From positions 1 through 64,000 of the forward strand of contig JAOAPI010000106.1 of NCBI GenBank assembly GCA_025462865.1: a DNA stretch of 64,000 nt, written 5' to 3'. How positions within the stretch are numbered: the first letter of the stretch is position 1; the number at the start of each line of letters is the position of its first letter. The position numbers and the translations under genes were made by a program. Below are positions 1 to 64,000 of this stretch, one piece after another. The DNA is from Candidatus Sulfotelmatobacter sp. GTDB lineage: Bacteria > Acidobacteriota > Terriglobia > Terriglobales > Acidobacteriaceae. The notes beneath the pieces are model-generated. The model was not told where the DNA came from, did no database searches, and worked only from the letters and a program-made list of their open reading frames with translations.

Positions 1-1692
1 ATAACCCAATGTCTTTTACTGCTTTGCGCAACCCTGGTCATCGGCTGGAACGTCCGAACGAGCAACAAGAAGACCCAATTCTTCTGGGCTCTGATGACAT
101 TAGGATGCGGGATGTGGGTGTGTGCGCAGGTTCTTTGGACCTACTTCGAAGTCTATCTGCGACAAGAGGTGCCGAATCCTTTTGCCGGCGACGTGGTTTT
201 GTTTCTCCACGTGGTTCCAATAATGGCGGCTTTGGCAGTACAGCCCCATATCCAACGAGACGGCCATTCCCTGCGGCTCGTGTCGCTGGACTTCTTTCTG
301 TTGCTCACCTGGTGGCTCTATCTATATTTCTTTATTGTGATTCCGTGGCAGTACGTTTCGCCGGACGAAGTGACTTACGGCAGCAGCTTTGACCTGCTCT
401 ATGCTTGTGAACAGGTCGTTCTGATTGTGGCGGCGGGGTTGATTTGGAAGCGCAGCCGGGGACCCTGGCAAAACATCTACGGAAAATTTGTCAAAGCTGC
501 ATTGCTTTACAGCGTCGGCTCCATTGTCGCTGGCGTGGCAATCGATTTTCACCAGTACTACACCGGCAGTCTTTTCGATGTTCCGCTCGTAGCTGCCATG
601 GCACTGTTCGCCGCGGCGGGCAGTGGGTCTTTGCCGGACCAGTCTAGTGAGCAGGCGCCTGGTAACGACCACGGCATGTGGGCGGCGCGGCTGGCGATGA
701 TCGCGGTATTTTCCACTCCTCTTATGGTGGCATGGGCGGAATTTGGAGGAGCTCCGCCGCGGGTGCGTTCCTACCGCCTGTTGCTAACCGTAGGCGCAAT
801 GGTCTTTATGGGTGCGCTCGTATTTCTTAAGCAGCACTGGATGGACCGGGAGCTGCTGCACTTGCTGGGATTATCGCGGCAGAACCTTGAGGAGATGCGG
901 ACGCTGAAAGATGAGTTGGAAAGCAAGGAACAATCTCTGCGCTGGCACAGTCTGGAGCTGCAACACAAGAATCTTGAACTCCAGGAAATCTCTTTCACTG
1001 ATTCATTAACTGGAGTGTGGAACCGTCGTTATCTGGAAGAGATTCTTACCGCCGAAGCCGGCCAGGTGTTGCGAAATTACCAGCGGGCACACGCCGGTGG
1101 TGATGCCCGGAAGCTGGATCACCGCGACCTCGTGTTCATCATGGTCGACATGGATTTCTTCAAGGAAGTAAACGACGTTCATGGTCATCCTGCCGGCGAT
1201 CGGCTACTGCAACGTGTAGCTGAGCGTCTGAGCAAAGTTGTGCGAAAGTCCGATGTTCTGGTCCGGTGGGGAGGAGAAGAATTTCTGATCATGTCCCGCT
1301 CCGCAGACCCCTCCGGCATACCTGCTTTCTGCGAGCGCATTCTGGACGTGATGGCAACTGAAACCTTTGATCTGGGACACGGAGTTCGTGTACGGAAAAC
1401 GTGTTCGGTTGGGTGGGCTCCCTTTCCGTGGAGTCGTGGCGCCTACGAGGCAGTTTGCGCGGAAGAAATTATCGAACTTGCGGACACCGCGCTGTACCGT
1501 GCAAAGGCCGGAGGACGTAATCAGGGAGTCGGTATTTTGCCAGGCGACGGCGCTGCTGCGGCTCCGCATGCGATCACTCTTGATGCCCTGCAGAATGATA
1601 AAAATATTCTCACCCGCACGGTAAAAGTCTATCCCGTGACGAGTTCCCACCCTGTTATTGAGGACCTATCTGTCGAACCGCGAAAGGTCTGA
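1..1692 (+). CDS. Membrane-anchored diguanylate cyclase (GGDEF), 5' end cut by window
   Basis: Makes cyclic di-GMP from two GTP at the cytoplasmic face of the inner membrane. The reading frame is open from base 1, so the true start lies upstream; the ATG at 94 is internal. The first ~270 residues are a run of hydrophobic helices with short loops, a membrane sensor of unassigned type. A short coiled coil (EEMRTLKDELESKEQSL) follows, then a GGDEF domain. The active site is GGEEF (1270-1284), with DMDFFKEVND as the metal-binding strand. An RKSD motif lies five residues before GGEEF and matches the RxxD inhibitory I-site, so an active, product-inhibited enzyme is expected. The C-terminal ~45 residues have no recognisable domain. 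The signal sensed is unknown. The exopolysaccharide locus 37 kb away is a conceivable c-di-GMP target, but nothing here links them. Confidence 0.9.
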   Translation: MTQCLLLLCATLVIGWNVRTSNKKTQFFWALMTLGCGMWVCAQVLWTYFEVYLRQEVPNPFAGDVVLFLHVVPIMAALAVQPHIQRDGHSLRLVSLDFFLLLTWWLYLYFFIVIPWQYVSPDEVTYGSSFDLLYACEQVVLIVAAGLIWKRSRGPWQNIYGKFVKAALLYSVGSIVAGVAIDFHQYYTGSLFDVPLVAAMALFAAAGSGSLPDQSSEQAPGNDHGMWAARLAMIAVFSTPLMVAWAEFGGAPPRVRSYRLLLTVGAMVFMGALVFLKQHWMDRELLHLLGLSRQNLEEMRTLKDELESKEQSLRWHSLELQHKNLELQEISFTDSLTGVWNRRYLEEILTAEAGQVLRNYQRAHAGGDARKLDHRDLVFIMVDMDFFKEVNDVHGHPAGDRLLQRVAERLSKVVRKSDVLVRWGGEEFLIMSRSADPSGIPAFCERILDVMATETFDLGHGVRVRKTCSVGWAPFPWSRGAYEAVCAEEIIELADTALYRAKAGGRNQGVGILPGDGAAAAPHAITLDALQNDKNILTRTVKVYPVTSSHPVIEDLSVEPRKV

Positions 1693-1721
1693 TTTTTCAA
1701 GACGCCCTCCGTCTCCGGCAA

Positions 1722-1750
1722 ATGACGGGAACCCTCAAACCTTGTAATAT
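1722..1750 (+). promoter_or_regulatory. Possible sigma-70 promoter for pyrR
   Basis: ATGACG (1722-1727) and TAATAT (1745-1750) are separated by 17 bp. Each matches consensus at four of six positions. It lies about 67 bp before the pyrR start in an otherwise empty gap. Weak evidence. Confidence 0.28.
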
Positions 1751-1816
1751 CAGGTGACGATACTGCACTGCATTGCACCCGAGAACTGAAGATTGGAACT
1801 TCGCGAGGCATACTGG

Positions 1817-2389
1817 ATGATCAATGCTAAATCTACCCCCCGCAAGACAGGTCTGCGTCAGAAAGCGCAGCTGATGTCGGCATCAGAAATTGAGCGCACG
1901 CTGGTCCGCTTGGCGTATGAGATCGTCGAGAAAAACGGCGGCATTGACAGCCTGGGATTGGTCGGGATTCGCCGCAGAGGCGTCCCCATCGCGGAACGGC
2001 TGGGCAAGATCATCACCCGAATCGAAAATGCAGAAGTTCCGGTGGGCACGCTGGACATCACTTTCTATCGCGATGATCTCTCGACGCTTGGACCCAAGCC
2101 AGTCGTGCAAGACAAGGAGATCGGGTTTTCGATTGAGGACAAAAACATCGTCCTGGTGGATGATGTTCTTTTCACCGGTCGCACAACGCGGGCCGCGCTG
2201 GACGCGTTGTTTTCGCACGGCAGACCGCGGCGAGTGCAATTGTGCGTGCTGATTGACCGCGGGCACCGCGAGTTACCGGTAGAGGCCAGCTTTGTCGGCC
2301 GCAACATTCAGACCACTATGAACGAAGTGATTGAGGTCAAGTTAACTGAGATCGATGATGCCGAAAAGGTTTTGCTGATGGAGAGGTAG
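1817..2389 (+). CDS. pyrR: PyrR bifunctional pyrimidine regulator / uracil phosphoribosyltransferase
   Basis: Phosphoribosyltransferase fold protein. In known family members it binds pyr leader mRNA in response to UMP and can convert uracil plus PRPP to UMP. The PRPP-binding loop is visible as VLVDDVLFTGRTTRAALDAL, and the family-typical GLVGIRRRGVPIAERL and CVLIDRGHRELPVEASFVGR segments are present. I chose the ATG at 1817 because GAGG at 1805-1808 is well spaced; a TTG at 1793 and an ATG at 1874 (MSASEIERT) are alternatives. About 190 residues, slightly longer than the usual ~180. It is not followed by pyrB or pyrC here but by a strong terminator, so it is monocistronic and away from any pyr operon. 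Its place beside a pyrimidine catabolic island may be coincidental. Confidence 0.92.
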   Translation: MINAKSTPRKTGLRQKAQLMSASEIERTLVRLAYEIVEKNGGIDSLGLVGIRRRGVPIAERLGKIITRIENAEVPVGTLDITFYRDDLSTLGPKPVVQDKEIGFSIEDKNIVLVDDVLFTGRTTRAALDALFSHGRPRRVQLCVLIDRGHRELPVEASFVGRNIQTTMNEVIEVKLTEIDDAEKVLLMER

Positions 2390-2415
2390 ATTCGGCGCAG
2401 AGACAAGAAATGAAT

Positions 2416-2448
2416 AAAGGACGGCGGTAAATCGCCGTCCTTTTTATT
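2416..2448. terminator. Intrinsic terminator, probably bidirectional
   Basis: Perfect 8-bp GC stem GGACGGCG/CGCCGTCC (2419-2426 and 2433-2440) with a six-base loop. A/T runs on both sides extend the stem by three A-T pairs and supply a U-tract on either strand. It sits between the convergent pyrR and aldehyde dehydrogenase genes. Confidence 0.85.
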
Positions 2449-2488
2449 TTTGATCTTTAATTCTTGGCCTTTATTCTTAATTAGTGGG

Positions 2489-3994
2489 CTAGGACAATCG
2501 GGTGCAGATCGACTTCGTCTGCGTGTACAGACTAAGCGCGTCATGTCCCATCTCTCGTCCCCATCCTGATTGCTTATATCCGCCGAATGGCAGCGCTGCG
2601 TCGAAGATGTTATAGCAGTTGATCCATACGGTGCCTGCACGCAGTTGCTCCGCGGTGCGATGGGCCTTGCTGATGTCGCGTGTCCAGACTGCGGCAGCTA
2701 GGCCGTATTCGCTGTCGTTGGCGCGCGGCAGAATTTCCTCGGGGTCGTCGAACGGCATCGCCGTCACAACAGGCCCAAAGATTTCTTCCTGCACCACTTT
2801 CATGTTTTCGCGGGTATTTACGAGAACAGTGGGCTCAACGAAATAGCCTTTGTCCCCTTTCTTATGGCCGCCAGCGATGGCAGTGGCGCCCTCTGAGAAG
2901 CCTGATTCCAGGTAGCCGCAGACGCGATTTAACTGTTCCTGAGAAACAAGCGGGCCCATTTGTGTTTCTGGATCGAGGCCCGATCCAACATTAATTTTCT
3001 TCGCGTGTTCAGCAACGCCTTCCACCACGCGATCGAAGACCGGCTTCTCGATGTAGAGGCGCGATCCGGCGCAGCAACACTGGCCGTGATTGAAGAAGAT
3101 CGCGCTCGCTGCGCCCGGGATCGCAGAATCAAGATCTGCGTCCTTGTAAACGACGTTGGGAGATTTACCGCCAAGCTCGAGCGACACTTTTTTCAAGTTG
3201 CCGGCGGCCGCATGGACGATAAGCTTGCCGACTTCCGTGGACCCGGTGAAAGCAATCTTGTCCACCTCGGGATGAGCGGCCAGAGCAGCGCCCGCTGTCT
3301 CTCCGTAGCCCGGGACGATATTCACGACACCTTCAGGGAATCCGGCTTCCATAATCAGTTCGCCAAGACGCAGCGCCGAAAGCGGCGTTTGCTCCGCCGG
3401 TTTCAAGATCACTGTGCAGCCCGAGGCGAGGGCGGGACCCAGCTTCCAGGCGGCCATCAGCAAAGGAAAGTTCCAGGGAATAATTTGGCCTGCGACTCCG
3501 ACAGGCTCTCGCAGTGTGTAGGCAAGATACTTTGCTCCGGGCGTATACGGAACCGAGATCGGAATCGTATTGCCTTCGAGCTTCGTGGTCCAGCCTGCCA
3601 TGTATCGAAACAGATCGACAGCCAAAGGAACATCGGCGGCACGTGCGATGGTGAGAGGCTTGCCATTGTCGAGACTCTCCAAATATGCAAATTCTTCGGT
3701 GTGTGACTCCAGTAAGTCTGCCAGCTTCCAGATAAGGCGTCCACGTTCTGACGCGGTCAATCGCCGCCACGGACCCTGATCGAAGGCCTTTCGCGCGGCC
3801 TTCACCGCCTGCTCAATATCCTGCTGATCGCCCTCTGCAACCTGCGCCAGAACTTCACCAGTTGCGGGATTGTAGGTGGGGAATGTTTTGCCCGAGATGG
3901 AGTTTACCCACTTGCCGTTGATCAACATTTTGCGCGGTTTTTCGATGAACTCCGCGACCTGCGGATGAATTTGTGGTGAAACTGCGATGCCCAT
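2489..3994 (-). CDS. NAD(P)-dependent aldehyde dehydrogenase
   Basis: Oxidises an aldehyde to its acid in the cytoplasm; acetaldehyde from the DeoC reaction is the likely substrate by context. Class I/II ALDH of 501 residues, a normal length. All catalytic features are visible: IPWNFPLLMAAW (oxyanion Asn), ILKPAEQTPL (cofactor Lys), LELGGKSPN (general-base Glu), GQCCCAGSR (nucleophile Cys) and EEIFGPVV (ribose-binding Glu). It reads leftward behind the fused ALDH and deoC, 173 bp after the former, and may be co-transcribed. It ends at the terminator at 2416-2448. An aldehyde other than acetaldehyde cannot be excluded. Confidence 0.9.
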   Translation of the reverse strand: MGIAVSPQIHPQVAEFIEKPRKMLINGKWVNSISGKTFPTYNPATGEVLAQVAEGDQQDIEQAVKAARKAFDQGPWRRLTASERGRLIWKLADLLESHTEEFAYLESLDNGKPLTIARAADVPLAVDLFRYMAGWTTKLEGNTIPISVPYTPGAKYLAYTLREPVGVAGQIIPWNFPLLMAAWKLGPALASGCTVILKPAEQTPLSALRLGELIMEAGFPEGVVNIVPGYGETAGAALAAHPEVDKIAFTGSTEVGKLIVHAAAGNLKKVSLELGGKSPNVVYKDADLDSAIPGAASAIFFNHGQCCCAGSRLYIEKPVFDRVVEGVAEHAKKINVGSGLDPETQMGPLVSQEQLNRVCGYLESGFSEGATAIAGGHKKGDKGYFVEPTVLVNTRENMKVVQEEIFGPVVTAMPFDDPEEILPRANDSEYGLAAAVWTRDISKAHRTAEQLRAGTVWINCYNIFDAALPFGGYKQSGWGREMGHDALSLYTQTKSICTRLS

Positions 3995-4167
3995 ATGTCC
4001 TCCTTAGATCAATCACGAAATCCAGCAAGAAAGTGCATGAATGAAACTCAAGATGCCGAGCAGAGAAGAATGACCGCAACATGCTAGTCCCGGGCAAGAA
4101 CAAAAGCAATCGTCATTGGAAAGATCTCTGGCTGACGATCAAGGGATTGTCGCTCAGAGATGCAGGC

Positions 4168-6546
4168 TCACTCGCCGTAAGGAACCCAGATATTTTTTAC
4201 CTGGGTGGCATGCTCAAGAAACCAGCGTCCTTCAGCCAGCTTCGGATTGAACCAGTCGATGGCTCTGCCCTCGTTCGTCCAGACCTGTTTCAAATTACCG
4301 ACCGACATTGCCTTCGCGGCAGACGCGCTGGCTTCGTCGCCGAATGACCAGAGAGCATCCACATCGTCGTGTTCATCAAGAACTTTCAACAACTGCGAAG
4401 AATAACCGGTAACAATGTTCACAACTCCGCCTGGAACGTCGCTTGTATCGAAGAGTTGATAGAGATCGCCCGTGATTAGGGGATAGGCTTCGGAGGGAAC
4501 AGCGACAACGGTGTTGCCCATTGCGATCGCGGGAAGTACGAGCGACAGGAAACCCAGCAGTGGCGCTTCCGTAGGGCAGATGATCCCCATGGTTCCGAGC
4601 GGCTCGTTCATGGCAATCGCGATATTTCGAAACGGAGGATTGTGAACGGCACCGTCAAATTTGTCAGCCCACGCGGCGTACGAAAAGATACGCTCGATTC
4701 CGAGATCCAATTCGGCTGCCGCTTGCTTCGCTCCGACTGCAGCGGCGAGTCTCCGCACCACGTCGTCGCGGCGTTGCGAAAGATTCTCGGCGCAATAGTA
4801 AAGAACCTGCGCGCGATTGTGTGCGGTTGCTCTTGCCCATCCTTCGGCCTTACGCGCAGCTTCGACGGCGTTGCGAATGTCTTTACGGTTACCCAGTGAA
4901 GCTTCGCCCAACAAATGTCCATCAGGCGAACGGACTTCCATGCTGTAACCGGAATCCGGCCGCGCCTGCTTGCCGCCGATGTACAACTTCACGGTGCGAT
5001 CGATGGCCGGAGTACTGGCGGCTGATTCGTCGTCCTTGGGTGCGGGCAATTGCGCGGCGGGTAACCTGGGCGCGTTCTTAAACCATGTCGGCTGCAAATA
5101 TTCGAGCAGGCCTTCCTTGCCGCCCTCGCGCCCGAATCCGCTTTCGCGGTACCCGCCAAAGCCGCACGAGGCGTCGAACAGATTCGTGCAGTTCACCCAC
5201 ACGACACCGGCTTTCAATTTTGCTGCGACATCCAAAGCCACGTTGATGTTCTCGCTCCAGACACATGCCGCCAAGCCATAGACGGTATTGTTGGCCAGTT
5301 CAACCGCTTCCCGCGGAGTGCGGAACGTCATCGCTGCCAGCACGGGCCCGAAGATTTCCTGCTGCGCAACAATCGATGTGGGATGAACGTTGGTCAGTAA
5401 AGTAGGCGGGTAATAAAAACCGCGCGAAGGGAGCAACAACTCAGGTTGCCAGCAAGTTGCGCCCTCTGCGACGCCTTGACCAACCATGCGTTGGATGCGA
5501 TCCAACTGCACCCGCGCGACGATTGCACCGATGTCGATTGCCTTGTCCAAAGGCGCACCGATGCGAAGCGTCCTCATGCGCTCGCGAATCTTTCCAATCA
5601 ACGGTTCTGCGATGCTCTCCTGCATCAGCAGTCGAGAACCTGCGCAGCAGACCTGTCCCTGGTTGAACCAGATGCCATCGACCAATCCTTCGACCGCGCT
5701 ATCGAGGTCAGCATCGTCGAAGATTATGAATGGAGACTTCCCTCCCAATTCGAGCGATAGACGTTTCGGGGTTGCGGCGGTGGCGCTACGAATCGCGCGT
5801 CCCACTTCGGTGGAACCGGTGAACGCGATTTTGTCCACATCGGAATGTTTCACCAATGCCTCACCGGTTGAGCCATCGCCAGTCACGATATTGACCACAC
5901 CGGCCGGGAGTCCGGCTTCCTGACAAAGTTCGGCGAAGGCGAGCGCCGTCAGAGGAGTAAATTCCGCGGGCTTCAACACGACCGTGTTTCCAGTCGCTAG
6001 AGCCGGTGCAATCTTCCATGCCGCCATGAGCAGTGGGAAATTCCAGGGAATAATCTGGCCGACGACGCCACACGGTTCGTACTCAGGAAATTCCTGATCG
6101 AGAAGTTGCGCCCAGCCCGCATGGTAGTAGAAGTGGCGTGCCACGAGAGGAATGTCGATGTCGCGGCTCTCCCGGATGGGCTTGCCATTGTCCATGGTCT
6201 CGAGAACGGCGAGGAGCCGCGAGTGCTTCTGCACCAACCGCGCCAGGGCATAGAGATAACGCGCGCGGGCATGTGGAGTGAGTGCCCGCCACTTTGGAAA
6301 TGCGGAGCGCGCAGCCTTCACTGCGGCGTCTATGTCCGCCGATGAACCTTGGGCGACGGAAGCGAGTTTCTCGCCGTTCGAGGGATCGGCTGTGTCGAAA
6401 TATTCTCCGGCGGAGGGGGTCTGCCATGAGCCGTTGATGAAGTTTCCGAAGCGATGATTGTGGCGTTGCAGCCAAGCTTGTGCTTCTTTCGGATCTTCGG
6501 GAGCGGGACCGTACTCCATCGTCACAAATTTTTCGGCGATGCTCAT
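4168..6546 (-). CDS. Aldehyde dehydrogenase with a second, degenerate ALDH domain
   Basis: A 792-residue protein made of two ALDH-like units. Residues ~1-480 are a complete dehydrogenase with IPWNFPLLMAAW, VLKPAEFTPL, LELGGKSP, NQGQVCCAGSR and QEIFGPVL. After a ~35-residue linker (PAAQLPAPKDDES), residues ~515-792 restart the ALDH fold at VKLYIGGKQARPDSGY and keep a cofactor-domain-like half (IICPTEAPLLGFLSLV, GGVVNIVTGYSSQLL). This half has no LELGGK and no catalytic Cys. It therefore looks like one active domain plus a pseudo-domain for structure or assembly. The gene lies 45 bp downstream of deoC on the same strand, which points to acetaldehyde removal during deoxyribose breakdown. Only the fusion's purpose is unknown. 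Confidence 0.88.
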   Translation of the reverse strand: MSIAEKFVTMEYGPAPEDPKEAQAWLQRHNHRFGNFINGSWQTPSAGEYFDTADPSNGEKLASVAQGSSADIDAAVKAARSAFPKWRALTPHARARYLYALARLVQKHSRLLAVLETMDNGKPIRESRDIDIPLVARHFYYHAGWAQLLDQEFPEYEPCGVVGQIIPWNFPLLMAAWKIAPALATGNTVVLKPAEFTPLTALAFAELCQEAGLPAGVVNIVTGDGSTGEALVKHSDVDKIAFTGSTEVGRAIRSATAATPKRLSLELGGKSPFIIFDDADLDSAVEGLVDGIWFNQGQVCCAGSRLLMQESIAEPLIGKIRERMRTLRIGAPLDKAIDIGAIVARVQLDRIQRMVGQGVAEGATCWQPELLLPSRGFYYPPTLLTNVHPTSIVAQQEIFGPVLAAMTFRTPREAVELANNTVYGLAACVWSENINVALDVAAKLKAGVVWVNCTNLFDASCGFGGYRESGFGREGGKEGLLEYLQPTWFKNAPRLPAAQLPAPKDDESAASTPAIDRTVKLYIGGKQARPDSGYSMEVRSPDGHLLGEASLGNRKDIRNAVEAARKAEGWARATAHNRAQVLYYCAENLSQRRDDVVRRLAAAVGAKQAAAELDLGIERIFSYAAWADKFDGAVHNPPFRNIAIAMNEPLGTMGIICPTEAPLLGFLSLVLPAIAMGNTVVAVPSEAYPLITGDLYQLFDTSDVPGGVVNIVTGYSSQLLKVLDEHDDVDALWSFGDEASASAAKAMSVGNLKQVWTNEGRAIDWFNPKLAEGRWFLEHATQVKNIWVPYGE

Positions 6547-6591
6547 CAGGTTGAATCGATCCTCTTGTTTTACCGTAGCACTTTGTAGCTG

Positions 6592-7626
6592 CTAAGCGAT
6601 GGGATGACGATACTCCGCCGAATAGCGCCCGGTCACATGATGCTCTAGTTGCCGCTCGATATCGCCAAGTAATCCACTTGCACCGAAGCGAAAAAGTTCC
6701 GCTCGCATCCACGAGTCGCCCAGTTCGTCTTTCATCATGGCGAGCCAGTCAGTCGATTGCTTCGCCGTGCGAATTCCGCCGGCTGCCTTGAAGCCCACAG
6801 CCATTCCGGTCTGCTGAGCGTATTCGCGAATGGCGCGAGTCATGACCAATCCGACGGGCAATGTGGCATTGGTGGTCTCTTTCCCGGTTGAAGTTTTGAT
6901 GAAGTCGGCGCCAGCCATCATGGCTACGACACTGGCGCGCGCCACATTGCGCAAAGTGAGCAAATCGCCGGCGGCAAGGATAACCTTCATGTGGGCGGCT
7001 CCGCAGGCCTGTTTGAAGGCGGCAATCTCATCGTAAAGTGCTTGCCAGCGTCCGCCAAAGACGTGAGCTCGCGTGATCACAACATCGATCTCGTGTGCAC
7101 CTGCCTCGACGGATCGGCGTATTTCCGCGACTCGTTCGGCGAGAGGAGAAAGACCAGCCGGGAATCCGGTGGAAACCGCCGCAACGCGCACGCCGCTTCC
7201 TTCTAAAGCGTGCAGCGCCGTTTCAACAAACACGTGGTAGACACAAACTGCGGCGACCTTCAATTGCAGTTCTTCAATCCCGAGTTTCTGTACGAGATCT
7301 TGCTGCACTGGGTGCCGCGCCTTCGCACACAGACGGCGAACGCGCTCATCCGTGTCGTCGCCGGAGAGCGTGGTTAAATCCATGCAGGAAATTGCCCGAA
7401 GCAGCCACACCGCCTGCCACTCCTTTTTTACTGATCGGCGCGCAACCTGCGACTGGACGCGGCGTTCGACGGCGCTCGTATTCACTCGAACATCCCTGAC
7501 CCAATTCAGATCGAGAGGAATGCCAGCGTTTGCGAGCAGCGAACGATCGGAAAGCGTTGCGATGGAAGCGCCTGCTCTGGGCGGCATCTCGTGTGTGGCT
7601 TCGGGATAGTTACGATCTACCGGCAC
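6592..7626 (-). CDS. deoC: Deoxyribose-phosphate aldolase, long animal-type form
   Basis: Cleaves 2-deoxyribose-5-phosphate to glyceraldehyde-3-phosphate and acetaldehyde. Class I aldolase of 344 residues, against ~250 for the E. coli enzyme. The Schiff-base region GADFIKTSTGKETTNAT and VGFKAAGGIRTAKQ are present. The N-terminal ~100 residues (KKEWQAVWLL, DLTTLSGDDT) and the tail (HHVTGRYSAEY) closely resemble my recollection of vertebrate DERA rather than the short bacterial type. The start is a GTG preceded by AGGCGG; an ATG 39 bp further in is possible. It is first gene of a leftward deoC-ALDH-ALDH unit, divergent from cdd. The phosphopentomutase feeding it is not in the window. Confidence 0.93.
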   Translation of the reverse strand: MPVDRNYPEATHEMPPRAGASIATLSDRSLLANAGIPLDLNWVRDVRVNTSAVERRVQSQVARRSVKKEWQAVWLLRAISCMDLTTLSGDDTDERVRRLCAKARHPVQQDLVQKLGIEELQLKVAAVCVYHVFVETALHALEGSGVRVAAVSTGFPAGLSPLAERVAEIRRSVEAGAHEIDVVITRAHVFGGRWQALYDEIAAFKQACGAAHMKVILAAGDLLTLRNVARASVVAMMAGADFIKTSTGKETTNATLPVGLVMTRAIREYAQQTGMAVGFKAAGGIRTAKQSTDWLAMMKDELGDSWMRAELFRFGASGLLGDIERQLEHHVTGRYSAEYRHPIA

Positions 7627-7825
7627 TGTTTCCGCCTGGGCTCGCCGCAGGGATGTAGCCGCGAAGGTTTGCCCGCCGTGTAATTGTACGGCAGGAAATC
7701 TTGCAACGCGAATCCGGACGGGATAGATTTCGCCTTGGTGTAGACCGAAGAAAAAGCTCTGAATGATTTGGACAGGGTTTACAATTGCCCTCGATTTACC
7801 ACCTCGCCTCGAAAGCCTTTATTTT

Positions 7826-8236
7826 ATGCATAAGAAAGCACAGCCTGCGGGTGTGCAGGCAAAGCTGCTGCAATTCGCGAAGAAGACCATGAAGAACGCC
7901 CATGCGCCCTATTCGAAGTTTCGGGTAGGGGCGGCCGTCCTGCTCTCGAATGGAAAAATATTCTCCGGCTGCAATGTTGAGAATGCTTCTTACGGCATGA
8001 CGAACTGCGCTGAGCGCACCGCGATATTTTCGGCTGTCGCGCAGCTTGGTCCGAAAATAGAGATCCGAGCCGTCTCAGTGGTGAATGATCAGGGTGTTCC
8101 CTGCTCGCCCTGTGGCGCGTGCCGACAGGTGATTTACGAATTCGGCCCTGACGCAACCGTCTTTTTCCAAGGAGCGAACGGGCCGAAGCAGGCTCACATC
8201 ACCGAACTGCTTCCGGAAGGATTTCGTCTCCAGTGA
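7826..8236 (+). CDS. cdd: Cytidine deaminase
   Basis: Zinc hydrolase deaminating cytidine and deoxycytidine to uridine and deoxyuridine. About 136 residues, the homotetrameric type. The zinc site is NCAERTA (Cys plus catalytic Glu) and PCSPCGACRQ (two Cys). The substrate loop FRVGAAVLLSNGKIFSGCNVE, shown here only by its N-terminal FRVGAAV, precedes it. I placed the start at the ATG at 7826 (MHKKAQPAG); an upstream in-frame codon adds 21 residues not seen in the family. Its stop codon overlaps the GTG start of the next gene, implying translational coupling. It begins a rightward cdd-pdp-nup-nucleoside hydrolase unit. A TACAAT hexamer at 7780-7785 could be its -10 box but no -35 is clear. Confidence 0.95.
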   Translation: MHKKAQPAGVQAKLLQFAKKTMKNAHAPYSKFRVGAAVLLSNGKIFSGCNVENASYGMTNCAERTAIFSAVAQLGPKIEIRAVSVVNDQGVPCSPCGACRQVIYEFGPDATVFFQGANGPKQAHITELLPEGFRLQ

Positions 8237-9588
8237 GTCCTTCTTCGGTCGCCGCGCATATTTTTCGAGCCATCGATGTGATACGGCAGAAGCGGGATGG
8301 CGTCGAGTTATCTCAGAACAACATCGAGTCTCTGGTTAATGCGTATACGCGAGGCGAGCTTCCTGATTATCAGGTTTCGGCGTGGCTGATGGCGGTAGTG
8401 CTGCGCGGCATGACGCGCGCCGAGACTGCCGCGCTCACCGACGCGATGCTGCACTCGGGTGAAGTGCTTGATCTTTCCTCACTGCCCGCAAAAAAGGTCG
8501 ACAAGCACTCGACCGGCGGTGTCGGCGACAAAACTTCGCTAGTGCTCGCGCCTCTGGCCGCCGCCGCTGGCCTGACCGTTCCAATGATTAGCGGCCGCGG
8601 CCTTGGGCACACTGGCGGCACGCTGGACAAGCTTGAGTCTATCCCCGGCTTCAACGTGAATCTTTCCGTCGGAGAATTTCGTCGCGTCCTCGAAACTTGT
8701 GGCTGCAGCATGATTGGGCAGACAGCGGAAATCGCTCCTGCCGATCGGAAGCTCTACGCGTTGCGTGATGTGACCGGCACCGTGGAGAGTCCGTATCTTA
8801 TCTGTGCCTCGATCATGAGCAAGAAACTTGCGGAAGGAATTGACGCACTGGTGCTCGACGTGAAGACCGGCTCGGGCGCATTCATGAAGAATGAGAAAGA
8901 CGCCGCTTTCCTCGCCGAACTGATGGTTGAAACCGGGGAGCGGATGGGCAAACAGGTTGTCGCGCTGATCACTGATATGGATCAGCCGCTTGGAAACATG
9001 ATCGGCAATGCGCTCGAGGTTGTCGAGGTTGTACAGGTGCTACGCGGCGAAGGGCCAGAGGATCTGCGACAACTCTGCATCGAGCTTGCTGGTTGGATGC
9101 TGCACTTGGGAGGAATCTCGGAAAGCGTTGCCGACGGAAAGAAGCAGAGTGAAAAGCTGATTGCTTCTGGCAAAGCGCTGGATAGGTTCCGACAGATGGT
9201 GGAGTTGCAGGGCGGAGATCCACGGACGATCGACGATCCAAAGAAATTGCCTCAGGCTCAATCCACGATGACCATTCCCTGTCCGAAAAATGGATATGTT
9301 GCATCGTTGCAATGCGAGCAGATCGGAACTGCGTGCGTAATTCTCGGCGGCGGTCGCGAACGTAAGGAAGATTCAGTCGATCCCACTGTGGGAATCGTAC
9401 TGTATAAAAAAGTTGGGGATGCGGTGGCCACCGGGGAGCCGCTGGCGACGATTCACTACAATGCAGAGGCGCGGGCGGCTCGGGCAAAGCAACTTCTCGA
9501 AGAGAGTTATCAGATTGCGGATTCGCCGCCGCGTGAGAAGAGGCCATTGATCCATCGTGTAATCGGAAAGCGTGGGGGAAAAGACTGA
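8233..9588 (+). CDS. pdp: Pyrimidine-nucleoside (thymidine/uridine) phosphorylase
   Basis: Phosphorolyses uridine, deoxyuridine and thymidine to base plus (deoxy)ribose-1-phosphate. 451 residues, normal for the DeoA/Pdp family. KVDKHSTGGVGDKTSL is the phosphate-binding loop and SGRGLGHTGGTLDKLES the family signature; the C-terminal barrel-sandwich domain ends near LIHRVIGKRGG. The start is a GTG overlapping the cdd stop (8233-8236), and the stop abuts the next ATG directly, so cdd, this gene and the transporter form one coupled transcript. The product would enter DeoC via a phosphopentomutase not found here. Confidence 0.94.
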   Translation: MSPSSVAAHIFRAIDVIRQKRDGVELSQNNIESLVNAYTRGELPDYQVSAWLMAVVLRGMTRAETAALTDAMLHSGEVLDLSSLPAKKVDKHSTGGVGDKTSLVLAPLAAAAGLTVPMISGRGLGHTGGTLDKLESIPGFNVNLSVGEFRRVLETCGCSMIGQTAEIAPADRKLYALRDVTGTVESPYLICASIMSKKLAEGIDALVLDVKTGSGAFMKNEKDAAFLAELMVETGERMGKQVVALITDMDQPLGNMIGNALEVVEVVQVLRGEGPEDLRQLCIELAGWMLHLGGISESVADGKKQSEKLIASGKALDRFRQMVELQGGDPRTIDDPKKLPQAQSTMTIPCPKNGYVASLQCEQIGTACVILGGGRERKEDSVDPTVGIVLYKKVGDAVATGEPLATIHYNAEARAARAKQLLEESYQIADSPPREKRPLIHRVIGKRGGKD

Positions 9589-10815
9589 ATGGGACGATTC
9601 ACTGGAATTCTCGGCCTGATAACTATGTTGGCATTCGCCTATGCCTTCTCTACAAATCGGCGGGCCATTCGTCTGAAAACCGTCGCTTGGGGACTGGGAC
9701 TGCAGTTCGTCTTCGCGGTATTTGTATTGCGTATCGACGCCGGGCGGAATGCTTTTCAGAAGGCAGGAGATGCGGTCACAAAACTCCTCAGTTACGCACA
9801 CGCGGGATCGCACTTCGTGTTTGGCGATCTGGCGAACCCCGGATCGCAGTTGGGTTATTTCGCCTTCGGCGTGCTTCCAACGGTCATCTTCATTGCGGCC
9901 TTTTTTGCGGTGCTGTATTACTTCGGAATTATGCAGATCGTCATCCGGATTTTTGCCTGGGTCATGACGCGAGTGATGGGAGCGAGCGGGGCGGAATCGC
10001 TGAATGTTGCGGCCAGCATTTTCATGGGGCAAACCGAAGCGCCGCTGACCATCCGGCCGTTTCTAGCTGATCTGACGCGTTCGGAACTGATGACCGTAAT
10101 GACCAGCGGGATGGCACACGTTTCTGGCGGAATTATGGCTGCATATATTTTCTTTGGGATTGATCCCAGACACTTGCTCAGTGCCGTGATCATGACCGCA
10201 CCGGGCACTTTGCTGATGGCAAAAATGCTGGTGCCGGAGACTGAACAGCCGAAGACCGCAGGACGCGTCGTAATGAGTGCCGAGGAAGAGAAAGCCGAAA
10301 AAGAAGAGAACCTGCTGGGCGCAATCGCTCGCGGAACCACTGACGGGCTGCACCTCGCGTTGAACATCGCGGCGATGCTCATTTCGTTTCTCGCATTGAT
10401 CGCGCTTACCGACGGTATTCTCGGCGGAATTCACCATTGGATAAGCTGGTTTCCGGAGAGCCTGGAGAAGATTTTCGGCGTCCTCTTCGCCCCAGTGGCA
10501 TGGGTTATCGGGGTGCCATGGCGTGATTGCGGATTTATCGGGACACTGCTCGGCACGCGCATGGCGCTGAACGAATTGGTGGCATTCTCCATGCTTGGTC
10601 CGGCGAAAGGGACTCTCGATCCGCGGTCATTCACGATTGCCACATTTGCGCTATGTGGCTTCGCGAACCTGAGTTCGATAGGAATCCAGATCGGCGGTAT
10701 TGGAGCGCTCGCTCCAAATAAAAGAAGCGAACTGGCGCGGCTGGGATTTCGCGCCATGCTTGCCGGAACCATGGCGAACCTGATGTCGGCATCCATTGCC
10801 GGAATGTTGCTCTAA
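9589..10815 (+). CDS. CNT-family concentrative nucleoside transporter
   Basis: Inner-membrane cation/nucleoside symporter, 408 residues with about ten hydrophobic segments. Family signatures are clear: GQTEAPLTIRPFL, GTRMALNELVAF and NLMSASIAGMLL. A charged cytoplasmic stretch (SAEEEKAEKEEN) lies mid-protein. Its start codon directly follows the phosphorylase stop, and it is followed 31 bp later by an exported nucleoside hydrolase. Context suggests uptake of pyrimidine nucleosides for Cdd and the phosphorylase. Confidence 0.93.
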   Translation: MGRFTGILGLITMLAFAYAFSTNRRAIRLKTVAWGLGLQFVFAVFVLRIDAGRNAFQKAGDAVTKLLSYAHAGSHFVFGDLANPGSQLGYFAFGVLPTVIFIAAFFAVLYYFGIMQIVIRIFAWVMTRVMGASGAESLNVAASIFMGQTEAPLTIRPFLADLTRSELMTVMTSGMAHVSGGIMAAYIFFGIDPRHLLSAVIMTAPGTLLMAKMLVPETEQPKTAGRVVMSAEEEKAEKEENLLGAIARGTTDGLHLALNIAAMLISFLALIALTDGILGGIHHWISWFPESLEKIFGVLFAPVAWVIGVPWRDCGFIGTLLGTRMALNELVAFSMLGPAKGTLDPRSFTIATFALCGFANLSSIGIQIGGIGALAPNKRSELARLGFRAMLAGTMANLMSASIAGMLL

Positions 10816-10846
10816 ATTCAAAACGGGATTCGAAGAAGGGATATTC

Positions 10847-11899
10847 ATGAAGCAATTTCGCGTTCTATTTATTCTGACTTTAGTCTTTGTTTTTGTTTGC
10901 ATGACGAGTGGCTTCGCGCAAGGCGCGCCCAAGCGAGTGATCATCGACACTGACCCTGGCACTGACGATGCCATGGCGATCATCCTGGCTTTGAATTCTC
11001 CGGAGTTACACGTAGAAGCCCTAACCGTAGTTCCTGGAAACGTCGACGGGCGGCAGGGGTTGGAGAATGCCCTTAAAATTGTTTCGCTGGCCGGCCGCTG
11101 CGACATTACGGTGGCAGGCGGTGCGCAACATCCGCTGAACCAAAAGTTGATCACCGCGCAATTCTGGCACGGAAAAAATGGCCTGGCCGGCGTCGAGTTG
11201 CCGCCTACGAAATGCAAAGCAGATCCGCGCTTCGGTCCAGACCTCATTATAGAAATGGTTCACAAATATCCGCATGAGATCACGCTAATTCCAGTGGGGC
11301 CGCTGACGAATATTGCGCTGGCAGTTTCGAAAGATCCCTCGATCGCAGGGTTGGTAAAGGACATTGTCATCATGGGCGGATCGATTACGGGCGGCAATGT
11401 AAACGGTGCGGCGGAAGCGAATATCTATAACGACCCTGAAGCGGCCCAGATCGTGTTCAACGCGGGATGGATGGTGACGATGGTGGGCTCTGATGTGGGG
11501 GAGCGGACATTGATCACGCGGAAATATCTTACGCAGCTGCAATCGACGCACGGTCCGCAGAACGACTTTATCGCCAAAATTGCTGACTTCTATTTGAACC
11601 GCAGCGAGAAGAGCGGATACAGCGGGGCCGCGATGTATGACCCACTGGCGGTAGGAATTGCCCTGGATGCCACGCTCGGAACACTGAAGGAAATGCACGT
11701 CGATGTGGAAACCAAAGGCGAGTTCACTCGTGGAGAGACCGTCGCGAATCGCATGGGATCAAGCGAAAACAATGTGTTGCATGGAGACCACTACGAGATC
11801 GAGGGAACGGTGGGACTGAAACCGAATGCAAGAGTTTGTGTCGCTTCGGATGCCGACCGATTCTTGCAATTGTTTGTTGAGCGGGTGAGAGGAAAATAG
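10847..11899 (+). CDS. Exported nucleoside hydrolase, canonical motif
   Basis: Hydrolyses the N-glycosidic bond of ribonucleosides to ribose and base, probably in the periplasm. The ATG at 10847 follows a GAAGGG and begins a Sec signal peptide (FRVLFILTLVFVFVC, cleavage near GFAQG). The mature part starts with the canonical calcium-site motif IIDTDPGTDDAMA, then VPGNVDG and WHGKNGLAG, and keeps the ribose-contact segment EANIYNDPEAA. In the C-terminal metal motif the usual His-Asp is Tyr-Asp (MYDPLAV), a substitution at the proposed leaving-group acid. About 350 residues. It is the last gene of the cdd-pdp-transporter unit. Confidence 0.93.
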   Translation: MKQFRVLFILTLVFVFVCMTSGFAQGAPKRVIIDTDPGTDDAMAIILALNSPELHVEALTVVPGNVDGRQGLENALKIVSLAGRCDITVAGGAQHPLNQKLITAQFWHGKNGLAGVELPPTKCKADPRFGPDLIIEMVHKYPHEITLIPVGPLTNIALAVSKDPSIAGLVKDIVIMGGSITGGNVNGAAEANIYNDPEAAQIVFNAGWMVTMVGSDVGERTLITRKYLTQLQSTHGPQNDFIAKIADFYLNRSEKSGYSGAAMYDPLAVGIALDATLGTLKEMHVDVETKGEFTRGETVANRMGSSENNVLHGDHYEIEGTVGLKPNARVCVASDADRFLQLFVERVRGK

Positions 11900-11904
11900 C
11901 TCTG

Positions 11905-12882
11905 TTATCCATTTGCCCGCGCGACCAGGAATATCGCCAATCCATAGAATACGAACATTAGTCCGAGATACGCTTTGGCGCGAGGGCCTGAGTTCGCAAA
12001 TTCCTTCCACGCGAGAACTCCCCATAGTGCGGCAACCATGGGAGCCGATTGGCCGATCGCGTAGGAAATTGCGACGCCTGTAAAGCTTGCCGCCACCAGA
12101 TTGAACACAGTGCCCACGCCCCAGATGCATCCACCCAAAAGGCCAAGCAAATGCCCTGAGAGGGGGCCCCGGAAAAATCCGCTGAAGCTTACGGGCTCTC
12201 CGACCAGCGGATGCTTCATGAAATAAATATTCCAGATAAAACAGGAGAGCAAGGCCCCGAGTGTCAGGAACACCGCAGCGCTATAAGGACCCAAGGTATT
12301 GCCGCGGGTCATGGCATGCGTCATGAAGGGAGCCCACAAGCCCATCAGAACGCCGGAGACCACGCAGGTGATCAAACTCTTTTTTGAAACGGACCGTCCT
12401 GCGGCCGCTAGGCTCCCATAAGCTTTGCCATCCAGAAGCACGGCCACAAACGCGCAGGCGACGCCGAGAGCGAGGAGAAGGGCGTTTCCTCTGGGCTGAA
12501 GCGCGTAGCTCAGCACCGTTCCCACGACCAGCGCAATTCCAATGGAGATTGGAAAAGCGACGGCCAAGCCGGCCATATCGATCGCCGCCACTAGAAGCAA
12601 ATTGGCAAGATTGAACAGCGCGCCGCCGATCATGGCGTTGACAATGTTCGAAGTATCCGCCGCGCGCACATTGTTCAGAAAGCTATGCGCGTCGTTCCCC
12701 GTACTCCCCATGGTGAAAGCGAGCACAAGGGATATCAGAAAAATTCCGACCGCATAGTCCCAGTAGAAAAGTTCGAAGCGATAGTTCTTGACGCCCTTGT
12801 AGGTATTTGCCCATGAGCCCCAGCAGACGGCGCTCGTGATCATCATCAACAGCGCAATGCCCAGACTCGACGGTGTGAACAA
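11905..12882 (-). CDS. DMT-superfamily permease, sugar or ureide-permease-like
   Basis: Inner-membrane protein with about ten hydrophobic helices. Opening segments CWGSWANTYKG and ELFYWDYAVGIFL, and GGALFNLANLLLVAAIDMAG, recall the GRP/RhaT sugar transporters and plant ureide permeases, which share the DMT fold. I could not tell which is closer. I set the start at a TTG at 12882 because a perfect AAGGAG (complement of 12889-12894) lies six bases upstream, just before the first helix; an upstream TTG at 12951 has no such site. Placed between two nucleoside hydrolases and convergent with one, it plausibly imports ribose, nucleobases or ureides. Substrate is inference only. Confidence 0.72.
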   Translation of the reverse strand: MFTPSSLGIALLMMITSAVCWGSWANTYKGVKNYRFELFYWDYAVGIFLISLVLAFTMGSTGNDAHSFLNNVRAADTSNIVNAMIGGALFNLANLLLVAAIDMAGLAVAFPISIGIALVVGTVLSYALQPRGNALLLALGVACAFVAVLLDGKAYGSLAAAGRSVSKKSLITCVVSGVLMGLWAPFMTHAMTRGNTLGPYSAAVFLTLGALLSCFIWNIYFMKHPLVGEPVSFSGFFRGPLSGHLLGLLGGCIWGVGTVFNLVAASFTGVAISYAIGQSAPMVAALWGVLAWKEFANSGPRAKAYLGLMFVFYGLAIFLVARANG

Positions 12883-12991
12883 TCGGTTCTCCTTCGGGTG
12901 CTGTAACGAATGGGAAGTGTGAACTTTACTCCTGTTTTGTTCACCCCACAAGTATTCGCGATCGTGCGACTGTAAGACGCTGCTATCGCTC

Positions 12992-13000
12992 TGCTATGCT
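12992..13000 (+). promoter_or_regulatory. Extended -10 element, possibly giving a leaderless mRNA
   Basis: TGC-TATGCT matches an extended -10 (TGN plus TATAAT-like hexamer). It ends seven bases before the GTG start at 13007, so transcription would begin at or next to the start codon. No Shine-Dalgarno precedes that GTG, consistent with a leaderless transcript. Confidence 0.35.
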
Positions 13001-13006
13001 ACGCGC

Positions 13007-13972
13007 GTGCCGCGCACTTTCCTGATCGATACCGATACTGCGTCCGATGACGCGGTTGCCCTTATCATGGCGCTCCGCGCTCCGGATGTTCGGGTGGCCG
13101 CGATCACGACGGTTGCCGGAAATGTGAACGTGCAACAGGCCACTCGCAATGCGCTGTACACAGCAGAACTATGCGGCGCTGATGTTCCGGTGTATGCGGG
13201 AGCGGAAAAACCTCTGCTGCGGGCCTACACGAATGCGACATGGTTTCACGGCCGAGACGGACTCGGGGATCACAACTATCCGCCGCCTCGCCGATTTCCC
13301 GAAAAGTTGCACGCCGTGGATGCGATCATCGACACGATCGAAGAGAATCCAGGACTGGTCATCATTACGCTGGCACCGCTTACTAATCTCGCCCTCGCGC
13401 TGGCGACAAAACCGGAGATTGCCGCAAAGGTTGGCCGCTGCGTGGTGATGGGCGGCGCGCCATGCTGTGAAGGCAATGTGACTCCCGCTGCCGAATACAA
13501 CATCTGGGTTGATCCGGAGGCGGCCCGCATGGTGATGCTTAGCGGACTGCCTGTGGAACTTATCGGTTGGCAACTTTCGCGCGGAGAAGCTGTTGTGAAT
13601 GAGAGTGACATCGGAATAATTCAAAGATTCAACACCCCGCTCGCCCGCTTTGCTATCGAATGCAACAGTCACGCGCGGCACGCTTACAAGGTTCAGACGG
13701 GCGAGGACGGAATCTCGCTGCCTGATCCGATCGCCATGTGCGTTGCCCTCGAGCCATCCATAGGGACTGAATGGAGTGAACATTATCTGGAGGTCGAAAC
13801 ACAGAGCGAGCTGACGCGAGGGATGACGGTTGTGGACCGGCTGAATGTTGCCGGCGATGATCGTAACCGCGCGGTATGGGAACTTGCGCTGCACGCAGAC
13901 CGCAAAGCCAAGGTCTGCTGGAAAATCGATACGAAACGTTGGAAGGATTACCTGTCTGCAGCGCTACGCTGA
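13007..13972 (+). CDS. Cytosolic nucleoside hydrolase
   Basis: 321 residues with no signal peptide, the only one of the seven nucleoside hydrolases here predicted to stay in the cytoplasm. The calcium-site motif is the variant DTDTASDDAVALIMAL (Pro-Gly replaced by Thr-Ala). VAGNV and WFHGRDGLGD follow, then AEYNIWVDPEAAR and the C-terminal LPDPIAMC, a common family variant of HD. It starts at a GTG without a recognisable ribosome-binding site. It is divergent from the DMT permease and convergent with dihydropyrimidinase. It may cleave nucleosides brought in by the CNT carrier. Confidence 0.93.
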   Translation: MPRTFLIDTDTASDDAVALIMALRAPDVRVAAITTVAGNVNVQQATRNALYTAELCGADVPVYAGAEKPLLRAYTNATWFHGRDGLGDHNYPPPRRFPEKLHAVDAIIDTIEENPGLVIITLAPLTNLALALATKPEIAAKVGRCVVMGGAPCCEGNVTPAAEYNIWVDPEAARMVMLSGLPVELIGWQLSRGEAVVNESDIGIIQRFNTPLARFAIECNSHARHAYKVQTGEDGISLPDPIAMCVALEPSIGTEWSEHYLEVETQSELTRGMTVVDRLNVAGDDRNRAVWELALHADRKAKVCWKIDTKRWKDYLSAALR

Positions 13973-14000
13973 AACACGTTTGGGCGAAAATTCGCGGTGG

Positions 14001-15398
14001 CTAGCCATTGATCTGCGAGTAAGTTGACCGCCGTAAAAATTCTCCCTGTCCGGCTTTCCCCAGAAACTTTTCTCCGTCCACCACCACGCGGCCTCGCGAA
14101 AGTACAACATCAGGCATGCCCGTCACCTGAATGCCTTCGAACATCGAGTAATCCACCCGCATGTGGTGCGTCTTCGCGCTGATCGTATGTTCCCGCTTGG
14201 GATCGAAGATCACGAGGTCGGCGTCGCTGCCAACCGCGATAGTTCCCTTTCGTGGATACAGGCCAAAGAGTTTTGCTGGCGTCGTTGCAACCAGCTCGAC
14301 AAAACGATTCACGCTGAAACGTCCCGCGGCAACGCCGCCGGAATAAATCAGGCTCATGCGATGCTCGACGCCGGGACCGCCGTTAGGAATCTTGGTGAAA
14401 TCATCGCGTCCAAGCTCTTTCTGTTCCTTGAAACAAAATGGACAATGATCGGTCGACACCACTTGGAGATGATCGCGCTTCAGGCCGTTCCAGAGTTTTT
14501 CCTGATGCCACTTTTCGCGCAGCGGGGGAGTGAACACATATTTTGCTCCTTCGAAATCCGGCGCGTCCATATTTTCAATCGAGAGATACAAGTACTGTGG
14601 GCAGGTTTCAGCAAAGACTGGCAGACCACGGTCGCGAGCTTCGCGAACTTTCTCGAGAGCCTCATTGCAACTCAGATGCACGATGTAAATTGGAGCGCCG
14701 GCCATCTCCGCCAATGCGATCGCGCGAGATACAGCCTCGGCCTCAGCAGTAGTCGGCCGGGTAAGCGCGTGATACTTTGGCGCCTTCTTTCCTTCTGCGA
14801 GCGCCTGCTGCACAATCACATCGATCGCGCTGCCGTTTTCGGCGTGCATGCAGATGAGGCCACCATTTTTCGAAGTAGTCTGCAGCGCCCGGAATATGCT
14901 GGCGTCATCGAGCATGAATACGCCGGGATAGGCCATGAAAAGTTTGAAGCTAGTCACGCCTTCGCCAACGAGTGCATTCATCTGCTGGAGTTGGCCATTG
15001 CTGATGTCAGTGACGATGCAATGAAAGGCATAGTCGCAGACTGCTTTCCTGGACGCTTTCTCCATCCATGTGTCGAAGGCCTGGCGCAGCGGCTGGCCTT
15101 TGTATTGGATGGCGAAGTCGATCAGCGTTGTGGTTCCGCCGAAAGCGGCCGCACGCGTACCGGTTTCAAAGTCATCGGCGCTGGTGGTGCCGCCAAAGGG
15201 CATGTCGAGATGCGTGTGCACGTCGATGCCACCGGGGAAAACGTATTTTCCCGATGCATCCAGCATTTTCGTGGCGTTCTCGCGAGGAAGGTCCTTGCCG
15301 ATGGCAACGATCTTGCCACCGTCGATTGCAACATCTGCCTTGTATGTATCCGCCGCAGTTACTACCGATCCATTATTGATGATCGTGTCAAAGCCCAT
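14001..15398 (-). CDS. hydA: Dihydropyrimidinase (D-hydantoinase)
   Basis: Opens the ring of dihydrouracil or dihydrothymine to N-carbamoyl-beta-amino acids, the second step of reductive pyrimidine degradation. 465 residues, normal length. Amidohydrolase metal ligands are visible: DVHTHLD (HxH), TSFKLFMAYPG (carboxylated Lys), CMHAENG, IVHLSC and the catalytic STDHCPF. FGGTTSADDFETGTRAAA follows the first motif as in the family. GAGG upstream fits the ATG start. It is divergent from the LLM oxidoreductase across a 122-bp gap, and the following enzyme, beta-ureidopropionase, is encoded 2.6 kb away. Confidence 0.94.
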   Translation of the reverse strand: MGFDTIINNGSVVTAADTYKADVAIDGGKIVAIGKDLPRENATKMLDASGKYVFPGGIDVHTHLDMPFGGTTSADDFETGTRAAAFGGTTTLIDFAIQYKGQPLRQAFDTWMEKASRKAVCDYAFHCIVTDISNGQLQQMNALVGEGVTSFKLFMAYPGVFMLDDASIFRALQTTSKNGGLICMHAENGSAIDVIVQQALAEGKKAPKYHALTRPTTAEAEAVSRAIALAEMAGAPIYIVHLSCNEALEKVREARDRGLPVFAETCPQYLYLSIENMDAPDFEGAKYVFTPPLREKWHQEKLWNGLKRDHLQVVSTDHCPFCFKEQKELGRDDFTKIPNGGPGVEHRMSLIYSGGVAAGRFSVNRFVELVATTPAKLFGLYPRKGTIAVGSDADLVIFDPKREHTISAKTHHMRVDYSMFEGIQVTGMPDVVLSRGRVVVDGEKFLGKAGQGEFLRRSTYSQING

Positions 15399-15520
15399 TG
15401 ATGCCTCGGAGTCGGCTGAGATGAAAGAGAAATTCTATGCTAAACTGCCGCTCCTCACCCTCTGATATTGGTTGGAAGAATTATTGGGTAAATTGATTGG
15501 GCCACGTGGAGGAGTAGACC

Positions 15521-16531
15521 ATGCAGTTTGGCATTACGATGAAGCCGGATATCTCGGTGGAGCGCATCGTGGGTCTGACGCGACAGGCCGAAGCTGCCGG
15601 CTTCCAGTACGGGTGGCTGTTCGATTCCCACGTTCTGTGGATGGACCCTTACCCTCTGCTTACGCTGATGGCAGCCAACACGCAAAAGATGCGACTCGGG
15701 ACTTTGGTGACGAATCCGGCGGTTCGTGATCTTACGGTCACATCGAGCCTTTTCGCCACACTGAATTTGATCTCAGGCGGCAGGATGGAACTCGGAATCG
15801 GACGTGGGGACAGCTCAAGACGTGTGATGGGCAAGAAACCTGTTAGCTGGTCACAATTGGAAACTGCCGTAAAGATTTTCCGTGATCTCACCGCCAGCCG
15901 GGAGATTGAATACGAGGGCCAGCCGACGAGACTGACTTGGGCGAAGGTTCCTCCGCGCGTTTGGATCGCAGGCTACGGGCCCAAAGTGCTGCGCATGGCG
16001 GGCCGCGTCGCCGATGGCATTATTCTTCAATTCGCCGACCCAGATTTGATTTCGTGGTGCCTGGGATTCGTGAAAGAAGGAGCCCGAGCCGCGGGCCGCG
16101 ATCCGAATCAGATCGAAATCATGGCGGCGGCTCCAGTTTGGGTTTCGGATGATCTCGAAGTGGCGCGCGAGCGGGTGCGGTGGTTCCCGGCACTTGTCTC
16201 CAATCACGTGATGGACCTGATCCGACAGTACAAGCCGGAGGATCTACCGCCGGCGCTTACTTCGTATGTGCAGGACCGCGGCGATTACGACTACTTGCAC
16301 CACTGCGTCGTTGAAAGTGATAACGCAAATTTTGTTTCTGACGAGGTCGTCGATCGCTTCTGCCTGGTGGGGCCGGTGAAGGCGCATCAGGAAAAATTAC
16401 GCAAGCTGGCGAGCGTGGGCGTTACTCAGTTCAACTTGTATCTGATGTGCGGGGACGAAGAAGAATCGCTCGATACGTATGAGCGTGAGGTCTTGCCCGC
16501 ATTTCAGAAAGCCGCAAATACGAAACGCTGA
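15521..16531 (+). CDS. LLM-class flavin/F420-type oxidoreductase
   Basis: Luciferase-like TIM-barrel protein of 336 residues. Motifs include LFDSHVLWMDPYPLLTLMA, the cofactor-region VTNPAVRDLTVT and GGRMELGIGRGDSSRR. These recall the CPS_4043-type group of putative F420-dependent oxidoreductases, whose reaction is unknown. A strong GGAGGAG at 15508-15514 fixes the start. The gene lies between dihydropyrimidinase and the NCS1 transporter/ureidopropionase pair, while no dihydropyrimidine dehydrogenase is present. It might therefore act on pyrimidines or a derived hydantoin; this is inference. It need not use F420, as FMN is equally possible. Confidence 0.8.
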   Translation: MQFGITMKPDISVERIVGLTRQAEAAGFQYGWLFDSHVLWMDPYPLLTLMAANTQKMRLGTLVTNPAVRDLTVTSSLFATLNLISGGRMELGIGRGDSSRRVMGKKPVSWSQLETAVKIFRDLTASREIEYEGQPTRLTWAKVPPRVWIAGYGPKVLRMAGRVADGIILQFADPDLISWCLGFVKEGARAAGRDPNQIEIMAAAPVWVSDDLEVARERVRWFPALVSNHVMDLIRQYKPEDLPPALTSYVQDRGDYDYLHHCVVESDNANFVSDEVVDRFCLVGPVKAHQEKLRKLASVGVTQFNLYLMCGDEEESLDTYEREVLPAFQKAANTKR

Positions 16532-16533
16532 AT

Positions 16534-17970
16534 CTAGGATCTGGCGACCGGTGAAAACACAGGTGGACGCTGAAACTTCATCATGGCGTAATAGGCCACA
16601 AACGAAATGGCAAATCCGACGAACCACGAGTAGTCATAAAGAACGCGCACGGCTGGGACCGCTAGTCCGATGAGGGCCGTCCCTGCTCCAAGTGCAAGCG
16701 CGACGATCGCACGCCAGTTGAATCCCCGGGAATATTCATACTCTCCGCCACGCAGATAGAGATCGTCCACGTGCAGGATGCACCGTCTCACCAGAAAATA
16801 ATCACAGATCATGATGCCGGCGACGGGACCAAGGAAAGCCGCATAGCCTCCGAGCCATCCGAGGATGAAGGTGTTGTAGTCGGCCAGCAGTTTCCAGGGC
16901 ATCAGCACGATTCCCATGAAGCACGTGATTACACCACCGGTTCGAAAACTGATTCGTCGCGGCCAAAGATTCGAGAAGTCGTTAGCCGGTGACACGACAT
17001 TTGCTCCGATATTGACGTTCAACGTCGCCAGCAGAATGGCGATGAGTGAAATCACAACAGCGACGGGCGAATGAAATCGGCTGAGCAGTTGCACTGGATC
17101 AGAGATTGCGGTCCCGTAAATTACGACGGTGGCCGACGTCACGGCGATGCCGATGAAAGCATAAAGAGTCATTGTCGTGGGCAGCGCCAGCGCCTGGCCA
17201 ATAATTTGTTCGCGCTGATTGCGCGCGAATCGCGTGAAGTCCGGAATATTCAGCGAGACTGTTGCCCAGAAACCTACGGTGCCGTTCAGGGCGGGAATCA
17301 AAAACTTTAGAAAGTCGGCGAAGTTCGTGAACCGTGAAGGCGCGGCCAGCATAGGACCGAAGCCTCCTGCGCTGCGATAGGCCCAAGCTAACAGCAGCAG
17401 GCCAACTGCCAACAGCACCGGCGCGCTGATGCCCTGCAGGATGCGGATGTATTCAATCCCCATGAGGATGACGGCGAGATTGATCAGCCAGAACAAGAGA
17501 AAACAGATGGCGGTTGCATGAGGAACGTTTTTCCAACCGGGCGCAAGCGTCGACAGTAAAGTGCTGATCGCCTCGCCGCCGATCCAGGTCTGGATTCCAA
17601 ACCATCCGCACGCTACCAGTGCTCGCAGGACGGCAGCAACGTTCGCGCCCAGCACTCCGAAAGAAGCGCGAGCCAACACTGGGAAGGGAACCCCATATTT
17701 GGCTCCGGGATGGGAGTTCAGCAGCATTGGAACCAACACGATCACATTGCCGATGAAAATAGTGAAGACGGCTTGCTTCCAGTTCATTCCGCCCTGGATC
17801 AAACTCGCAGCAAGCATGTAGGTGAGAATGTTCACCGACATCGAAATCCACAACGCCGCGAAGTTGTATGTGCCCCAATGCCGGCGGCCCGCTGGCGCGG
17901 GCGCGAGGTCGGGATTATAGAGAGGGCTGGATTCGATTCGAGAGTGGAGTTGAGAAGGCGCGTCCGACAT
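16534..17970 (-). CDS. NCS1-family nucleobase/allantoin/hydantoin permease
   Basis: Inner-membrane symporter, 478 residues and about twelve helices. The family N-terminus is clear (WGTYNFAALWISMSVN, then SLIQGGMNW) along with GVPFPVLARASFGVLGAN and the conserved NFPANDF-like stretch SPANDFSNLWPRRI. I placed the start at the ATG at 17970 (MSDAPSQLH), leaving 28 bp after beta-ureidopropionase; a longer frame would overlap that gene. The two are almost certainly co-transcribed. Likely cargo is uracil, thymine, dihydropyrimidine or hydantoin. The stop lies three bases from that of the convergent LLM gene. Confidence 0.92.
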   Translation of the reverse strand: MSDAPSQLHSRIESSPLYNPDLAPAPAGRRHWGTYNFAALWISMSVNILTYMLAASLIQGGMNWKQAVFTIFIGNVIVLVPMLLNSHPGAKYGVPFPVLARASFGVLGANVAAVLRALVACGWFGIQTWIGGEAISTLLSTLAPGWKNVPHATAICFLLFWLINLAVILMGIEYIRILQGISAPVLLAVGLLLLAWAYRSAGGFGPMLAAPSRFTNFADFLKFLIPALNGTVGFWATVSLNIPDFTRFARNQREQIIGQALALPTTMTLYAFIGIAVTSATVVIYGTAISDPVQLLSRFHSPVAVVISLIAILLATLNVNIGANVVSPANDFSNLWPRRISFRTGGVITCFMGIVLMPWKLLADYNTFILGWLGGYAAFLGPVAGIMICDYFLVRRCILHVDDLYLRGGEYEYSRGFNWRAIVALALGAGTALIGLAVPAVRVLYDYSWFVGFAISFVAYYAMMKFQRPPVFSPVARS

Positions 17971-17998
17971 GGTTAGGGATGTGGAGTTGGAGTTTTTT

Positions 17999-18892
17999 TC
18001 AGTCCGCCGCCGCGGCCTCTCCAGTTTGCGCAGTGAGCGGTCCGTAACTCTCCGGCCGACGGTCGCGGAAGAACTGCCAAACTTTGCGGACTTCCGCAAT
18101 CATGTCGAGGTCGAGGTCCGCCACTACCACTTCGTCTTTATCCCGGCTGGCCTGCGCGATGATCTTGCCGCGCGGATTGCAGAAGTAGCTCTTACCGTAA
18201 AACTCGCCAATGCTCCAGGGCTTCTCAATGCCGACACGGTTCACGGCACCGACGAAATAGCCATTAGCGACGGCATGCGCAGGCTGCTCGAGTTCCCACA
18301 AATATTCCGAGAGCCCAGCCACGGTCGCCGAAGGATTGAAGACGATCTCCGCGCCGTTCAATCCCAGAATGCGCGCGCCTTCGGGGAAATGGCGGTCGTA
18401 GCAAATGTAAACTCCCACCCGCGCATATTTTGTTTCGAAAACGGGATAGCCACCATCTCCCGGAGTGAAGTAAAACTTCTCCCAGAATCCGGGATGGCAG
18501 TGGGGGATATGATGCTTGCGGTATTTTCCCAGGTAACGGCCATCTGCATCGATTACGGCGGCGCTATTGAAATATACGCCGGGCATTTGTTCTTCATAGA
18601 CCGGAACTACGATCACCATGCGATGTTTGGCGGCGAGCTTTTGCATCATGCGGACCGTCGGCCCATCCGGCACCCGCTCGGTGAGTTCATACCAGCGCGC
18701 ATTCTGCTCCGCACAAAAATACGGTCCGTAGAAAAGTTCCTGCAGACACAGAATCTGGGTTTTCTTTCGCGCCGCCTGCTCAATCAGCTTCAGATGCTTA
18801 TCAATCATCGCCTTTCGGATCTGGGCGAGGGGACGGTCTGTGCTGATGGCGTTGCTGGCCTGAATCAAGGCGCAGCGCACATTTCGCGGCAT
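17999..18892 (-). CDS. Beta-ureidopropionase / N-carbamoyl amidase (nitrilase superfamily)
   Basis: Hydrolyses N-carbamoyl-beta-alanine (or -beta-aminoisobutyrate) to beta-amino acid, CO2 and ammonia, the last step of reductive pyrimidine degradation. About 297 residues. The Glu-Lys-Cys triad can be placed at LQELFYGPYF, YLGKYRKHHIPH and GVYICYDRHFPEGAR. GGAGG lies eight bases before the ATG at 18892, so I prefer it over an ATG 24 bp upstream that has no ribosome-binding site. It forms an operon with the NCS1 transporter and complements hydA. N-carbamoylputrescine amidase is a close homologue, but context favours the pyrimidine role. Confidence 0.87.
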   Translation of the reverse strand: MPRNVRCALIQASNAISTDRPLAQIRKAMIDKHLKLIEQAARKKTQILCLQELFYGPYFCAEQNARWYELTERVPDGPTVRMMQKLAAKHRMVIVVPVYEEQMPGVYFNSAAVIDADGRYLGKYRKHHIPHCHPGFWEKFYFTPGDGGYPVFETKYARVGVYICYDRHFPEGARILGLNGAEIVFNPSATVAGLSEYLWELEQPAHAVANGYFVGAVNRVGIEKPWSIGEFYGKSYFCNPRGKIIAQASRDKDEVVVADLDLDMIAEVRKVWQFFRDRRPESYGPLTAQTGEAAAAD

Positions 18893-18995
18893 GGATCGAA
18901 CCTCCGAGGAAGGCAACTATAGCAGAAACCTGCTCTGGATTGGCTCGCACGAAGCTCATCGAATGAGTATTCGAGGCACTTGAAGTTTGTCCTCG

Positions 18996-19024
18996 TTGAC
19001 ACAATGGGGAGCGCGAAATAAACT
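18996..19024 (+). promoter_or_regulatory. Sigma-70 promoter for ribokinase
   Basis: A perfect TTGACA (18996-19001), a 17-bp spacer and TAAACT (19019-19024) precede the ribokinase ATG by 29 bp. Position and spacing make this one of the best promoters in the window. Confidence 0.62.
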
Positions 19025-19053
19025 CGGCGTTCTCAGGCTTTCCGAAAAAAACT

Positions 19054-19989
19054 ATGGCCAGGCGTCCTCGCATCGCGGTGGTTGGAAGTGCCAACGTCGA
19101 TCTCACAACTTTTACCGATGTGTTTCCCAAACCTGGGGAAACGATATTCGGCCAGAAATTCGATCTGGGATTCGGCGGGAAAGGTGCGAACCAGGCGGTG
19201 GCTGCGCGCCTCTGTGGCGCGGACGTGTTCATGGTGGCGCGAGTAGGAAGCGACCTGTTTGGTCCGGCGACGATCGAGAACTTCAAGAAACTTGGCATCG
19301 ATACGGCACACGTCAAGCAGGTTGAGGGATTGTCCAGCGGAGTGGCGCCGATCTTCGTCGAGCCCAACGGACAAAATCGAATCCTAGTGGTGAAAGGAGC
19401 CAATGACGCGCTGAAGGCTGCTGATGTCGATGCCGCCGCTGAGATGCTGAAAACTGCGGATTGCATCGTGCTCCAGTTTGAAATCCCGTTGGAGACGGTC
19501 TACTACACCGTTGCGTTTGCGAAAAAGCACGGAATTCGCTGCATTCTGAATCCGGCTCCCGGCCAACTGGTTGAAATGGGGGCCCTCACCGATCTCGATT
19601 ATTTCGTTCCGAACGAGAGTGAAGCCGAAACCGTTACTGGCCTTCCGGTACGAAATGTCGACGGCGCGAAGAAGTGCGCGGAAAAGTTAATGACGGGCGG
19701 CATTCGCCGGGTGATCATCACCTTGGGGGCCAATGGTTCCCTGCTTGCGGCGCGTGGCGTAAGTGAACATGTGCCAGCCTTCGCCGTAAAAAGCGTCGAC
19801 AGCAGTGGCGCGGGCGACGCCTTCATCGGGAGCTTCGCCGTTTTCCTGGCGGAAGGAATACCGGAACTGGAGGCGGTGCGGCGCGCCAATCTGTATGCCG
19901 GACTCTCGACAACGGGCGTGGGAACACAGAAATCGTTCTATGATCGCGCCCGTTTTGATGCGGAGTGGGGCGTTCAGGGCCGACGCTAG
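19054..19989 (+). CDS. rbsK: Ribokinase
   Basis: Phosphorylates ribose to ribose-5-phosphate in the cytoplasm, recovering the sugar released by nucleoside hydrolases. PfkB-family protein of 311 residues. GSANVDLTTF opens the protein, LGFGGKGANQAVAA is the substrate-binding loop, NPAPGQ and TLGANGSL follow, and DSSGAGDAFIGSFAVFL carries the anion hole and catalytic Asp. A strong promoter lies upstream, with the TonB receptor 249 bp downstream on the same strand. Context between nucleobase degradation genes and the receptor/hydrolase block fits ribose salvage. Other PfkB sugar substrates are possible but less likely. Confidence 0.92.
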   Translation: MARRPRIAVVGSANVDLTTFTDVFPKPGETIFGQKFDLGFGGKGANQAVAARLCGADVFMVARVGSDLFGPATIENFKKLGIDTAHVKQVEGLSSGVAPIFVEPNGQNRILVVKGANDALKAADVDAAAEMLKTADCIVLQFEIPLETVYYTVAFAKKHGIRCILNPAPGQLVEMGALTDLDYFVPNESEAETVTGLPVRNVDGAKKCAEKLMTGGIRRVIITLGANGSLLAARGVSEHVPAFAVKSVDSSGAGDAFIGSFAVFLAEGIPELEAVRRANLYAGLSTTGVGTQKSFYDRARFDAEWGVQGRR

Positions 19990-20117
19990 CTCGATCTCGA
20001 CGATTCTCCTCAACAAAAACCAGTTTCCCCGATGGACTTGCCGTCCGTTTTAACGCCTGACGTGTGCAAAAAAGGAAATCCAAATTATTGCTAGTGGTTA
20101 TCAATTACCGAAAAGTC

Positions 20118-20147
20118 TTGACTTCGGTCGTACCCGCCATTTATAAG
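20118..20147 (+). promoter_or_regulatory. Sigma-70 promoter for the TonB receptor
   Basis: TTGACT (20118-20123), an 18-bp spacer and TATAAG (20142-20147), each five of six to consensus. It leaves a leader of about 85 nt before the ATG at 20239, so the receptor appears to have its own promoter separate from rbsK. Confidence 0.6.
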
Positions 20148-20238
20148 GCCGTTCTACGGTCCAAAACCTCCCAGATTCAATGCGGAACGGAGAGTCCGCT
20201 CGTCATTCGGTGCGGGGCCGCCGAAAAAGGGGAATTTA

Positions 20239-23200
20239 ATGTTGAAAAAGAGGGCGCTGGTCGTCGTTTTCTGTTCGTTCGCGTTTTCGGTCTGTCCGCT
20301 CCTGTACGGTCAGGCGACCGGGAGTCTTTCAGGTACCGTTTCCGACAAAGCGGGAGCGGTCGTCTCCGGAGCCACCGTGGTGGCCACGTCTCGCGACACG
20401 GGCGCAACGCGCGAAGGCAAGACTGACGACTCTGGCCATTACCTGATTCCTCTGTTGCCCGTCTCCTACTACACAATTCGCGTGGAGGCCCCGGGCTTCC
20501 GGACGACAGAGCAGAAGGACATTCGCCTGCAAGTTGACGAACACCGCGAAGTGGATTTCGCACTCAATCCCGCTTCGGTGTCGACTTCGGTGGAGGTTAA
20601 CGCGACCGAAGTGGCGGTGGAGACGTCAAATTCGACCCTTGGCCAAGTCATCACTTCAGAGCAGGTTGCCGAATTGCCCTTGAACGGGCGCGACTTCGTT
20701 CAGTTGGCCACGCTCACGCCTGGCACCACACAGGAAACGAATCCAGGGAGCTTCTTTACATCCGGAGCGAGCAGCGAAGTTGCGGCCCGCGGAATTTATT
20801 CACTTTCGGTGGGCGGATCGCGCGCCCAGAGCACCGACTGGCTGCTCGACGGCGTCGACAACAATGAACTCACTGCTGGAGGCATTTCGATTCTACCTTC
20901 GATCGACGCCATCCAGGAATTCAAAGTTCTGACCTACAACTACGCGGCCGAGTGGGGCACTCGAGCAGGCCCAACCGTGTTGGTGACGACCAAATCAGGT
21001 ACGAACAACTTTCACGGATCAGTTTTTGAATTTTTCCGAAACACAAAGCTGGATGCCCGCAGCTACTTTGCATCGGCCAGGGAGCAGTTCAATCTGAATC
21101 AATTCGGCGCGGCTTTCGGCGGACCGATTCGGAAAGACAAGACGTTCTTCTTTGTCGACTACCAAGCGAAAATGCAGCGGCATGGCATACCTTTTAGCGG
21201 GCTAGTGCCAACACCGGCGATGCTAACCGGGGACTACAGTCTTGATCCGTTGGGCGTCGCCCGGCCTGGCGTATTCGACTTCGTTAACAAGCCAACCAAC
21301 GCGGACGGTTTCGGCGACATTAACAGCCCGTATACTTTCGGGGCCTTTCAATGCGACGGCGCGGGAAATCCCTTACCCGCAGGTGCTGGCGGCGTTCAGC
21401 CTACGGGTGTGAACTGCAACAAGATTCCCTCGAATATGTTCGATCCGACTGTCAATCCGTCGGTCGACCCATCCGGTTTGGCGATGATGAAGCTTTACCC
21501 GCAGCCGAATATTGTTAACACCAACACAGTGACCAACTTTTCGAATGTCCCGGTGAGAAGACTGAACGAAGGCGAGTTCGATGTGAAGCTCGATCACACT
21601 TTCTCGAGCAAGGATTCTGCCTTCGCTCGGTTCAGTTACGACCAGGCAACTTCATTTGTACCGGGCGGCTCCCCCGGATTTGCGGAAGCAAACGCTTTTG
21701 GAAGCAGCCAGAACATTACCAATCACGGGCGCAACGTGGCGATCTCGGAGACTCACATTTTCTCCGATCGCAATCTCAATCAATTCACCGCGGGCTTTAA
21801 CCGGATTTTCAATCACATCCTCTCGTTCGGGAACGGCAGCTGCGAAGCCGCCAACATCGGGATACTGGGCGCGGATCTGAACAGCAAATGTCCCAACGCC
21901 CCTGGCGGTATCGCAAATCAATCTACAAAAGACTGCATAAGCTGCGGGTTAAGTTCCACACTGATGAACAACTACTGGGCTCTGGGTGACCGGGGGTTTG
22001 CACCATTCCAGGGTGGCACCAACGTTTTCTCGATTTCCGATTCTTTTGACATGATTCGCGGCAAGCACCACATCCGCACCGGCGCTGGATTCCGCGACCA
22101 GCAGATGAATGTTGAAACCAGTGCCTTCCAAGATGGCTTCTTTATTAACTTCGGTCTTACAGGAGATGCTACGGCTGATCTGTTGCTTGGCCAACTGGGC
22201 GGAGGAATTCACGATCAGACGTTTTTCGGAGCTACGACGGGCCGTCGCTGGAAATTGTTCCGTCCTTTTGTTGATGACGAATGGCGCGTGACCCCTGATC
22301 TGACCTTGACCTTGGGCCTCGCATGGGCGCTCGTGACACCGATCACCGAAGCCCAAAATCGTCAGGCGAACTTCGATTTTGCCAGCGGTAAGTTCTTTGT
22401 CGCTGGGTCGGTGCCCTTCGGCAGTTGTACGATCTGCGTTCGATCGGACGGGCGCGTTGGCATTCAGATGGACAAGACCGCTCTCGAACCTCGGATCGGA
22501 CTGGCTTGGAAGCCATTTGGCTCACAGAAAACAGCAGTGCGCGCCGGTTATGCAATTTTCCATGATTCTTCCTGGAATCAGGGTGCGCAGGGATTGTGGG
22601 AGAATCCGCCGTACTTTGCCGAGTCTGATAACTTCTTCGGACCTTGTCCATTTAACAATTCAGGACAAGCTGTGCCGGCGAATTGCGGCAATCGATATCT
22701 TTTCCTTGACTCCACTTTAAATCCCATTACATCGCCTCCGAGCCCACAGTCTTTTCCAGGCGCCCTTCAATCTCAAAACCTCAATTACAAACAGGGCCGC
22801 GTGCAGCAGTTCAACCTGAATATCGAGCGTCAATTGCCCGGTAATATCGTGCTGACGGCTGGTTATGCGGGCTCGCGAAGCTCTCACATTCTGGTGGACG
22901 GTTTGAACCTGAACGTTGGGTCGCCCAGCGCTTGCGATCCGGCAAACCCGGACTTTAATCCGAATTACCACCTAGGCTGCGCCCCCGGCGGGGGCCCCTT
23001 CGCACCTAAATGGGGTGCACCCACGTTTCCGTTCAACTTGACGATAAACAATAACAACGACGTTGGCAGGGCTCACTACGATTCGTTGCAGGTCAAAGCT
23101 GAAACCAAGAGCACGCGCCACGGACTTTACGCGCTTCTGGGTTACACCTATTCGCGCACATTCGATTCAGGGTTTGCGGACGGGTTGGGAACCTTTCCTG

Positions 23201-23901
23201 GAGCCACATACTTCCCGTTGCCAGGCACACAGAGCAAAGATTGGGCGCTTTCGGCGCTCAACCTAAATCACCAGTTTACGGCCAGCGTTCTTTATGATTT
23301 GCCGTTCGGTAAGGGCAAAACGTATGGAAGTTCCTGGAACGGTCCGGTCAACGCAGTTCTCGGAGGCTGGACGCTTAACTTGATCGAAAAGATTACTTCA
23401 GGATTTCCTTTGTTTGTAGTTGATAGCGCCAACGGGGGCACACCCGGAGATCCAGGCGTTTCGGGGGTAGCCTTCTCCTGGAATGGAAACGGATTAAACC
23501 GCCCGGATCAGGTCGGTGATCCCAACAAAGCGGGACCAGTAGCTGCCAACCCGAGCTGCCAAGCACCCTCTCGGGTGCACACACTTACGAATTGGTTCAA
23601 TCCCTGCGCGTATACTCACGCGGCAGCCGGAGAGCTAGGAAACTCAGATCGTGCGCCGCTGTACGGACCACGTTTTGTGAACACCGATCTCTCCATCGTC
23701 AAGCATTTCCCGCTTCCCTACGAGACTGTAAGGCTGGACTTCCGTGCTGAGTTCTTCAATATCTTTAACCATGCTCAGTTCTACTTGCCGGGCGGGAGCA
23801 GCGGCATGCAGGATGTAAACGCTGCCAGCAGTTTCGGGGTCATAAGCGGAACGGTGAACAACCCGCGTGTTGTCCAACTCGCCCTTAAGCTTAACTTTTA
23901 G
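20239..23901 (+). CDS. Oar-type TonB-dependent outer-membrane receptor
   Basis: 1220-residue outer-membrane transporter. A Sec signal peptide (cleavage near LLYGQA) is followed by a carboxypeptidase-regulatory-like domain (GSLSGTVSDKAGAVVSGATV, residues ~28-115), a plug (EQVAELPLNGRDFVQL, LLDGVDNNE) and a large beta barrel. It ends in LALKLNF with the terminal Phe expected for BAM-dependent insertion. GGGGA precedes the start. No SusD-like lipoprotein accompanies it, typical of acidobacterial Oar receptors. It is followed by a hairpin and then a run of exported nucleoside-hydrolase-family genes, with ribokinase upstream, so nucleosides, oligonucleotides or a ribosylated compound are candidate ligands. 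The ligand is inference, since Oar-like receptors are numerous and unspecific by sequence. Confidence 0.92.
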   Translation: MLKKRALVVVFCSFAFSVCPLLYGQATGSLSGTVSDKAGAVVSGATVVATSRDTGATREGKTDDSGHYLIPLLPVSYYTIRVEAPGFRTTEQKDIRLQVDEHREVDFALNPASVSTSVEVNATEVAVETSNSTLGQVITSEQVAELPLNGRDFVQLATLTPGTTQETNPGSFFTSGASSEVAARGIYSLSVGGSRAQSTDWLLDGVDNNELTAGGISILPSIDAIQEFKVLTYNYAAEWGTRAGPTVLVTTKSGTNNFHGSVFEFFRNTKLDARSYFASAREQFNLNQFGAAFGGPIRKDKTFFFVDYQAKMQRHGIPFSGLVPTPAMLTGDYSLDPLGVARPGVFDFVNKPTNADGFGDINSPYTFGAFQCDGAGNPLPAGAGGVQPTGVNCNKIPSNMFDPTVNPSVDPSGLAMMKLYPQPNIVNTNTVTNFSNVPVRRLNEGEFDVKLDHTFSSKDSAFARFSYDQATSFVPGGSPGFAEANAFGSSQNITNHGRNVAISETHIFSDRNLNQFTAGFNRIFNHILSFGNGSCEAANIGILGADLNSKCPNAPGGIANQSTKDCISCGLSSTLMNNYWALGDRGFAPFQGGTNVFSISDSFDMIRGKHHIRTGAGFRDQQMNVETSAFQDGFFINFGLTGDATADLLLGQLGGGIHDQTFFGATTGRRWKLFRPFVDDEWRVTPDLTLTLGLAWALVTPITEAQNRQANFDFASGKFFVAGSVPFGSCTICVRSDGRVGIQMDKTALEPRIGLAWKPFGSQKTAVRAGYAIFHDSSWNQGAQGLWENPPYFAESDNFFGPCPFNNSGQAVPANCGNRYLFLDSTLNPITSPPSPQSFPGALQSQNLNYKQGRVQQFNLNIERQLPGNIVLTAGYAGSRSSHILVDGLNLNVGSPSACDPANPDFNPNYHLGCAPGGGPFAPKWGAPTFPFNLTINNNNDVGRAHYDSLQVKAETKSTRHGLYALLGYTYSRTFDSGFADGLGTFPGATYFPLPGTQSKDWALSALNLNHQFTASVLYDLPFGKGKTYGSSWNGPVNAVLGGWTLNLIEKITSGFPLFVVDSANGGTPGDPGVSGVAFSWNGNGLNRPDQVGDPNKAGPVAANPSCQAPSRVHTLTNWFNPCAYTHAAAGELGNSDRAPLYGPRFVNTDLSIVKHFPLPYETVRLDFRAEFFNIFNHAQFYLPGGSSGMQDVNAASSFGVISGTVNNPRVVQLALKLNF

Positions 23902-23925
23902 GACAAGTCAATTGTATTTTTAGCC

Positions 23926-23958
23926 AGGCAGACTGGACGATTCAGTCTGCCTTTAAAT
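23926..23958 (+). terminator. Hairpin between TonB receptor and nucleoside hydrolase (terminator or attenuator)
   Basis: A perfect 10-bp stem AGGCAGACTG/CAGTCTGCCT (23926-23935 and 23943-23952) with a seven-base loop is followed by TTAAATTT. It starts 25 bp after the receptor stop and ends ~30 bp before the next gene. It would lower, not necessarily abolish, read-through into the hydrolase genes; RNA-stability roles are also possible. Confidence 0.65.
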
Positions 23959-23987
23959 TTGCAATTGAAAAATCAGCTGGAGGATTG

Positions 23988-25091
23988 ATGGCGCAGTGCG
24001 GAGGGAAAGTCGCATACGTCTCTGTTGTCGCGCTCCTGCTTTGTTCCGCCGCGGTTGCCCAGAAAATCAAAGTCATCGTCGACCAGGATGCGCGCGGTCC
24101 CGGCACCAGCGATCAGCAGGCTATCCTTGTATTCCTTCAGTCAGAGAGGTTTGACGTGCTCGGCATCACGACGGTCAGCGGGGACCAGTGGGCGAAAGAA
24201 GAGACACAGCATGTGCTGCGTCTGCTGGAGATTGCTGACCGGACTGACGTCCCGGTGATTCAGGGCGCGGAGTTTCCCCTGCTCAACTCGAAGGAAGAAG
24301 GCGAGCGATGGGAAGCGCTTTACGGAAAGCTGGAATACAAGGGCTGCTGGACCGAGAGATTCGAGGCGAACCGATCCACAATTTACGATGAGCCTTATCA
24401 CGCGCCCGACGTTGTTCCTCCGATGCGGGAAGGTGAGCCGCACATTCACGCGCAGCCCGGCACGGCCGCCGAATTTATTGTGCAGATGGTGCACAAATAT
24501 CCTGGAGAAGTAGTTCTCTGGGCAGGCGGACCGCTGACGAATTATGCTCTCGCGCTGAAGCTGGATCCATCCGTAGCAACGCTGGCAAAAGAATTCGTTC
24601 TGATGGGTGGCGGACTCTACGCCGACAAGGGAGCGATCGACACGGGCGCGATTGATGCGCGCCGCGAATTCAACTGGTGGTTCGATCCGGAGGCGGCTCG
24701 CATTGTGCTGCGTGCGCCGTGGAAAAAACTAACCATTACGCCGATTGATATCTCGGTGAAGACGCGCTTTACGACGGAGATGAAGGCGACTATCGCTAAA
24801 GCTGGCACGCCCGTTACTCAATATCTGGATAAATATTCGTTGCCTGGATATATGTGGGACGAGATCGCAGGCGCGGCCATGCTTGACCCGTCCATAATCA
24901 CGGGGCAGAAGCAGCTCTACATGGACATCGACGTCGATCACGGAGCCAGCTATGGGAAAACGATCTTCTGGAGTTCAACCACGAAAGTCCCTCCGTACCT
25001 GCGGCTGGCCGACGTGCAGTTCGACATCGACGCGGAAAAGTTCTACAAGCTCTACATTGATCTGATGACGCGGCCCCCGCGCAAGCGGTGA
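23988..25091 (+). CDS. Exported divergent nucleoside-hydrolase-like protein, type A (copy 1)
   Basis: Nucleoside hydrolase fold, ~367 residues, with a Sec signal peptide (VAYVSVVALLLCSAAVAQ). GGAGG at 23979-23983 favours the ATG at 23988 over the TTG just before it. Canonical motifs are altered together. DxDPGxDDA is replaced by VDQDARGPGTSDQQAIL, AGN by TTVSGDQWAKEE, and HGxxGLG is lost in favour of YGKLEYKGCW. The ribose-contact Glu and Asn persist in RREFNWWFDPEAAR, and the late metal Asp in MWDEIAGAA, with Trp where His is usual. A family-specific tail (EKFYKLYIDLM) follows. It is the closest paralogue of the gene at 28690. A riboside or related N-glycoside is likely bound; reaction and substrate are unproven. 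Confidence 0.85.
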   Translation: MAQCGGKVAYVSVVALLLCSAAVAQKIKVIVDQDARGPGTSDQQAILVFLQSERFDVLGITTVSGDQWAKEETQHVLRLLEIADRTDVPVIQGAEFPLLNSKEEGERWEALYGKLEYKGCWTERFEANRSTIYDEPYHAPDVVPPMREGEPHIHAQPGTAAEFIVQMVHKYPGEVVLWAGGPLTNYALALKLDPSVATLAKEFVLMGGGLYADKGAIDTGAIDARREFNWWFDPEAARIVLRAPWKKLTITPIDISVKTRFTTEMKATIAKAGTPVTQYLDKYSLPGYMWDEIAGAAMLDPSIITGQKQLYMDIDVDHGASYGKTIFWSSTTKVPPYLRLADVQFDIDAEKFYKLYIDLMTRPPRKR

Positions 25092-25140
25092 AACTCTTCG
25101 GGCGCGCGAAATCAATTACCAGCACTCTGAAAGGTTCACG

Positions 25141-26223
25141 ATGAAACGTAGCGGAGCCTGCGTGGTTATAACAATGCTGTTTGCGGTCAGTTCCTTCACA
25201 TGGGCGCAGCAGCAGCGGCGCAAAGTCATCATCAATGAAGATTGCTCGGGTCCCGGCGGCAGCAATTTGCAAACGCTTCTGATGATGATTCAATCTCCGC
25301 AGGTCGAAGTGCTTGGGATCACTGTGGTCAGCGGCGACCAATGGCGCGACGAAGAAGTCGCTCACACACTGCGCCTGCTTGAGATTATCGGCCGCACCGA
25401 TATTCCCGTAATTCCCGGAGCTGTCTTTCCGTTAGTGCGGCGCCGCGACGAATCCCAACTGTGGCAAGAGCGCTACGGCAAAGTTGCTTATGCGGGAGCG
25501 TGGGACGACCGCTGGTGGCACGAGCCCTTCGTCGTTCCGGCGCTCCCGGAGGGCAAGCCGACCACCAAGGCCGCCGATGAAGATGCAGCTCATTTCCTAA
25601 TTCGCATGGTGCATAAGTATCCGCACGAAGTGACTATCTACGAGGGCGGACCCATGACCAATCTTGCATTGGCAATCTCAATCGATCCGCGGTTCGCTGA
25701 ACTGGCGCAGGAGTTGGTCTTCATGGGCGGTAGCTTGAGTCCGCATACGGACAATCCCGAGTTTGTGAACACTCCACGGCACGAGTTTAATTTCTGGTTC
25801 GATCCCGAAGCGGCGCAGATCGTCTTGCGTTCGCCATGGAAGAAAATTGTCTGCACTCCGACGGATATTTCAATCAAGACTCACATGACTCCCGCGCTCG
25901 TTAAGCAGATCGAAGCGAGTGGTACTTCCGCGGCTCGTTATATTGCGCGCTTTGCCATGTTCACGCCGGGAGCGGACATAATGTGGGATGAGATTGCGGC
26001 TGCCGCATGGATCGATCCGAGCCTGATTACGAAGCGGGAGACTCGTTTCATGGAAGTCGACCTTGACCGCGGAGCAGGATACGGAAACACACTAACCTGG
26101 ACGGAGAAAGATAAGCCTAAGTTGGCTTTGCAGGCGGTCGAAATCCAGCTGGACCTGGATTTGGAAAGATTTTATAAGATGTTCGTCACGTTGATGAGTG
26201 CCGCGAGTCCTGCCGTACGTTGA
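25141..26223 (+). CDS. Exported divergent nucleoside-hydrolase-like protein, type B (copy 1)
   Basis: 360 residues with a Sec signal peptide (VVITMLFAVSSFTWAQ). This is the most eroded family member: the N-terminal metal motif reads INEDCSGPGGSNLQTL, so one Asp remains and the Asp-Asp pair is gone. VVSGDQWRDEE replaces the AGN loop and YGKVAYAGAW the HGxxGLG loop. It keeps HEFNFWFDPEAAQ and MWDEIAAAAW. A signature GKPTTKAADEDAAHFL links it to the gene at 31084, its pair. It lies 50 bp after the type A gene and probably shares its transcript. It could be catalytically weak or a binding protein. Confidence 0.83.
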   Translation: MKRSGACVVITMLFAVSSFTWAQQQRRKVIINEDCSGPGGSNLQTLLMMIQSPQVEVLGITVVSGDQWRDEEVAHTLRLLEIIGRTDIPVIPGAVFPLVRRRDESQLWQERYGKVAYAGAWDDRWWHEPFVVPALPEGKPTTKAADEDAAHFLIRMVHKYPHEVTIYEGGPMTNLALAISIDPRFAELAQELVFMGGSLSPHTDNPEFVNTPRHEFNFWFDPEAAQIVLRSPWKKIVCTPTDISIKTHMTPALVKQIEASGTSAARYIARFAMFTPGADIMWDEIAAAAWIDPSLITKRETRFMEVDLDRGAGYGNTLTWTEKDKPKLALQAVEIQLDLDLERFYKMFVTLMSAASPAVR

Positions 26224-26235
26224 ACCTGTCAAACC

Positions 26236-27903
26236 TTACTGGGGCCTTGAGTGGAGCGACGGTTCCCCCAACTTGTAAACAAATTGCTGCACTTCATGCC
26301 GTTGGCGTTCGATCTCTGCCGCTTTTTCTTTTGATATTTGTTCGTAGAGTTTCAGTTCTGCCTGCGCCTTCAAAGCTTCCCCCGTCTGGCGGTAGGCTTG
26401 TGCGAGTCGATAGTGCGCCTCTTCCTCTCCGGAAGTGGCCGCGATCGCGCGTTGATAGGCAGTAATGGCGTGCGGAAAATCTTTTTGCTCCGCATAGAGA
26501 ATTCCGAGTTGTAAATAACCGAGCCCGAGATCGGGATCAAGGTGGACAGCTTTTTCCAGCAACGATTTTATTTGCGCAGAATTCTGATTGTCCTCCGGCA
26601 ATTTATGCCGCTTCCAAAGACTGACGGCGTAATAGTAATTTGCAAGCGCGTTTTCGGGTTGGAGCCTCACAAATCGCTCGAGTCTTTCGTGAATGGCCTC
26701 AGACGAAGTAGTATCGGCGGCTTGCATTTTTCCCATGAGCAGATAGGGATTCAGATCGTTAGGATTTAGATCCGACGCCTCGCAGAGAAGCTTCGCCGCC
26801 TGATCGTTATAGCCGATGGCATACCACGACGCACCGAGGCCCGCCAGCATTCGCGCCGAGCGCGGGAACAGGCGATTGCCTTTCTGGAAAACTTCCCTGG
26901 CAGGTTCCGCAGCGTGGTGTAGCAGCAGTTCGGCTCCCCAATCGAACAGATACGGTTCGCTCGGATTCAGCTCCGCCGCAAGCTGATATTCTTTTACAGC
27001 TTGCAGAGGGTCATTCAGTTTCTCGCAGATCTCGCCGAGCAAATGATGCGGCTCCACTTTGTCGTGGCCAGGCTTGTCCGTCTTCAGTAAGGAGCTGAGA
27101 CTGGCGCGCGCCTGTTCGTAATCCCCGGTATCAGCGTGCGCCAGCGCCAACTCATAAGTGTTGCCATAATCGCTGGGATTCACTTGCGAAGCCCGTTCCA
27201 GGTAGACGAGCGCCTCCCGCGCTTTGCCCTCCGCGACAAGAACTTTTCCCAGTTGATGATTGGCGTCAAAATCCGCAGGGCGGTTTTCAGCAGCATCGCG
27301 CAGAAGTTTTTCAGTCGCGGAGTTGGATGAGCTGAGTGCAGAAGGCTCCGCCGGCTCCTTGCTCAACGATGCCGTGGCTTTTGCGACGGCATCCCGATTT
27401 CTGACAATCGTATCTGAGCCATGGCCGCCTAGATTCGTCGTGTCAGTCACTCCAGCAACGGTAAAGTGGGGTTCGTCGAAGAACTGGGGGGCTTGCGCGA
27501 AAGAACTCGGCGGCTCGGATGTTTCTGCTGCTTCGAGAATGAGATCTATGGTCTTGGATTCGTTTCGAGCCAGAGTAAAAGCTGCGGTAGAGACGTCACG
27601 ATATCCCACCATTTCGGCGCGTAGAGTGTAGTCCCCTTGCCTCACCGCCCGAAAGCGATAAGCTCCAGCAGAATCGGTGCGCAAAGTAAGAGTTCCCGCA
27701 TCTTTAGCTTGGAGGCAAACTGTGACTCCCGCAACGGGGTGACCACCGGAATCTCTTATGATCCCCTGCAGTGTTGATTCCACCGCAGGTTGCGATTTTG
27801 TCTGAGCGGATTGCCCTTGCAACACCGATGGCCCAGTCAACGACAACCAGACCACAATCCAGAGTGCAAGGCGAGAATGGTTTGCGCAGAGAAGGCGGCA
27901 CAT
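26236..27903 (-). CDS. Exported carboxypeptidase-regulatory/TPR protein
   Basis: About 555 residues. A signal peptide (LALWIVVWLSLTGPSVLQG) is followed by a CarboxypepD-regulatory-like domain (STLQGIIRDSGGHPVAGVTV to LILEAAE), a low-complexity stretch and then TPR repeats from ~residue 190 to the end (for example DFDANHQLGKVLVAEGKARE, AHYRLAQAYRQTGEALKAQ). I used the ATG at 27903 because it puts the signal peptide at the N-terminus; a longer frame starts at 27981. It probably acts as a periplasmic or outer-membrane scaffold. The same regulatory domain heads the TonB receptor. It lies antisense inside the nucleoside hydrolase array and is convergent with the type B gene. No enzymatic function can be given. 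Confidence 0.82.
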   Translation of the reverse strand: MCRLLCANHSRLALWIVVWLSLTGPSVLQGQSAQTKSQPAVESTLQGIIRDSGGHPVAGVTVCLQAKDAGTLTLRTDSAGAYRFRAVRQGDYTLRAEMVGYRDVSTAAFTLARNESKTIDLILEAAETSEPPSSFAQAPQFFDEPHFTVAGVTDTTNLGGHGSDTIVRNRDAVAKATASLSKEPAEPSALSSSNSATEKLLRDAAENRPADFDANHQLGKVLVAEGKAREALVYLERASQVNPSDYGNTYELALAHADTGDYEQARASLSSLLKTDKPGHDKVEPHHLLGEICEKLNDPLQAVKEYQLAAELNPSEPYLFDWGAELLLHHAAEPAREVFQKGNRLFPRSARMLAGLGASWYAIGYNDQAAKLLCEASDLNPNDLNPYLLMGKMQAADTTSSEAIHERLERFVRLQPENALANYYYAVSLWKRHKLPEDNQNSAQIKSLLEKAVHLDPDLGLGYLQLGILYAEQKDFPHAITAYQRAIAATSGEEEAHYRLAQAYRQTGEALKAQAELKLYEQISKEKAAEIERQRHEVQQFVYKLGEPSLHSRPQ

Positions 27904-28003
27904 AAAGCGAACGTCAGCAAGATAAAACGCCAGTGATGTTCTTTGGCTCGCAATTTTAACCGTTCGAACCGTACCAGGCAATCGTGCCGGGGTCTGCGGT
28001 TCG

Positions 28004-28540
28004 TCAGATTCCGGTTGATACCACGTCTTTCTGATGCGCCAAAAGGTCGACGTATGCTTCCGCTACGATTTGTTGCTTGTCAACGCCAAAGTCGATGAGA
28101 AGTGCGGCGGCTATGCTTTTTCCTTCTGCTTCGCTCTGCGCAGGCTGGAGGACAACCTCGAGTTCCAGAAAGTCGCCAAGTCCCTCCACCTGGTCGAGGT
28201 GTACACGAGTCTGCCCGATAAGGTAGAGCGTCCGCATCTTCCTCACCACACCGGCTGTGCCGAGCGTCGCCCTGAGAATGTCGAGCAGGATTTTAGGATC
28301 GGCAGTGCGCGCGATCAAGTAGGTCGAGCGACGAGCATCGGCGATATCGACTCTTTCATACCGAATCAATTCGCCGTGATCCGCCGCGAGGATACGCAGC
28401 TTCAGCCGTGCTCCAGCACAGTTGAAAAAGAAATCCTCTTGCCGGAATGTTTTCGGGCCTGCATTGCTAAGGCGGGCGGCCACCGCTTCCGCCGCTGGTC
28501 TATTCCGCAAAATGGCTTTGATTTCAATATTCGATGGCAT
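28004..28540 (-). CDS. CYTH-domain protein, class IV adenylate cyclase-like
   Basis: Tunnel-fold triphosphate enzyme family, about 178 residues. It starts MPSNIEIKA, the CYTH ExExK motif in its NIEIKA variant, and continues with QEDFFFNC, ARLKLRI, LIRYERVD, KMRTLYLIGQTRVHLDQVEGLGDFLELEV and a C-terminal YVDLL. The conserved charged residues lining the tunnel are largely present. Family members include CyaB adenylate cyclases, thiamine triphosphatases and inorganic triphosphatases; sequence alone does not decide between them. I took the ATG at 28540, as the upstream 44 residues of the open frame look non-coding. It lies between two copies of the duplicated nucleoside hydrolase genes and may have come along passively. 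Confidence 0.78.
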   Translation of the reverse strand: MPSNIEIKAILRNRPAAEAVAARLSNAGPKTFRQEDFFFNCAGARLKLRILAADHGELIRYERVDIADARRSTYLIARTADPKILLDILRATLGTAGVVRKMRTLYLIGQTRVHLDQVEGLGDFLELEVVLQPAQSEAEGKSIAAALLIDFGVDKQQIVAEAYVDLLAHQKDVVSTGI

Positions 28541-28689
28541 GATGAATTTTGGGCCACCCTTAGCCTTAAGACTGACTGCCCGATGGAAGAAGAATACAAT
28601 GGAATGCCTTCTGAGCTGAGCCGGTCGGAAATCCCGGTTGGTTTCGGCGAATCGCAAGGCATCATCACACATCCTGGGGATTAGTCACC

Positions 28690-29796
28690 ATGAGGCGACA
28701 AGGCATTCTCGCACTGCTGACCGCTTTTCTTTCTCTAACGTTGGTGCCTGCACTCCGAGCACAGAAGAAGAAAGTCATTGTCGATCAGGATGCTCGTGGT
28801 CCCGCTACCACTGACATGCAATCGATCCTGATTTTTCTGCAGTCGGACAAATTCGACGTTCTGGGCATTACTACCGTGAGCGGCGATCAGTGGGTGAAAG
28901 AGGAAACGCAGCGCACCTTACGCCTGCTGGAAATCGCGGGCCGCACTGACGTTCCCGTTGCCCAGGGAGCAGAATTTCCCTTGCTGAACTCGAAAGAAGA
29001 AAGCGAGCGATGGGAAGCCTCGTATGGCAAGCTCCGTTACAAGGGATGCTGGAGCGATTTCTCGAAAGCTCCGGCAGGCACGTCGCCAGCATCCCGGGCC
29101 CCGTATCACGAGCCTGACGTGGTTCCTCCGCTTGTCGAGGGAGAGCCCCATACCAAACCGCTCGAAGAAACGGCCGCTCATTTCATCGTCCGCACCGTCC
29201 ATCAATATCCCGGCGAAGTGATTCTGTGGGCTGGCGGACCTTTGACAAATATTGCGCTCGCGCTGCGTCTCGATCCTGAAGTGGCGACCCTTGCCAAAGA
29301 ACTCGTGCTGATGGGCAGCGGAATGTACGCCAATAACGGCGGGATCACTGGCATCGACGGCCGCAGGGAATTCAACTGGTGGTTCGATCCAGAAGCGGTG
29401 CGCATGGTGATGCGCGCGCCCTGGAAGAAAATTACCATCACGCCGATCGACATTTCTGTAAAAACCCAGGTGACGCCGGAGATCAAAGCCGCCATCGCCA
29501 AGGCGGACACGCCCGTCGCCCGTTATTTAACACGATATTCCGTGCCCAGTTTCATGTGGGATGAGCTCTCCGCCGCGGCCATGGTCGATCCTTCGATCAT
29601 CACTGGTCAAAAAGAACTTTATGTAGATATCGACATCGACCACGGACCCAGCTATGGCGAAACACTTTTCTGGCAGCCCGGCACTTCTCTTCCTTCTTAC
29701 GAGAGGCCAGCCACCGTGCAGTTCGATGTGGACACTCACAAACTTTACGAACTCTATGTAAAGTTGATGACGCAGCCCCCGCGAAATGCTCACTAA
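28690..29796 (+). CDS. Exported divergent nucleoside-hydrolase-like protein, type A (copy 2)
   Basis: 368 residues with a Sec signal peptide (ILALLTAFLSLTLVPALRAQ). It is a close paralogue of the gene at 23988, sharing VIVDQDARGP, LGITTVSGDQWVKEETQ, KLRYKGCW, REFNWWFDPEA, PWKKITITPIDISVKT and a MWDE metal motif (SFMWDELSAAAMV). The N-terminal motif continues ATTDMQSIL, so the second acidic residue is followed by Met rather than Asp. A region after KGCW is enlarged (APAGTSPASRAP) relative to copy 1. It is followed by 33 bp and the Tat-exported hydrolase; the two genes likely form one transcript with the type B gene after them. Confidence 0.85.
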   Translation: MRRQGILALLTAFLSLTLVPALRAQKKKVIVDQDARGPATTDMQSILIFLQSDKFDVLGITTVSGDQWVKEETQRTLRLLEIAGRTDVPVAQGAEFPLLNSKEESERWEASYGKLRYKGCWSDFSKAPAGTSPASRAPYHEPDVVPPLVEGEPHTKPLEETAAHFIVRTVHQYPGEVILWAGGPLTNIALALRLDPEVATLAKELVLMGSGMYANNGGITGIDGRREFNWWFDPEAVRMVMRAPWKKITITPIDISVKTQVTPEIKAAIAKADTPVARYLTRYSVPSFMWDELSAAAMVDPSIITGQKELYVDIDIDHGPSYGETLFWQPGTSLPSYERPATVQFDVDTHKLYELYVKLMTQPPRNAH

Positions 29797-29829
29797 CAAT
29801 TCCTTGGTCATACTTGGAGGTTCTTATCC

Positions 29830-31011
29830 ATGAATTCAGAGCATCGCGGTTCCATAACGCGCCGTCAGTTTGTGACTTCCTCGGCCACGGTTTTAGCGGC
29901 CAGTAGTTTGGCGCGCAATGCGCAGGCTACTACAAACTTTTTCGCGCAACACGAGGCGGCCCGCCGCGGCCCGTTCCGAGTAATCATCGACACGGATCCT
30001 GGGGTTGACGACGCATTGGCATTGCTGCTAGCCATGCGGTCCCCGGAGTTGAAGATTGAAGCCATCACTCCGGTGGCGGGAAATGTGCCTCTGGAATTGA
30101 CCCTTCCCAACGCTTTGCGCATGGTCGAGATCGCCGGCCGTACAGACATTCCCGTCGCGGCCGGCGCGAGAGCTCCTTTGGTGCGTCGCCTGGTGACAGC
30201 CGCGTACGCGCACGGAGAGAACGGGCTGGGCGGGGCTGTTTTTCCTGAACCGAAAACCAAACCGGCTAAAGAGCCCGCTGCGGAATTGATTCGCCAGATC
30301 GTCAGGAAATTTCCCGGCGAAGTCACGCTTTTAACGATCGGGCCGCTGACCAATATTGCAACTGCTTTGAGCACTGATCCCGAACTTGCCGGCATGGTTA
30401 GAGCGCTGGTGATGATGGGGGGCTCTCTGTCTGGAGGAAATATTACGCCGGCAGCAGAGTTCAATATCTATGTTGATCCGGAAGCCGCGCGAGTCGTGTT
30501 TCAATCGGGAATTCCGATCACTATGGTAGGTCTCGACGTGACGCGCAAAACGTCTCTCACAGAGGAACATCTACGCCAACTGCAGGGCGCGCAGAACCCG
30601 GTTAGTCAGGCGGCGGCGACCATCGCACGTAACGCCATCGAGCATAATCGCGAACGCGGGTTTATCGTGGGCCCCAACATGCATGACTCCCTCGCCGTGG
30701 CTGGATTCATAGACCCTTCGCTCCTGAAATTGAAGGAATATTACGTCGACGTCGAAACTACTGGGGAGCTCACGGCCGGCGAGACTTTGGGTTACAGCCC
30801 GAATGCCGGTGACTTGCGGCGGCGTCCGGAAATGGCGAAGGACCCGGCTGCAACGAACATGTCTATTCGTGGTTCGGCGCCGACTCTGGCCAGCACTCGA
30901 ACATCCCCGGTTGTTCGCGATAGATTCGTTCCCAACGCCAACGTAGCCGTGGATGTTGATTCCATAAGATTTTTCGATCTGCTCATCAGCCGATTGTCGG
31001 GAAAGCTGTGA
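29830..31011 (+). CDS. Tat-exported canonical nucleoside hydrolase (type C)
   Basis: 393 residues. A twin-arginine signal (SITRRQFVTSSATVLAASSLA) suggests export in folded form. All canonical motifs are present: VIIDTDPGVDDALALLLA, PVAGNVPLE, AHGENGLGG, AEFNIYVDPEAAR and MHDSLAVAG with the His-Asp pair. The protein carries an extra ~45 residues (about 325-370, DLRRRPEMAKDPAATN to TSPVVRDRF) before the final VAVDVDSIRFFDLL strand, not expected in the family. TTGGAGG precedes the ATG. It lies inside the array of divergent paralogues and is probably the one fully competent purine/pyrimidine nucleosidase there. Confidence 0.92.
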   Translation: MNSEHRGSITRRQFVTSSATVLAASSLARNAQATTNFFAQHEAARRGPFRVIIDTDPGVDDALALLLAMRSPELKIEAITPVAGNVPLELTLPNALRMVEIAGRTDIPVAAGARAPLVRRLVTAAYAHGENGLGGAVFPEPKTKPAKEPAAELIRQIVRKFPGEVTLLTIGPLTNIATALSTDPELAGMVRALVMMGGSLSGGNITPAAEFNIYVDPEAARVVFQSGIPITMVGLDVTRKTSLTEEHLRQLQGAQNPVSQAAATIARNAIEHNRERGFIVGPNMHDSLAVAGFIDPSLLKLKEYYVDVETTGELTAGETLGYSPNAGDLRRRPEMAKDPAATNMSIRGSAPTLASTRTSPVVRDRFVPNANVAVDVDSIRFFDLLISRLSGKL

Positions 31012-31083
31012 GTATACTCGTGAGCTGTGTGTGAGCAACTACCAACCATCTTTTAAGACTTCTAAACTTCTTTGAGGATAACG

Positions 31084-32163
31084 ATGAAACCAGGCCGCCT
31101 TAGTTTGTTCATAGCAGCGCTTCTACTAATCAGCTTCACGTCCTGGGGCCAGGAAAAGCGAAAGATAATTATCGATCAGGACGCTGCTGGCCCGGCCGGG
31201 ACTGATCAACAATCGATGCTGTTGCTTATCCAGTCGCCGCAAACGGACATTCTTGGCATCACCGTTGTGACAGGCGATCAATGGCTTCACGCCGAAGTGG
31301 CGCACACTTTGCGGATGCTCGAACTCATCGGGCGAACCGACATTCCAGTCGTACCGGGAGCCGAGTATCCGCTGGTAAGGCGTCAGCAGGAGACGGAGCA
31401 ATGGGAACAGCGGTACGGCTCGGTGGCATGGCTGGGCGCGTGGACGCCTCGCCTCTATCACCCGCCAGATCAGTTAGGAGAGATGCCAGAAGGAAAGCCC
31501 ACGACCAAGGCGGCCGACGAAGACGCGGCGCATTTTCTGCTGCGCATGGTTCATAAGTTTCCCAATCAGATCACGATTTATGCGGGCGGTCCGATGACCA
31601 ACCTGGCGCTTGCCATTTCGATTGATCCGGAATTCGCGCGGCTAGCCAAAGAGTTGGTGTTCATGGGCGCGAGCTTTAATCCGCGAACCGACGATCCTGA
31701 ATTCGTGAATGCTCCAACCCACGAATTCAATATCTGGTTCGATCCGGAAGCCGCTCACGTTGTTTTTCAGGCGCCATGGAAGAAAATTGTTTGCACGCCA
31801 GTCGATATCTCAGTAAAGACCAGGCTCACAGCCAATTTGGTGAACCAGATTAAGGCGGGCAGCTCGTCCGCGGCGCAGTATATCGGCAAATATGCGCGCC
31901 TGCGCGGCAACTACAATTATCTGTGGGACGAACTCGCTGCAGCCGCGTGGCTCGATCCCGGCATCATTACGAAAAAAGAGACGCTGTTCATGGATGTGGA
32001 CCTCGACCGCGGCGCCGGTTACGGCAACACACTAAGCTGGGCCGAACACGATAAGCCCAGAATCGACTTGCAGCCGGTCGAGGTGCAGGATGATCTGGAC
32101 CTTGATAGATTTTATAAACTTTTTGTGGATTTGCTGACCGCGCCCACTCCTAAGAAAAATTAG
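31084..32163 (+). CDS. Exported divergent nucleoside-hydrolase-like protein, type B (copy 2)
   Basis: About 359 residues with a Sec signal peptide (LSLFIAALLLISFTSWGQ). The ATG at 31084 is supported by GAGG at 31074-31077; a TTG four codons upstream is the alternative. It pairs with the gene at 25141 through VVTGDQWLHAEVAHTLRMLE, GRTDIPVVPGAEYPLVRR, GKPTTKAADEDAAHFL, PWKKIVCTPVDISVKT and DVDLDRGAGYGNTL. Unlike copy 1 it keeps acidic residues in the N-terminal motif (IIDQDAAGPAGTDQQSML). HEFNIWFDPEAA and LWDELAAAAW are intact. It ends the array and is convergent, by 19 bp, with the ASPIC/TPR gene. Confidence 0.85.
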   Translation: MKPGRLSLFIAALLLISFTSWGQEKRKIIIDQDAAGPAGTDQQSMLLLIQSPQTDILGITVVTGDQWLHAEVAHTLRMLELIGRTDIPVVPGAEYPLVRRQQETEQWEQRYGSVAWLGAWTPRLYHPPDQLGEMPEGKPTTKAADEDAAHFLLRMVHKFPNQITIYAGGPMTNLALAISIDPEFARLAKELVFMGASFNPRTDDPEFVNAPTHEFNIWFDPEAAHVVFQAPWKKIVCTPVDISVKTRLTANLVNQIKAGSSSAAQYIGKYARLRGNYNYLWDELAAAAWLDPGIITKKETLFMDVDLDRGAGYGNTLSWAEHDKPRIDLQPVEVQDDLDLDRFYKLFVDLLTAPTPKKN

Positions 32164-32182
32164 CTGCGCCTATTCCCGCCGG

Positions 32183-35100
32183 TTATTGCTGAAGTTCTGC
32201 GAGCATGCTCTGCGCCTGCGGGTGCTGTGGATGCTGCTTTAGAAGGTCGAACAAAACCGCCCGGGCTTTTTCCGTTTCGCGCTCGAGACGATAGACTCTG
32301 GCGAGATTCAGATAAGCCTGATCGAAGGCAGGCGCAACGCGGATGCACTCTTCGAAACTTGCCACCGCTTCATCACGCCGCTGGGTACGCAAGTAGAGTA
32401 TTCCGAGATTGTTCAAAGCTTCTGGGTAATCCGGTCGCGATTTCAAAGCCCTCTGCAGGTATTCGTAGGCGCGCGCGGCGTCGTCACCTTGCGCGAAGAC
32501 CATTGCTAACCCATAGTTTGCATCGGCATCGGCCGGATTGACTACGAGGGCTCGCTCAAACGCCTTACGAGCCTCCCGCCAATTTTTCTGTAAGCGGTAT
32601 GCATTGCCGAGATTGTTGAGGGCGATCAAATGATCGGGGTTGAGATGCACAGCTTCGTTAAAGCACCGTATCGCTTCGTCTGTCCGCCCTTCCTGCGTCG
32701 CCAGAAGTCCCAGGTTGTTCCATGCGTTCGCGAGCGTGTCCGGATAGCTGGCACGCAGCTTGGTGGCCTGTTCAAAAGTTGCGCGCGCCTCTGCCCTTTT
32801 CTGGAGATTGAGATAAGCGCTACCAAGGCCGTAGCAAGCTTCGGCACTCGATGGATCGTCGCGCAGGGCAAGTTGAAACGACGATGCAGCTTGGTCGAAG
32901 TAGCCGTGCTGAAAAAAGACCGAGCCGTAGGAAAGATAGTTGCGGCCGACCTCGAATGTTTCAGTGATGCCTGGAAACGGCAACGCTCGCGCTAGTCTTT
33001 CGGCATCGCTGTGGGGAATGTTCCGAAAATCTCGCTCGACGTGGTCGGGATCCACCGGACCTTGATAGAGCTTGACGATTTCTCCGTTGGCATCAATCAG
33101 GAATGATGTCGGCAGAGCCAGATCGCGATGCCGGTCGAAGAGGTGGCGATAAAGAATGTTGTAAATGCCAGCGACATCATCCGACCCGCGACAAATTGGA
33201 AAGGAAAGCCGCTGTTGCTGCGCGAAGGCACTTAGGCCTTGGCCATCGGCATGATCGTCCACGTTCATCGTGAGCAGCTGAAGGCCTTGCGTCTTCCAGC
33301 GCTCATGAAGTCTGCCGAACAGCTTTAATTCATCACGACAGTTCGCGGATTGCATCACCCAGAAATTGAGTAGCACCGGCTTTCCGCGAAACGCGGTCAG
33401 AGTCTGTACTCTGCCCGTTAAATCAGGGAGAGAAAACTCAGGCGCCGCTGTGGGCGCGAGCAGCCAGGTTTCAATTGTGGCGGGGAGTCGTTCGGTCCCT
33501 TGAATCGCAGGCGGAACATTGTAATTGTCTGAGGTCTGAACCCTGAAGGGCTCCGCGCGAAACTTGTCCGAGCCTTCCTCCACCGAGATTCTGTGGCCGG
33601 CTGGCAGGTCGGGCAGACTCTGGATAACCCCGCTTGGCCAGCGGATCGACGCCCGCACGGTATTTTTCGCTGATCCCAAGCCGAACAATACTTCCTTGCT
33701 GTGCTGAGAAAGGAATCCTGATCCGGCCTGAAGCATGCGACTCTGACCGCCCGATTCCGTTTCCACGGTAATCGTTGCGCCAATGGCGTCCCGATTACTC
33801 TTGGTGCCGCGCAAGCAGAACGAAATCGACGGCGGCAAGTCCTTCATTACATTCTTTAGCAGTCGCAACTGTGGAGCGTTGCGGTTTTTTAAGAACACTT
33901 CCTGGCGGCCATCCCGGTCGAAGTCAGCGAGTGAAAAGGCACGCCCATCCTCGAGAAAATCCATTCCTACCGCCCCGGAGACATCGGAGAACGTTCCATC
34001 ACGATTGTTGGCATAGAACACGTTGCGCTCGAAGCCGCTCCATGTTCCATCTGCACGAATCAGTTCGTTGATGGCGCTCCATCCCTGTTCGTAGTCATGC
34101 GCTAGCTTTGCCTGATCGGGTGAATTAGCGACTACTTGCCGCCAGAAAAAACTATTCAAGTCTTGCCGCGAAGCCCCAGACACCATCCCGTTTGCAATGT
34201 AGAGGTCTGGGAAACCGTCATGGTCGAAATCAAACGTGTCGCTAGACCATGACCAGCGGCCCATTCCGACTCCAGCAGACCCTGTCTTATCTTGAAACCT
34301 TCCGTCGCGGCTTTGACCATCAGCATTCCGCAACAAGGAATTGCCGATTGCATGCTTGCGATAAAGGGAGCGAACTTCTTTCGGCGAATCTTTCTTGAAA
34401 ATCTCTTGCGAGGAGATACGTTCACCCGCAGCAGTCCACATGTTGGCGACATACAAATCCTCAGCGCCGTCAGCGTCGTAATCGAGCCAGCAAACGCTCA
34501 TGCCGGCTCCTACATCCTCAACGCCCGCCTGTTGAGCAACGTCGGTAAAGGTTCCATTGCCGTTGTTGTGGTAGAGATTCTTGCGTCCGAAATCATTTAC
34601 CACGTAGAGATCAGGCCAACCATCGCGGTTATAGTCGCTCCACCCGCAACAGAAACTGTACCGCGTGTTGTTCTGGCTGAGACCCGACTCAGTGGTCACG
34701 TCGTGGAAAGTTCCGTCACGATCGTTGCGCATCAAAAAGTTAGGCGGACCATTTTGCGCGTCATGATAGGGGACGGGATACTTGTACTGATCCGCTCCCT
34801 GGTAATAAACGTAGAGACAGAAATAAATGTCGAGAAAACCGTCGCGGTCATAGTCGGCAATGGCAGCACCCGTGAATGTTCCCTGCGGAGGGTTGGCGAA
34901 CCGAAAAGCGCCTGGCTTCTGGCGAAACTTTCCGTCGCCTTCGTTAACGAACAAGAGAGGACCGTTCGCTCGCACCACGACGACATCCTGGTGTCCGCGA
35001 TTGCTGAAGTCGGCAAACAGGGCACACGCAGTGTTGTCGAGAATTCCCAAGCCCGAGGCTTCCGTAATGTCTTCGAACGTTCCGTCTCTTCGATTTCGAT

Positions 35101-36034
35101 AGAGCCGATTGGGAAGGCCGGCAGGCTGGCAAACGTACAGATCGTCGAAGCCATCGTTGTCGATGTCGGCGACTGAAACTCCGTTGTGCCCGTAGATATC
35201 GATGCCGCATGCACCGTCCAGAACTGTTCGCCAATAGTCGACACCGCGCAACATTTGCGCTGAATAAGAAGAATTTCCGCCAAGCGCAGAGGCGGCGATG
35301 TCAACAAAGATCGGAGATGCCGAACGGCTTCGCGTCTCGTCGAGAGACTGCCATCTTCGGACGTGAAACTCACTAGGAATGGAAGAGGAAGAAACCCATT
35401 CGAGATCCCAATATCCGACGCGCTGTTCGCGATGGAAATCGGAGCCGGAACCGACCAGTTCGTAACGCACGCAAGTCTGCAGCCTCAGCGGCTCTTGAGC
35501 GGCAGACTCCGTACGTGTCTCAATGCTCGTGACTTGGAATTCCGCGATAACGATCTTTGAAAAAACGCTCAGGGAAGAGCGGAAGTCGCGAAGAAAGGCA
35601 TTCTGCCCGAGGTGCGGCTGAGTGGTGAATTTATTTTGATGAACCCGGAGCGCGGAGTCGGAACGCACGAGTCGCGAGTCAAGTGGTTCTATGGACGATC
35701 CCAGAAAATCTGGGGCGAGCGATTTTTCCACCGCTCGCGATTCCTGCGAAGAGCGAAGCAGGCTCTCACTCCAGTCCCGCAGAACAACTGCGATTTGGTC
35801 GTGGTATTTTTCGGTGACAAAATCGTCCAAGCCAGACTTAGTTTTGAGAAGTGTGGCGTCGAGCGGTCTCTGGGAGCGATAGCGGGGTCGGAGGTAGAAG
35901 TCCCCCCCTGAGAGTTGTGCAGAAGAATCCGAAGAGAAGTTAGAAGGAAAGGCGATGCCGCGCAGGCTTACGGGGACTAGCGCTGCAGCTCCCTGGCAGC
36001 AGCGCACTAGAAATTCGCGACGGCCGGGGCTCAC
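32183..36034 (-). CDS. Tat-exported FG-GAP / ASPIC-UnbV / redoxin / TPR protein
   Basis: 1283 residues. A twin-arginine signal (PGRREFLVRCCQGAAALVP) opens the protein, with a GTG start. Residues ~290-760 carry FG-GAP/VCBS propeller repeats with calcium-type loops (DIDNDGFDDLYV, DYDRDGFLDIYF, DFDRDGRQEVFL). An ASPIC/UnbV segment (SIRWPSGVIQSLPDLPAG) is near residue 800. A thioredoxin-like/AhpC domain lies at ~880-1010 (GKPVLLNFWVMQSANC, with a single Cys instead of CxxC), and TPR repeats run from ~1025 to the end (AWNNLGLLATQEGRTDEA, NNLGNAYRLQKNWREA). Combinations of ASPIC and TPR are common in Acidobacteriota, but the roles are unknown. It may be an envelope protein-interaction hub. It is convergent with the nucleoside hydrolase array, so a functional link is not implied. 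Confidence 0.88.
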   Translation of the reverse strand: MSPGRREFLVRCCQGAAALVPVSLRGIAFPSNFSSDSSAQLSGGDFYLRPRYRSQRPLDATLLKTKSGLDDFVTEKYHDQIAVVLRDWSESLLRSSQESRAVEKSLAPDFLGSSIEPLDSRLVRSDSALRVHQNKFTTQPHLGQNAFLRDFRSSLSVFSKIVIAEFQVTSIETRTESAAQEPLRLQTCVRYELVGSGSDFHREQRVGYWDLEWVSSSSIPSEFHVRRWQSLDETRSRSASPIFVDIAASALGGNSSYSAQMLRGVDYWRTVLDGACGIDIYGHNGVSVADIDNDGFDDLYVCQPAGLPNRLYRNRRDGTFEDITEASGLGILDNTACALFADFSNRGHQDVVVVRANGPLLFVNEGDGKFRQKPGAFRFANPPQGTFTGAAIADYDRDGFLDIYFCLYVYYQGADQYKYPVPYHDAQNGPPNFLMRNDRDGTFHDVTTESGLSQNNTRYSFCCGWSDYNRDGWPDLYVVNDFGRKNLYHNNGNGTFTDVAQQAGVEDVGAGMSVCWLDYDADGAEDLYVANMWTAAGERISSQEIFKKDSPKEVRSLYRKHAIGNSLLRNADGQSRDGRFQDKTGSAGVGMGRWSWSSDTFDFDHDGFPDLYIANGMVSGASRQDLNSFFWRQVVANSPDQAKLAHDYEQGWSAINELIRADGTWSGFERNVFYANNRDGTFSDVSGAVGMDFLEDGRAFSLADFDRDGRQEVFLKNRNAPQLRLLKNVMKDLPPSISFCLRGTKSNRDAIGATITVETESGGQSRMLQAGSGFLSQHSKEVLFGLGSAKNTVRASIRWPSGVIQSLPDLPAGHRISVEEGSDKFRAEPFRVQTSDNYNVPPAIQGTERLPATIETWLLAPTAAPEFSLPDLTGRVQTLTAFRGKPVLLNFWVMQSANCRDELKLFGRLHERWKTQGLQLLTMNVDDHADGQGLSAFAQQQRLSFPICRGSDDVAGIYNILYRHLFDRHRDLALPTSFLIDANGEIVKLYQGPVDPDHVERDFRNIPHSDAERLARALPFPGITETFEVGRNYLSYGSVFFQHGYFDQAASSFQLALRDDPSSAEACYGLGSAYLNLQKRAEARATFEQATKLRASYPDTLANAWNNLGLLATQEGRTDEAIRCFNEAVHLNPDHLIALNNLGNAYRLQKNWREARKAFERALVVNPADADANYGLAMVFAQGDDAARAYEYLQRALKSRPDYPEALNNLGILYLRTQRRDEAVASFEECIRVAPAFDQAYLNLARVYRLERETEKARAVLFDLLKQHPQHPQAQSMLAELQQ

Positions 36035-36208
36035 TAGAGAAGGATCGAGCGGATGACGCGGCTTCCCTGCCCGACTCAGAACGATCCCTCCCGAATATTC
36101 ACGCTAGGATCGAAATCTAACAGCGCCCCATAAGCCCGTCAAGACTGGTGTTGCCCAAGTCCTGTTGCGGCAAATTATGGCACACGAAAGAGGCTCACGG
36201 CTTGCAGC

Positions 36209-36214
36209 TATAAT
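36209..36214 (+). promoter_or_regulatory. Possible -10 box upstream of the TPR lipoprotein
   Basis: A perfect TATAAT hexamer 50 bp before the ATG at 36264, in the 229-bp divergent gap. No convincing -35 hexamer is at the right distance, so an activator or another sigma factor would be needed if it is real. Confidence 0.35.
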
Positions 36215-36263
36215 AATTCGATTCTACCGAATTCCCTTCACCTGATTTGTCAGTGAGCAGTCG

Positions 36264-37553
36264 ATGAGAACTCCGAAATTTCGGCAATCGGTCGTCGTGT
36301 GGCTGGCTGTGCTGGCATTGCTCGCCGCATGCGGACGCAACGCTGCCTGTCAACAACCGCCGCCTATCCCCGCGGTTGCCGGAGACTCACCCGAGGCGCA
36401 TCTCGGCAAGGGCTACGATGCCTTGAAACAGGATAAATACGAGGTGGCGGTCAGCGAGTTTCAATCCGCTCTGCAGCTCGATCCCACTCTAACTCTCAGA
36501 GCGCGCTTCCCCATGGCGGTAGCGCTTTTCGAGCTGCACAAATCCGAAGACGCTCGGCGAGAACTGGAGATCGTTCGCCGTGAAGTTGGGGATCATCCCA
36601 ATGTCTTGTATTACCTGGGAAGACTGGATCTGGAAGAACGCAACTTCGATAGCGCGATCCGTAATTTGAATAAGGCGGCGGTGAAGCCACCGTTTCCTGA
36701 TACGGCGTACTACCTGGGCTTCGCCTATTTTAAGCGCGGGGATTTGGCAGCCGCGGAAAAGTGGCTGAAGGATGCGGCGCAGCTCAACCCTCGGGATGCG
36801 CGTGTGCTGTATCAGCTTGGATTTGTGTATCGGAAGGAAGGGCGTGAGGAAGAAGCGAAGAAGACCCTGGCGGAATCGGAAGAAGTGCGCCGGCGCGCTG
36901 ATAGCGAGAGCCAGCTAAAAACGGAGTGCGGCAAAAAGTTGGAGCAAGGGTCCCGCGAAGACGCGCGCCGCATTTGCGAACAACTGTATGCGCCAAACGA
37001 CGCAGACAAATTGACAGGACTGGGCACAATTTACGCACAGCACGGAGATCTTGAGGCCGCGCTCAAACCCTTCCGCAGGGCCGCCGAACTGGCGCCGCAG
37101 TCTCCGCAAATGCAGTACAACCTCGCGCTGGTCTACTACCAGTTGAACGAGTTTGAGCAAGCGCGGACGCCTTTGGCCAAAGCCGTTGAGCGATGGCCTG
37201 ACCTGTTTCAAGTGAACGCTCTTTACGGAGCTGTCCTGTTCAAGCTGGGAGAAGAGGTTCCGGCTTACGAAGCGTTACAGCACGCGCGGAAACTAAATCC
37301 CGAGGAAACCACCACGGCGGATCTGCTGTATAAGATCACGCTGACACTCGCGAGGAAAGCGCAGAGTGCCCAGCAGTACTCCCATGCGCTTCGGTATCTT
37401 GAAGAAGCGACAACGTTGCATCCGGAAGACCCCGAACCGCACCGGAGCCGAGCAGAAATCTACGCCGCTACACAACATCCCGCCGAAGCAACCACCGAAC
37501 GGCAGCTCGCCGACAGCCTCAGCAAGAATCTTAAGTCGGATCACAAAGAGTAA
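36264..37553 (+). CDS. TPR-repeat lipoprotein
   Basis: 429 residues. The N-terminus VVVWLAVLALLAACGRN has a lipobox (LAAC, Cys23) for lipidation. The mature part is TPR repeats almost throughout (HLGKGYDALKQDKYEVAVSE, YYLGFAYFKRGDLAAAEKW, VLYQLGFVYRKEGREEEAKK, MQYNLALVYYQLNEFEQA). It is probably anchored in an envelope membrane facing the periplasm and engaged in protein assembly. It is divergent from the FG-GAP/ASPIC/TPR gene, so the two may share regulation; nothing else indicates a specific partner. It is followed by a 225-bp gap before the response regulator. Confidence 0.85.
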   Translation: MRTPKFRQSVVVWLAVLALLAACGRNAACQQPPPIPAVAGDSPEAHLGKGYDALKQDKYEVAVSEFQSALQLDPTLTLRARFPMAVALFELHKSEDARRELEIVRREVGDHPNVLYYLGRLDLEERNFDSAIRNLNKAAVKPPFPDTAYYLGFAYFKRGDLAAAEKWLKDAAQLNPRDARVLYQLGFVYRKEGREEEAKKTLAESEEVRRRADSESQLKTECGKKLEQGSREDARRICEQLYAPNDADKLTGLGTIYAQHGDLEAALKPFRRAAELAPQSPQMQYNLALVYYQLNEFEQARTPLAKAVERWPDLFQVNALYGAVLFKLGEEVPAYEALQHARKLNPEETTTADLLYKITLTLARKAQSAQQYSHALRYLEEATTLHPEDPEPHRSRAEIYAATQHPAEATTERQLADSLSKNLKSDHKE

Positions 37554-37778
37554 GCCTTCATTCCGGATTTCATAATCGGACCCATTTGCGGAATACGAAG
37601 CTAGGTTCCCGCGGTGGGAATCAAAGCCTCTCGAATCGAAGCAATCTCCTTGACCTAATGTTTGCAGGGCAGCTAGCGTTTGATATGCCGCTGCGGGCCG
37701 ACTTTAAATCGACGATGTGTCAGGGCGGGCGTAACGATCGAGCCGATGTGAAGCAGAGTGCGAGGAGCTAGCTAGCCA

Positions 37779-38462
37779 ATGGGAAGTGCAGTTTCAGGAT
37801 TTTCGGGACCGGGTACGGCCGTATTTTTGCTGGCTGAAAACCGTCTGCTACGTGAAGCCCTGTTGCGCATTCTTTCGAAAAAAGACGACATTCGCGTCGT
37901 CGGCGCGGGCTCATTGGGGCCGGACGCAGCCGAGCAGGTCGCCTCGACCAGGGCGCACGTGGTGGTGCTCGATTCAGTTTCTCCGCTTCTGGCCGATCAT
38001 GGTGTGATTCGTAAGCTCCATCAACTGAACCCCGCAATCAGGGTGGTGATGGTTGGAATGGAGGCGGACGAAACGATTTTTTTGCGCGTGGTGCAGGCAG
38101 GAGCTTTAGGCTATGTACTGAAGGACGCGTCAGCAGTTGAGGTTTCAAGGACCATTCGAGCAGTTGCCGCCGGTGAGGCTGTTTGCCCAGCGGCACTATC
38201 AACCGCCCTGTTTCAGTGGGTGTCGAAGCACAAACCGGCGATGCCGAGCTTGTATCTTAAAAATAGCCTGGGACTGAGCCGCAGGGAGCAACAACTGGTG
38301 GGACTGATTCAGCAAGGTCTTACCAACAAGGAAATGGCCAGCCAGTTGAATCTCTCCGAACAGACCGTTAAAAACCACGTTCATCGAATATTGCGCAAAG
38401 TGGGGGCTCCAGATCGCCTCTCCATCGCGGAAGTGTGCCGCAACGAAGGGTTAAGCGTCTAG
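37779..38462 (+). CDS. NarL/FixJ-type response regulator with LuxR HTH
   Basis: 227 residues. The receiver domain (~8-125) has a phospho-acceptor Asp in HVVVLDSVS and the conserved Lys in LGYVLKDAS. The acidic pocket is reduced to a single Glu (LLAENRLLREALL) where two acidic residues are normal. The LuxR helix-turn-helix is at ~160-220 (LSRREQQLVGLIQQGLTNKEMA, shown partly, then SEQTVKNHVHRIL). GAGGAG precedes the start. No histidine kinase is adjacent. It ends in the same CTAG tetranucleotide that ends the convergent HAD gene at the tail of the exopolysaccharide cluster, so control of that cluster is plausible but unproven. Confidence 0.88.
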   Translation: MGSAVSGFSGPGTAVFLLAENRLLREALLRILSKKDDIRVVGAGSLGPDAAEQVASTRAHVVVLDSVSPLLADHGVIRKLHQLNPAIRVVMVGMEADETIFLRVVQAGALGYVLKDASAVEVSRTIRAVAAGEAVCPAALSTALFQWVSKHKPAMPSLYLKNSLGLSRREQQLVGLIQQGLTNKEMASQLNLSEQTVKNHVHRILRKVGAPDRLSIAEVCRNEGLSV

Positions 38463-39166
38463 CTGCTGCCTGCGGCGGCTCCCAAGCGTCGTGACTCGCA
38501 ACCAGCCAGAATATCTTCCAAGTCATGCGCGGAAACTGATTCGAAATCGCGTATAACGTGAATCGCCCCGGCGGCGGTCAGCTTTTCTTTGCTCTCGTGC
38601 AGCGCAACTCCGACGCATTGCAGGCCCGCAGCTACAGCCGCGCGAACTCCCGAGATGGCATCTTCAACCGCCAGTAAGCATCGCGGCTCGATTTCGATAC
38701 GGCTGCAGGCCTCCCGGTAAATTGCGGAATCGGGCTTGCCTAAAACCACATCCTCGCCGGTAACGATCGCTTGAAAACAGTGCAATAAATCAAGCTCCGT
38801 CAGTGTTCCGAGGGCGCGGCTGCGGCTAGCGGAGGTAGCCATCGCTAACGTTGTGCCATTGCGATGAAGCTCATGCACCATGACCACCGCACCCGGCACC
38901 GGAGCCACATCCAGTCGCATCTCCCGAAAGATACGATCCTTGCGCCGACCCAATTCCTCGAGCTCCGCATCGGGACAGCTTCCGAGAAAGTGACGCAAGA
39001 TATCGCTGCGCTTGCGGCCATCCAATATGAAATCGAGCTCAAACTCCGGCACCTCGTGTCCCAGCCCCTGGAAGAATTCGCGCCATGCCTTGCGATGTAC
39101 CGCATGGCTGTCAACCAGAACCCCGTCCATATCGAAGATGACGCCGCGAAGTTGCCCTGCGCTCAT
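38459..39166 (-). CDS. HAD-superfamily phosphatase / beta-phosphoglucomutase-like
   Basis: 235 residues, subfamily IA HAD. Motif I is FDMDGVLVDSHAVH, motif II ATSASRSRA, the Lys is in VLGKPDSAIY and motif IV is VEDAISGVRAA. The cap domain lies between. It overlaps the upstream nucleotidyltransferase gene by four bases (ATGA), so they are co-translated. A GDP-heptose pathway needs a phosphatase acting on heptose-1,7-bisphosphate, normally GmhB of a different HAD subclass. No GmhB is present here, so this enzyme may fill the role. A sugar phosphate mutase or a generic sugar phosphatase is the alternative. Confidence 0.85.
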   Translation of the reverse strand: MSAGQLRGVIFDMDGVLVDSHAVHRKAWREFFQGLGHEVPEFELDFILDGRKRSDILRHFLGSCPDAELEELGRRKDRIFREMRLDVAPVPGAVVMVHELHRNGTTLAMATSASRSRALGTLTELDLLHCFQAIVTGEDVVLGKPDSAIYREACSRIEIEPRCLLAVEDAISGVRAAVAAGLQCVGVALHESKEKLTAAGAIHVIRDFESVSAHDLEDILAGCESRRLGAAAGSS

Positions 39167-39960
39167 GAGGATTCTCGCGAAGAGGAACGCTCAGCCCCAT
39201 CAACCGAGTAATTGTCTTGCGGAGGGCGGGATTGCGGGGTCGGCTCACAGACAGAGGAAATGCACTCGGCTCCAGGCCATGTGTGCTGCGCCTTTTCATA
39301 ATTGGGCATATTGCCGATGTCGAGCAAATAGTCGGAGACGGGATAGCCCCGCATTTTGCCAAGCAGACGGGGAAGCACATGAAATCCAAGGTCCGCTGGA
39401 ATGATGGAGGGAATCAGATCGAAAAGGCGCGGCCCAGCCACCATCAAACCAGTGAACACCCAGTCACTTCGGGGATTTAGAGGCTTTTCTTCGAAATCGA
39501 CGATGACTCCAGAATGATCTGTAATTGCAACGCCACAGTGCGAAGGGTTGGACACCTGGTAAAGTCCGAGCGAGGCGATGTCTTCGTGACGGGAATGGAA
39601 CTCACTCATCCGCCTCAAGTTCATATTCGTGAGAACGTCGGAATAAAGAATAAAGAACGCCGGGTCAGAACCGATCCAGCCTCGATTTGCCGCAATCGTA
39701 CCCGCCGAGCCCAACAACTTCTCTTCATGCACAATGCGAACGGTAACCGGCGAGTTGCTCCTTTTAAGATGCTCCTCGATGGATTGCGCATGAGCGTGCA
39801 AATTTATGAGGACTTCTTTGATACCCGACTGTGCGCAGAGATCGAGCCAGATGTCGAGCAGCGGTTTTCCACGAATCGGTACCAGACACTTGGGCACGGA
39901 ATCGGTGAGAGGGCGCAAACGCGTTCCGTGTCCGCCAGCGAGTAGAAAGGCTTTCAACAC
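39163..39960 (-). CDS. hddC: Sugar-1-phosphate guanylyltransferase, HddC-like
   Basis: 265 residues. Nucleotidyltransferase signature FLLAGGHGTRLRPLTDSVPK, then PIRGKPLLD, LLGSAGTIAANRGW, FFILYSDVL, FEEKPLNPR and DIGNMPNY. A GTG start follows AAGGAG closely. The next gene upstream is a heptose-type GHMP kinase and the next downstream a HAD phosphatase, so the likely reaction is GTP plus D-glycero-D-manno-heptose-1-phosphate to GDP-heptose. Mannose-1-phosphate is a possible substrate too. The C-terminal ~30 residues (PQSRPPQDNYSVDG) look disordered. Confidence 0.78.
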   Translation of the reverse strand: MLKAFLLAGGHGTRLRPLTDSVPKCLVPIRGKPLLDIWLDLCAQSGIKEVLINLHAHAQSIEEHLKRSNSPVTVRIVHEEKLLGSAGTIAANRGWIGSDPAFFILYSDVLTNMNLRRMSEFHSRHEDIASLGLYQVSNPSHCGVAITDHSGVIVDFEEKPLNPRSDWVFTGLMVAGPRLFDLIPSIIPADLGFHVLPRLLGKMRGYPVSDYLLDIGNMPNYEKAQHTWPGAECISSVCEPTPQSRPPQDNYSVDGAERSSSRESS

Positions 39961-39990
39961 GTCTCCTTGTGATCGGGCGCGGGATGGATA

Positions 39991-41082
39991 TCAAACGACC
40001 GCCGCTGGCGAATACGGTAGAAAAGTCCACTGCGTGCCCGCGCGCTCGTCGTGATCAATAAAGGGGTCATTCACGATGACCTGGGCGCCTTGCGAATCAA
40101 ATGCAAAAGCCATCTCTTGCAAGCCCTCCGCCTGTAACCCAGCACGCACCGCCGCCTGGCATCCTGGTTCGGTGTAAAGAAGAAGAAATCCTCCGCCTCC
40201 GGCTCCGGTAATCTTGCCGCCTAAAGCGCCATGTTCGCGCGCTACGGCGTAGTAGCGATCGATGCGCGGATTGGAGATGCGTTGGGAAACGCGTTTTTTG
40301 GCCTGCCAGGCATCATCGAGCAAATGGCCGAAGTGTTCCAGGTCGCCGCAGAGGAGAGCCTCTCGCATCAGCGCACCTGCCTCTTTCACCTGATGCAGTG
40401 CTTCCACTGCCGGCCCATCGGGCAGACGCGTGGATACTTCCTGGTCCGCCAGAATATCCCAGGAATGGTGAGCGGCCCCGGTAAAGAAGAGCATGAGATT
40501 CGACTGCAACGCTGAAAGGACTCCCGGGTCGAGTTGTAGAGGCTCGACCTGTGTCGTCCCATCGGGATTGAAGCGTATGTAATTCAGTCCACCGAAGGCG
40601 GCCGCATATTCGTCCTGCTTGCCTACGTGCCGTTTCAAACCGAATCGCGTAATGCGGTAGGCACGTTCCGCGAGATCGTATTTTGAAAGTGGCGAACGCA
40701 GATAAGTGCTGAGTACTTTCAACAGGTTCACACAAACGCTGGCGGAAGATCCCAAGCCAGTCCCGGGAGGAATCTCTGAGGCGAGAAACAAATCGGCCGC
40801 AAAATTCGCCCCTAGATCTTTAAGCACCGCGAGCGGAATCTCGAGCCCACTGTTGTCCGCGGGCAGCGAGGACAGAGCGGCCAGATCGCTCCAATTTCCA
40901 AACAGCCTTAGATCGGAAGAGATGACCTGGATGCGGCCGTCGCCCCGATTGCCCAGAATCGTATAGAAATACTTGTTGATGGAGGTGCTGAGAACAGCGC
41001 CGCCAAATTGCTCGAAGTACGAGGGAAGGTCGGTTCCACCCCCGCCAAAACTAATCCGAACCGGACTGCGTCCGATGAGCAT
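39991..41082 (-). CDS. hddA: GHMP kinase, D-glycero-D-manno-heptose-7-phosphate kinase-like
   Basis: About 363 residues. SPVRISFGGGGTDLPSYF is the family N-terminus, EIPPGTGLGSSASVCVN the ATP loop, and GGKITGAGGGGFLLLY the third GHMP motif. KQDEYAAAFGGLNYI is typical of HddA-type sugar kinases. I chose the ATG at 41082 (MLIGRSPVRI), which overlaps the end of the upstream sugar transferase by 32 bp; a 36-residue extension is possible but unlike the family. It works with GmhA, the HAD phosphatase and HddC towards GDP-heptose. A fucose or other sugar kinase of the same clan is the alternative. Confidence 0.83.
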   Translation of the reverse strand: MLIGRSPVRISFGGGGTDLPSYFEQFGGAVLSTSINKYFYTILGNRGDGRIQVISSDLRLFGNWSDLAALSSLPADNSGLEIPLAVLKDLGANFAADLFLASEIPPGTGLGSSASVCVNLLKVLSTYLRSPLSKYDLAERAYRITRFGLKRHVGKQDEYAAAFGGLNYIRFNPDGTTQVEPLQLDPGVLSALQSNLMLFFTGAAHHSWDILADQEVSTRLPDGPAVEALHQVKEAGALMREALLCGDLEHFGHLLDDAWQAKKRVSQRISNPRIDRYYAVAREHGALGGKITGAGGGGFLLLYTEPGCQAAVRAGLQAEGLQEMAFAFDSQGAQVIVNDPFIDHDERAGTQWTFLPYSPAAVV

Positions 41083-42508
41083 GCTGTAAAATCTCCGGAA
41101 AAGGCTGAGTGTTGGGGGAATATAGAATCGAGGGAGGGACTTCGCCTTCCGGAATGTTGCCGGCAAGCAGGGGCCTGTGGAGTCTGACAAGGCGCGCGGT
41201 CAAAGTCCAAATCGTTTCAATCAAAAGCGAGAGATCCTTCAACACCGAAGGTTGCAGCATGTATTGGAGATCGTGCCGCGTTTTGTCTTCTGAGGGATGC
41301 TGCTCGCGAAGGCCGCGCACCTGTGCCAATCCGGTCATTCCCGGCTTCACGGACAGGCGCTGTTCCTGCCAGGCAGAATAGCAGTGGGCACGCTCCGGAC
41401 CTTCCGGGCGAGGCCCCACTAAGCTCATGTCTCCCCGAATAACATTCCAGAACTGCGGCAGTTCGGAAATGCTCAGCTGCCAGAGCATTCGCTCGAATCG
41501 TGAACTGGTTTGCGTGTCTCGCTCCACGTTGAGCCGCAGCATGGAGAACCGGACTCCGCGCCAGCCAATACGCCGTTCCCATCGGAAGGCGCTTCCAGTT
41601 GAAATACGCAAGAGCGCGGCACACACCAAAACGACTGGCGCCGAGGCTGCAGCCAGAACAGTCCCCAACCCGATATCCAAGACCCGTTTGCCAATTCGTG
41701 CTGATACCGGCGCCGTTTCCCCTAATTGTAGTAACGGCAAACCTCCAAGATCCAACAGCCGAGGACATGAAAGATAGAGTTCGTAAGGTTGCGGCACCAG
41801 GCTGACGCGAATGGCTTGCTGACGGCAGAGAGCAACCAGGTTGAGAATTTCGGTGGAGACGGGTGTATGTGCCATCACCAGTTCGTCCACGTCATGCTGC
41901 CGCAGCAGGGTAATAACGTCCATGGTTGACACAGTCGCTGGACCTGCGACAGCGCCCCGTATGGGGCGAGGCGAAGGAATCTCTCCTCCCGGACAGAGAA
42001 ATCCGATCACTTTGCACAGCAGCTCTGGATGATTGCTGAATTTCACCGCCAGTTCACCCGCCAAACGGTCAGAACCAAGAATGACGACGCGATGGACATT
42101 CCCAGTCTGATATTTCCGGAGCACGGTCCGCAGCGTCAACCCGCGGATAATGAGAAACCCAATCAGGAGAAACAGGGAAAAAACGCTGAGTGTGACTCTG
42201 CCTAAGTACCGCTCAGACACATTCTCGACTGCGAGCAGGAGCACCATCAGCAGGGCGATCGCCAGCAGGAGATGCGAAAGCAGAGCTGAAAGTCGCCATC
42301 CTCCTCGAAAACCATCCAAATGCAGGTTTTCCGAAAGCAAGATCCATGCAACGACCGTGCAAACGACATAGACGGTAAAGTTGGATGGGTTTAGGGGAAG
42401 CTGGCTGCAGTGCAGACCCGAGCAGAGTGATTGCTCAGCCGCCAGCGCCGCCGGAATCCATGCCAAGTCCGCCGCCAGAATACGATTGCGAAGCTGCTCT
42501 ACTTTCAT
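41051..42508 (-). CDS. Polyprenyl-phosphate sugar-1-phosphate transferase, long form lacking the Asp nucleophile
   Basis: 485 residues. Four N-terminal membrane helices (~40-130), a Rossmann-like CoA-binding domain (VVILGSDRLAGELAVKF), a further helix and the transferase catalytic domain (GDMSLVGPRPEGPERA, LSVKPGMTGLAQVRG). Enzymes of this class have Asp-Glu in SLDELPQ, the Asp forming the phospho-intermediate. Here the segment is SISELPQFW: residue 348 is Ser (codon at 41465-41467) and Glu349 remains. The usual KFRSM segment is also altered (MLRLNV). The protein may be inactive, regulatory or mechanistically different. A second, intact transferase lies at 44509-45177. The tail after ~440 (EGEVPPSILYSPNTQPF) is poorly conserved. 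Confidence 0.85.
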   Translation of the reverse strand: MKVEQLRNRILAADLAWIPAALAAEQSLCSGLHCSQLPLNPSNFTVYVVCTVVAWILLSENLHLDGFRGGWRLSALLSHLLLAIALLMVLLLAVENVSERYLGRVTLSVFSLFLLIGFLIIRGLTLRTVLRKYQTGNVHRVVILGSDRLAGELAVKFSNHPELLCKVIGFLCPGGEIPSPRPIRGAVAGPATVSTMDVITLLRQHDVDELVMAHTPVSTEILNLVALCRQQAIRVSLVPQPYELYLSCPRLLDLGGLPLLQLGETAPVSARIGKRVLDIGLGTVLAAASAPVVLVCAALLRISTGSAFRWERRIGWRGVRFSMLRLNVERDTQTSSRFERMLWQLSISELPQFWNVIRGDMSLVGPRPEGPERAHCYSAWQEQRLSVKPGMTGLAQVRGLREQHPSEDKTRHDLQYMLQPSVLKDLSLLIETIWTLTARLVRLHRPLLAGNIPEGEVPPSILYSPNTQPFPEILQHAHRTQSGSD

Positions 42509-42601
42509 TGTCTGCGGTTCTTGTGGCTTAGTAGGTGCTCTTTATTAAGTGCGGATACTTGCAAACGTGGTTATCGAGTCGCAAATATCCGGCCGCGGTC
42601 G

Positions 42602-43249
42602 TTACCGAGAAATGCGATTCGGCGGTTGCGCGGGAACCGGGCCAATCAGGGGAAGTGCAGCGCCGGTTCGATTCATCTCCTGAATCTCATGCCTCAGGAC
42701 GCGAAACACGGAGTGCGAAATTGAAAGATGCAAATCTTCGATGATCTGCATGTTTTTCGATGGGACCACCACGCATACATCGCAGAGCTCCTTCATTTTT
42801 CCGCCCTGAAAGCCTGTGATACCCGCGGTGGCCGCCCCAGCGCGGCGAGCGAACTTGAGAGCGGCGAGGATATTGGGAGAGTTCCCGCTTGCGCTGATCG
42901 CACAAGCGACGTCACCGGGTTGCAGCAGGTTTTCCAACTGCTCGGAGAAAACGTTTTCATAACGCGTATCGTTGGCCCATGCGGTAATTAAAGCAATATT
43001 GTCGGTCAGAGCCATCGCACGCAAGCGCCGGCCCGCGCCGGGAGCGGTTCCTTTTCCCAGATCGCAGGCCATGTGCGAAGCCAGTGAAGCGCTTCCTCCA
43101 TTGCCGAAAAGGAAAATAGTTCGTCCCCGGTCGTAGGCCTGCAGAAATACTTTAATCAGATTGTCGATCGCGGCTATCGGTAGTTTTTGGATAGTAGCGG
43201 ACAACTGCTCTAGATATGAAGGAACGTCGAATGTTATAAGGGTGCTCAT
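42602..43249 (-). CDS. gmhA: Sedoheptulose-7-phosphate isomerase (SIS domain)
   Basis: 215 residues. SIS-fold isomerase converting sedoheptulose-7-phosphate to D-glycero-D-manno-heptose-7-phosphate. FLFGNGGSASLASHMACDL, AMALTDNIALITAWANDTRYE (shown by its first part) and ISASGNSPNILAALKFAR are characteristic of GmhA, as is QIIEDLHLSISHSVF near the C-terminus. It lies within the same leftward cluster as HddA and HddC, giving three of the four GDP-heptose steps. The last ~20 residues (PVPAQPPNRISR) are an extension. Confidence 0.88.
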   Translation of the reverse strand: MSTLITFDVPSYLEQLSATIQKLPIAAIDNLIKVFLQAYDRGRTIFLFGNGGSASLASHMACDLGKGTAPGAGRRLRAMALTDNIALITAWANDTRYENVFSEQLENLLQPGDVACAISASGNSPNILAALKFARRAGAATAGITGFQGGKMKELCDVCVVVPSKNMQIIEDLHLSISHSVFRVLRHEIQEMNRTGAALPLIGPVPAQPPNRISR

Positions 43250-43346
43250 GAGATGGCTATGTCGTACAGGTCGTTACGCTAAGACCGTTGGTGAATATTG
43301 CTGCAAACCGAGGGTCAACGATAAAACGGCAGAAAGGGTCACGATA

Positions 43347-44459
43347 CTAATTTTCTGCGCTAAGAAGGACTCCGGCGGCGCGCATCTCGGCGGCAGCGTC
43401 CGGCAATCGCGCCGGGATGCCGCCGGAACTCTCGATCCACTCGACGAAATCGTTGAGTATCACTGCCAGCGGGCGTTGCGGCTTCCACCCAAGATGCATA
43501 AGCTTCTTGATACTGGAAACACTGTGCCGGTTGTCGCCCCTCCGGTACTCGTTCGAGACATCAATGTCTGCGAGGCTGGGAATGCGTGCCAGCACATTAC
43601 GTGCATAGTCGAGAATGGTGGTGGAGCTTCCACTGCCAACATTAAATGACTGCCCGTTCGCCTCATCCTTTTCTAATACCATCATGTTGGCCTCGACGAC
43701 GTCATCGACGTGCACAAAGTCGCGGGTCTGATGGCCATCTTCGTAAATGACGAGAGGAAGATTCTGCAAAGCCCGGCTGCAGAAGATGCGACATACGCCG
43801 GAGTAATGGTTGTAAAGCGATTGCCTCTTGCCCTGCGTGATCGAATAACGCAGCGCCACTGTCGGGATGCCATGCAACCATCCCAGACCCAGAGCGGTTT
43901 TCTCCTGCGCCAGTTTTGAGACGGCATACTGGTTATAGGGATTGTTGCAGCGCTCCTCGAGCGGCATAGGCTGAGCCACTGACAGACACGAGGGACATAT
44001 TACTTCCCACTCGCCCCTCTTTAGCTGCCGCGAAGCACGCGGGATGGGCTGAAAGTCGCCATGATCGATGCAGCGGTACTGGCCCTCGCCATAGACAGCT
44101 TGCGAGGACGCTACAATAACTTTTTTCACCGGCAAACGATGCCCGATGATCAACTCGAAAAGCAGTGCCGTACTCACAGCATTCACCCGCAGAAAGCGGG
44201 AGAAATCCGGCATGTAATCCTGATAGGCGGCCTGATGAGAAACGATGTCGACGCCACGCAGGGCAGAGAGTAAAACATCACGATGGGTAACGTCGCCATG
44301 AATAAATTCCGCGGCAGGCGGCACATAACTCGGCCGCCCACAGGGATGGACTCTGGCTTCGAGACTGTCGAGTATCCGTACTTGAAAACCCTCCCGAAGA
44401 AACCGGTCGGCCAGGTGCCCTCCGATGAAACCCGCACCACCGGTAATGAGAACGCGCAT
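43347..44459 (-). CDS. NAD-dependent sugar epimerase/dehydratase with CxxC motif
   Basis: About 370 residues, extended SDR. VLITGGAGFIGGHLADRF binds NAD, VASSQAVYGEGQY holds the catalytic Ser, NQYAVSKLAQE is YxxxK, and DFVHVDDVV follows. An inserted segment EVICPSCLSVAQPMPLEERC has CPSC plus a third Cys, possibly a metal or structural site, as I recall for some rhamnose 4-epimerase-like enzymes. I took the ATG at 44459 (MRVLITGG); an upstream start adds nine residues. It is probably a 4-epimerase of a nucleotide-activated hexose, feeding one of the glycosyltransferases. Substrate unknown. Confidence 0.83.
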   Translation of the reverse strand: MRVLITGGAGFIGGHLADRFLREGFQVRILDSLEARVHPCGRPSYVPPAAEFIHGDVTHRDVLLSALRGVDIVSHQAAYQDYMPDFSRFLRVNAVSTALLFELIIGHRLPVKKVIVASSQAVYGEGQYRCIDHGDFQPIPRASRQLKRGEWEVICPSCLSVAQPMPLEERCNNPYNQYAVSKLAQEKTALGLGWLHGIPTVALRYSITQGKRQSLYNHYSGVCRIFCSRALQNLPLVIYEDGHQTRDFVHVDDVVEANMMVLEKDEANGQSFNVGSGSSTTILDYARNVLARIPSLADIDVSNEYRRGDNRHSVSSIKKLMHLGWKPQRPLAVILNDFVEWIESSGGIPARLPDAAAEMRAAGVLLSAEN

Positions 44460-44508
44460 GATTTTAAGGAACTCCTTGGGGTGCACTTACCTTGCCGCGA
44501 GCGCTGAG

Positions 44509-45177
44509 TTACTTGCCGGAACCAGAGAACACCGCCGCCACGGTTCGGAACAAAATCGTAGTATCCAGCCATAGCGACCAGCGCCGGATGTATTCGAGGT
44601 CGAGCCGCACCCACTCGTCGAAAGCGCTGATCTGATTCCGTCCACTTACCTGCCACAAACCCGTGATCCCAGGTTTGACCGAGAGCTTTTGTCTCTGATA
44701 GCCAGTGAAGCGCTCGTATTCACTAACCAACGGAGGTCGAGGGCCTACCAGGCTCATGTCCCCTTTAAGAACGCTGCAGAGCTGTGGGAGTTCATCCAAA
44801 CTGTAGCGGCGCATCCATTTTCCCGTCTGGGTTACACGTGGATCGTTGGTAATTTTGAAGACCGGTCCGGTCATTTCGTTGCAGGCTTCAAGTTTGTCCT
44901 TGAGATCATCGGCATTGCGGACCATGGATCTGAACTTGAAGCTTAGGAAAGGCCTGCCTCCTCTCCCCACCACTCGCCAACGGTAAAATATTTCCCCCTG
45001 AGAGCTACGTTTGACCGCGATGGCCAGAACCAGAAATAGCGGAGAGAGCACGATCAGCAACGAACCGGCACCGAGAATGTCGATCGCGCGTTTCAGGCCT
45101 TGCCAGAACTTGCTTTTCCAGAGCGGAGAAAAAACCACGCCGCTGTCATCGAATGTCTTGACTCCAAAGCTAGCCAT
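44509..45177 (-). CDS. Polyprenyl-phosphate sugar-1-phosphate transferase, short form (WcaJ/WbaP catalytic domain)
   Basis: 222 residues. One membrane segment (AIDILGAGSLLIVLSPLFLV) is followed by the catalytic domain with SFKFRSM, RRYSLDELPQLCSVLKGDMS (Asp128-Glu129 dyad intact), LVGPRPPLVSEYERF and KPGITGLWQVSGRN. It transfers a sugar-1-phosphate from a nucleotide sugar to undecaprenyl phosphate, starting the repeat unit on the cytoplasmic face. It is likely the active initiating enzyme of this cluster, in contrast to the larger homologue at 41051-42508. Its frame ends at TAC-rich ISGSGK-like FSGSGK. Confidence 0.9.
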   Translation of the reverse strand: MASFGVKTFDDSGVVFSPLWKSKFWQGLKRAIDILGAGSLLIVLSPLFLVLAIAVKRSSQGEIFYRWRVVGRGGRPFLSFKFRSMVRNADDLKDKLEACNEMTGPVFKITNDPRVTQTGKWMRRYSLDELPQLCSVLKGDMSLVGPRPPLVSEYERFTGYQRQKLSVKPGITGLWQVSGRNQISAFDEWVRLDLEYIRRWSLWLDTTILFRTVAAVFSGSGK

Positions 45178-45236
45178 GCTTATCTCTCAATCGCAAAAGC
45201 AGTATGACGCGTGGGCTGCCGCCCGGGAAGGCCGCC

Positions 45237-46631
45237 TCAGCCGGTGGCGGCGAACTCAAGCAACTCCTGTTCAAAACGAAACAGGACAACTTCTTTTTCC
45301 AGTTCGGAAACAGCATATTCCCGGGCCCTTCTTCCCATCTCCTCCCGCCCGCGGCGGTCATGGGCAAGCTGCTCGACCGCGTTAGCGAAGCCTGCGGCAT
45401 CTCCCGGATCGACAACCATTCCTCGGCCTTCGACCGCTTGAGCGAGTTGCGTGCCGGCATGAGCCGTGGCCACCACAGGCCGCCCGCTGGCGAACATGCC
45501 GGTCAGTTTGGACGGCATGACCAGATCCGCGGCATCCGCTTTTTGCGGTAACAGATGAATGTCAGCCAGGTTGAGCAGATCGTTGAGGCGTTCCAAGGGT
45601 TGCAGCGGAATCCACTGCACGTTAGCCAGTGAGCCCGTAAGATTTGCCAGCGCGGATCTGCCGGGGCCCTCTCCGCAAAACACGAAGCGCAACCGGCTGT
45701 TCGCCGACACTCGGGTGGCGGCTTCCGCCATAATTTCTAATCCTTGCTTCCGTGCCATAGTTCCCGCGTACAGCGCAACTGTCTCCTCTCGAGCGATGCC
45801 CAACTCTGCGCGCAACGGACTCGGTTGGGACAACGGATAGATCGCATTGGTATCGACCCAGTTGGGAAAGAGACGGCAAGCGGACGCTGGGACATTTTTC
45901 TGTGCCAGCTTGCCCAGCATTTTCCCGGAAATGGTGGAAACCCGGCCAAAGGCCGACATCAATTTTCTTTCCGCGAATCCGATTGCCCGCCGAAGGGAGG
46001 CGGAGCGCAGTAGTCCTAATTCGAAGCCGGCGTCAGCCTCAAAATCCTGCAGATGCAGCCATGTACCGGCACCGCAGAAACGCGCGCTCAGCCATGCCGC
46101 AGGCAGGCAAAAGAGTGTGGGTTCGATCACCATGACTACGTCAGGCTTCCAGGCGATCTGCCATAGCATGACTGGAAAACTCGCGAGCGCAAAACTCGCA
46201 AGATGCAAAATGCGTTTTGCGGCCGAGGGCCGCAGCGGAACCCAGAGAGGGCATCGCAACACCCTCAAACGTCCAGTGACCGGTTCGCGGCGCGATCCCG
46301 GCGGCGCTGCAAGCATCACACCCGATCTTGCCGCGTCCCGTTCAAGCAAACGATCTATCGCTCGTTGGTCCGAGTGCCTTGAAGCGGCTTGGGTGAACGA
46401 AGTCCTCACGAGGGAGGCATCGCTTGGCTCGTTCCGGCAGATGGAATCCTCGCTTGCGTAACGCCAAGACGAGAACTCCGCAGCAACCTTCCACTGTGGA
46501 TTAAAGGGCGGCGCGGTGACGGCTTTCACGTCATGGCCGCGGCCTGCCAGCCAGTAGGCCATCTCTCCTGTATATTTGCCGACCCCGACCAATTCAGGAG
46601 CGAAATTAAGGCCGTGAATCAGGATACGCAC
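45237..46631 (-). CDS. GT4 glycosyltransferase, WcaI/WbuB-like
   Basis: 464 residues. GT-B fold with the WcaI/WbuB-type N-terminus (ILIHGLNFAPELVGVGKYTGEM) and C-terminal nucleotide-sugar motif (ALYAGTMARKQGLEIM, FVFCGEGPGR, LPQKADAADLVMPSKLTGMFASG, shown in part). The start is a GTG overlapping the end of fcl by 13 bp, so translation is coupled. Residues ~60-120 (SSWRYASEDSICRNE to GSRREPVTG) are an insertion relative to the family. WcaI-type enzymes commonly add fucose in colanic acid, which fits the adjacent gmd and fcl genes. Confidence 0.88.
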   Translation of the reverse strand: MRILIHGLNFAPELVGVGKYTGEMAYWLAGRGHDVKAVTAPPFNPQWKVAAEFSSWRYASEDSICRNEPSDASLVRTSFTQAASRHSDQRAIDRLLERDAARSGVMLAAPPGSRREPVTGRLRVLRCPLWVPLRPSAAKRILHLASFALASFPVMLWQIAWKPDVVMVIEPTLFCLPAAWLSARFCGAGTWLHLQDFEADAGFELGLLRSASLRRAIGFAERKLMSAFGRVSTISGKMLGKLAQKNVPASACRLFPNWVDTNAIYPLSQPSPLRAELGIAREETVALYAGTMARKQGLEIMAEAATRVSANSRLRFVFCGEGPGRSALANLTGSLANVQWIPLQPLERLNDLLNLADIHLLPQKADAADLVMPSKLTGMFASGRPVVATAHAGTQLAQAVEGRGMVVDPGDAAGFANAVEQLAHDRRGREEMGRRAREYAVSELEKEVVLFRFEQELLEFAATG

Positions 46632-47635
46632 TGGGTCACTGGGGTGGACGGACCGCCGCCTCCCGGCCGGAGTTGAGTTGCCCGGGAACAGAAATCGTCA
46701 TACGTTTGCCGAAGCCCTTCCCGCAAGCTGATCCGCGGCTTCCAGCCCAGGGCAGCCAGGCGGCCAACATCCAGCAACTTTCGCGGCGTACCATCCGGCT
46801 TTGAGGCATCGAAGATAAAGGTAGGAGCGATTCCCACGATTTCGGCTACCAGTTCCGCAATTTCCCTTACCGTCATATCTTCGCCGCAGCCTACGTTTAC
46901 CAGCGGCGGCAGATCCTCCTGGCCCGCCAGTTGTTGAAAGGGTTCCGGCGGCAAATTCATCAGGAAGATGCAGGCATCGGCGGCGTCCTCGCTGTGCAGA
47001 AATTCCCGCCGCGGGGTTCCGGTTCCCCAAATTACGACTTCGTTGAGGCCCTTTGTTTTCGCCTCGTGCATTTTGCGGATCAATGCCGGGATCAAATGCG
47101 AATGGTTGGGATCGTAGCGGTCACCCGGGCCGTATAAGTTGGTTGGCATGGCCGCCACGAAACGAGTGCCGTGCTGACGGTTGTAGGCCCAGCCCATTTC
47201 CATGCCTGCAATTTTCGCCACCGCGTACGCGCGGTTGCTTGGCTCGAGCGGCCCGCCGAGCCATGATTCTTCCCGCAGCGGCTGCGGCGCGCGCTTGGGA
47301 TAAATGCAACTGGAGCCGAGGAACAGAATCCGCTCCACCCCACTGCGGCAGGAATCGTCGATGACATTTGTCTGAATCCGCAAATTGTCGAAGATAAAAT
47401 CCGCGGGAAGCGTCTGGTTCGCGAAGATCCCGCCGACTTTAGCCGCAGCCAGAAACACATAGCGAGGACGATTCTCCGAAAAGAAATCCCGCACCGCACC
47501 CGCATCGCGGAGATCCAGTTCGGCGCGGGTCCGCAACAGCAGATTGTGATATCCCGCCGCCTTCAATCGCCGCACCAGCGCGGAGCCTACCAGGCCGGTG
47601 TGTCCGGCAACGAAAATCTTGTCGGAGAGGTCCAT
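46619..47635 (-). CDS. fcl: GDP-L-fucose synthase (GDP-4-keto-6-deoxymannose 3,5-epimerase/reductase)
   Basis: 338 residues, extended SDR. IFVAGHTGLVGSALVRRL, FLAAAKVGGI, FLGSSCIYPKRAPQP and RAYAVAKIAGMEM (YxxxK) with NLYGPGDRYDPNHSHLIPAL are diagnostic. It uses NADPH to turn the Gmd product into GDP-L-fucose. It lies 13 bp after gmd in the same leftward unit. With a GDP-heptose pathway in the same cluster, a homologous reaction giving GDP-6-deoxyheptose is possible, as known from DmhA/DmhB systems. The last 20 residues (RPGGGGPSTPVTQ) are an unconserved tail overlapping the next gene. Confidence 0.93.
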   Translation of the reverse strand: MDLSDKIFVAGHTGLVGSALVRRLKAAGYHNLLLRTRAELDLRDAGAVRDFFSENRPRYVFLAAAKVGGIFANQTLPADFIFDNLRIQTNVIDDSCRSGVERILFLGSSCIYPKRAPQPLREESWLGGPLEPSNRAYAVAKIAGMEMGWAYNRQHGTRFVAAMPTNLYGPGDRYDPNHSHLIPALIRKMHEAKTKGLNEVVIWGTGTPRREFLHSEDAADACIFLMNLPPEPFQQLAGQEDLPPLVNVGCGEDMTVREIAELVAEIVGIAPTFIFDASKPDGTPRKLLDVGRLAALGWKPRISLREGLRQTYDDFCSRATQLRPGGGGPSTPVTQCVS

Positions 47636-47648
47636 GACTTACTTTGGG

Positions 47649-48731
47649 TTATTCGTGATACTCGTAGACTTTGTACCCGGAGGTTTTCATCAGCTTGTCG
47701 CGCTCCGCGGTTTGCAGGTCTGCGGTCACCATTTCCCGCACTAATTCGCGAAACGTGACCTTCGGCTGCCAACCCAGTTTGATTCTTGCCTTGTCGGCAA
47801 CTCCAATCAGAGAATCCACCTCGGCAGGCCGCAGATAGCGAGGATCGATCTGCACAATGCACCGGCCCCGGGAGTTATAGCCTTTCTCGTGGGAACCGCT
47901 GCCCCTCCAGTGCAGCGAAATGCCAACTTCCTCCGCCGCAGTCTCAACGAACTCGCGGATGGAGTGTTGTTCTCCCGTGGCAATCACGAAATCTTCAGCT
48001 TCCTCCTGCTGCAGCATCAGCCACTGCATTTCCACGTAGTCGCGGGCATGGCCCCAGTCCCTGCGGGCCTCGAGATTTCCCAGGTAAAGACAATCCTGCA
48101 ATCCTATCTTGATGCGCGCCAGAGCGCGCGTTATCTTGCGCGTCACGAAAGTCTCACCCCGCACCGGCGATTCGTGATTGAACAAAATTCCATTGCAAGC
48201 ATACATTCCATAGGCTTCGCGGTAGTTTACCGTAATCCAGAATGCATATAGCTTGGCGACCCCATACGGAGATCGTGGATGGAACGGCGTGCGTTCCGTT
48301 TGCGGCGTTTCAGCCACCAAACCGTACAGCTCGGAGGTTGAAGCCTGATAGAAGCGGACACTTTTTTCGAGCCCCAGCACCCGCACCGCATCCAGCAGCC
48401 GCAGTGTTCCGAGCCCGTCGGCGTTGGCGGTGTATTCTGGCTGCTCAAACGAAACGGCAACGTGACTTTGGGCCGCCAGATTGTAAATCTCATCTGGATG
48501 AACCTTCTCAACGACGCGAATCAGACTATTGGCGTCGGTCATGTCGCCGTAGTGAAGAAAAAAACGGCGGTCGGGAACGTGCGGGTCTTCATAAAGATGG
48601 TCAACCCGTTCGGTATTCAACAAGGAACTCCGCCGTTTGATGCCATGCACCTGGTATCCCCTGGTCAGTAGGAACTCGGCAAGGTAAGAGCCGTCCTGTC
48701 CGGTAATGCCGGTAATTAACGCTTTCTTCAT
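47649..48731 (-). CDS. gmd: GDP-mannose 4,6-dehydratase
   Basis: About 360 residues. Makes GDP-4-keto-6-deoxy-D-mannose. [40 protein letters not shown] (partly shown), [34 protein letters not shown] and [13 protein letters not shown] (YxxxK) are family hallmarks, with [12 protein letters not shown] after them. I start at the ATG at 48731 because family members begin at this glycine-rich motif; the frame is open for another 87 codons into the gap to the methyltransferase. The product could go to Fcl (fucose) or to the aminotransferase at 54479 (perosamine-like). Confidence 0.94.
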
Positions 48732-48802
48732 AAGGCCGGAATCCGATGGATGATTGTGAAGGTATATCTGGGACTCTTCGTCGGTAAGTGACTGTGCCCG
48801 AA

Positions 48803-49816
48803 TCAATCCATTCGAGTAGCGACGGCCACGAGGCAATCTCCATGCCCGCGTCGGTTGCCCCAGTAAAACAGCGGAAATAGCAGCGTGCGGCACAACAGGA
48901 GCAGTCCGAAGATCAGAAATGGATTCCTTAAATATCTGGTCGGCTTGCCCGGACGCGCAAACATGCGCGAGACGATCGAAGAAGCTGCCCACAAAGCCGG
49001 GGTGATCTGCCGTATTTCAATTTGCGAGAAGCCGCTATGCTGCAGCAGGTTTTTCAGCGCGGCGGCAGAGAAGTGTGTGATGTGAAATGGCACGTGCCAG
49101 TTAATCCACCGCCGCCCGAATACGGAGCGCAACCAGCTTTGGCTGTTGGGACAGCTGATCCACACCTGGCCTGTGTGATTTAGCAGCCGGCGAACCGAAA
49201 CCAGCATCGCTTTCGGATCGAGCGAGTGTTCCAGCACGTTCGAGAGTACAGCGACATCGTAAGGAAGCGCCGCAGCGAAATCATCAAGCGGTCCGGTAAA
49301 GACCCGAAACCCCGCTTCGCGTGCAACCGCCGCGGCGGTCTCGTTCAACTCCGTGCCCTCCGCCTGAAAACCATTGCGCGCGTAGTTCTTGAGCGTTCTT
49401 CCTTCATTGCATCCAATATCCAGCAGGCGCCCAGTTCCTTTGCAGGTGTGAAAGGAAATATCTTCATCCACTCGAATCCACAGGCGATAAAGAGGAGACG
49501 AGAAGAACCACTCCCGCAAAATGGTATAGAGAGTACCTCGCTCCCCTGAGAAATTGTAATAACGCTCATAAAGATCCTTCAGCTCGGAGGGAGACGGAAT
49601 CGGAAAGAGCTGTTCGAGCCCGCAGTCGCGGCAGCGCCGGCTTTCATAATCGCCCTCGATTCCGAAGCGGGTATCAAACAAGCCGCTCACCGAGGTTTCC
49701 GTGCGGCCGTTACACAGAACACAGCCATCTCCATCAACAATGGCCACTGTGGGGTCGGCAGCCGGAAAATTCACCGTCGGATACGAAACCGCTCCACTAA
49801 ACTGGCTTTCGCTCAT
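48803..49816 (-). CDS. SAM-dependent methyltransferase with N-terminal zinc ribbon
   Basis: 337 residues. Two Cys pairs near the N-terminus ([10 protein letters not shown] and [14 protein letters not shown]) resemble the zinc-binding head of sugar C- and O-methyltransferases. The class I core follows: [14 protein letters not shown] (SAM-binding motif I), [16 protein letters not shown] and [11 protein letters not shown] hydrophobic C-terminal segment near 300-320 may associate with the membrane. It is likely to methylate a nucleotide sugar or a lipid-linked glycan. Whether it is the C-methyltransferase type is not decidable from the sequence. Confidence 0.84.
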
Positions 49817-49829
49817 ACTTCGTTCATCG

Positions 49830-50528
49830 TCATGCGTGTAGTTTTTTGCCTTCGATACAGATGCCTGCGCCCTCGAGAACCCTTTCGGGCTCCTCCACTT
49901 CCTCGATTCCCCGAATTTCGCTGCATCGGTATTCCTTCTTCATCACGGAGGCAAAACCGGCGTTTTCGAAGTAATGGCTGAGCGAGTCCGCATCGTACAT
50001 CCACTTATGAGAGTGAAAGTCCTTCCAAAACCCGTAAGCCTTGAACGCCAGATTTCCGCCCGGAGGCTGGGCGCTTCTGAACGCCAGTCTTTCATTCAAC
50101 CAGTCGGCTGGCGCCTGCTCGGATTGTGAGGTGCTTCCGCCATTCGTATTCTTCAGGTAGTTCTGCACCAGGGCATGCAAGTCTGGAACGACGAGTCGCA
50201 GCACCCCGCCGGGCTTAAGAATTCTTCTGCATTCGGCGAGCAGAGTGTCGGCTTCGCTTCGATAAAGGTGTTCGAGCACGTGAGAGCCGTAGACGGCGAA
50301 GAAAGTGTTTTCCTCGAACGGCAGCGGATCTCTCAAGTCATGGACGACTGGGCTCACGTTCCATTGCGCTCCCTGATTGCTGGAATTGATGATTCCGAAT
50401 CGCTGCAATGCCTTCCGCAGGCATTGATGGTGGGTAAACCATGCATTCCAGGAACCGTCCAGGTTCACCAAGCCCGCCGGAGCGTTGGGGCCGCAACCGA
50501 GATTAAGCCTGTCGCCGACATTCATCAT
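49830..50528 (-). CDS. SAM-dependent methyltransferase of the glycan cluster
   Basis: 232 residues. Begins almost directly with SAM motif I (DRLNLGCGPNAPAGLVNLDG), then LPFEENTFFAVYGSHVLEHL, RRILKPGGVLRLVVPDL and a SHKWMYDADSLSHYF segment common in polysaccharide-cluster methyltransferases. Two adjacent Met codons begin the frame. It lies 14 bp upstream of the zinc-ribbon methyltransferase and 45 bp after the polymerase. It probably modifies a sugar of the repeat unit or caps the chain; substrate unknown. Confidence 0.82.
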   Translation of the reverse strand: MMNVGDRLNLGCGPNAPAGLVNLDGSWNAWFTHHQCLRKALQRFGIINSSNQGAQWNVSPVVHDLRDPLPFEENTFFAVYGSHVLEHLYRSEADTLLAECRRILKPGGVLRLVVPDLHALVQNYLKNTNGGSTSQSEQAPADWLNERLAFRSAQPPGGNLAFKAYGFWKDFHSHKWMYDADSLSHYFENAGFASVMKKEYRCSEIRGIEEVEEPERVLEGAGICIEGKKLHA

Positions 50529-50572
50529 TTAATTTTCCTGGCTATGTATCGAGGAGCAATCGCGCACAGCGG

Positions 50573-51952
50573 TCAGACTGAATCTTCGCCCAGCGTCAGC
50601 GGACGAGGGAACCCTTGCGCCGGCAGGTCAGGGTCTTTTTCAAGCTTGAGGGCAAGGATGATCAGAAGCGCTAGAATCCCGGTGGTGACATTCTGGTCGA
50701 AAGGAAAGACCATGAAGGAAAGGAACATCACAAAGGAAACCGCTGACATCAGCCCATGCGGCTCTGCTGCCCGTGAAAAAAACCTCCTACACCGCGTCGC
50801 GCCCCAGGTAAACAGCGGCATCACCAGGATGCCGGCAAAGCCAAAGTTGCCGTAAGCCTCGCCCAGCGCAGTTGAACCCAGGCTTGTGGTTTCGCCCGGT
50901 TCGTAGAGCTCCGCCGCGACGCTCGCGAAATTCTTGGGCCGGTTCGGATACAGGCCGGGTGGAAAGGCGGTCAGGAGCCGCGCGTATGTGCCTCCGTGCA
51001 AGTAGGCGAACTTGGTGCCGAAGTCGTTCATCATGTGCATCAGCAGCATCGCCGCCGAACCTTCCGTCACATCCATCACGCGGGTCACGGCACCCTCGGC
51101 GATATCGGATTCAAGTGCCTGGGTGGCGGCGGAGTCAGAGATCTGGCTGAGATTTGATCGGATCGACGCCCAGAGACTGAAAATCAAGATGACCGCCGGG
51201 GAAACAAGTAACAGGGCAGCCATAATTTTGCGACGCCGGTAGAGCCAGCAGGAGGTCACGAAAGCTAGAAGATACAACGCAAGAAAGATCCGGTTTCCGC
51301 TCATGACCATCTCGATTACCAAGAACAGCCAGATCAACCCAGTGAAGCCCCACCGCATATTTCGTTCTTTTAAGCCAGCGCTTGCATAGAGCGCGGCCGC
51401 ACCGGTAAAGACCATCTGATTAGCCAGCGACAAGTGCGTGTAGAAAATGAAGGCTCCGCCAAAGCGGTCGGTCAAATCCACGTTGCGGGTGTACCAATGC
51501 GAGACTAGAAACTGCGATAACCCTCCCTGCAGCCAGATTGTCGCCAGCCAGTCTGCCACCGACAGCATTATGGTTACGACGATCGCCCGCTCCAGCCGGC
51601 GGCGCACGATGACACCCGTGACGACGACTCCATCCTGCGAATGGTTCGAGTCCGACAGCAGGGCAACCAAGCAGGTGAGCATGAGGGACAGCCAGATCAT
51701 CAAGTACGGACGAAAGAAGATACGGTTAGCGAGGTTGATCTCATCCCAGGATCCATTCACGTCGTAGACCGCAGGCTGCTTGAACCCTCCGTGGAGTGTC
51801 AGCACTACCAGCGGGACGATCAGAAAGTATCCCACCCCCACGAGCCATCCGAGAAGAGGAGTCAGCCCAACCGAATTTCGCTTCGCGTGGTTAAGCGCCA
51901 GCCAGTAACTAGTAAGCAGAATCGCCAGCAGAAGCCAGTAAAAAGCGATCAT
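50573..51952 (-). CDS. Oligosaccharide repeat-unit polymerase (Wzy-like)
   Basis: 459 residues with about ten to twelve predicted membrane helices and a large periplasmic loop (~280-370, SDSAATQALESDIAEG to LYEPGETTSLGSTALGEAYG, quoted by its ends). The C-terminal pattern with ALGEAYGNFGFAGILVM is typical of O-antigen polymerases. Sequence conservation in this class is low; the call rests on topology, loop motif and position among glycosyltransferases, flippase and Wzz. It would join undecaprenyl-linked repeats in the periplasm. Confidence 0.82.
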   Translation of the reverse strand: MIAFYWLLLAILLTSYWLALNHAKRNSVGLTPLLGWLVGVGYFLIVPLVVLTLHGGFKQPAVYDVNGSWDEINLANRIFFRPYLMIWLSLMLTCLVALLSDSNHSQDGVVVTGVIVRRRLERAIVVTIMLSVADWLATIWLQGGLSQFLVSHWYTRNVDLTDRFGGAFIFYTHLSLANQMVFTGAAALYASAGLKERNMRWGFTGLIWLFLVIEMVMSGNRIFLALYLLAFVTSCWLYRRRKIMAALLLVSPAVILIFSLWASIRSNLSQISDSAATQALESDIAEGAVTRVMDVTEGSAAMLLMHMMNDFGTKFAYLHGGTYARLLTAFPPGLYPNRPKNFASVAAELYEPGETTSLGSTALGEAYGNFGFAGILVMPLFTWGATRCRRFFSRAAEPHGLMSAVSFVMFLSFMVFPFDQNVTTGILALLIILALKLEKDPDLPAQGFPRPLTLGEDSV

Positions 51953-51984
51953 CTTAATTTTTGTTTCTTGATCTTTTCAAAAAT

Positions 51985-53184
51985 TTAGGAGTGCCCGCCC
52001 TCGGTGCGTGCACCTGCCGAAGATTCCACATAGGGAGCAACTTCGCCGACGGTACTGTCGCGGTGTTGCTTCCCGGATTCGCGCAGGATTTGCCAAAACC
52101 TCTCTGCCAGGCTCGGCGTGACGAGATTGCAGTATTCCGCGAAAGCCTCTTTCTGCATCTTCGCCAATTTTTCAGGGTCGCAGGCCAAAGACCGGATGGC
52201 CTGATAAAGCGACGGCTCGGGATCGGCATGGTCATACAACAAGCCGCTGGCGCCATTGCGAATGAAACTGGGTTCGGGTCCGGCGTGCGCCTGCAAGTCG
52301 TCGTGGGTAATAACCGCCAGGCTGAGCGACATCATGTGCTCGACGCTAAGTCCCGCATTTCCTGGATAACAACCCAGGAAACAGTTCAAGGAAACATCGC
52401 GGATTCTGCTGAAGTCGTAGACTCCGCCGTAAAAAACAATCCAGGGACAATTCCGGGCTTCTTCCCGCAAGCGTGCCGCTTCTTCGCCTGTCCCAATCAC
52501 ATGCAGAGAGAGCGGCAATCCGTCGGTATCGCGGATTCTGGTGATGACTCGGATCAACAACTGCAGTTGATTATTCTTGCGGAGGCGGCCGACAAACAGA
52601 ATTCCCTTTTCGTCGCCTTTTTTTTCTTCGGGCCGCACCATATCAAGGTTGATCAGCGAATTGTGGGCGACGCTCAACTTGCCTGGGTCGAAACCGTAAT
52701 CGACAAACGACTGTTGGACGATTGGGGCGTAGCAGATGTAGGAAGTCAGCATCCGCAACAGAGCTTGCATCATCACCCGATATAGCACACTGATGGTTTT
52801 TTTCTTGAATGGTCCATGCCCGTGAGCGTAGACCAAGATGCCGAGCATCCATCCGCAGAAAGCGGCGCACCAGAAACTAAACTCGCGAAGGTTCGCAGAA
52901 AGAAAGATCGCGTCTGGTCGCTGCCGGAGAATGTAGCCGACCAGGCCGCGCTGAAACATTCCGATGCGGTCTCCGAACGGCTTCCACGTAGCGACCGGGA
53001 AATATCGGATGTTCGGCACACTGGGCAATGAGATCTCTCCAAAACCCGATTCCTTCGGGGCGAGGGAAAAAAATAGGTCAACTTCGCAGTGCTGTGCGAG
53101 CTCCAGAAATACCGGAAGACTATAGTTCGAGAGAATGGGCTGCACTACGCATACCCGCTTCAATGCTGATTTTATATGTGCCAT
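51985..53184 (-). CDS. GT4-family glycosyltransferase
   Basis: About 399 residues, GT-B fold. The N-terminal half starts RVCVVQPILSNYSLPVFLELA; the C-terminal half has ILFVGRLRKNNQLQLLIRVI, HVIGTGEEAARLREEA and the acceptor/nucleotide motif SVEHMMSLSLAVITHDD. The ATG at 53184 has GGGAAG at good spacing; a TTG two codons earlier is the alternative. It is one of three such enzymes adding sugars to the lipid-linked repeat unit. The C-terminal ~25 residues (VAPYVESSAGARTEGG) are unconserved. Donor and acceptor unknown. Confidence 0.85.
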   Translation of the reverse strand: MAHIKSALKRVCVVQPILSNYSLPVFLELAQHCEVDLFFSLAPKESGFGEISLPSVPNIRYFPVATWKPFGDRIGMFQRGLVGYILRQRPDAIFLSANLREFSFWCAAFCGWMLGILVYAHGHGPFKKKTISVLYRVMMQALLRMLTSYICYAPIVQQSFVDYGFDPGKLSVAHNSLINLDMVRPEEKKGDEKGILFVGRLRKNNQLQLLIRVITRIRDTDGLPLSLHVIGTGEEAARLREEARNCPWIVFYGGVYDFSRIRDVSLNCFLGCYPGNAGLSVEHMMSLSLAVITHDDLQAHAGPEPSFIRNGASGLLYDHADPEPSLYQAIRSLACDPEKLAKMQKEAFAEYCNLVTPSLAERFWQILRESGKQHRDSTVGEVAPYVESSAGARTEGGHS

Positions 53185-53208
53185 TTTCAACTTCCCGAAG
53201 GGGACGAT

Positions 53209-54381
53209 TCAGTTAGTCAGCTGCTGGATGACTCCATGCAAAGAGGTGGCGAATTGCTGCGGCCCCCAGGCGGCTGCTCTTGCTTTACCTCTGCGGCGCA
53301 GTGTCTGGCATAAATCGTCGTCCAGCCACAATTGGCGAATCGAACTGGCAATGCTCTCAACCGAGTAGGGATCGAATAGCAGGCCTGCGTCCCCAACCTG
53401 CTCCGGCATTCCATAGACCTTGGAGACTGCCACCGGACAACCCAAGGCAAAAGCTTCTAACGGAGGAATATTGGTTGGTCCAAACAGTGTGGGGAGCACA
53501 AGCCCTCGCGCTCTGCGATAGAAATTCGCTATATCGCTGTCAGGCACGTATCCCGAAAATCGGACGTACCGCTGGAGGCCCAGCTTTTCGACTTCTTTGC
53601 GAGCCGCCGACCCGCCGTTTTTTTCCGAGCCCACCAGCACCATCCTGATATCCGGAAGATCTTCGCGGAGTGCTGCAATCGCCTGCACGAGGCGAACGTG
53701 GTTTTTATGTTCCCAGAATTGCGCCGGGTAGAAAACATACTTGGAAGGCAGCTGATACTTTTTCTCAAAATCGGATCCTTTGCCTCCATCCGAAAGGTGG
53801 TCGCCGGCAATATATGGGAGAACGAACAGCCTGCTGTTCTCCGTACCGTAGGATTGCTGAACCTGCTGCTTGCCGATTTCTGAATCAACCAGAATGCCGC
53901 GAGCGCGCTGGCATACCCTGCGCAAATAGGCATCGCGGTAGTGCGTACGTCGGTAACTCGAGGTTTCCGGAAAATGCGGCTCATAACGATGCATCAGGTC
54001 GTGAACCGATGCCAGTACCGGCAGCGGAAATAAAGCGCTCCAGACCTCCTGGCGCGGAAAAAGCCATAGGTCGCATTTCTGCCGCAACAAACTGCCGCCC
54101 CAACCCGAGAACAATGTGGTCGCTCTGTCCCAACTGTCGAAATACGCCGGAAGAAATGCCGGGATTTTTACCAGCCAATTTTTGAACATTCCAAACCCGA
54201 CGGGAAAACTCGAACAGCCGCAACCCAGCACCCGCTCCCTCCACGCGTCGTCGGCGTAAGCGATCACCAGAGAATATTCGTCCGCGGGCAACACGCGCAG
54301 AGCAGCCAGCATGGCTACGGCATACTGAAACATTCCGCCTTCCTGTGGTCGGGCGTTGAGGAACAGGCCAATCTTTTTCAT
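53209..54381 (-). CDS. GT4-family glycosyltransferase
   Basis: 390 residues, GT-B fold. N-terminus IGLFLNARPQEGGMFQYAVAM; the C-terminal domain has YVFYPAQFWEHKNHVRLVQA, VLVGSEKNGGSA, RFSGYVPDSDIANFYRRA and LPTLFGPTNIPPLEAFALGC with the Glu of the EX7E region. It resembles mannosyl/rhamnosyl-type GT4 enzymes of O-antigen clusters. It lies 24 bp upstream of the other GT4 gene on the same strand. Sugar specificity cannot be assigned. Confidence 0.87.
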   Translation of the reverse strand: MKKIGLFLNARPQEGGMFQYAVAMLAALRVLPADEYSLVIAYADDAWRERVLGCGCSSFPVGFGMFKNWLVKIPAFLPAYFDSWDRATTLFSGWGGSLLRQKCDLWLFPRQEVWSALFPLPVLASVHDLMHRYEPHFPETSSYRRTHYRDAYLRRVCQRARGILVDSEIGKQQVQQSYGTENSRLFVLPYIAGDHLSDGGKGSDFEKKYQLPSKYVFYPAQFWEHKNHVRLVQAIAALREDLPDIRMVLVGSEKNGGSAARKEVEKLGLQRYVRFSGYVPDSDIANFYRRARGLVLPTLFGPTNIPPLEAFALGCPVAVSKVYGMPEQVGDAGLLFDPYSVESIASSIRQLWLDDDLCQTLRRRGKARAAAWGPQQFATSLHGVIQQLTN

Positions 54382-54478
54382 GCTTGAACGACCTCAAACC
54401 GAAACAGGTAACGCATGCGATGCAACTCCTTTTCGCGATAAAGCCGGTCGTGGTAGACAGCATAATCGGGAAAGGTTC

Positions 54479-55603
54479 TCAGGAAAAAACGCGCCGCACA
54501 CTTTCGGCTACTTGGTTGATCTGTGCGTCCGAAATTCCTAAACCGCTGGGCAGATAAAACCCACGGCGTCCCAACCGTTCCGCAACGGGATAGGATTCTC
54601 CCGCAAATAGACCACTCTTTCGAAAGACAGGCTGTTGGTGCATGGGCCAGAAAAACGGCCGGGTATCCACTCCCAGTTCCCTCAACCGTCGCATGGCTTC
54701 TTCCGCATCGAATGCAATCGCATCCCCAAGCAGCAACCCATAAACCCAATAAATACTCTCCGCGTATGCGGCGCTCGCAAGCGGCAACTGAAGTCCGGGG
54801 ATCTGTGCCAGCAGGCGACTGTATTGCTGCCCCATCTTTCGCTTTCGAGCCACGAACTTGTCCAGCCTTTCGAGCTGGGCGACGCCGAGCGCCGCCTGTA
54901 GATTGCTCATGCGGAAATTCCATCCCAGATCCTCGTGCACAAATCGCTTGTTCGTCTGAAAACATAAATTTCGCAGGCTGCGGCACTTCCCGGCCAGGCC
55001 CTCGACGTCGGTAAGAATCATTCCACCTTCTCCGGTGGTGACATGCTTATTAGGATAAAAACTGAACGTACTGATTTCCCCGAAAGCGCCGCAGGGACGC
55101 CCTCTATAGGTCTGACCGTGCATCTCGGCCGCATCCTCGATGATCCAAAGGCCATGCTCCGCGGCCAGGCTCAGGATCGGATCCATATCCACCGGCAACC
55201 CGAAGATGTGCACCAGCATGATCGCCTTGGTCCGCGATGTCAGCCGCTTCTTTACATGATCCACATCCATGTTCCAGGTTGCGAGATCGCTATCGACTAG
55301 CACCGGCATTGCGCCGGCGCGAAGCACAGCGGCAACGCACGAAATAATGGTAAAAGCGGGGAGGATGACTTCGTCGCCTGGACCCAGGCCCAGAGCGCAG
55401 ACCGCCGCATCCAGCGCGACTGAGCCGTTGCAGACCGCGATGCCGTACTTCCGGCCCATGCGTGCGGCAAACTGCTCCTCGAACTGCCGCACGAACGGTC
55501 CCTCTGAGGAAATCCAGCCGGAATCGATGCACTGGTTGAGATATTTTTTCTCATTTCCATCAAGCAGAACCTGATTCACCGGGATAAATTCGGGGCTGCT
55601 CAT
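54479..55603 (-). CDS. DegT/DnrJ/EryC1 PLP-dependent sugar aminotransferase
   Basis: 374 residues. Transaminates a keto-sugar nucleotide. GPFVRQFEEQFAARMG and CNGSVALDAAVCALGLGPGDEV match the N-terminal family pattern; IIEDAAEMHGQTYRGR carries the PLP-contact Asp and SFYPNKHVTTGEGGMI the PLP-binding Lys. NFRMSNLQAALGVAQLERLD is also typical. Its pattern is close to perosamine synthetases, whose substrate is the Gmd product GDP-4-keto-6-deoxymannose; gmd is in the same cluster. Its start overlaps the cupin gene by four bases. Other 4-keto or 3-keto sugar substrates are possible. Confidence 0.9.
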   Translation of the reverse strand: MSSPEFIPVNQVLLDGNEKKYLNQCIDSGWISSEGPFVRQFEEQFAARMGRKYGIAVCNGSVALDAAVCALGLGPGDEVILPAFTIISCVAAVLRAGAMPVLVDSDLATWNMDVDHVKKRLTSRTKAIMLVHIFGLPVDMDPILSLAAEHGLWIIEDAAEMHGQTYRGRPCGAFGEISTFSFYPNKHVTTGEGGMILTDVEGLAGKCRSLRNLCFQTNKRFVHEDLGWNFRMSNLQAALGVAQLERLDKFVARKRKMGQQYSRLLAQIPGLQLPLASAAYAESIYWVYGLLLGDAIAFDAEEAMRRLRELGVDTRPFFWPMHQQPVFRKSGLFAGESYPVAERLGRRGFYLPSGLGISDAQINQVAESVRRVFS

Positions 55604-56031
55604 ACGAGAACTTTTATTTGATCGGCAGAAATTCCCGGAAACCGTTGCTTGTCCTGTTCTCCGGCGTAGGGCCCCTGTTTCACTTCGATCATTTCAATCT
55701 CTTCGAGCACTTCGAAACCATGTCCTCCCACGGCCAGCAAAATCACATCGCCAGCGGTGAGGATGCGGCTCTCCAGATACCGACGCTCGTCATCGTAGAA
55801 ATCCACGCGCAGTTTTCCCCGTTTAATAACGAGCACTTCCTGGGTGTACTCGACGGTTCGTGGAACAGGAGTGTGCACATGCGGCGGAATGATTTTGCCC
55901 GCCGGGTGCCGCATGTAAGCCAGTTGTTGCGACAGCTCGTCCGGAGTAAAGAAGTGGACGCCGGGCTCGGAAAAGCTTTCCGCAACAATCACTGCCAGCA
56001 GCACGCCATTATGCCGAATGTAGTCGACCAT
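55600..56031 (-). CDS. Small cupin-fold protein of the glycan cluster
   Basis: 143 residues. Cupin barrel with HPAGKIIPPHVHTPVPRTVEYT (metal-binding His pair and Glu, shown up to 20 residues as HPAGKIIPPHVHTPVPR), LVIKRGKLRVDFYDDE and LLAVGGHGFEVLEEIEMIEVKQGPY (quoted by GGHGFEVLEE). This resembles small cupins found beside sugar-aminotransferase genes; such proteins include WbuC-like and ketoisomerase families. It overlaps the aminotransferase start by four bases (ATGA), so they are translationally coupled and probably act on the same sugar. The reaction, isomerisation or binding, is unknown. Confidence 0.75.
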   Translation of the reverse strand: MVDYIRHNGVLLAVIVAESFSEPGVHFFTPDELSQQLAYMRHPAGKIIPPHVHTPVPRTVEYTQEVLVIKRGKLRVDFYDDERRYLESRILTAGDVILLAVGGHGFEVLEEIEMIEVKQGPYAGEQDKQRFPGISADQIKVLV

Positions 56032-56073
56032 GAGGGGACGGAAAATGCGAAAATTGCCTTCGCGGAAAAATTC

Positions 56074-57450
56074 CTATTGAAACGCGGCTTCTGCTTCAGC
56101 AGACTTGCGATAGATATGAGTGGCGAATCCCGTCCCGAGAGCCGCAGTATAGCTTGTGCCGGAGATCAGCGTGCCGTAGACCGCGCCCTTCAAGCCGAAG
56201 CGCACGACCAGCGGAATGCCGATGAGGAAGGTAACCGCGCCACTGCACACGTACGCCCAAAAAACCAGCCGAGGGGATTCGGCGGCCTTCAGCGCCGCGT
56301 TCATTGTGTGTCCGATGCCCATCACCACCGGCACCAGTAACAGCAAGGGAAGGAGCGGTGCCACATCGTCATAACGCCCGCCAAACAGAATGTGGATCAG
56401 AGGTCTACCGAAAACCCGGATAACGCCGAAAAAAGTCAGGGTGACGCCAGCAATTCCGACGGCATACCATTTCCACGCGGAGATCAGATGATCGATTCTC
56501 TTAGCGGCATAGTGGGCTGCCAACACTGGTAGAACCAGATAGTCCAAAGCAATGAAGATCTGGTCCGCGGGGGCCACAATCAGGCTTATCGCTTTCAAAT
56601 GCGCCACATCTCTCACTGACAACAGTCCCCCCACCAGCCAGTAATAACCCTGCGTAGTCAACTGAAATACAAATGCGGTGACCAATACCCAACGCGTATA
56701 TTTCCAATGTTCGCGCCAGTAATGCGGCTCGTGTTGAAGGAAGCTTTGCGCTGTTTTACTAAACGGCAGTTTCAGCGCCAGGCTGAATCCAGCAGCCAGC
56801 CAGCCGGAGGCGAGAATCAGAAAGACGGTGAGGCCGTCCAGCACATGAGCCTTCACCGTCAGCCAGAGGCCAAGACTCACTGTCACAAAAAAAATGAGGG
56901 AGGCGGCGGCCGCAAGGTCAGCTCGACGCTGCAGATAGAAGATGCGTCGCAGCAAGGCGCCGGAAAGCAGAACACTTACGGTGAGCCCCAGACCAACGAT
57001 CGCTCGCGGCAGTTGGTGATGAGCAATCCATTGCACTCCGAGGCACAGGCTAAGGATTAGAGCGCTCATCAGCAGACCTAGCGCTGCATTGCTCCGGCAG
57101 ATCAACTGAAAATATTCCGCAAGGTGCCGGGAATATCTTCCCGAACCATAGATGGTGAAGGGCTCAAGAATCGCGGCGTTCTGCAGTGCCATAAGAAAGG
57201 TAAGAACTGAATAGGACAGGGCAAACATCCCATACTCTTCCTTGGTCTCAGTGCGTGCCAGCACTAGGTTCACTAGAAGCATGCCCCCCACTGAAAGCGC
57301 CTGATCGGCCATGCTGAAGCCAAGCTGGCGAAACTGGCGAAGCCGGGGAAACGCGAGAGCCGGGCCCGAAGCAGACCATGCGCCAACTCCACCGACACTG
57401 CCCAGGGAGGCAGACTGCCGCGGCTGCCTGGCCTGGTCCCACGAAATCAT
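56074..57450 (-). CDS. Polysaccharide flippase-like membrane protein (Wzx/MOP)
   Basis: About 458 residues with twelve or more hydrophobic helices and the general pattern of MOP-superfamily exporters (LARTETKEEYGMFALSYSVL near the N-terminus, VLPVLAAHYAAKRIDHLI centrally, GHTMNAALKAAESPRLVFW near the C-terminus, each given in part). It would move undecaprenyl-linked repeats to the periplasm for Wzy. The start is uncertain: I favour the ATG at 57450 over an upstream frame overlapping wzz by 64 bp; an ATG at 57312 is a third option. None has a strong Shine-Dalgarno. Confidence 0.82.
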   Translation of the reverse strand: MISWDQARQPRQSASLGSVGGVGAWSASGPALAFPRLRQFRQLGFSMADQALSVGGMLLVNLVLARTETKEEYGMFALSYSVLTFLMALQNAAILEPFTIYGSGRYSRHLAEYFQLICRSNAALGLLMSALILSLCLGVQWIAHHQLPRAIVGLGLTVSVLLSGALLRRIFYLQRRADLAAAASLIFFVTVSLGLWLTVKAHVLDGLTVFLILASGWLAAGFSLALKLPFSKTAQSFLQHEPHYWREHWKYTRWVLVTAFVFQLTTQGYYWLVGGLLSVRDVAHLKAISLIVAPADQIFIALDYLVLPVLAAHYAAKRIDHLISAWKWYAVGIAGVTLTFFGVIRVFGRPLIHILFGGRYDDVAPLLPLLLLVPVVMGIGHTMNAALKAAESPRLVFWAYVCSGAVTFLIGIPLVVRFGLKGAVYGTLISGTSYTAALGTGFATHIYRKSAEAEAAFQ

Positions 57451-57509
57451 GCGTTGCAGCCGGAACAAGTGAGCATTTGCGAAAGCATTAACCAAAAACC
57501 GTGTGCAAC

Positions 57510-58910
57510 TCAGTTCGATGGCATTACTTCGTCCCGGCTGCCGGAAGGATTCGGTTTGGCGAAACGTACCCAAAGGCGGTTAGTCACGGCATGGGTATAC
57601 GAACCATTTGGAGGCGACCACGGCATAGCTGCGTTGACCGCGTGAAAAACCTCGTGAGCCAGCATCTTGCCGGGATTGCGGGAGTCCAGTTGCTGCCAGC
57701 GTCTTCTTTCGATCGCTGCCAGTGCGGCGCCCGCAAGTCCTATCAAGCCTCCGCAAACCATAATCAGCAGACGCGGCGGAAATACCTTCCTCTCAGGAAC
57801 ACTAGCCATATCCAGCACTTTGACACTGGGTGTTTCCTTTGCCTCCTGCACTCTCGCCAGTTCGTATTGTTCAGTTAGGGTTACGTACACAGCTTCCTGA
57901 ATTTTGGTTCGGCGCAAGAGGTCAGCGTAGGTGACGCCGAGCAGGGGCAATTCACGGATCGTGGGATAATCCGGGTTCCCGATTGCAACTGATGCGTCTT
58001 TGCCCACAGCCGAATATCCATTCAATTTTTCCAATTGGCGCCGCAGTTCCGAGACCCGCGCCTGCACCGAGCGCACCCGCACATTGTTGGCTGTGTAGAT
58101 CTCGGCCAGGCCCTTCAACTCCGACTCGGCAGCGATCATCTGACCTTGCAACAGCGCTGCCGCTTCCACCATCGCTTTGCCCTGTTCGGGAATGTCGATA
58201 GCGCTGTTCTTGCTGGCGAACTGGCTGAATTCCCGGGAGGCCTGATCGAGTTCCTGCTTGACGGTTTTCAGCCGCTCTTCAAGAAAAATTCTCTCCCGAT
58301 GCGCGGCGGAGGTGGAGAGTTCGGAAACCAGGCGGTTTAATTCTTCCACATGAGCCTCAGCCAAAGCCGCGGCTCGGCCGGGATCGTGGTCGACCACTCT
58401 GATGGAAATGATGCCGCTCTTGTGATCCTCGGAAACTCCGGTATTGTTGGACAATCTGCTGCGGGCATCTTCTTCGAGCCGTTCTCCATAGACCTTTTTC
58501 AGATCGAAGCGCTCGACCAGGCGGTCTTCGAGCGTGCGGCTGCGAAGAACTCCGACAAAAAGAGCTCCCGAGGAATTGCTTCCTAACAAGTCTCCCGCCA
58601 TGGCGCCGAGACCACTGCCTGCCTTGGCACCCAAGGTTGCCAGCATCGTAGCCGACGCGGACCGAGTATCGGGAGGCATCAGCTGCGCGGTCGACTGGTA
58701 CTGTTTGGGCAACAGGAACGCCAAGATAGCTCCCAGCACCAGACCAGTGAGCGTCACCTTGCCGATGACACGGCGATCGTCCCAAAGCAGTCGCAGGCGT
58801 TCAAACAGTTTGGCCGATGTGATGTTTTCCACGGCTTCGGGTGTTCCCAACCCGCGAAACGAGGGCTCCGTCGAAAAATCAGGTCGCGTTTTGGTCGCTT
58901 GCTGGGACAA
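57510..58910 (-). CDS. Wzz/GNVR-type chain-length determinant
   Basis: 466 residues. Topology is that of a polysaccharide co-polymerase: first membrane helix near 50-70 (VTLTGLVLGAILAFLLPK), Wzz domain (YQSTAQLMPPDTRSAS), long coiled coil (~195-300, RERIFLEERLKTVKQELDQ, AESELKGLAEIYTANNVRV), GNVR-like LLRRTKIQEAVYVTLTEQYE with SVKVLDMASVPERKVFPPR before a second helix (LLIMVCGGLIGLAGAALAA). It lacks a C-terminal tyrosine kinase domain, as expected for the stand-alone form. The start is probably a TTG at 58910, as no ATG precedes the first helix. Confidence 0.88.
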   Translation of the reverse strand: MSQQATKTRPDFSTEPSFRGLGTPEAVENITSAKLFERLRLLWDDRRVIGKVTLTGLVLGAILAFLLPKQYQSTAQLMPPDTRSASATMLATLGAKAGSGLGAMAGDLLGSNSSGALFVGVLRSRTLEDRLVERFDLKKVYGERLEEDARSRLSNNTGVSEDHKSGIISIRVVDHDPGRAAALAEAHVEELNRLVSELSTSAAHRERIFLEERLKTVKQELDQASREFSQFASKNSAIDIPEQGKAMVEAAALLQGQMIAAESELKGLAEIYTANNVRVRSVQARVSELRRQLEKLNGYSAVGKDASVAIGNPDYPTIRELPLLGVTYADLLRRTKIQEAVYVTLTEQYELARVQEAKETPSVKVLDMASVPERKVFPPRLLIMVCGGLIGLAGAALAAIERRRWQQLDSRNPGKMLAHEVFHAVNAAMPWSPPNGSYTHAVTNRLWVRFAKPNPSGSRDEVMPSN

Positions 58911-58967
58911 TTGCTTAATCGGTCGTTTCTGTAGGAAGTTCTGAGCGATCGCTTTCCCGAACCGGGT

Positions 58968-61523
58968 CTAGTTCTTTCGCCAGTGAAGTCCGGGATGAAA
59001 AGTCAGCTGCAAAGACGTGGAAAAATCAGACTGTGGCCCCGTGCGGAGAGAGGGAAAGTGCCAGTGTTCATACTGCGATTGCCCGGAAAGCTCGACCTTC
59101 GAGCCTAGCCTGCACTCGCCGCTTACCGAAAAATCGTTCAGGTGCCCGCCTCTGGCGAGAAATCGGTCAACTTCCTGGTGCCGATAACTCAGCTGAAGGC
59201 TGCTGCGCGGGGTAAACGAATACTTCGCCCACGCCTGCCCGCCAAGGGCTTGGCGTCCAATCCAACTGCCGATCAGATTGCCGTCATTGGTGTAGCCAGA
59301 GTGATAACGGCGGTCGATATACATCGTCCCCAGACGTGGTTCGGCCTTGAATCCTTCCACCCGCAGTTCTAAGTTGGGCAATTTCGGCAACTGGGGAAAA
59401 TAGATTCCGGGATTCAACATGGGACGAGATGAACCGAGTGGAGAAATTTCATCACCCACCAGCGAGTCCGTATAAATCGTCAGCCACTTTCTTAGACCGG
59501 GAACCCGATACGTAAAATCGAAGCTCGAAAATCGCTTGGCGGGATTGCTTGCGATATTTGCGTTGTGCGAGTAATAGCTTCTAAAAAATTCGCTCCAGGT
59601 GAAAGGAAGTCCCGGTCCGCCGAATATCGCAGTTACCCCCATGCCAAACTCCAGATTCGGAGTCGGATGAAAACTGATCTTGTTGCCATGGATGAAGGGC
59701 TGAGTCTTCAGATTTGGCCCTACCAAAAAGCGCGGATCAACATTGGGAAGAAATCCAACCGACAGCGGAGGGCTATAGACCCAATGCTGTCCCGCGAGTT
59801 GTCCCACAAATGAATTCATGCGCACCGGACCCACAAAGCGCGACAGTAGGGGGATCTCGAATGGCGTCACGTTATCAATTTGCAGCATGGTGATGGGCGC
59901 GGCGTTGTCGCTCAGAAGCAAAGGGCCACTTTCTCCCGGTCCTAACCAGAGATTCTGTTTGCCAAAGGAAATCTTGACGTTGTTGACGGTGACCGCAATC
60001 GAACCCTCGACGAGACGAAAACGGTCGATGGTGGAAAATCCGTCCGGAAGTGGAATTCCCACCCCATCCGCCACTGCCGTGGTTTGCAAAACATTTGGAG
60101 GATTCGAGGCTACCTGCGGGGCATGCTGATACTCGCCGCGAACGGAGAACGAAAACATTCCCACCACACCGCTCGCGCTCATTCCGGTTATAAGATTGAG
60201 GCCTTCCCCGTAAGGCCGTCCGTAATCGTTGATGATGGTCTGTCCGAAATGGTAGCCGTCGCGCAGCGGTAGACCTGCAATTCCCGCAAAGCGGGTATAG
60301 ATCGAATCCAGGCTCAGACCGATGTTGGCCGCGCCGTTGAGCCGGGCAGTTTCATCGGTGAATTCGGCTAGTAAGGGGGTGTAAATTTCTTCCGCTTCTC
60401 CCAATCCACGATCCTCGCGGTAACGCATCCCCTCGCCAGCCTCCTCGAGCAGGCGCGCACACTCCATCCGCGTCCAGGGACGGATTCCCAGATAAAGCGT
60501 TTGCAAGTAGCCAAGAGCAGCGAGGCGTTCTAGCGACGGGTAGACCCAGCTATCGAGCGGAACGTAAGGCGACCCCATATTTCGCGGGCTTCGCACCTTG
60601 TCTCGCTGCGGCGGATGCAACTCCACCGGAGTTTCCCAGGGAGCAACGCTGAGTTCGGGATCGCGGCGGCGCTGATAGATCTGGCGCGCGATGAAATATC
60701 CCAATGCGCCTCCTGCTAAGGCATCCGAAGGGAAGTGTTCCTTGCCCGTCACTCGTGCCAGCGTCACAGCAGACGCGAAACCATAAGCCACTAGCTTTGT
60801 GACCGGCCCGGGATATTCGTGCGCAATTACTCCCGCGATTGCCCAGGACACCGCAGCGTGCTCGGAGGGAAACGACGAGCCTCCTGCAAAAAAGTGTCCA
60901 GCCCTTGTGCCTTGCTGAGGGCGCTGGCGATCGAATATGGATTTGAGAGCGAAGTCCACAGTAGCGGCATTTACGGCGGCTTCGGCCGCCAGAAATCCAG
61001 TTTCGGCGGCGTGATCGTTTTGCATGATTTTTCCAAACAAGAACATTCCGCCAGCCGCGCCAGCCAGCGAAAAGGCACCGTAATTCGAGAGACTGCGGCT
61101 GCGTGTGATCTGGGTCGCCGGTACCTGTTTCACGAACCAGGAATCGCTAGCCACGAGGGCTCCCATTGCTGAAAGCGCCGGCAGCATCCACACCGCATCG
61201 CCGCGCCGCAGATGCAACGGGCTCGTCCAGATCTCGCCCTGATCGCCGGCAAATCGTGTCAGCAATCCCATTCCTCGCGTTGCACTCCCCGACGAACTCT
61301 CAACTGGCCCATTCCAGGTTCCTGCTTCGAATTCGCCTGGTTGTGGGTCCGACTTAAAGGCAGCAGTCGGAAGCTTGGCATTGCCCGGTTCGGCATTTAC
61401 GACCGCAGGCGTCTCGGGCAACAGAGGCTGAGACCGCTCCGGCATGTCTTGGCTAACGGAGTTAATCGAGAGCATGATCATCGCAATTGCCAGACCGCTA
61501 AACTCCCGTAGTTTAGCCGTCAT
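58968..61523 (-). CDS. PAP2 phosphatase fused to a Wzi-like capsule-assembly barrel
   Basis: 851 residues. Signal peptide (LAIAMIMLSINSVSQ), then a PAP2-type acid phosphatase domain at ~110-280 whose three motifs are K194-x6-RP202, PSEH (219-222, with Glu for the usual Gly) and R257-x5-H263-x3-D267. Residues ~320-851 resemble the Wzi beta-barrel, including SFGKQNLWLGPGESGPLLLS and a final barrel strand (SLQLTFHPGLHW). Hence a phosphatase is tethered to an outer-membrane barrel. PAP2 enzymes can dephosphorylate undecaprenyl pyrophosphate, so lipid carrier recycling coupled to surface attachment is an attractive but untested idea. It is 32 bp after the SLBB export gene. Confidence 0.85.
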   Translation of the reverse strand: MTAKLREFSGLAIAMIMLSINSVSQDMPERSQPLLPETPAVVNAEPGNAKLPTAAFKSDPQPGEFEAGTWNGPVESSSGSATRGMGLLTRFAGDQGEIWTSPLHLRRGDAVWMLPALSAMGALVASDSWFVKQVPATQITRSRSLSNYGAFSLAGAAGGMFLFGKIMQNDHAAETGFLAAEAAVNAATVDFALKSIFDRQRPQQGTRAGHFFAGGSSFPSEHAAVSWAIAGVIAHEYPGPVTKLVAYGFASAVTLARVTGKEHFPSDALAGGALGYFIARQIYQRRRDPELSVAPWETPVELHPPQRDKVRSPRNMGSPYVPLDSWVYPSLERLAALGYLQTLYLGIRPWTRMECARLLEEAGEGMRYREDRGLGEAEEIYTPLLAEFTDETARLNGAANIGLSLDSIYTRFAGIAGLPLRDGYHFGQTIINDYGRPYGEGLNLITGMSASGVVGMFSFSVRGEYQHAPQVASNPPNVLQTTAVADGVGIPLPDGFSTIDRFRLVEGSIAVTVNNVKISFGKQNLWLGPGESGPLLLSDNAAPITMLQIDNVTPFEIPLLSRFVGPVRMNSFVGQLAGQHWVYSPPLSVGFLPNVDPRFLVGPNLKTQPFIHGNKISFHPTPNLEFGMGVTAIFGGPGLPFTWSEFFRSYYSHNANIASNPAKRFSSFDFTYRVPGLRKWLTIYTDSLVGDEISPLGSSRPMLNPGIYFPQLPKLPNLELRVEGFKAEPRLGTMYIDRRYHSGYTNDGNLIGSWIGRQALGGQAWAKYSFTPRSSLQLSYRHQEVDRFLARGGHLNDFSVSGECRLGSKVELSGQSQYEHWHFPSLRTGPQSDFSTSLQLTFHPGLHWRKN

Positions 61524-61554
61524 TTCCGGTCATTCTGCACCGGGGACGTCCCGC

Positions 61555-64000
61555 TCAGAACTGCCGCCCCACGCTAATGGCGATCGCAATGGAGGACATA
61601 AGTTGAGCGGCTTGCATGGTGCTCTTCCACATGGGAGTTCCGCCGAGAGCTTTTTCCGGAACAAATACCATGTCCCCAGGTCGCAGTTCAGCGCTCATGA
61701 CGTCGCCCGCAAACCATTCGCCGCTGCCTTTTCCTCCAACCACCGAACCATCGCCACGCACTACAAAGACCGCCTTCTTGTTCGCCATGTTGGTGGGGCC
61801 TCCGGCCTGGCGCAGATACCACCCGGCACTTCTCCCGGGATGGTAGGTGATGGCGGTCGGGTTATAGACTTGACCGTTCACCATGACGTAGGTTGGAGTC
61901 TTTGGGATCAGCAGTGTGTCGCCGGCACGCACCTCAACGTCGGCCGGCGTGTTCGCCCACTTGGCGGCATTTTTTGAAATGTGAATCACCAGCCGGCCTT
62001 GGGGCGGCGTAGTCTTCAACTCGTCGAGCGTGGCGTGCCATTGTCCGATGACCGCGTCCTTGGCAAGCTTTTCGTCGGCGTCGCCGGCATCGGGAATTAA
62101 CTTGAGCGTGGACTGCTGCGCTTGTACCTGCCGGATCAAATCAGCGTGGTTTTTTTCCTCCAATTCCCGGACTTGCCTGCGTTCGAGAATTGCGCCATAC
62201 GGATACGCGTCCGCCCGAAAGCCTCCGGCGCGTTTCAGCACGGCACTCAGGCGTTCTCCTTCCTGTATGCCGTAGTCGCCCGGATGCATGACTTCGCCCT
62301 TCACCGTAATCACAGATCCAACATCGTTCCATCCCGCCAATTGACGGATGGTAAGCACATCGCCGTCATGCAGTCGCACGTCGGTATCGGCATCCCCCGC
62401 CAGGGCATGGGCGATAGGGACGGCAACGTGTTCGCCCATTACCTGCGCGCCGTTTTCCACCGTGTAACGTGTCAGGTCGGCAGCCTCGGTAAACGCTCCG
62501 CGCTTCAATCCGCCTGCCAGGCGGACCAACTGCGCGGCCGACATATCGTCGCCCAGCGGATATTTTCCTGGCCGGGCTACTTCGCCTTCAATCTTCACCG
62601 CCGGCGGATCGACTTTTGAAAGATTGCGGTGAATGAAGACCCGGTCTTTGGGCTCGAGCGGAACATTGTCGGAAGCGTCTCCCGCCAGCGCGCGCTCCAG
62701 ATTCACGCTCAGCACCATGAGCTTTCCGTCGGCGGTGCGGCGAAAGACTTGCGCGTCGGCCAGCAGCGCATCTCGTGTTACTCCGCCGGCCAGATACACG
62801 GCGTCGCGCAGGTGTGTTTCCCCGTTCGTCACATGCTCGCCAGGGTTCCGTACCTCGCCGCTGACCATGATGGTCGGAGGGTCTTCGAAGTCGTAGCGTC
62901 CGAAGATGCGAACGGTATCGAAAGCCTTGAGCGTCACATTCTGGACATTGCTCTTTTCTTCCGTCCCCTTGTCTCCCAGCGCGTCCGCCAGATTGAAGGC
63001 AATCACCTGGGGGGCGTAATCCGGCGGAGCCAGCCGGATAACTTCGGCGTGACGCGATGCGGGCTCAGGCAAGAGATCGCTATAGGAATGTATGAGGTCG
63101 CTCACGCGCATGCCTTCGCGGTAGGCGTGCTTACCGGGATGAAAAACATGGCCGTCGAGATAGACGGTTTGCTCACTGTAGGGCAGGATGGGCGAGATGC
63201 GGATCTTGTCGCCGTCCTGAATTTTGAAATCCTCAAGGGCGCCGGTGATCAATTCCTGATTATTGTTCTCCGGAAGGTCAAGTCGCAGCATGGACCGGCT
63301 CTCGTGCGCGACGATGCGCTCTACTTCGATATGGCGGAACGTACCGGTATTGAGGACGCCACCGGCGAGCTGCAGGGCTTCTGCAAGATTGCTTTCATGA
63401 TTTAGTTCATAGATCGCGGGACGCCGCACCATGCCCTCGACGGTCAAGGCCGCCCCCATCGGCGGCACCATAATAGTGTCGCCCGCCTGCAGGCGTTCCT
63501 GCCTGGAATGAACTCCGTGCAGAAGCAAATCGTAGACATCGATTTCTGCGACCAATTGTTGCCCGCGGTTGAGCCGCAAGATGCGTAGCGAGCCGCGAGA
63601 GGTCGGCCCACCGGCCTGGTATAGAGCATTGAGCGGCGTTGAAAGTGAACTTACGTCGTAAGCACCCGGACACAAGACGTCTCCGACCACATAGACACGC
63701 ACGGTTCGCAGGCGAGCGAGAGAGACGTCGGCATGCACATCACGAAATTCGCTCCGCAATACGCTCTGCACCAACTGCTGCACATCCCCCACACTGCGCC
63801 CGTTAACCTGCACAGCACCGGCTTCGGGCAATGCTACGCGGCCCTCGCGATCTACCACGCGCTGCAGGTGCTGCGAAACCCCTCCCCACAACTCGATGCT
63901 AAGACCATCTCCCGGCCCCAGCACATAGTCTGGTCCCACAGGCAGATCCATTGGGAGCTCGTCGAAGTTGCCTGTTCCATTGCGGAAGATATCTTCTCCA
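61555..64000 (-). CDS. Wza-like SLBB polysaccharide export protein, 5' end cut by window
   Basis: The reading frame stays open to the window edge, so at least 815 residues are visible and the N-terminal signal lies outside. The visible ATG at 63951 is internal to the frame. A polysaccharide-export (Wza-type) domain is seen at PDYVLGPGDGLSIELWGG, followed by about seven SLBB repeats, each with a GEV..PG.Y-like core (GDVLCPGAYDV, GMVRRPAIYEL, GHVFHPGKHAY, GEVRNPGEHV, GEVARPGKYPL, GEVMHPGDYGI, GQVYNPTAITYHPG). The repeat number is well above the two SLBB units of Wza, so it probably forms a longer periplasmic channel. It ends with a hydrophobic SSIAIAISVGRQF strand. It probably forms the outer-membrane exporter of the cluster. 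Confidence 0.9.
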   Translation of the reverse strand, partial: GEDIFRNGTGNFDELPMDLPVGPDYVLGPGDGLSIELWGGVSQHLQRVVDREGRVALPEAGAVQVNGRSVGDVQQLVQSVLRSEFRDVHADVSLARLRTVRVYVVGDVLCPGAYDVSSLSTPLNALYQAGGPTSRGSLRILRLNRGQQLVAEIDVYDLLLHGVHSRQERLQAGDTIMVPPMGAALTVEGMVRRPAIYELNHESNLAEALQLAGGVLNTGTFRHIEVERIVAHESRSMLRLDLPENNNQELITGALEDFKIQDGDKIRISPILPYSEQTVYLDGHVFHPGKHAYREGMRVSDLIHSYSDLLPEPASRHAEVIRLAPPDYAPQVIAFNLADALGDKGTEEKSNVQNVTLKAFDTVRIFGRYDFEDPPTIMVSGEVRNPGEHVTNGETHLRDAVYLAGGVTRDALLADAQVFRRTADGKLMVLSVNLERALAGDASDNVPLEPKDRVFIHRNLSKVDPPAVKIEGEVARPGKYPLGDDMSAAQLVRLAGGLKRGAFTEAADLTRYTVENGAQVMGEHVAVPIAHALAGDADTDVRLHDGDVLTIRQLAGWNDVGSVITVKGEVMHPGDYGIQEGERLSAVLKRAGGFRADAYPYGAILERRQVRELEEKNHADLIRQVQAQQSTLKLIPDAGDADEKLAKDAVIGQWHATLDELKTTPPQGRLVIHISKNAAKWANTPADVEVRAGDTLLIPKTPTYVMVNGQVYNPTAITYHPGRSAGWYLRQAGGPTNMANKKAVFVVRGDGSVVGGKGSGEWFAGDVMSAELRPGDMVFVPEKALGGTPMWKSTMQAAQLMSSIAIAISVGRQF

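Follow-up and report, generated by a model that had tools for sequence, protein, structure and literature searches.

The rus locus of Bacteroides thetaiotaomicron, which Glowacki et al. 2020 are said to have described, reportedly brings together a TonB-type outer-membrane receptor, exported nucleoside hydrolases (NHs) and a ribokinase, the receptor being of the SusC/D type. The locus analysed here, which lies in a stretch of 64,000 nucleotides from Candidatus Sulfotelmatobacter sp. (the window), has an Oar-type receptor and an array of variant NHs instead.

In the literature NHs are diagnosed by the signature DxDxxxDD, of which Asp14 contacts the ribose 2′-OH. The equivalents of D10, T126, N168, D242 and E166 in RihA are Ca2+, water and 5′-OH ligands, according to PMC2898832. 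According to PMC8910321, a Trp directly before the last Ca2+-binding Asp is the mark of group II (IAG-NH) and of the hybrid IG-NH, whose enzymes use stacking to activate purines, and simulations place the third fingerprint Asp in the His relay. The effectors XopQ/HopQ1 combine the NH fold with inserts and an altered aspartate motif, DXXXDXDD, that keeps both last Asp residues; such proteins can be without nucleosidase activity.

Here, a large clade under purifying selection was found to be without the third signature Asp, and branches of it have swapped a Ca2+ ligand, while the rest of the catalytic core and a nucleoside-scavenging context are kept. The catalytic need for each part of the signature is therefore directly testable. 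The clade also bears on whether an enzyme with Trp stacking can do without the His-Asp relay, and on the way in which Acidobacteriota of the soil make use of extracellular nucleosides as food. The NH fold and family are already known; what appears to be new, judged from sequence, is a conserved side branch with an altered ribose and base shell. A literature search, for which subscription papers were mostly outside reach, found no description of this variant subfamily.

Organization of the locus

The array at positions 23988-32163 has the order A1-B1-[TPR,CYTH]-A2-C-B2, and the open reading frames and translations match the coordinates (Table 1). All five NH-like proteins belong to the PF01156 (IU_nuc_hydro) superfamily, with scores of 186.5-325.6 bits far over the cut-off of 34.2 bits. 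By inspection, A1, A2, B1 and B2 have Sec-type N-termini, and the N-terminus of C contains a twin-arginine stretch, TRRQFV. Profile scores and coordinates agree with the five exported NH-family genes in the order A-B-[TPR,CYTH]-A-C-B given in the preliminary description. Against the NCBIfam equivalogs for RihA, RihB, RihC and UriH, the four variants reached 77.9-113.5 bits, far under the cut-offs of 382-459, and C reached 291.2 bits with the RihA model, under its cut-off of 433. Three further PF01156 matches were found in the genome, namely the two other canonical NHs of Table 1 and a B2-like gene truncated where its contig ends; seven of the eight matches of the genome thus fall within the window.

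Table 1. Genes of the array and its surroundings (positions in the window)
Feature	Position	Strand	Evidence and remarks
DeoC	6592-7626	-	Pfam/NCBIfam
Cytidine deaminase	7763-8236	+	Pfam/NCBIfam
Pyrimidine-nucleoside phosphorylase	8233-9588	+	Pfam/NCBIfam
NupC-type transporter	9589-10815	+	Pfam/NCBIfam
Canonical NH, exported	10796-11899	+	Pfam/NCBIfam
Ureide/sugar permease	11905-12951	-	Pfam/NCBIfam; between two NH genes
Canonical NH, no visible export signal	13007-13972	+	Pfam/NCBIfam
Dihydropyrimidinase	14001-15398	-	Pfam/NCBIfam
NCS1 permease	16534-18099	-	Pfam/NCBIfam
Nitrilase/carbamoyl-amidase-like	17999-18916	-	Pfam/NCBIfam
Ribokinase (RbsK)	19054-19989	+	TIGR02152 332.1 bits (cut-off 299.65); upstream of receptor and array
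Oar-type TonB-dependent outer-membrane receptor, carboxypeptidase-regulatory-like N-terminal domain	20239-23901	+	PF25183 640.9 bits, PF13620 78.7 bits
A1, exported NH-like protein	23988-25091	+	PF01156 186.8 bits; DQDARGPGTSD / SGDQW / WDE
B1, exported NH-like protein	25141-26223	+	PF01156 193.9 bits; NEDCSGPGGSN, Asn at Ca2+ ligand Asp15
TPR protein with carboxypeptidase-regulatory-like domain	26236-27981	-	PF13620, TPR families
CYTH-domain protein	28004-28672	-	PF01928 54.6 bits
A2, exported paralogue of A1	28690-29796	+	PF01156 186.5 bits; 68% identity to A1
C, canonical NH	29830-31011	+	PF01156 325.6 bits; DTDPGVDDA, AGN, HGENGLG, HD
B2, exported paralogue of B1, Asp kept at Asp15	31084-32163	+	PF01156 199.2 bits; 62% identity to B1
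FG-GAP / ASPIC-UnbV / AhpC-TSA / TPR protein	32183-36034	-	Pfam; downstream of array

Structure models and active-site residues

The AlphaFold2 models of A1 (pLDDT 90.8, with part of the crossover at only 61-68) and B1 (pLDDT 94.1) superpose on solved NHs at Z 31-38 over nearly the entire mature length. A1 aligns with 4kpn at a VIA-align Z of 36.7 (2.2 Å over 293 residues), and B1 with 3b9x at Z 37.8 (2.1 Å over 289 residues). The variants share with the group I enzymes (RihA, RihB, RihC, CfNH) the fold, the Glu and Asn of EFN, the DPEA segment and, in three of the four window proteins, the Ca2+ ligands, but differ from them at Asp14, Asn39, the 5′-OH Asn and both catalytic His positions, and their fingerprint loop, EFN loop and crossover are longer.

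The motif set common to the four window proteins, as noted earlier, was found across 144 proteins, drawn from the window and from related loci. Two sets of 144 were picked, one on Ser/Thr at D14 and the other on Trp before the last Asp plus (D/N)x(W/F), and each contains a single protein that the other does not; 15 short domain matches, along with identical copies, were dropped. Equivalents of D10, T126, N168 and D242 occur in 144/144 and that of E166 in 143/144, and the N39 equivalent is Asp in 130/144. Because the loci were fetched by two peptide patterns, EFN[WIF]WFD and T[TV]V[ST]GDQW, part of the conservation at N39 and E-F-N comes from the selection itself. In the 21 members with neither pattern, the four core residues are all kept, E166 is kept in 20, and N39 is Asp in 20, as it is in 17 of 25 members from profile searches.

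C carries the DxDxxxDD fingerprint, and A1, A2, B1 and B2 have Ser/Thr for its third Asp (Asp14), a single change on the tree; Ser/Thr is also found there in 143 of the 144 proteins picked by the other motifs. The D15 equivalent changed six times on the tree; 92 proteins have Asp there, 51 (B1 among them) Asn and one Ala, and in the B1 group 36 of 37 proteins have Asn. The preliminary description had taken a DQQ-type sequence to replace DxDPGxDDA. This is correct for Asp14 but not for Asp15, which is kept in A1, A2 and B2 and is Asn in B1 alone, so that by alignment the protein Ca2+ ligands D10, D15, D242 and the T126 carbonyl are all present in the former three and D15 is absent from B1. A lost metal site, the plain reading of DQQ, was rejected for A1, A2 and B2 on alignment with solved enzymes; the start of helix 1 at residue 41 in the A1 and B1 models also counts against it. 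Compared with canonical IU-NHs, the Ca2+ ligands match in A1, A2 and B2, for which the suggested altered metal chemistry finds no support; in B1 and the proteins that share its D15N exchange it may apply. The ribose and base contacts, on the other hand, do differ by alignment as proposed, with D14 changed to Ser/Thr, N39 to Asp and His241 to Trp, and with the 5′-OH Asn displaced.

This Asn lies six residues before the Glu in 48 of 49 other proteins and in 0/144 clade members; in half of the latter (72/144) another Asn, closer to the Glu by one residue, may by sequence stand in for it. The loop before EFN is most commonly 18 residues long in the clade versus 12 in the others, and the crossover has a median of 46 versus 28 residues; group II enzymes have two extra helices in the crossover and form stable dimers. 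W108 (128/144) and W121 (141/144) fall by alignment in the β3-α3 loop stretch, which in group II enzymes holds a second, base-stacking Trp. The fingerprint loop of A1, A2, B1 and B2 has three extra residues, which are also found in 7 of 49 other proteins with both Asp kept, and in L139 with Asp14 kept.

The residue directly before the last Ca2+-binding Asp, His in group I, is Trp in 143/144 and Tyr in one. The variants share this Trp and a longer crossover with the group II and IG-NH enzymes of trypanosomes. For those purine-specific enzymes, however, DxDxxxDD with conserved Ca2+ ligands is given, whereas the variants have lost the third Asp, are exported bacterial proteins and, in the case of A1, show 16-23% identity to them in structural alignments. 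Different from XopQ/HopQ1, the window variants carry a Sec-type signal peptide and, in place of DXXXDXDD, have Ser/Thr for the first of the last Asp pair. The next group out on the tree consists of exported relatives with DTDFxxPPxDD (L031, L035, L131, L133, L143), which have an equally long fingerprint loop but keep Asp14, Asp15 and Asn39 and have Tyr before the last Asp. In two sister-lineage proteins (L113, L134), Trp is present with D14, D15 and N39 in place.

Distribution, selection and duplication

A1, A2, B1 and B2 fall within one supported clade (70 rows, 99/88) of a tree of 99 of the 193 proteins, near-duplicates and short ones being left out; together with the 144 proteins carrying the motif set, this bears out the distinct exported subfamily proposed at the outset. 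The clade occurs in many Acidobacteriota. Among 250 genomes of the class, 53 match at E ≤ 1e-100, and by record titles 75 of the 76 loci retrieved (from the best 80 of at least 532 confirmed stretches) are acidobacterial, the other being Nevskia soli. Median dN/dS is 0.07-0.10 in five orthologue groups, computed from non-independent pairs (70-98.5% identical, dS < 1.5) in which dS is high (medians 1.27-1.33). The clade, B1 included, is under purifying selection. It is highly improbable that the variants are decaying, functionless paralogues retained by chance in one genome: the broken family signature would suit such a history, but dN/dS is about 0.1 in the B1 and B2 groups, like that of the canonical C, and besides the matches across the class the identical array order recurs elsewhere, for instance in L154, from another genus and a genome rated 100% complete.

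The two close pairs noted earlier are confirmed, with 68% (A1/A2) and 62% (B1/B2) identity against 44-45% between the pairs and 32% for A1/C. A duplication of the whole A-B unit, which had been suggested from them, is plausible, but one event does not follow, since the A pair is closer than the B pair and the modules occur separately elsewhere. Among the 76 loci (best 80 of at least 532), 20 match B1 as the sole array-type gene at >60%, five contain A2-C-B2 and four A1-B1, some of these counts arising where contigs end.

Gene neighbourhood and proposed role

Neighbours were counted at ≥50% identity over the 76 loci, many of them short, from the best 80 of at least 532 stretches. The ribokinase was matched in 18 and the FG-GAP/ASPIC-UnbV protein in 30; the TPR protein of the array is a recurrent neighbour (20), and the CYTH protein is no constant one (4). 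In 27 of 57 of these loci with ≥1500 bp upstream, a tblastn match to the receptor ends <300 bp before the first subfamily gene, and in 30 the receptor is not directly upstream. Another nucleoside or ribose gene (≥50%) was found in 26 of the 35 loci of ≥16 kb, a raw count with no random-place background. Ribokinases scoring over the cut-off also stand beside members in L156 and L158, although only 37% and 39% identical to that of the window. A HAD-family hydrolase lies at 38459-39166, outside the array.

What, then, might these proteins do? In our view A1, A2, B1 and B2 are probably exported N-ribosidases, forming a variant NH subfamily in an acidobacterial nucleoside-scavenging locus. This reading is favoured because of the fold, the catalytic core, the Trp, the context and the purifying selection; the absent 2′-OH contact Asp14 and the Ca2+ ligand lost in B1-type proteins count against it, as do the low NCBIfam scores, the precedent of HopQ1/XopQ, and the many loci, a number of them short, in which no ribokinase was matched or the receptor is not directly upstream. 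B1 appears the most uncertain candidate. We know of no activity for any member of the subfamily. Since they adjoin uptake and ribose-burning genes, the variant enzymes probably allow the cell to live on nucleosides that it scavenges. The Oar-type receptor would let nucleosides or small RNA-derived material into the periplasm, where C and the variants would cleave off the base; free ribose would be imported and phosphorylated by the adjacent ribokinase, and the bases would enter through permeases of the NCS1, ureide or CNT type. The Ca2+ of A1, A2 and B2 would be held by three Asp residues (34, 42 and 291 in A1) and by the carbonyl of Thr184, with the water oriented by Asp34 and Asn229 as in ordinary enzymes. 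Trp290, in place of the general-acid His, presumably stacks on the leaving base and activates it, as in the purine-specific group II enzymes. Once the His was gone, its relay partner Asp14 would be free to become Ser/Thr; the joint loss is coherent, given that simulations place the third Asp in the His relay. B1 and its kin may bind the metal more weakly or act as binding proteins.

The latter role could be extended to all variants, or at least to B1, as catalytically dead NH folds that would bind ribosides or ADP-ribose in the periplasm and so assist the Oar receptor, with a SusD-like role. The altered fingerprint and the frequent Asn at D15 would fit, the receptor stands directly before 16 of 31 D15N genes with enough DNA upstream versus 11 of 63 others (array positions being non-independent), B1 can be the only array-type gene of a locus, and XopQ, which binds ADP-ribose and is inactive, and Sde_0182 offer precedents. 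We nevertheless consider this unlikely, as D10, N168, T126 and D242, which position the water and bind the metal, do not vary in the clade, A1, A2 and B2 retain the full set of four protein Ca2+ ligands, and XopQ is without the leaving-group residue, whereas the clade keeps its Trp.

Ribosidase activity might also be directed at modified or 5′-substituted ribosides, namely nucleotides, NMN, ADP-ribose, queuosine-like or 2′-O-methylated nucleosides. Substituted substrates would fit because the 2′-OH and 5′-OH contacts are lost, Asp14 clade-wide, and the EFN loop and crossover are longer. The queuosine hydrolase QueK is a member of the NH family. Its substrate is a modified nucleoside. A ureide permease from an acidobacterium carries preQ0/preQ1 according to PMC11130926. 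On the other side, the nearby Asn of half the members is a possible substitute for the lost 5′-OH contact, Pfam gave neither a phosphatase nor a nucleotidase within the array, and ribokinases next to the array genes suggest that ribose is released free; we regard such substrates as a doubtful assignment. Equally doubtful is a new functional class of the NH fold made up of the four variants: periplasmic ribosidases activated by Trp, whose rebuilt ribose pocket would take 2′/5′-substituted ribosides (2′-O-methyl nucleosides, NMN, ADP-ribose), with a D15N branch that would use a different metal or a weakened one, or would capture ribosides for the Oar receptor.

Two further substrates were considered. 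Loss of Asp14 and the nearby DeoC brought up 2′-deoxyribonucleosides, a candidate weakened by the ribokinases beside members, distant ones included. Queuosine salvage, brought up by the position of the ureide permease between two NH genes, is only a lead.

Array genes and genomic context

The preliminary description had proposed five exported nucleoside hydrolase (NH) genes in the order A1-B1-[TPR,CYTH]-A2-C-B2, and the open reading frames and their translations confirm the coordinates, strand and order. In a profile search all five proteins proved to be PF01156 members with scores far above the cut-off, and inspection of the N-termini agrees with the expected export signals. The two close pairs were also recovered, with identities of 68% (A1/A2) and 62% (B1/B2) against 44-45% between pairs. 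The whole genome contains eight PF01156 matches, seven of them inside the window.

The window holds a nucleoside and pyrimidine catabolic island, then an Oar-type receptor and then the array. The island encodes PyrR, DeoC, cytidine deaminase, pyrimidine-nucleoside phosphorylase, a NupC-type transporter, permeases, dihydropyrimidinase, a nitrilase/carbamoyl-amidase-like protein and ribokinase. Curated NCBIfam cut-offs are passed by PyrR, NupC, ribokinase, an NCS1 permease, dihydropyrimidinase and cytidine deaminase; the nitrilase/carbamoyl-amidase-like protein stays under its cut-off (best model 257.3 vs 410.25). The permease lying between two NH genes scores 79.8 bits with the ureide permease profile and 40.5 bits with the sugar transport profile, both above the Pfam cut-offs. 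A match with at least 50% identity is present in 13 of 76 related loci, and the protein could carry bases or ribose. A ureide permease of an acidobacterium transports preQ0/preQ1, according to an excerpt of PMC11130926.

Coordinates of NH genes and other features in the window and in other genomes (G, genome; C, contig; L, related locus; G000, own genome)
Feature	Coordinates	Strand	Remark
A1, variant NH	23988-25091	+	Sec-type signal (putative)
B1, variant NH	25141-26223	+	Sec-type signal (putative)
A2, variant NH	28690-29796	+	Sec-type signal (putative)
C, canonical NH	29830-31011	+	twin-arginine-type signal (putative)
B2, variant NH	31084-32163	+	Sec-type signal (putative)
Canonical NH	10796-11899		PF01156 match; signal-like N-terminus
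Canonical NH	13007-13972		PF01156 match; no visible signal at N-terminus
Permease	11905-12951
TPR/carboxypeptidase-regulatory-like protein	26236-27981		recurrent array neighbour
FG-GAP/ASPIC/AhpC-TSA/TPR protein	32183-36034		recurrent array neighbour
Polysaccharide or capsule cluster	~39000-61500		sugar transferases, GDP-mannose dehydratase, SIS domain, Wzi-like; unrelated to NH array
B2-like gene	G000:C188:2-877		cut by contig end; further family copy outside array
Subfamily matches with single internal stop (among others)	G013:C27:306673-307743; G537:C18:180720-181790; G447:C13:7011-8093; G548:C2:1123585-1124670
Double A-type NH frames	L035:6657-8966; L037:7716-10025		single ORF, ~770 residues

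Active-site residues and structure models

Among 193 aligned NH proteins, 144 members of the variant clade were selected by Ser/Thr at D14. Residue numbers are those of CfNH, and the 2′-OH contact of the fingerprint is presumably made by Asp14. D10, T126, N168 and D242 are kept in all 144 members and E166 in 143. The D15 position is Asp in 92, Asn in 51 and Ala in one, the N39 position is Asp in 130 and Asn in 14, and the residue preceding D242 is Trp in 143 and Tyr in one. A second selection, by Trp preceding the last Asp together with a (D/N)x(W/F) motif, gave 144 proteins, 143 of them with Ser/Thr at D14. Of the 49 proteins outside this second selection, 47 have Asp at D14, 47 have Asp at D15 and 48 have Asn at N39. 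The Asn for the 5′-OH, six residues before E166, occurs in 48 of 49 non-members but in none of the members, 72 of which have an Asn one place closer to E166. The loop before EFN has mostly 18 residues in members vs 12 in the others, and the median crossover length is 46 vs 28 residues. Two peptide patterns that overlap N39 and EFN had been used to fetch the loci. Among the 21 members with neither pattern, D10, T126, N168, D242 and Trp290 are invariant and N39 is Asp in 20.

Excerpts of the RihA work give Asp10, Asp15, Asp241 and the Thr124 carbonyl as Ca ligands, with water held by Asp10 and Asn166 and the 5′-OH by Asn158 and Glu164 (PMC2898832), and the NH fingerprint has a described role in 2′-OH contact (excerpt of PMC10526354).

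AlphaFold2 models of A1 and B1, built from a 53-row alignment, have pLDDT values of 90.8 and 94.1, and all 50 structural matches listed for them are solved NHs. The best match is 4kpn for A1 (Z 36.7, 2.2 Å, 293 residues) and 3b9x for B1 (Z 37.8, 2.1 Å, 289 residues), with trypanosomal IAG-NHs at Z 31-34. Helix 1 begins at residue 41 in both models, which is consistent with residues 41 and 42 occupying the Asp14 and Asp15 positions. In the loop preceding EFN, residues 211-220 of A1 have a mean pLDDT of 55.

Phylogeny and distribution

A tree of 99 of the 193 proteins places all those with Ser/Thr at residue 41 in one clade (70 rows; 99/88, starred), which supports a distinct subfamily. Outward from it come L139 on a long branch, then L113 and L134 (73 rows, 99/95), and then exported DTDFxxPPxDD proteins (78 rows, 100/99); the opposite side holds the E. 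coli enzymes RihA, RihB and RihC together with the C, 10796 and 13007 proteins of the window. A1, A2 and L031_7920 form a starred trio, and B1 and B2 sit in two adjacent clades whose common node has 92/94 support and no star. The tree needs one change for loss of Asp14 and six at residue 42 (Asp15).

A scan of genome contigs confirmed at least 532 stretches; the best 80 of these yielded the 76 related loci, 75 with record titles naming Acidobacteriota and one with the title Nevskia soli. At E ≤ 1e-50, a match is present in 25 of 25 whole genomes of the genus (own genome counted), in 0 of 14 from elsewhere in the order and in 1 of 2 in the class. Class-wide, 53 of 250 genomes match at 1e-100 and, phylum-wide, 20 of 297 at 1e-40, the phylum count taking in sister lineages, L131 and L133 among them. 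The variant clade is common yet patchy. The single stops in some subfamily matches could be ends of adjoining reading frames or real breaks.

Exchanges at the predicted catalytic site

In group I NHs, a His before the last Ca-binding Asp helps activate the base, and simulations place the third fingerprint Asp in the relay through which this His acts; group II and IG-NH enzymes have, in place of the His, a Trp that stacks on the purine (excerpts of PMC8910321). In the alignment the variant clade has Trp for His and lacks the third fingerprint Asp, and its Trp may likewise stack on the base. L113 and L134 have Trp before the last Asp yet keep canonical D14, D15 and N39, so they seem to be transitional forms linking ordinary NHs with the variant clade; Trp was perhaps gained first, which would have freed Asp14 to change.

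Asn stands at Asp15 in 36 of 37 B1-group proteins, an exchange predicted to remove one Ca carboxylate ligand. Decay of this group was considered and rejected, because its median dN/dS is 0.097 (37 genes), in a range similar to B2 (0.103, 35), A1 (0.070, 17), A2 (0.085, 12) and C (0.081, 18); these medians come from non-independent pairs 70-98.5% identical with dS below 1.5, and the median dS is high (1.27-1.33). B1 may be a slower enzyme, a user of another ion or a binder only. A Na-containing NH is known from an archaeon, according to a literature excerpt.

Assignment and gene order in related loci

PF01156 already covers the variant proteins as sequences, and the open-licence literature searched gave no description of the subfamily. 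We file the A1/A2/B1/B2 clade as a putative new variant of nucleoside hydrolase, since it belongs to the superfamily, does not carry the fingerprint that groups I and II have, and resembles group II in its Trp. Several points count against reading the four variants as ribosidases. XopQ keeps the metal site, and XopQ and HopQ1 are reported to have no nucleosidase activity on common nucleosides; none of the NCBIfam enzyme models reaches its cut-off with the four variants; ribokinase at 50% identity occurs in only 18 of 76 loci; and a receptor directly upstream is absent in 30 of 57.

The 57 loci are those with at least 1500 bp of sequence before the first subfamily gene; in the other 27 of them, a stretch matching the window's receptor stops no more than 300 bp ahead of that gene. 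Across the 6.08 Mb of this genome, PF25183 gives 65 match pieces, a number that includes several pieces of one gene. As raw counts, the 35 loci of at least 16 kb include 26 with another nucleoside/ribose gene (identity 50% or higher), 25 with an Oar-type gene and 14 with ribokinase. Ribokinases beside a member in L156 and L158 are 37% and 39% identical to that of the window and score above the ribokinase cut-off. L154 also has a ribokinase, not adjacent to a member, which falls just short of this cut-off (292.1 vs 299.65).

Counting only matches above 60% identity, in loci many of which end at contig ends, A1-B1-A2-C-B2 occurs in 4 of 76, A1-B1-A2-C in 2, A1-B1-C-B2 in 3, A2-C-B2 in 5, A1-B1 in 4, B1 alone in 20 and other part-orders in 22, with no such match in 16. 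L154 comes from a genome rated 100% complete that belongs to a different genus of the same family; in this locus PynP and CNT adjoin Oar-A1-B1-TPR-A2-C-B2. Besides the double A-type NH frames in L035 and L037, 770-residue double-NH frames also occur in G475:C240 and G377:C222, perhaps the same genomes.
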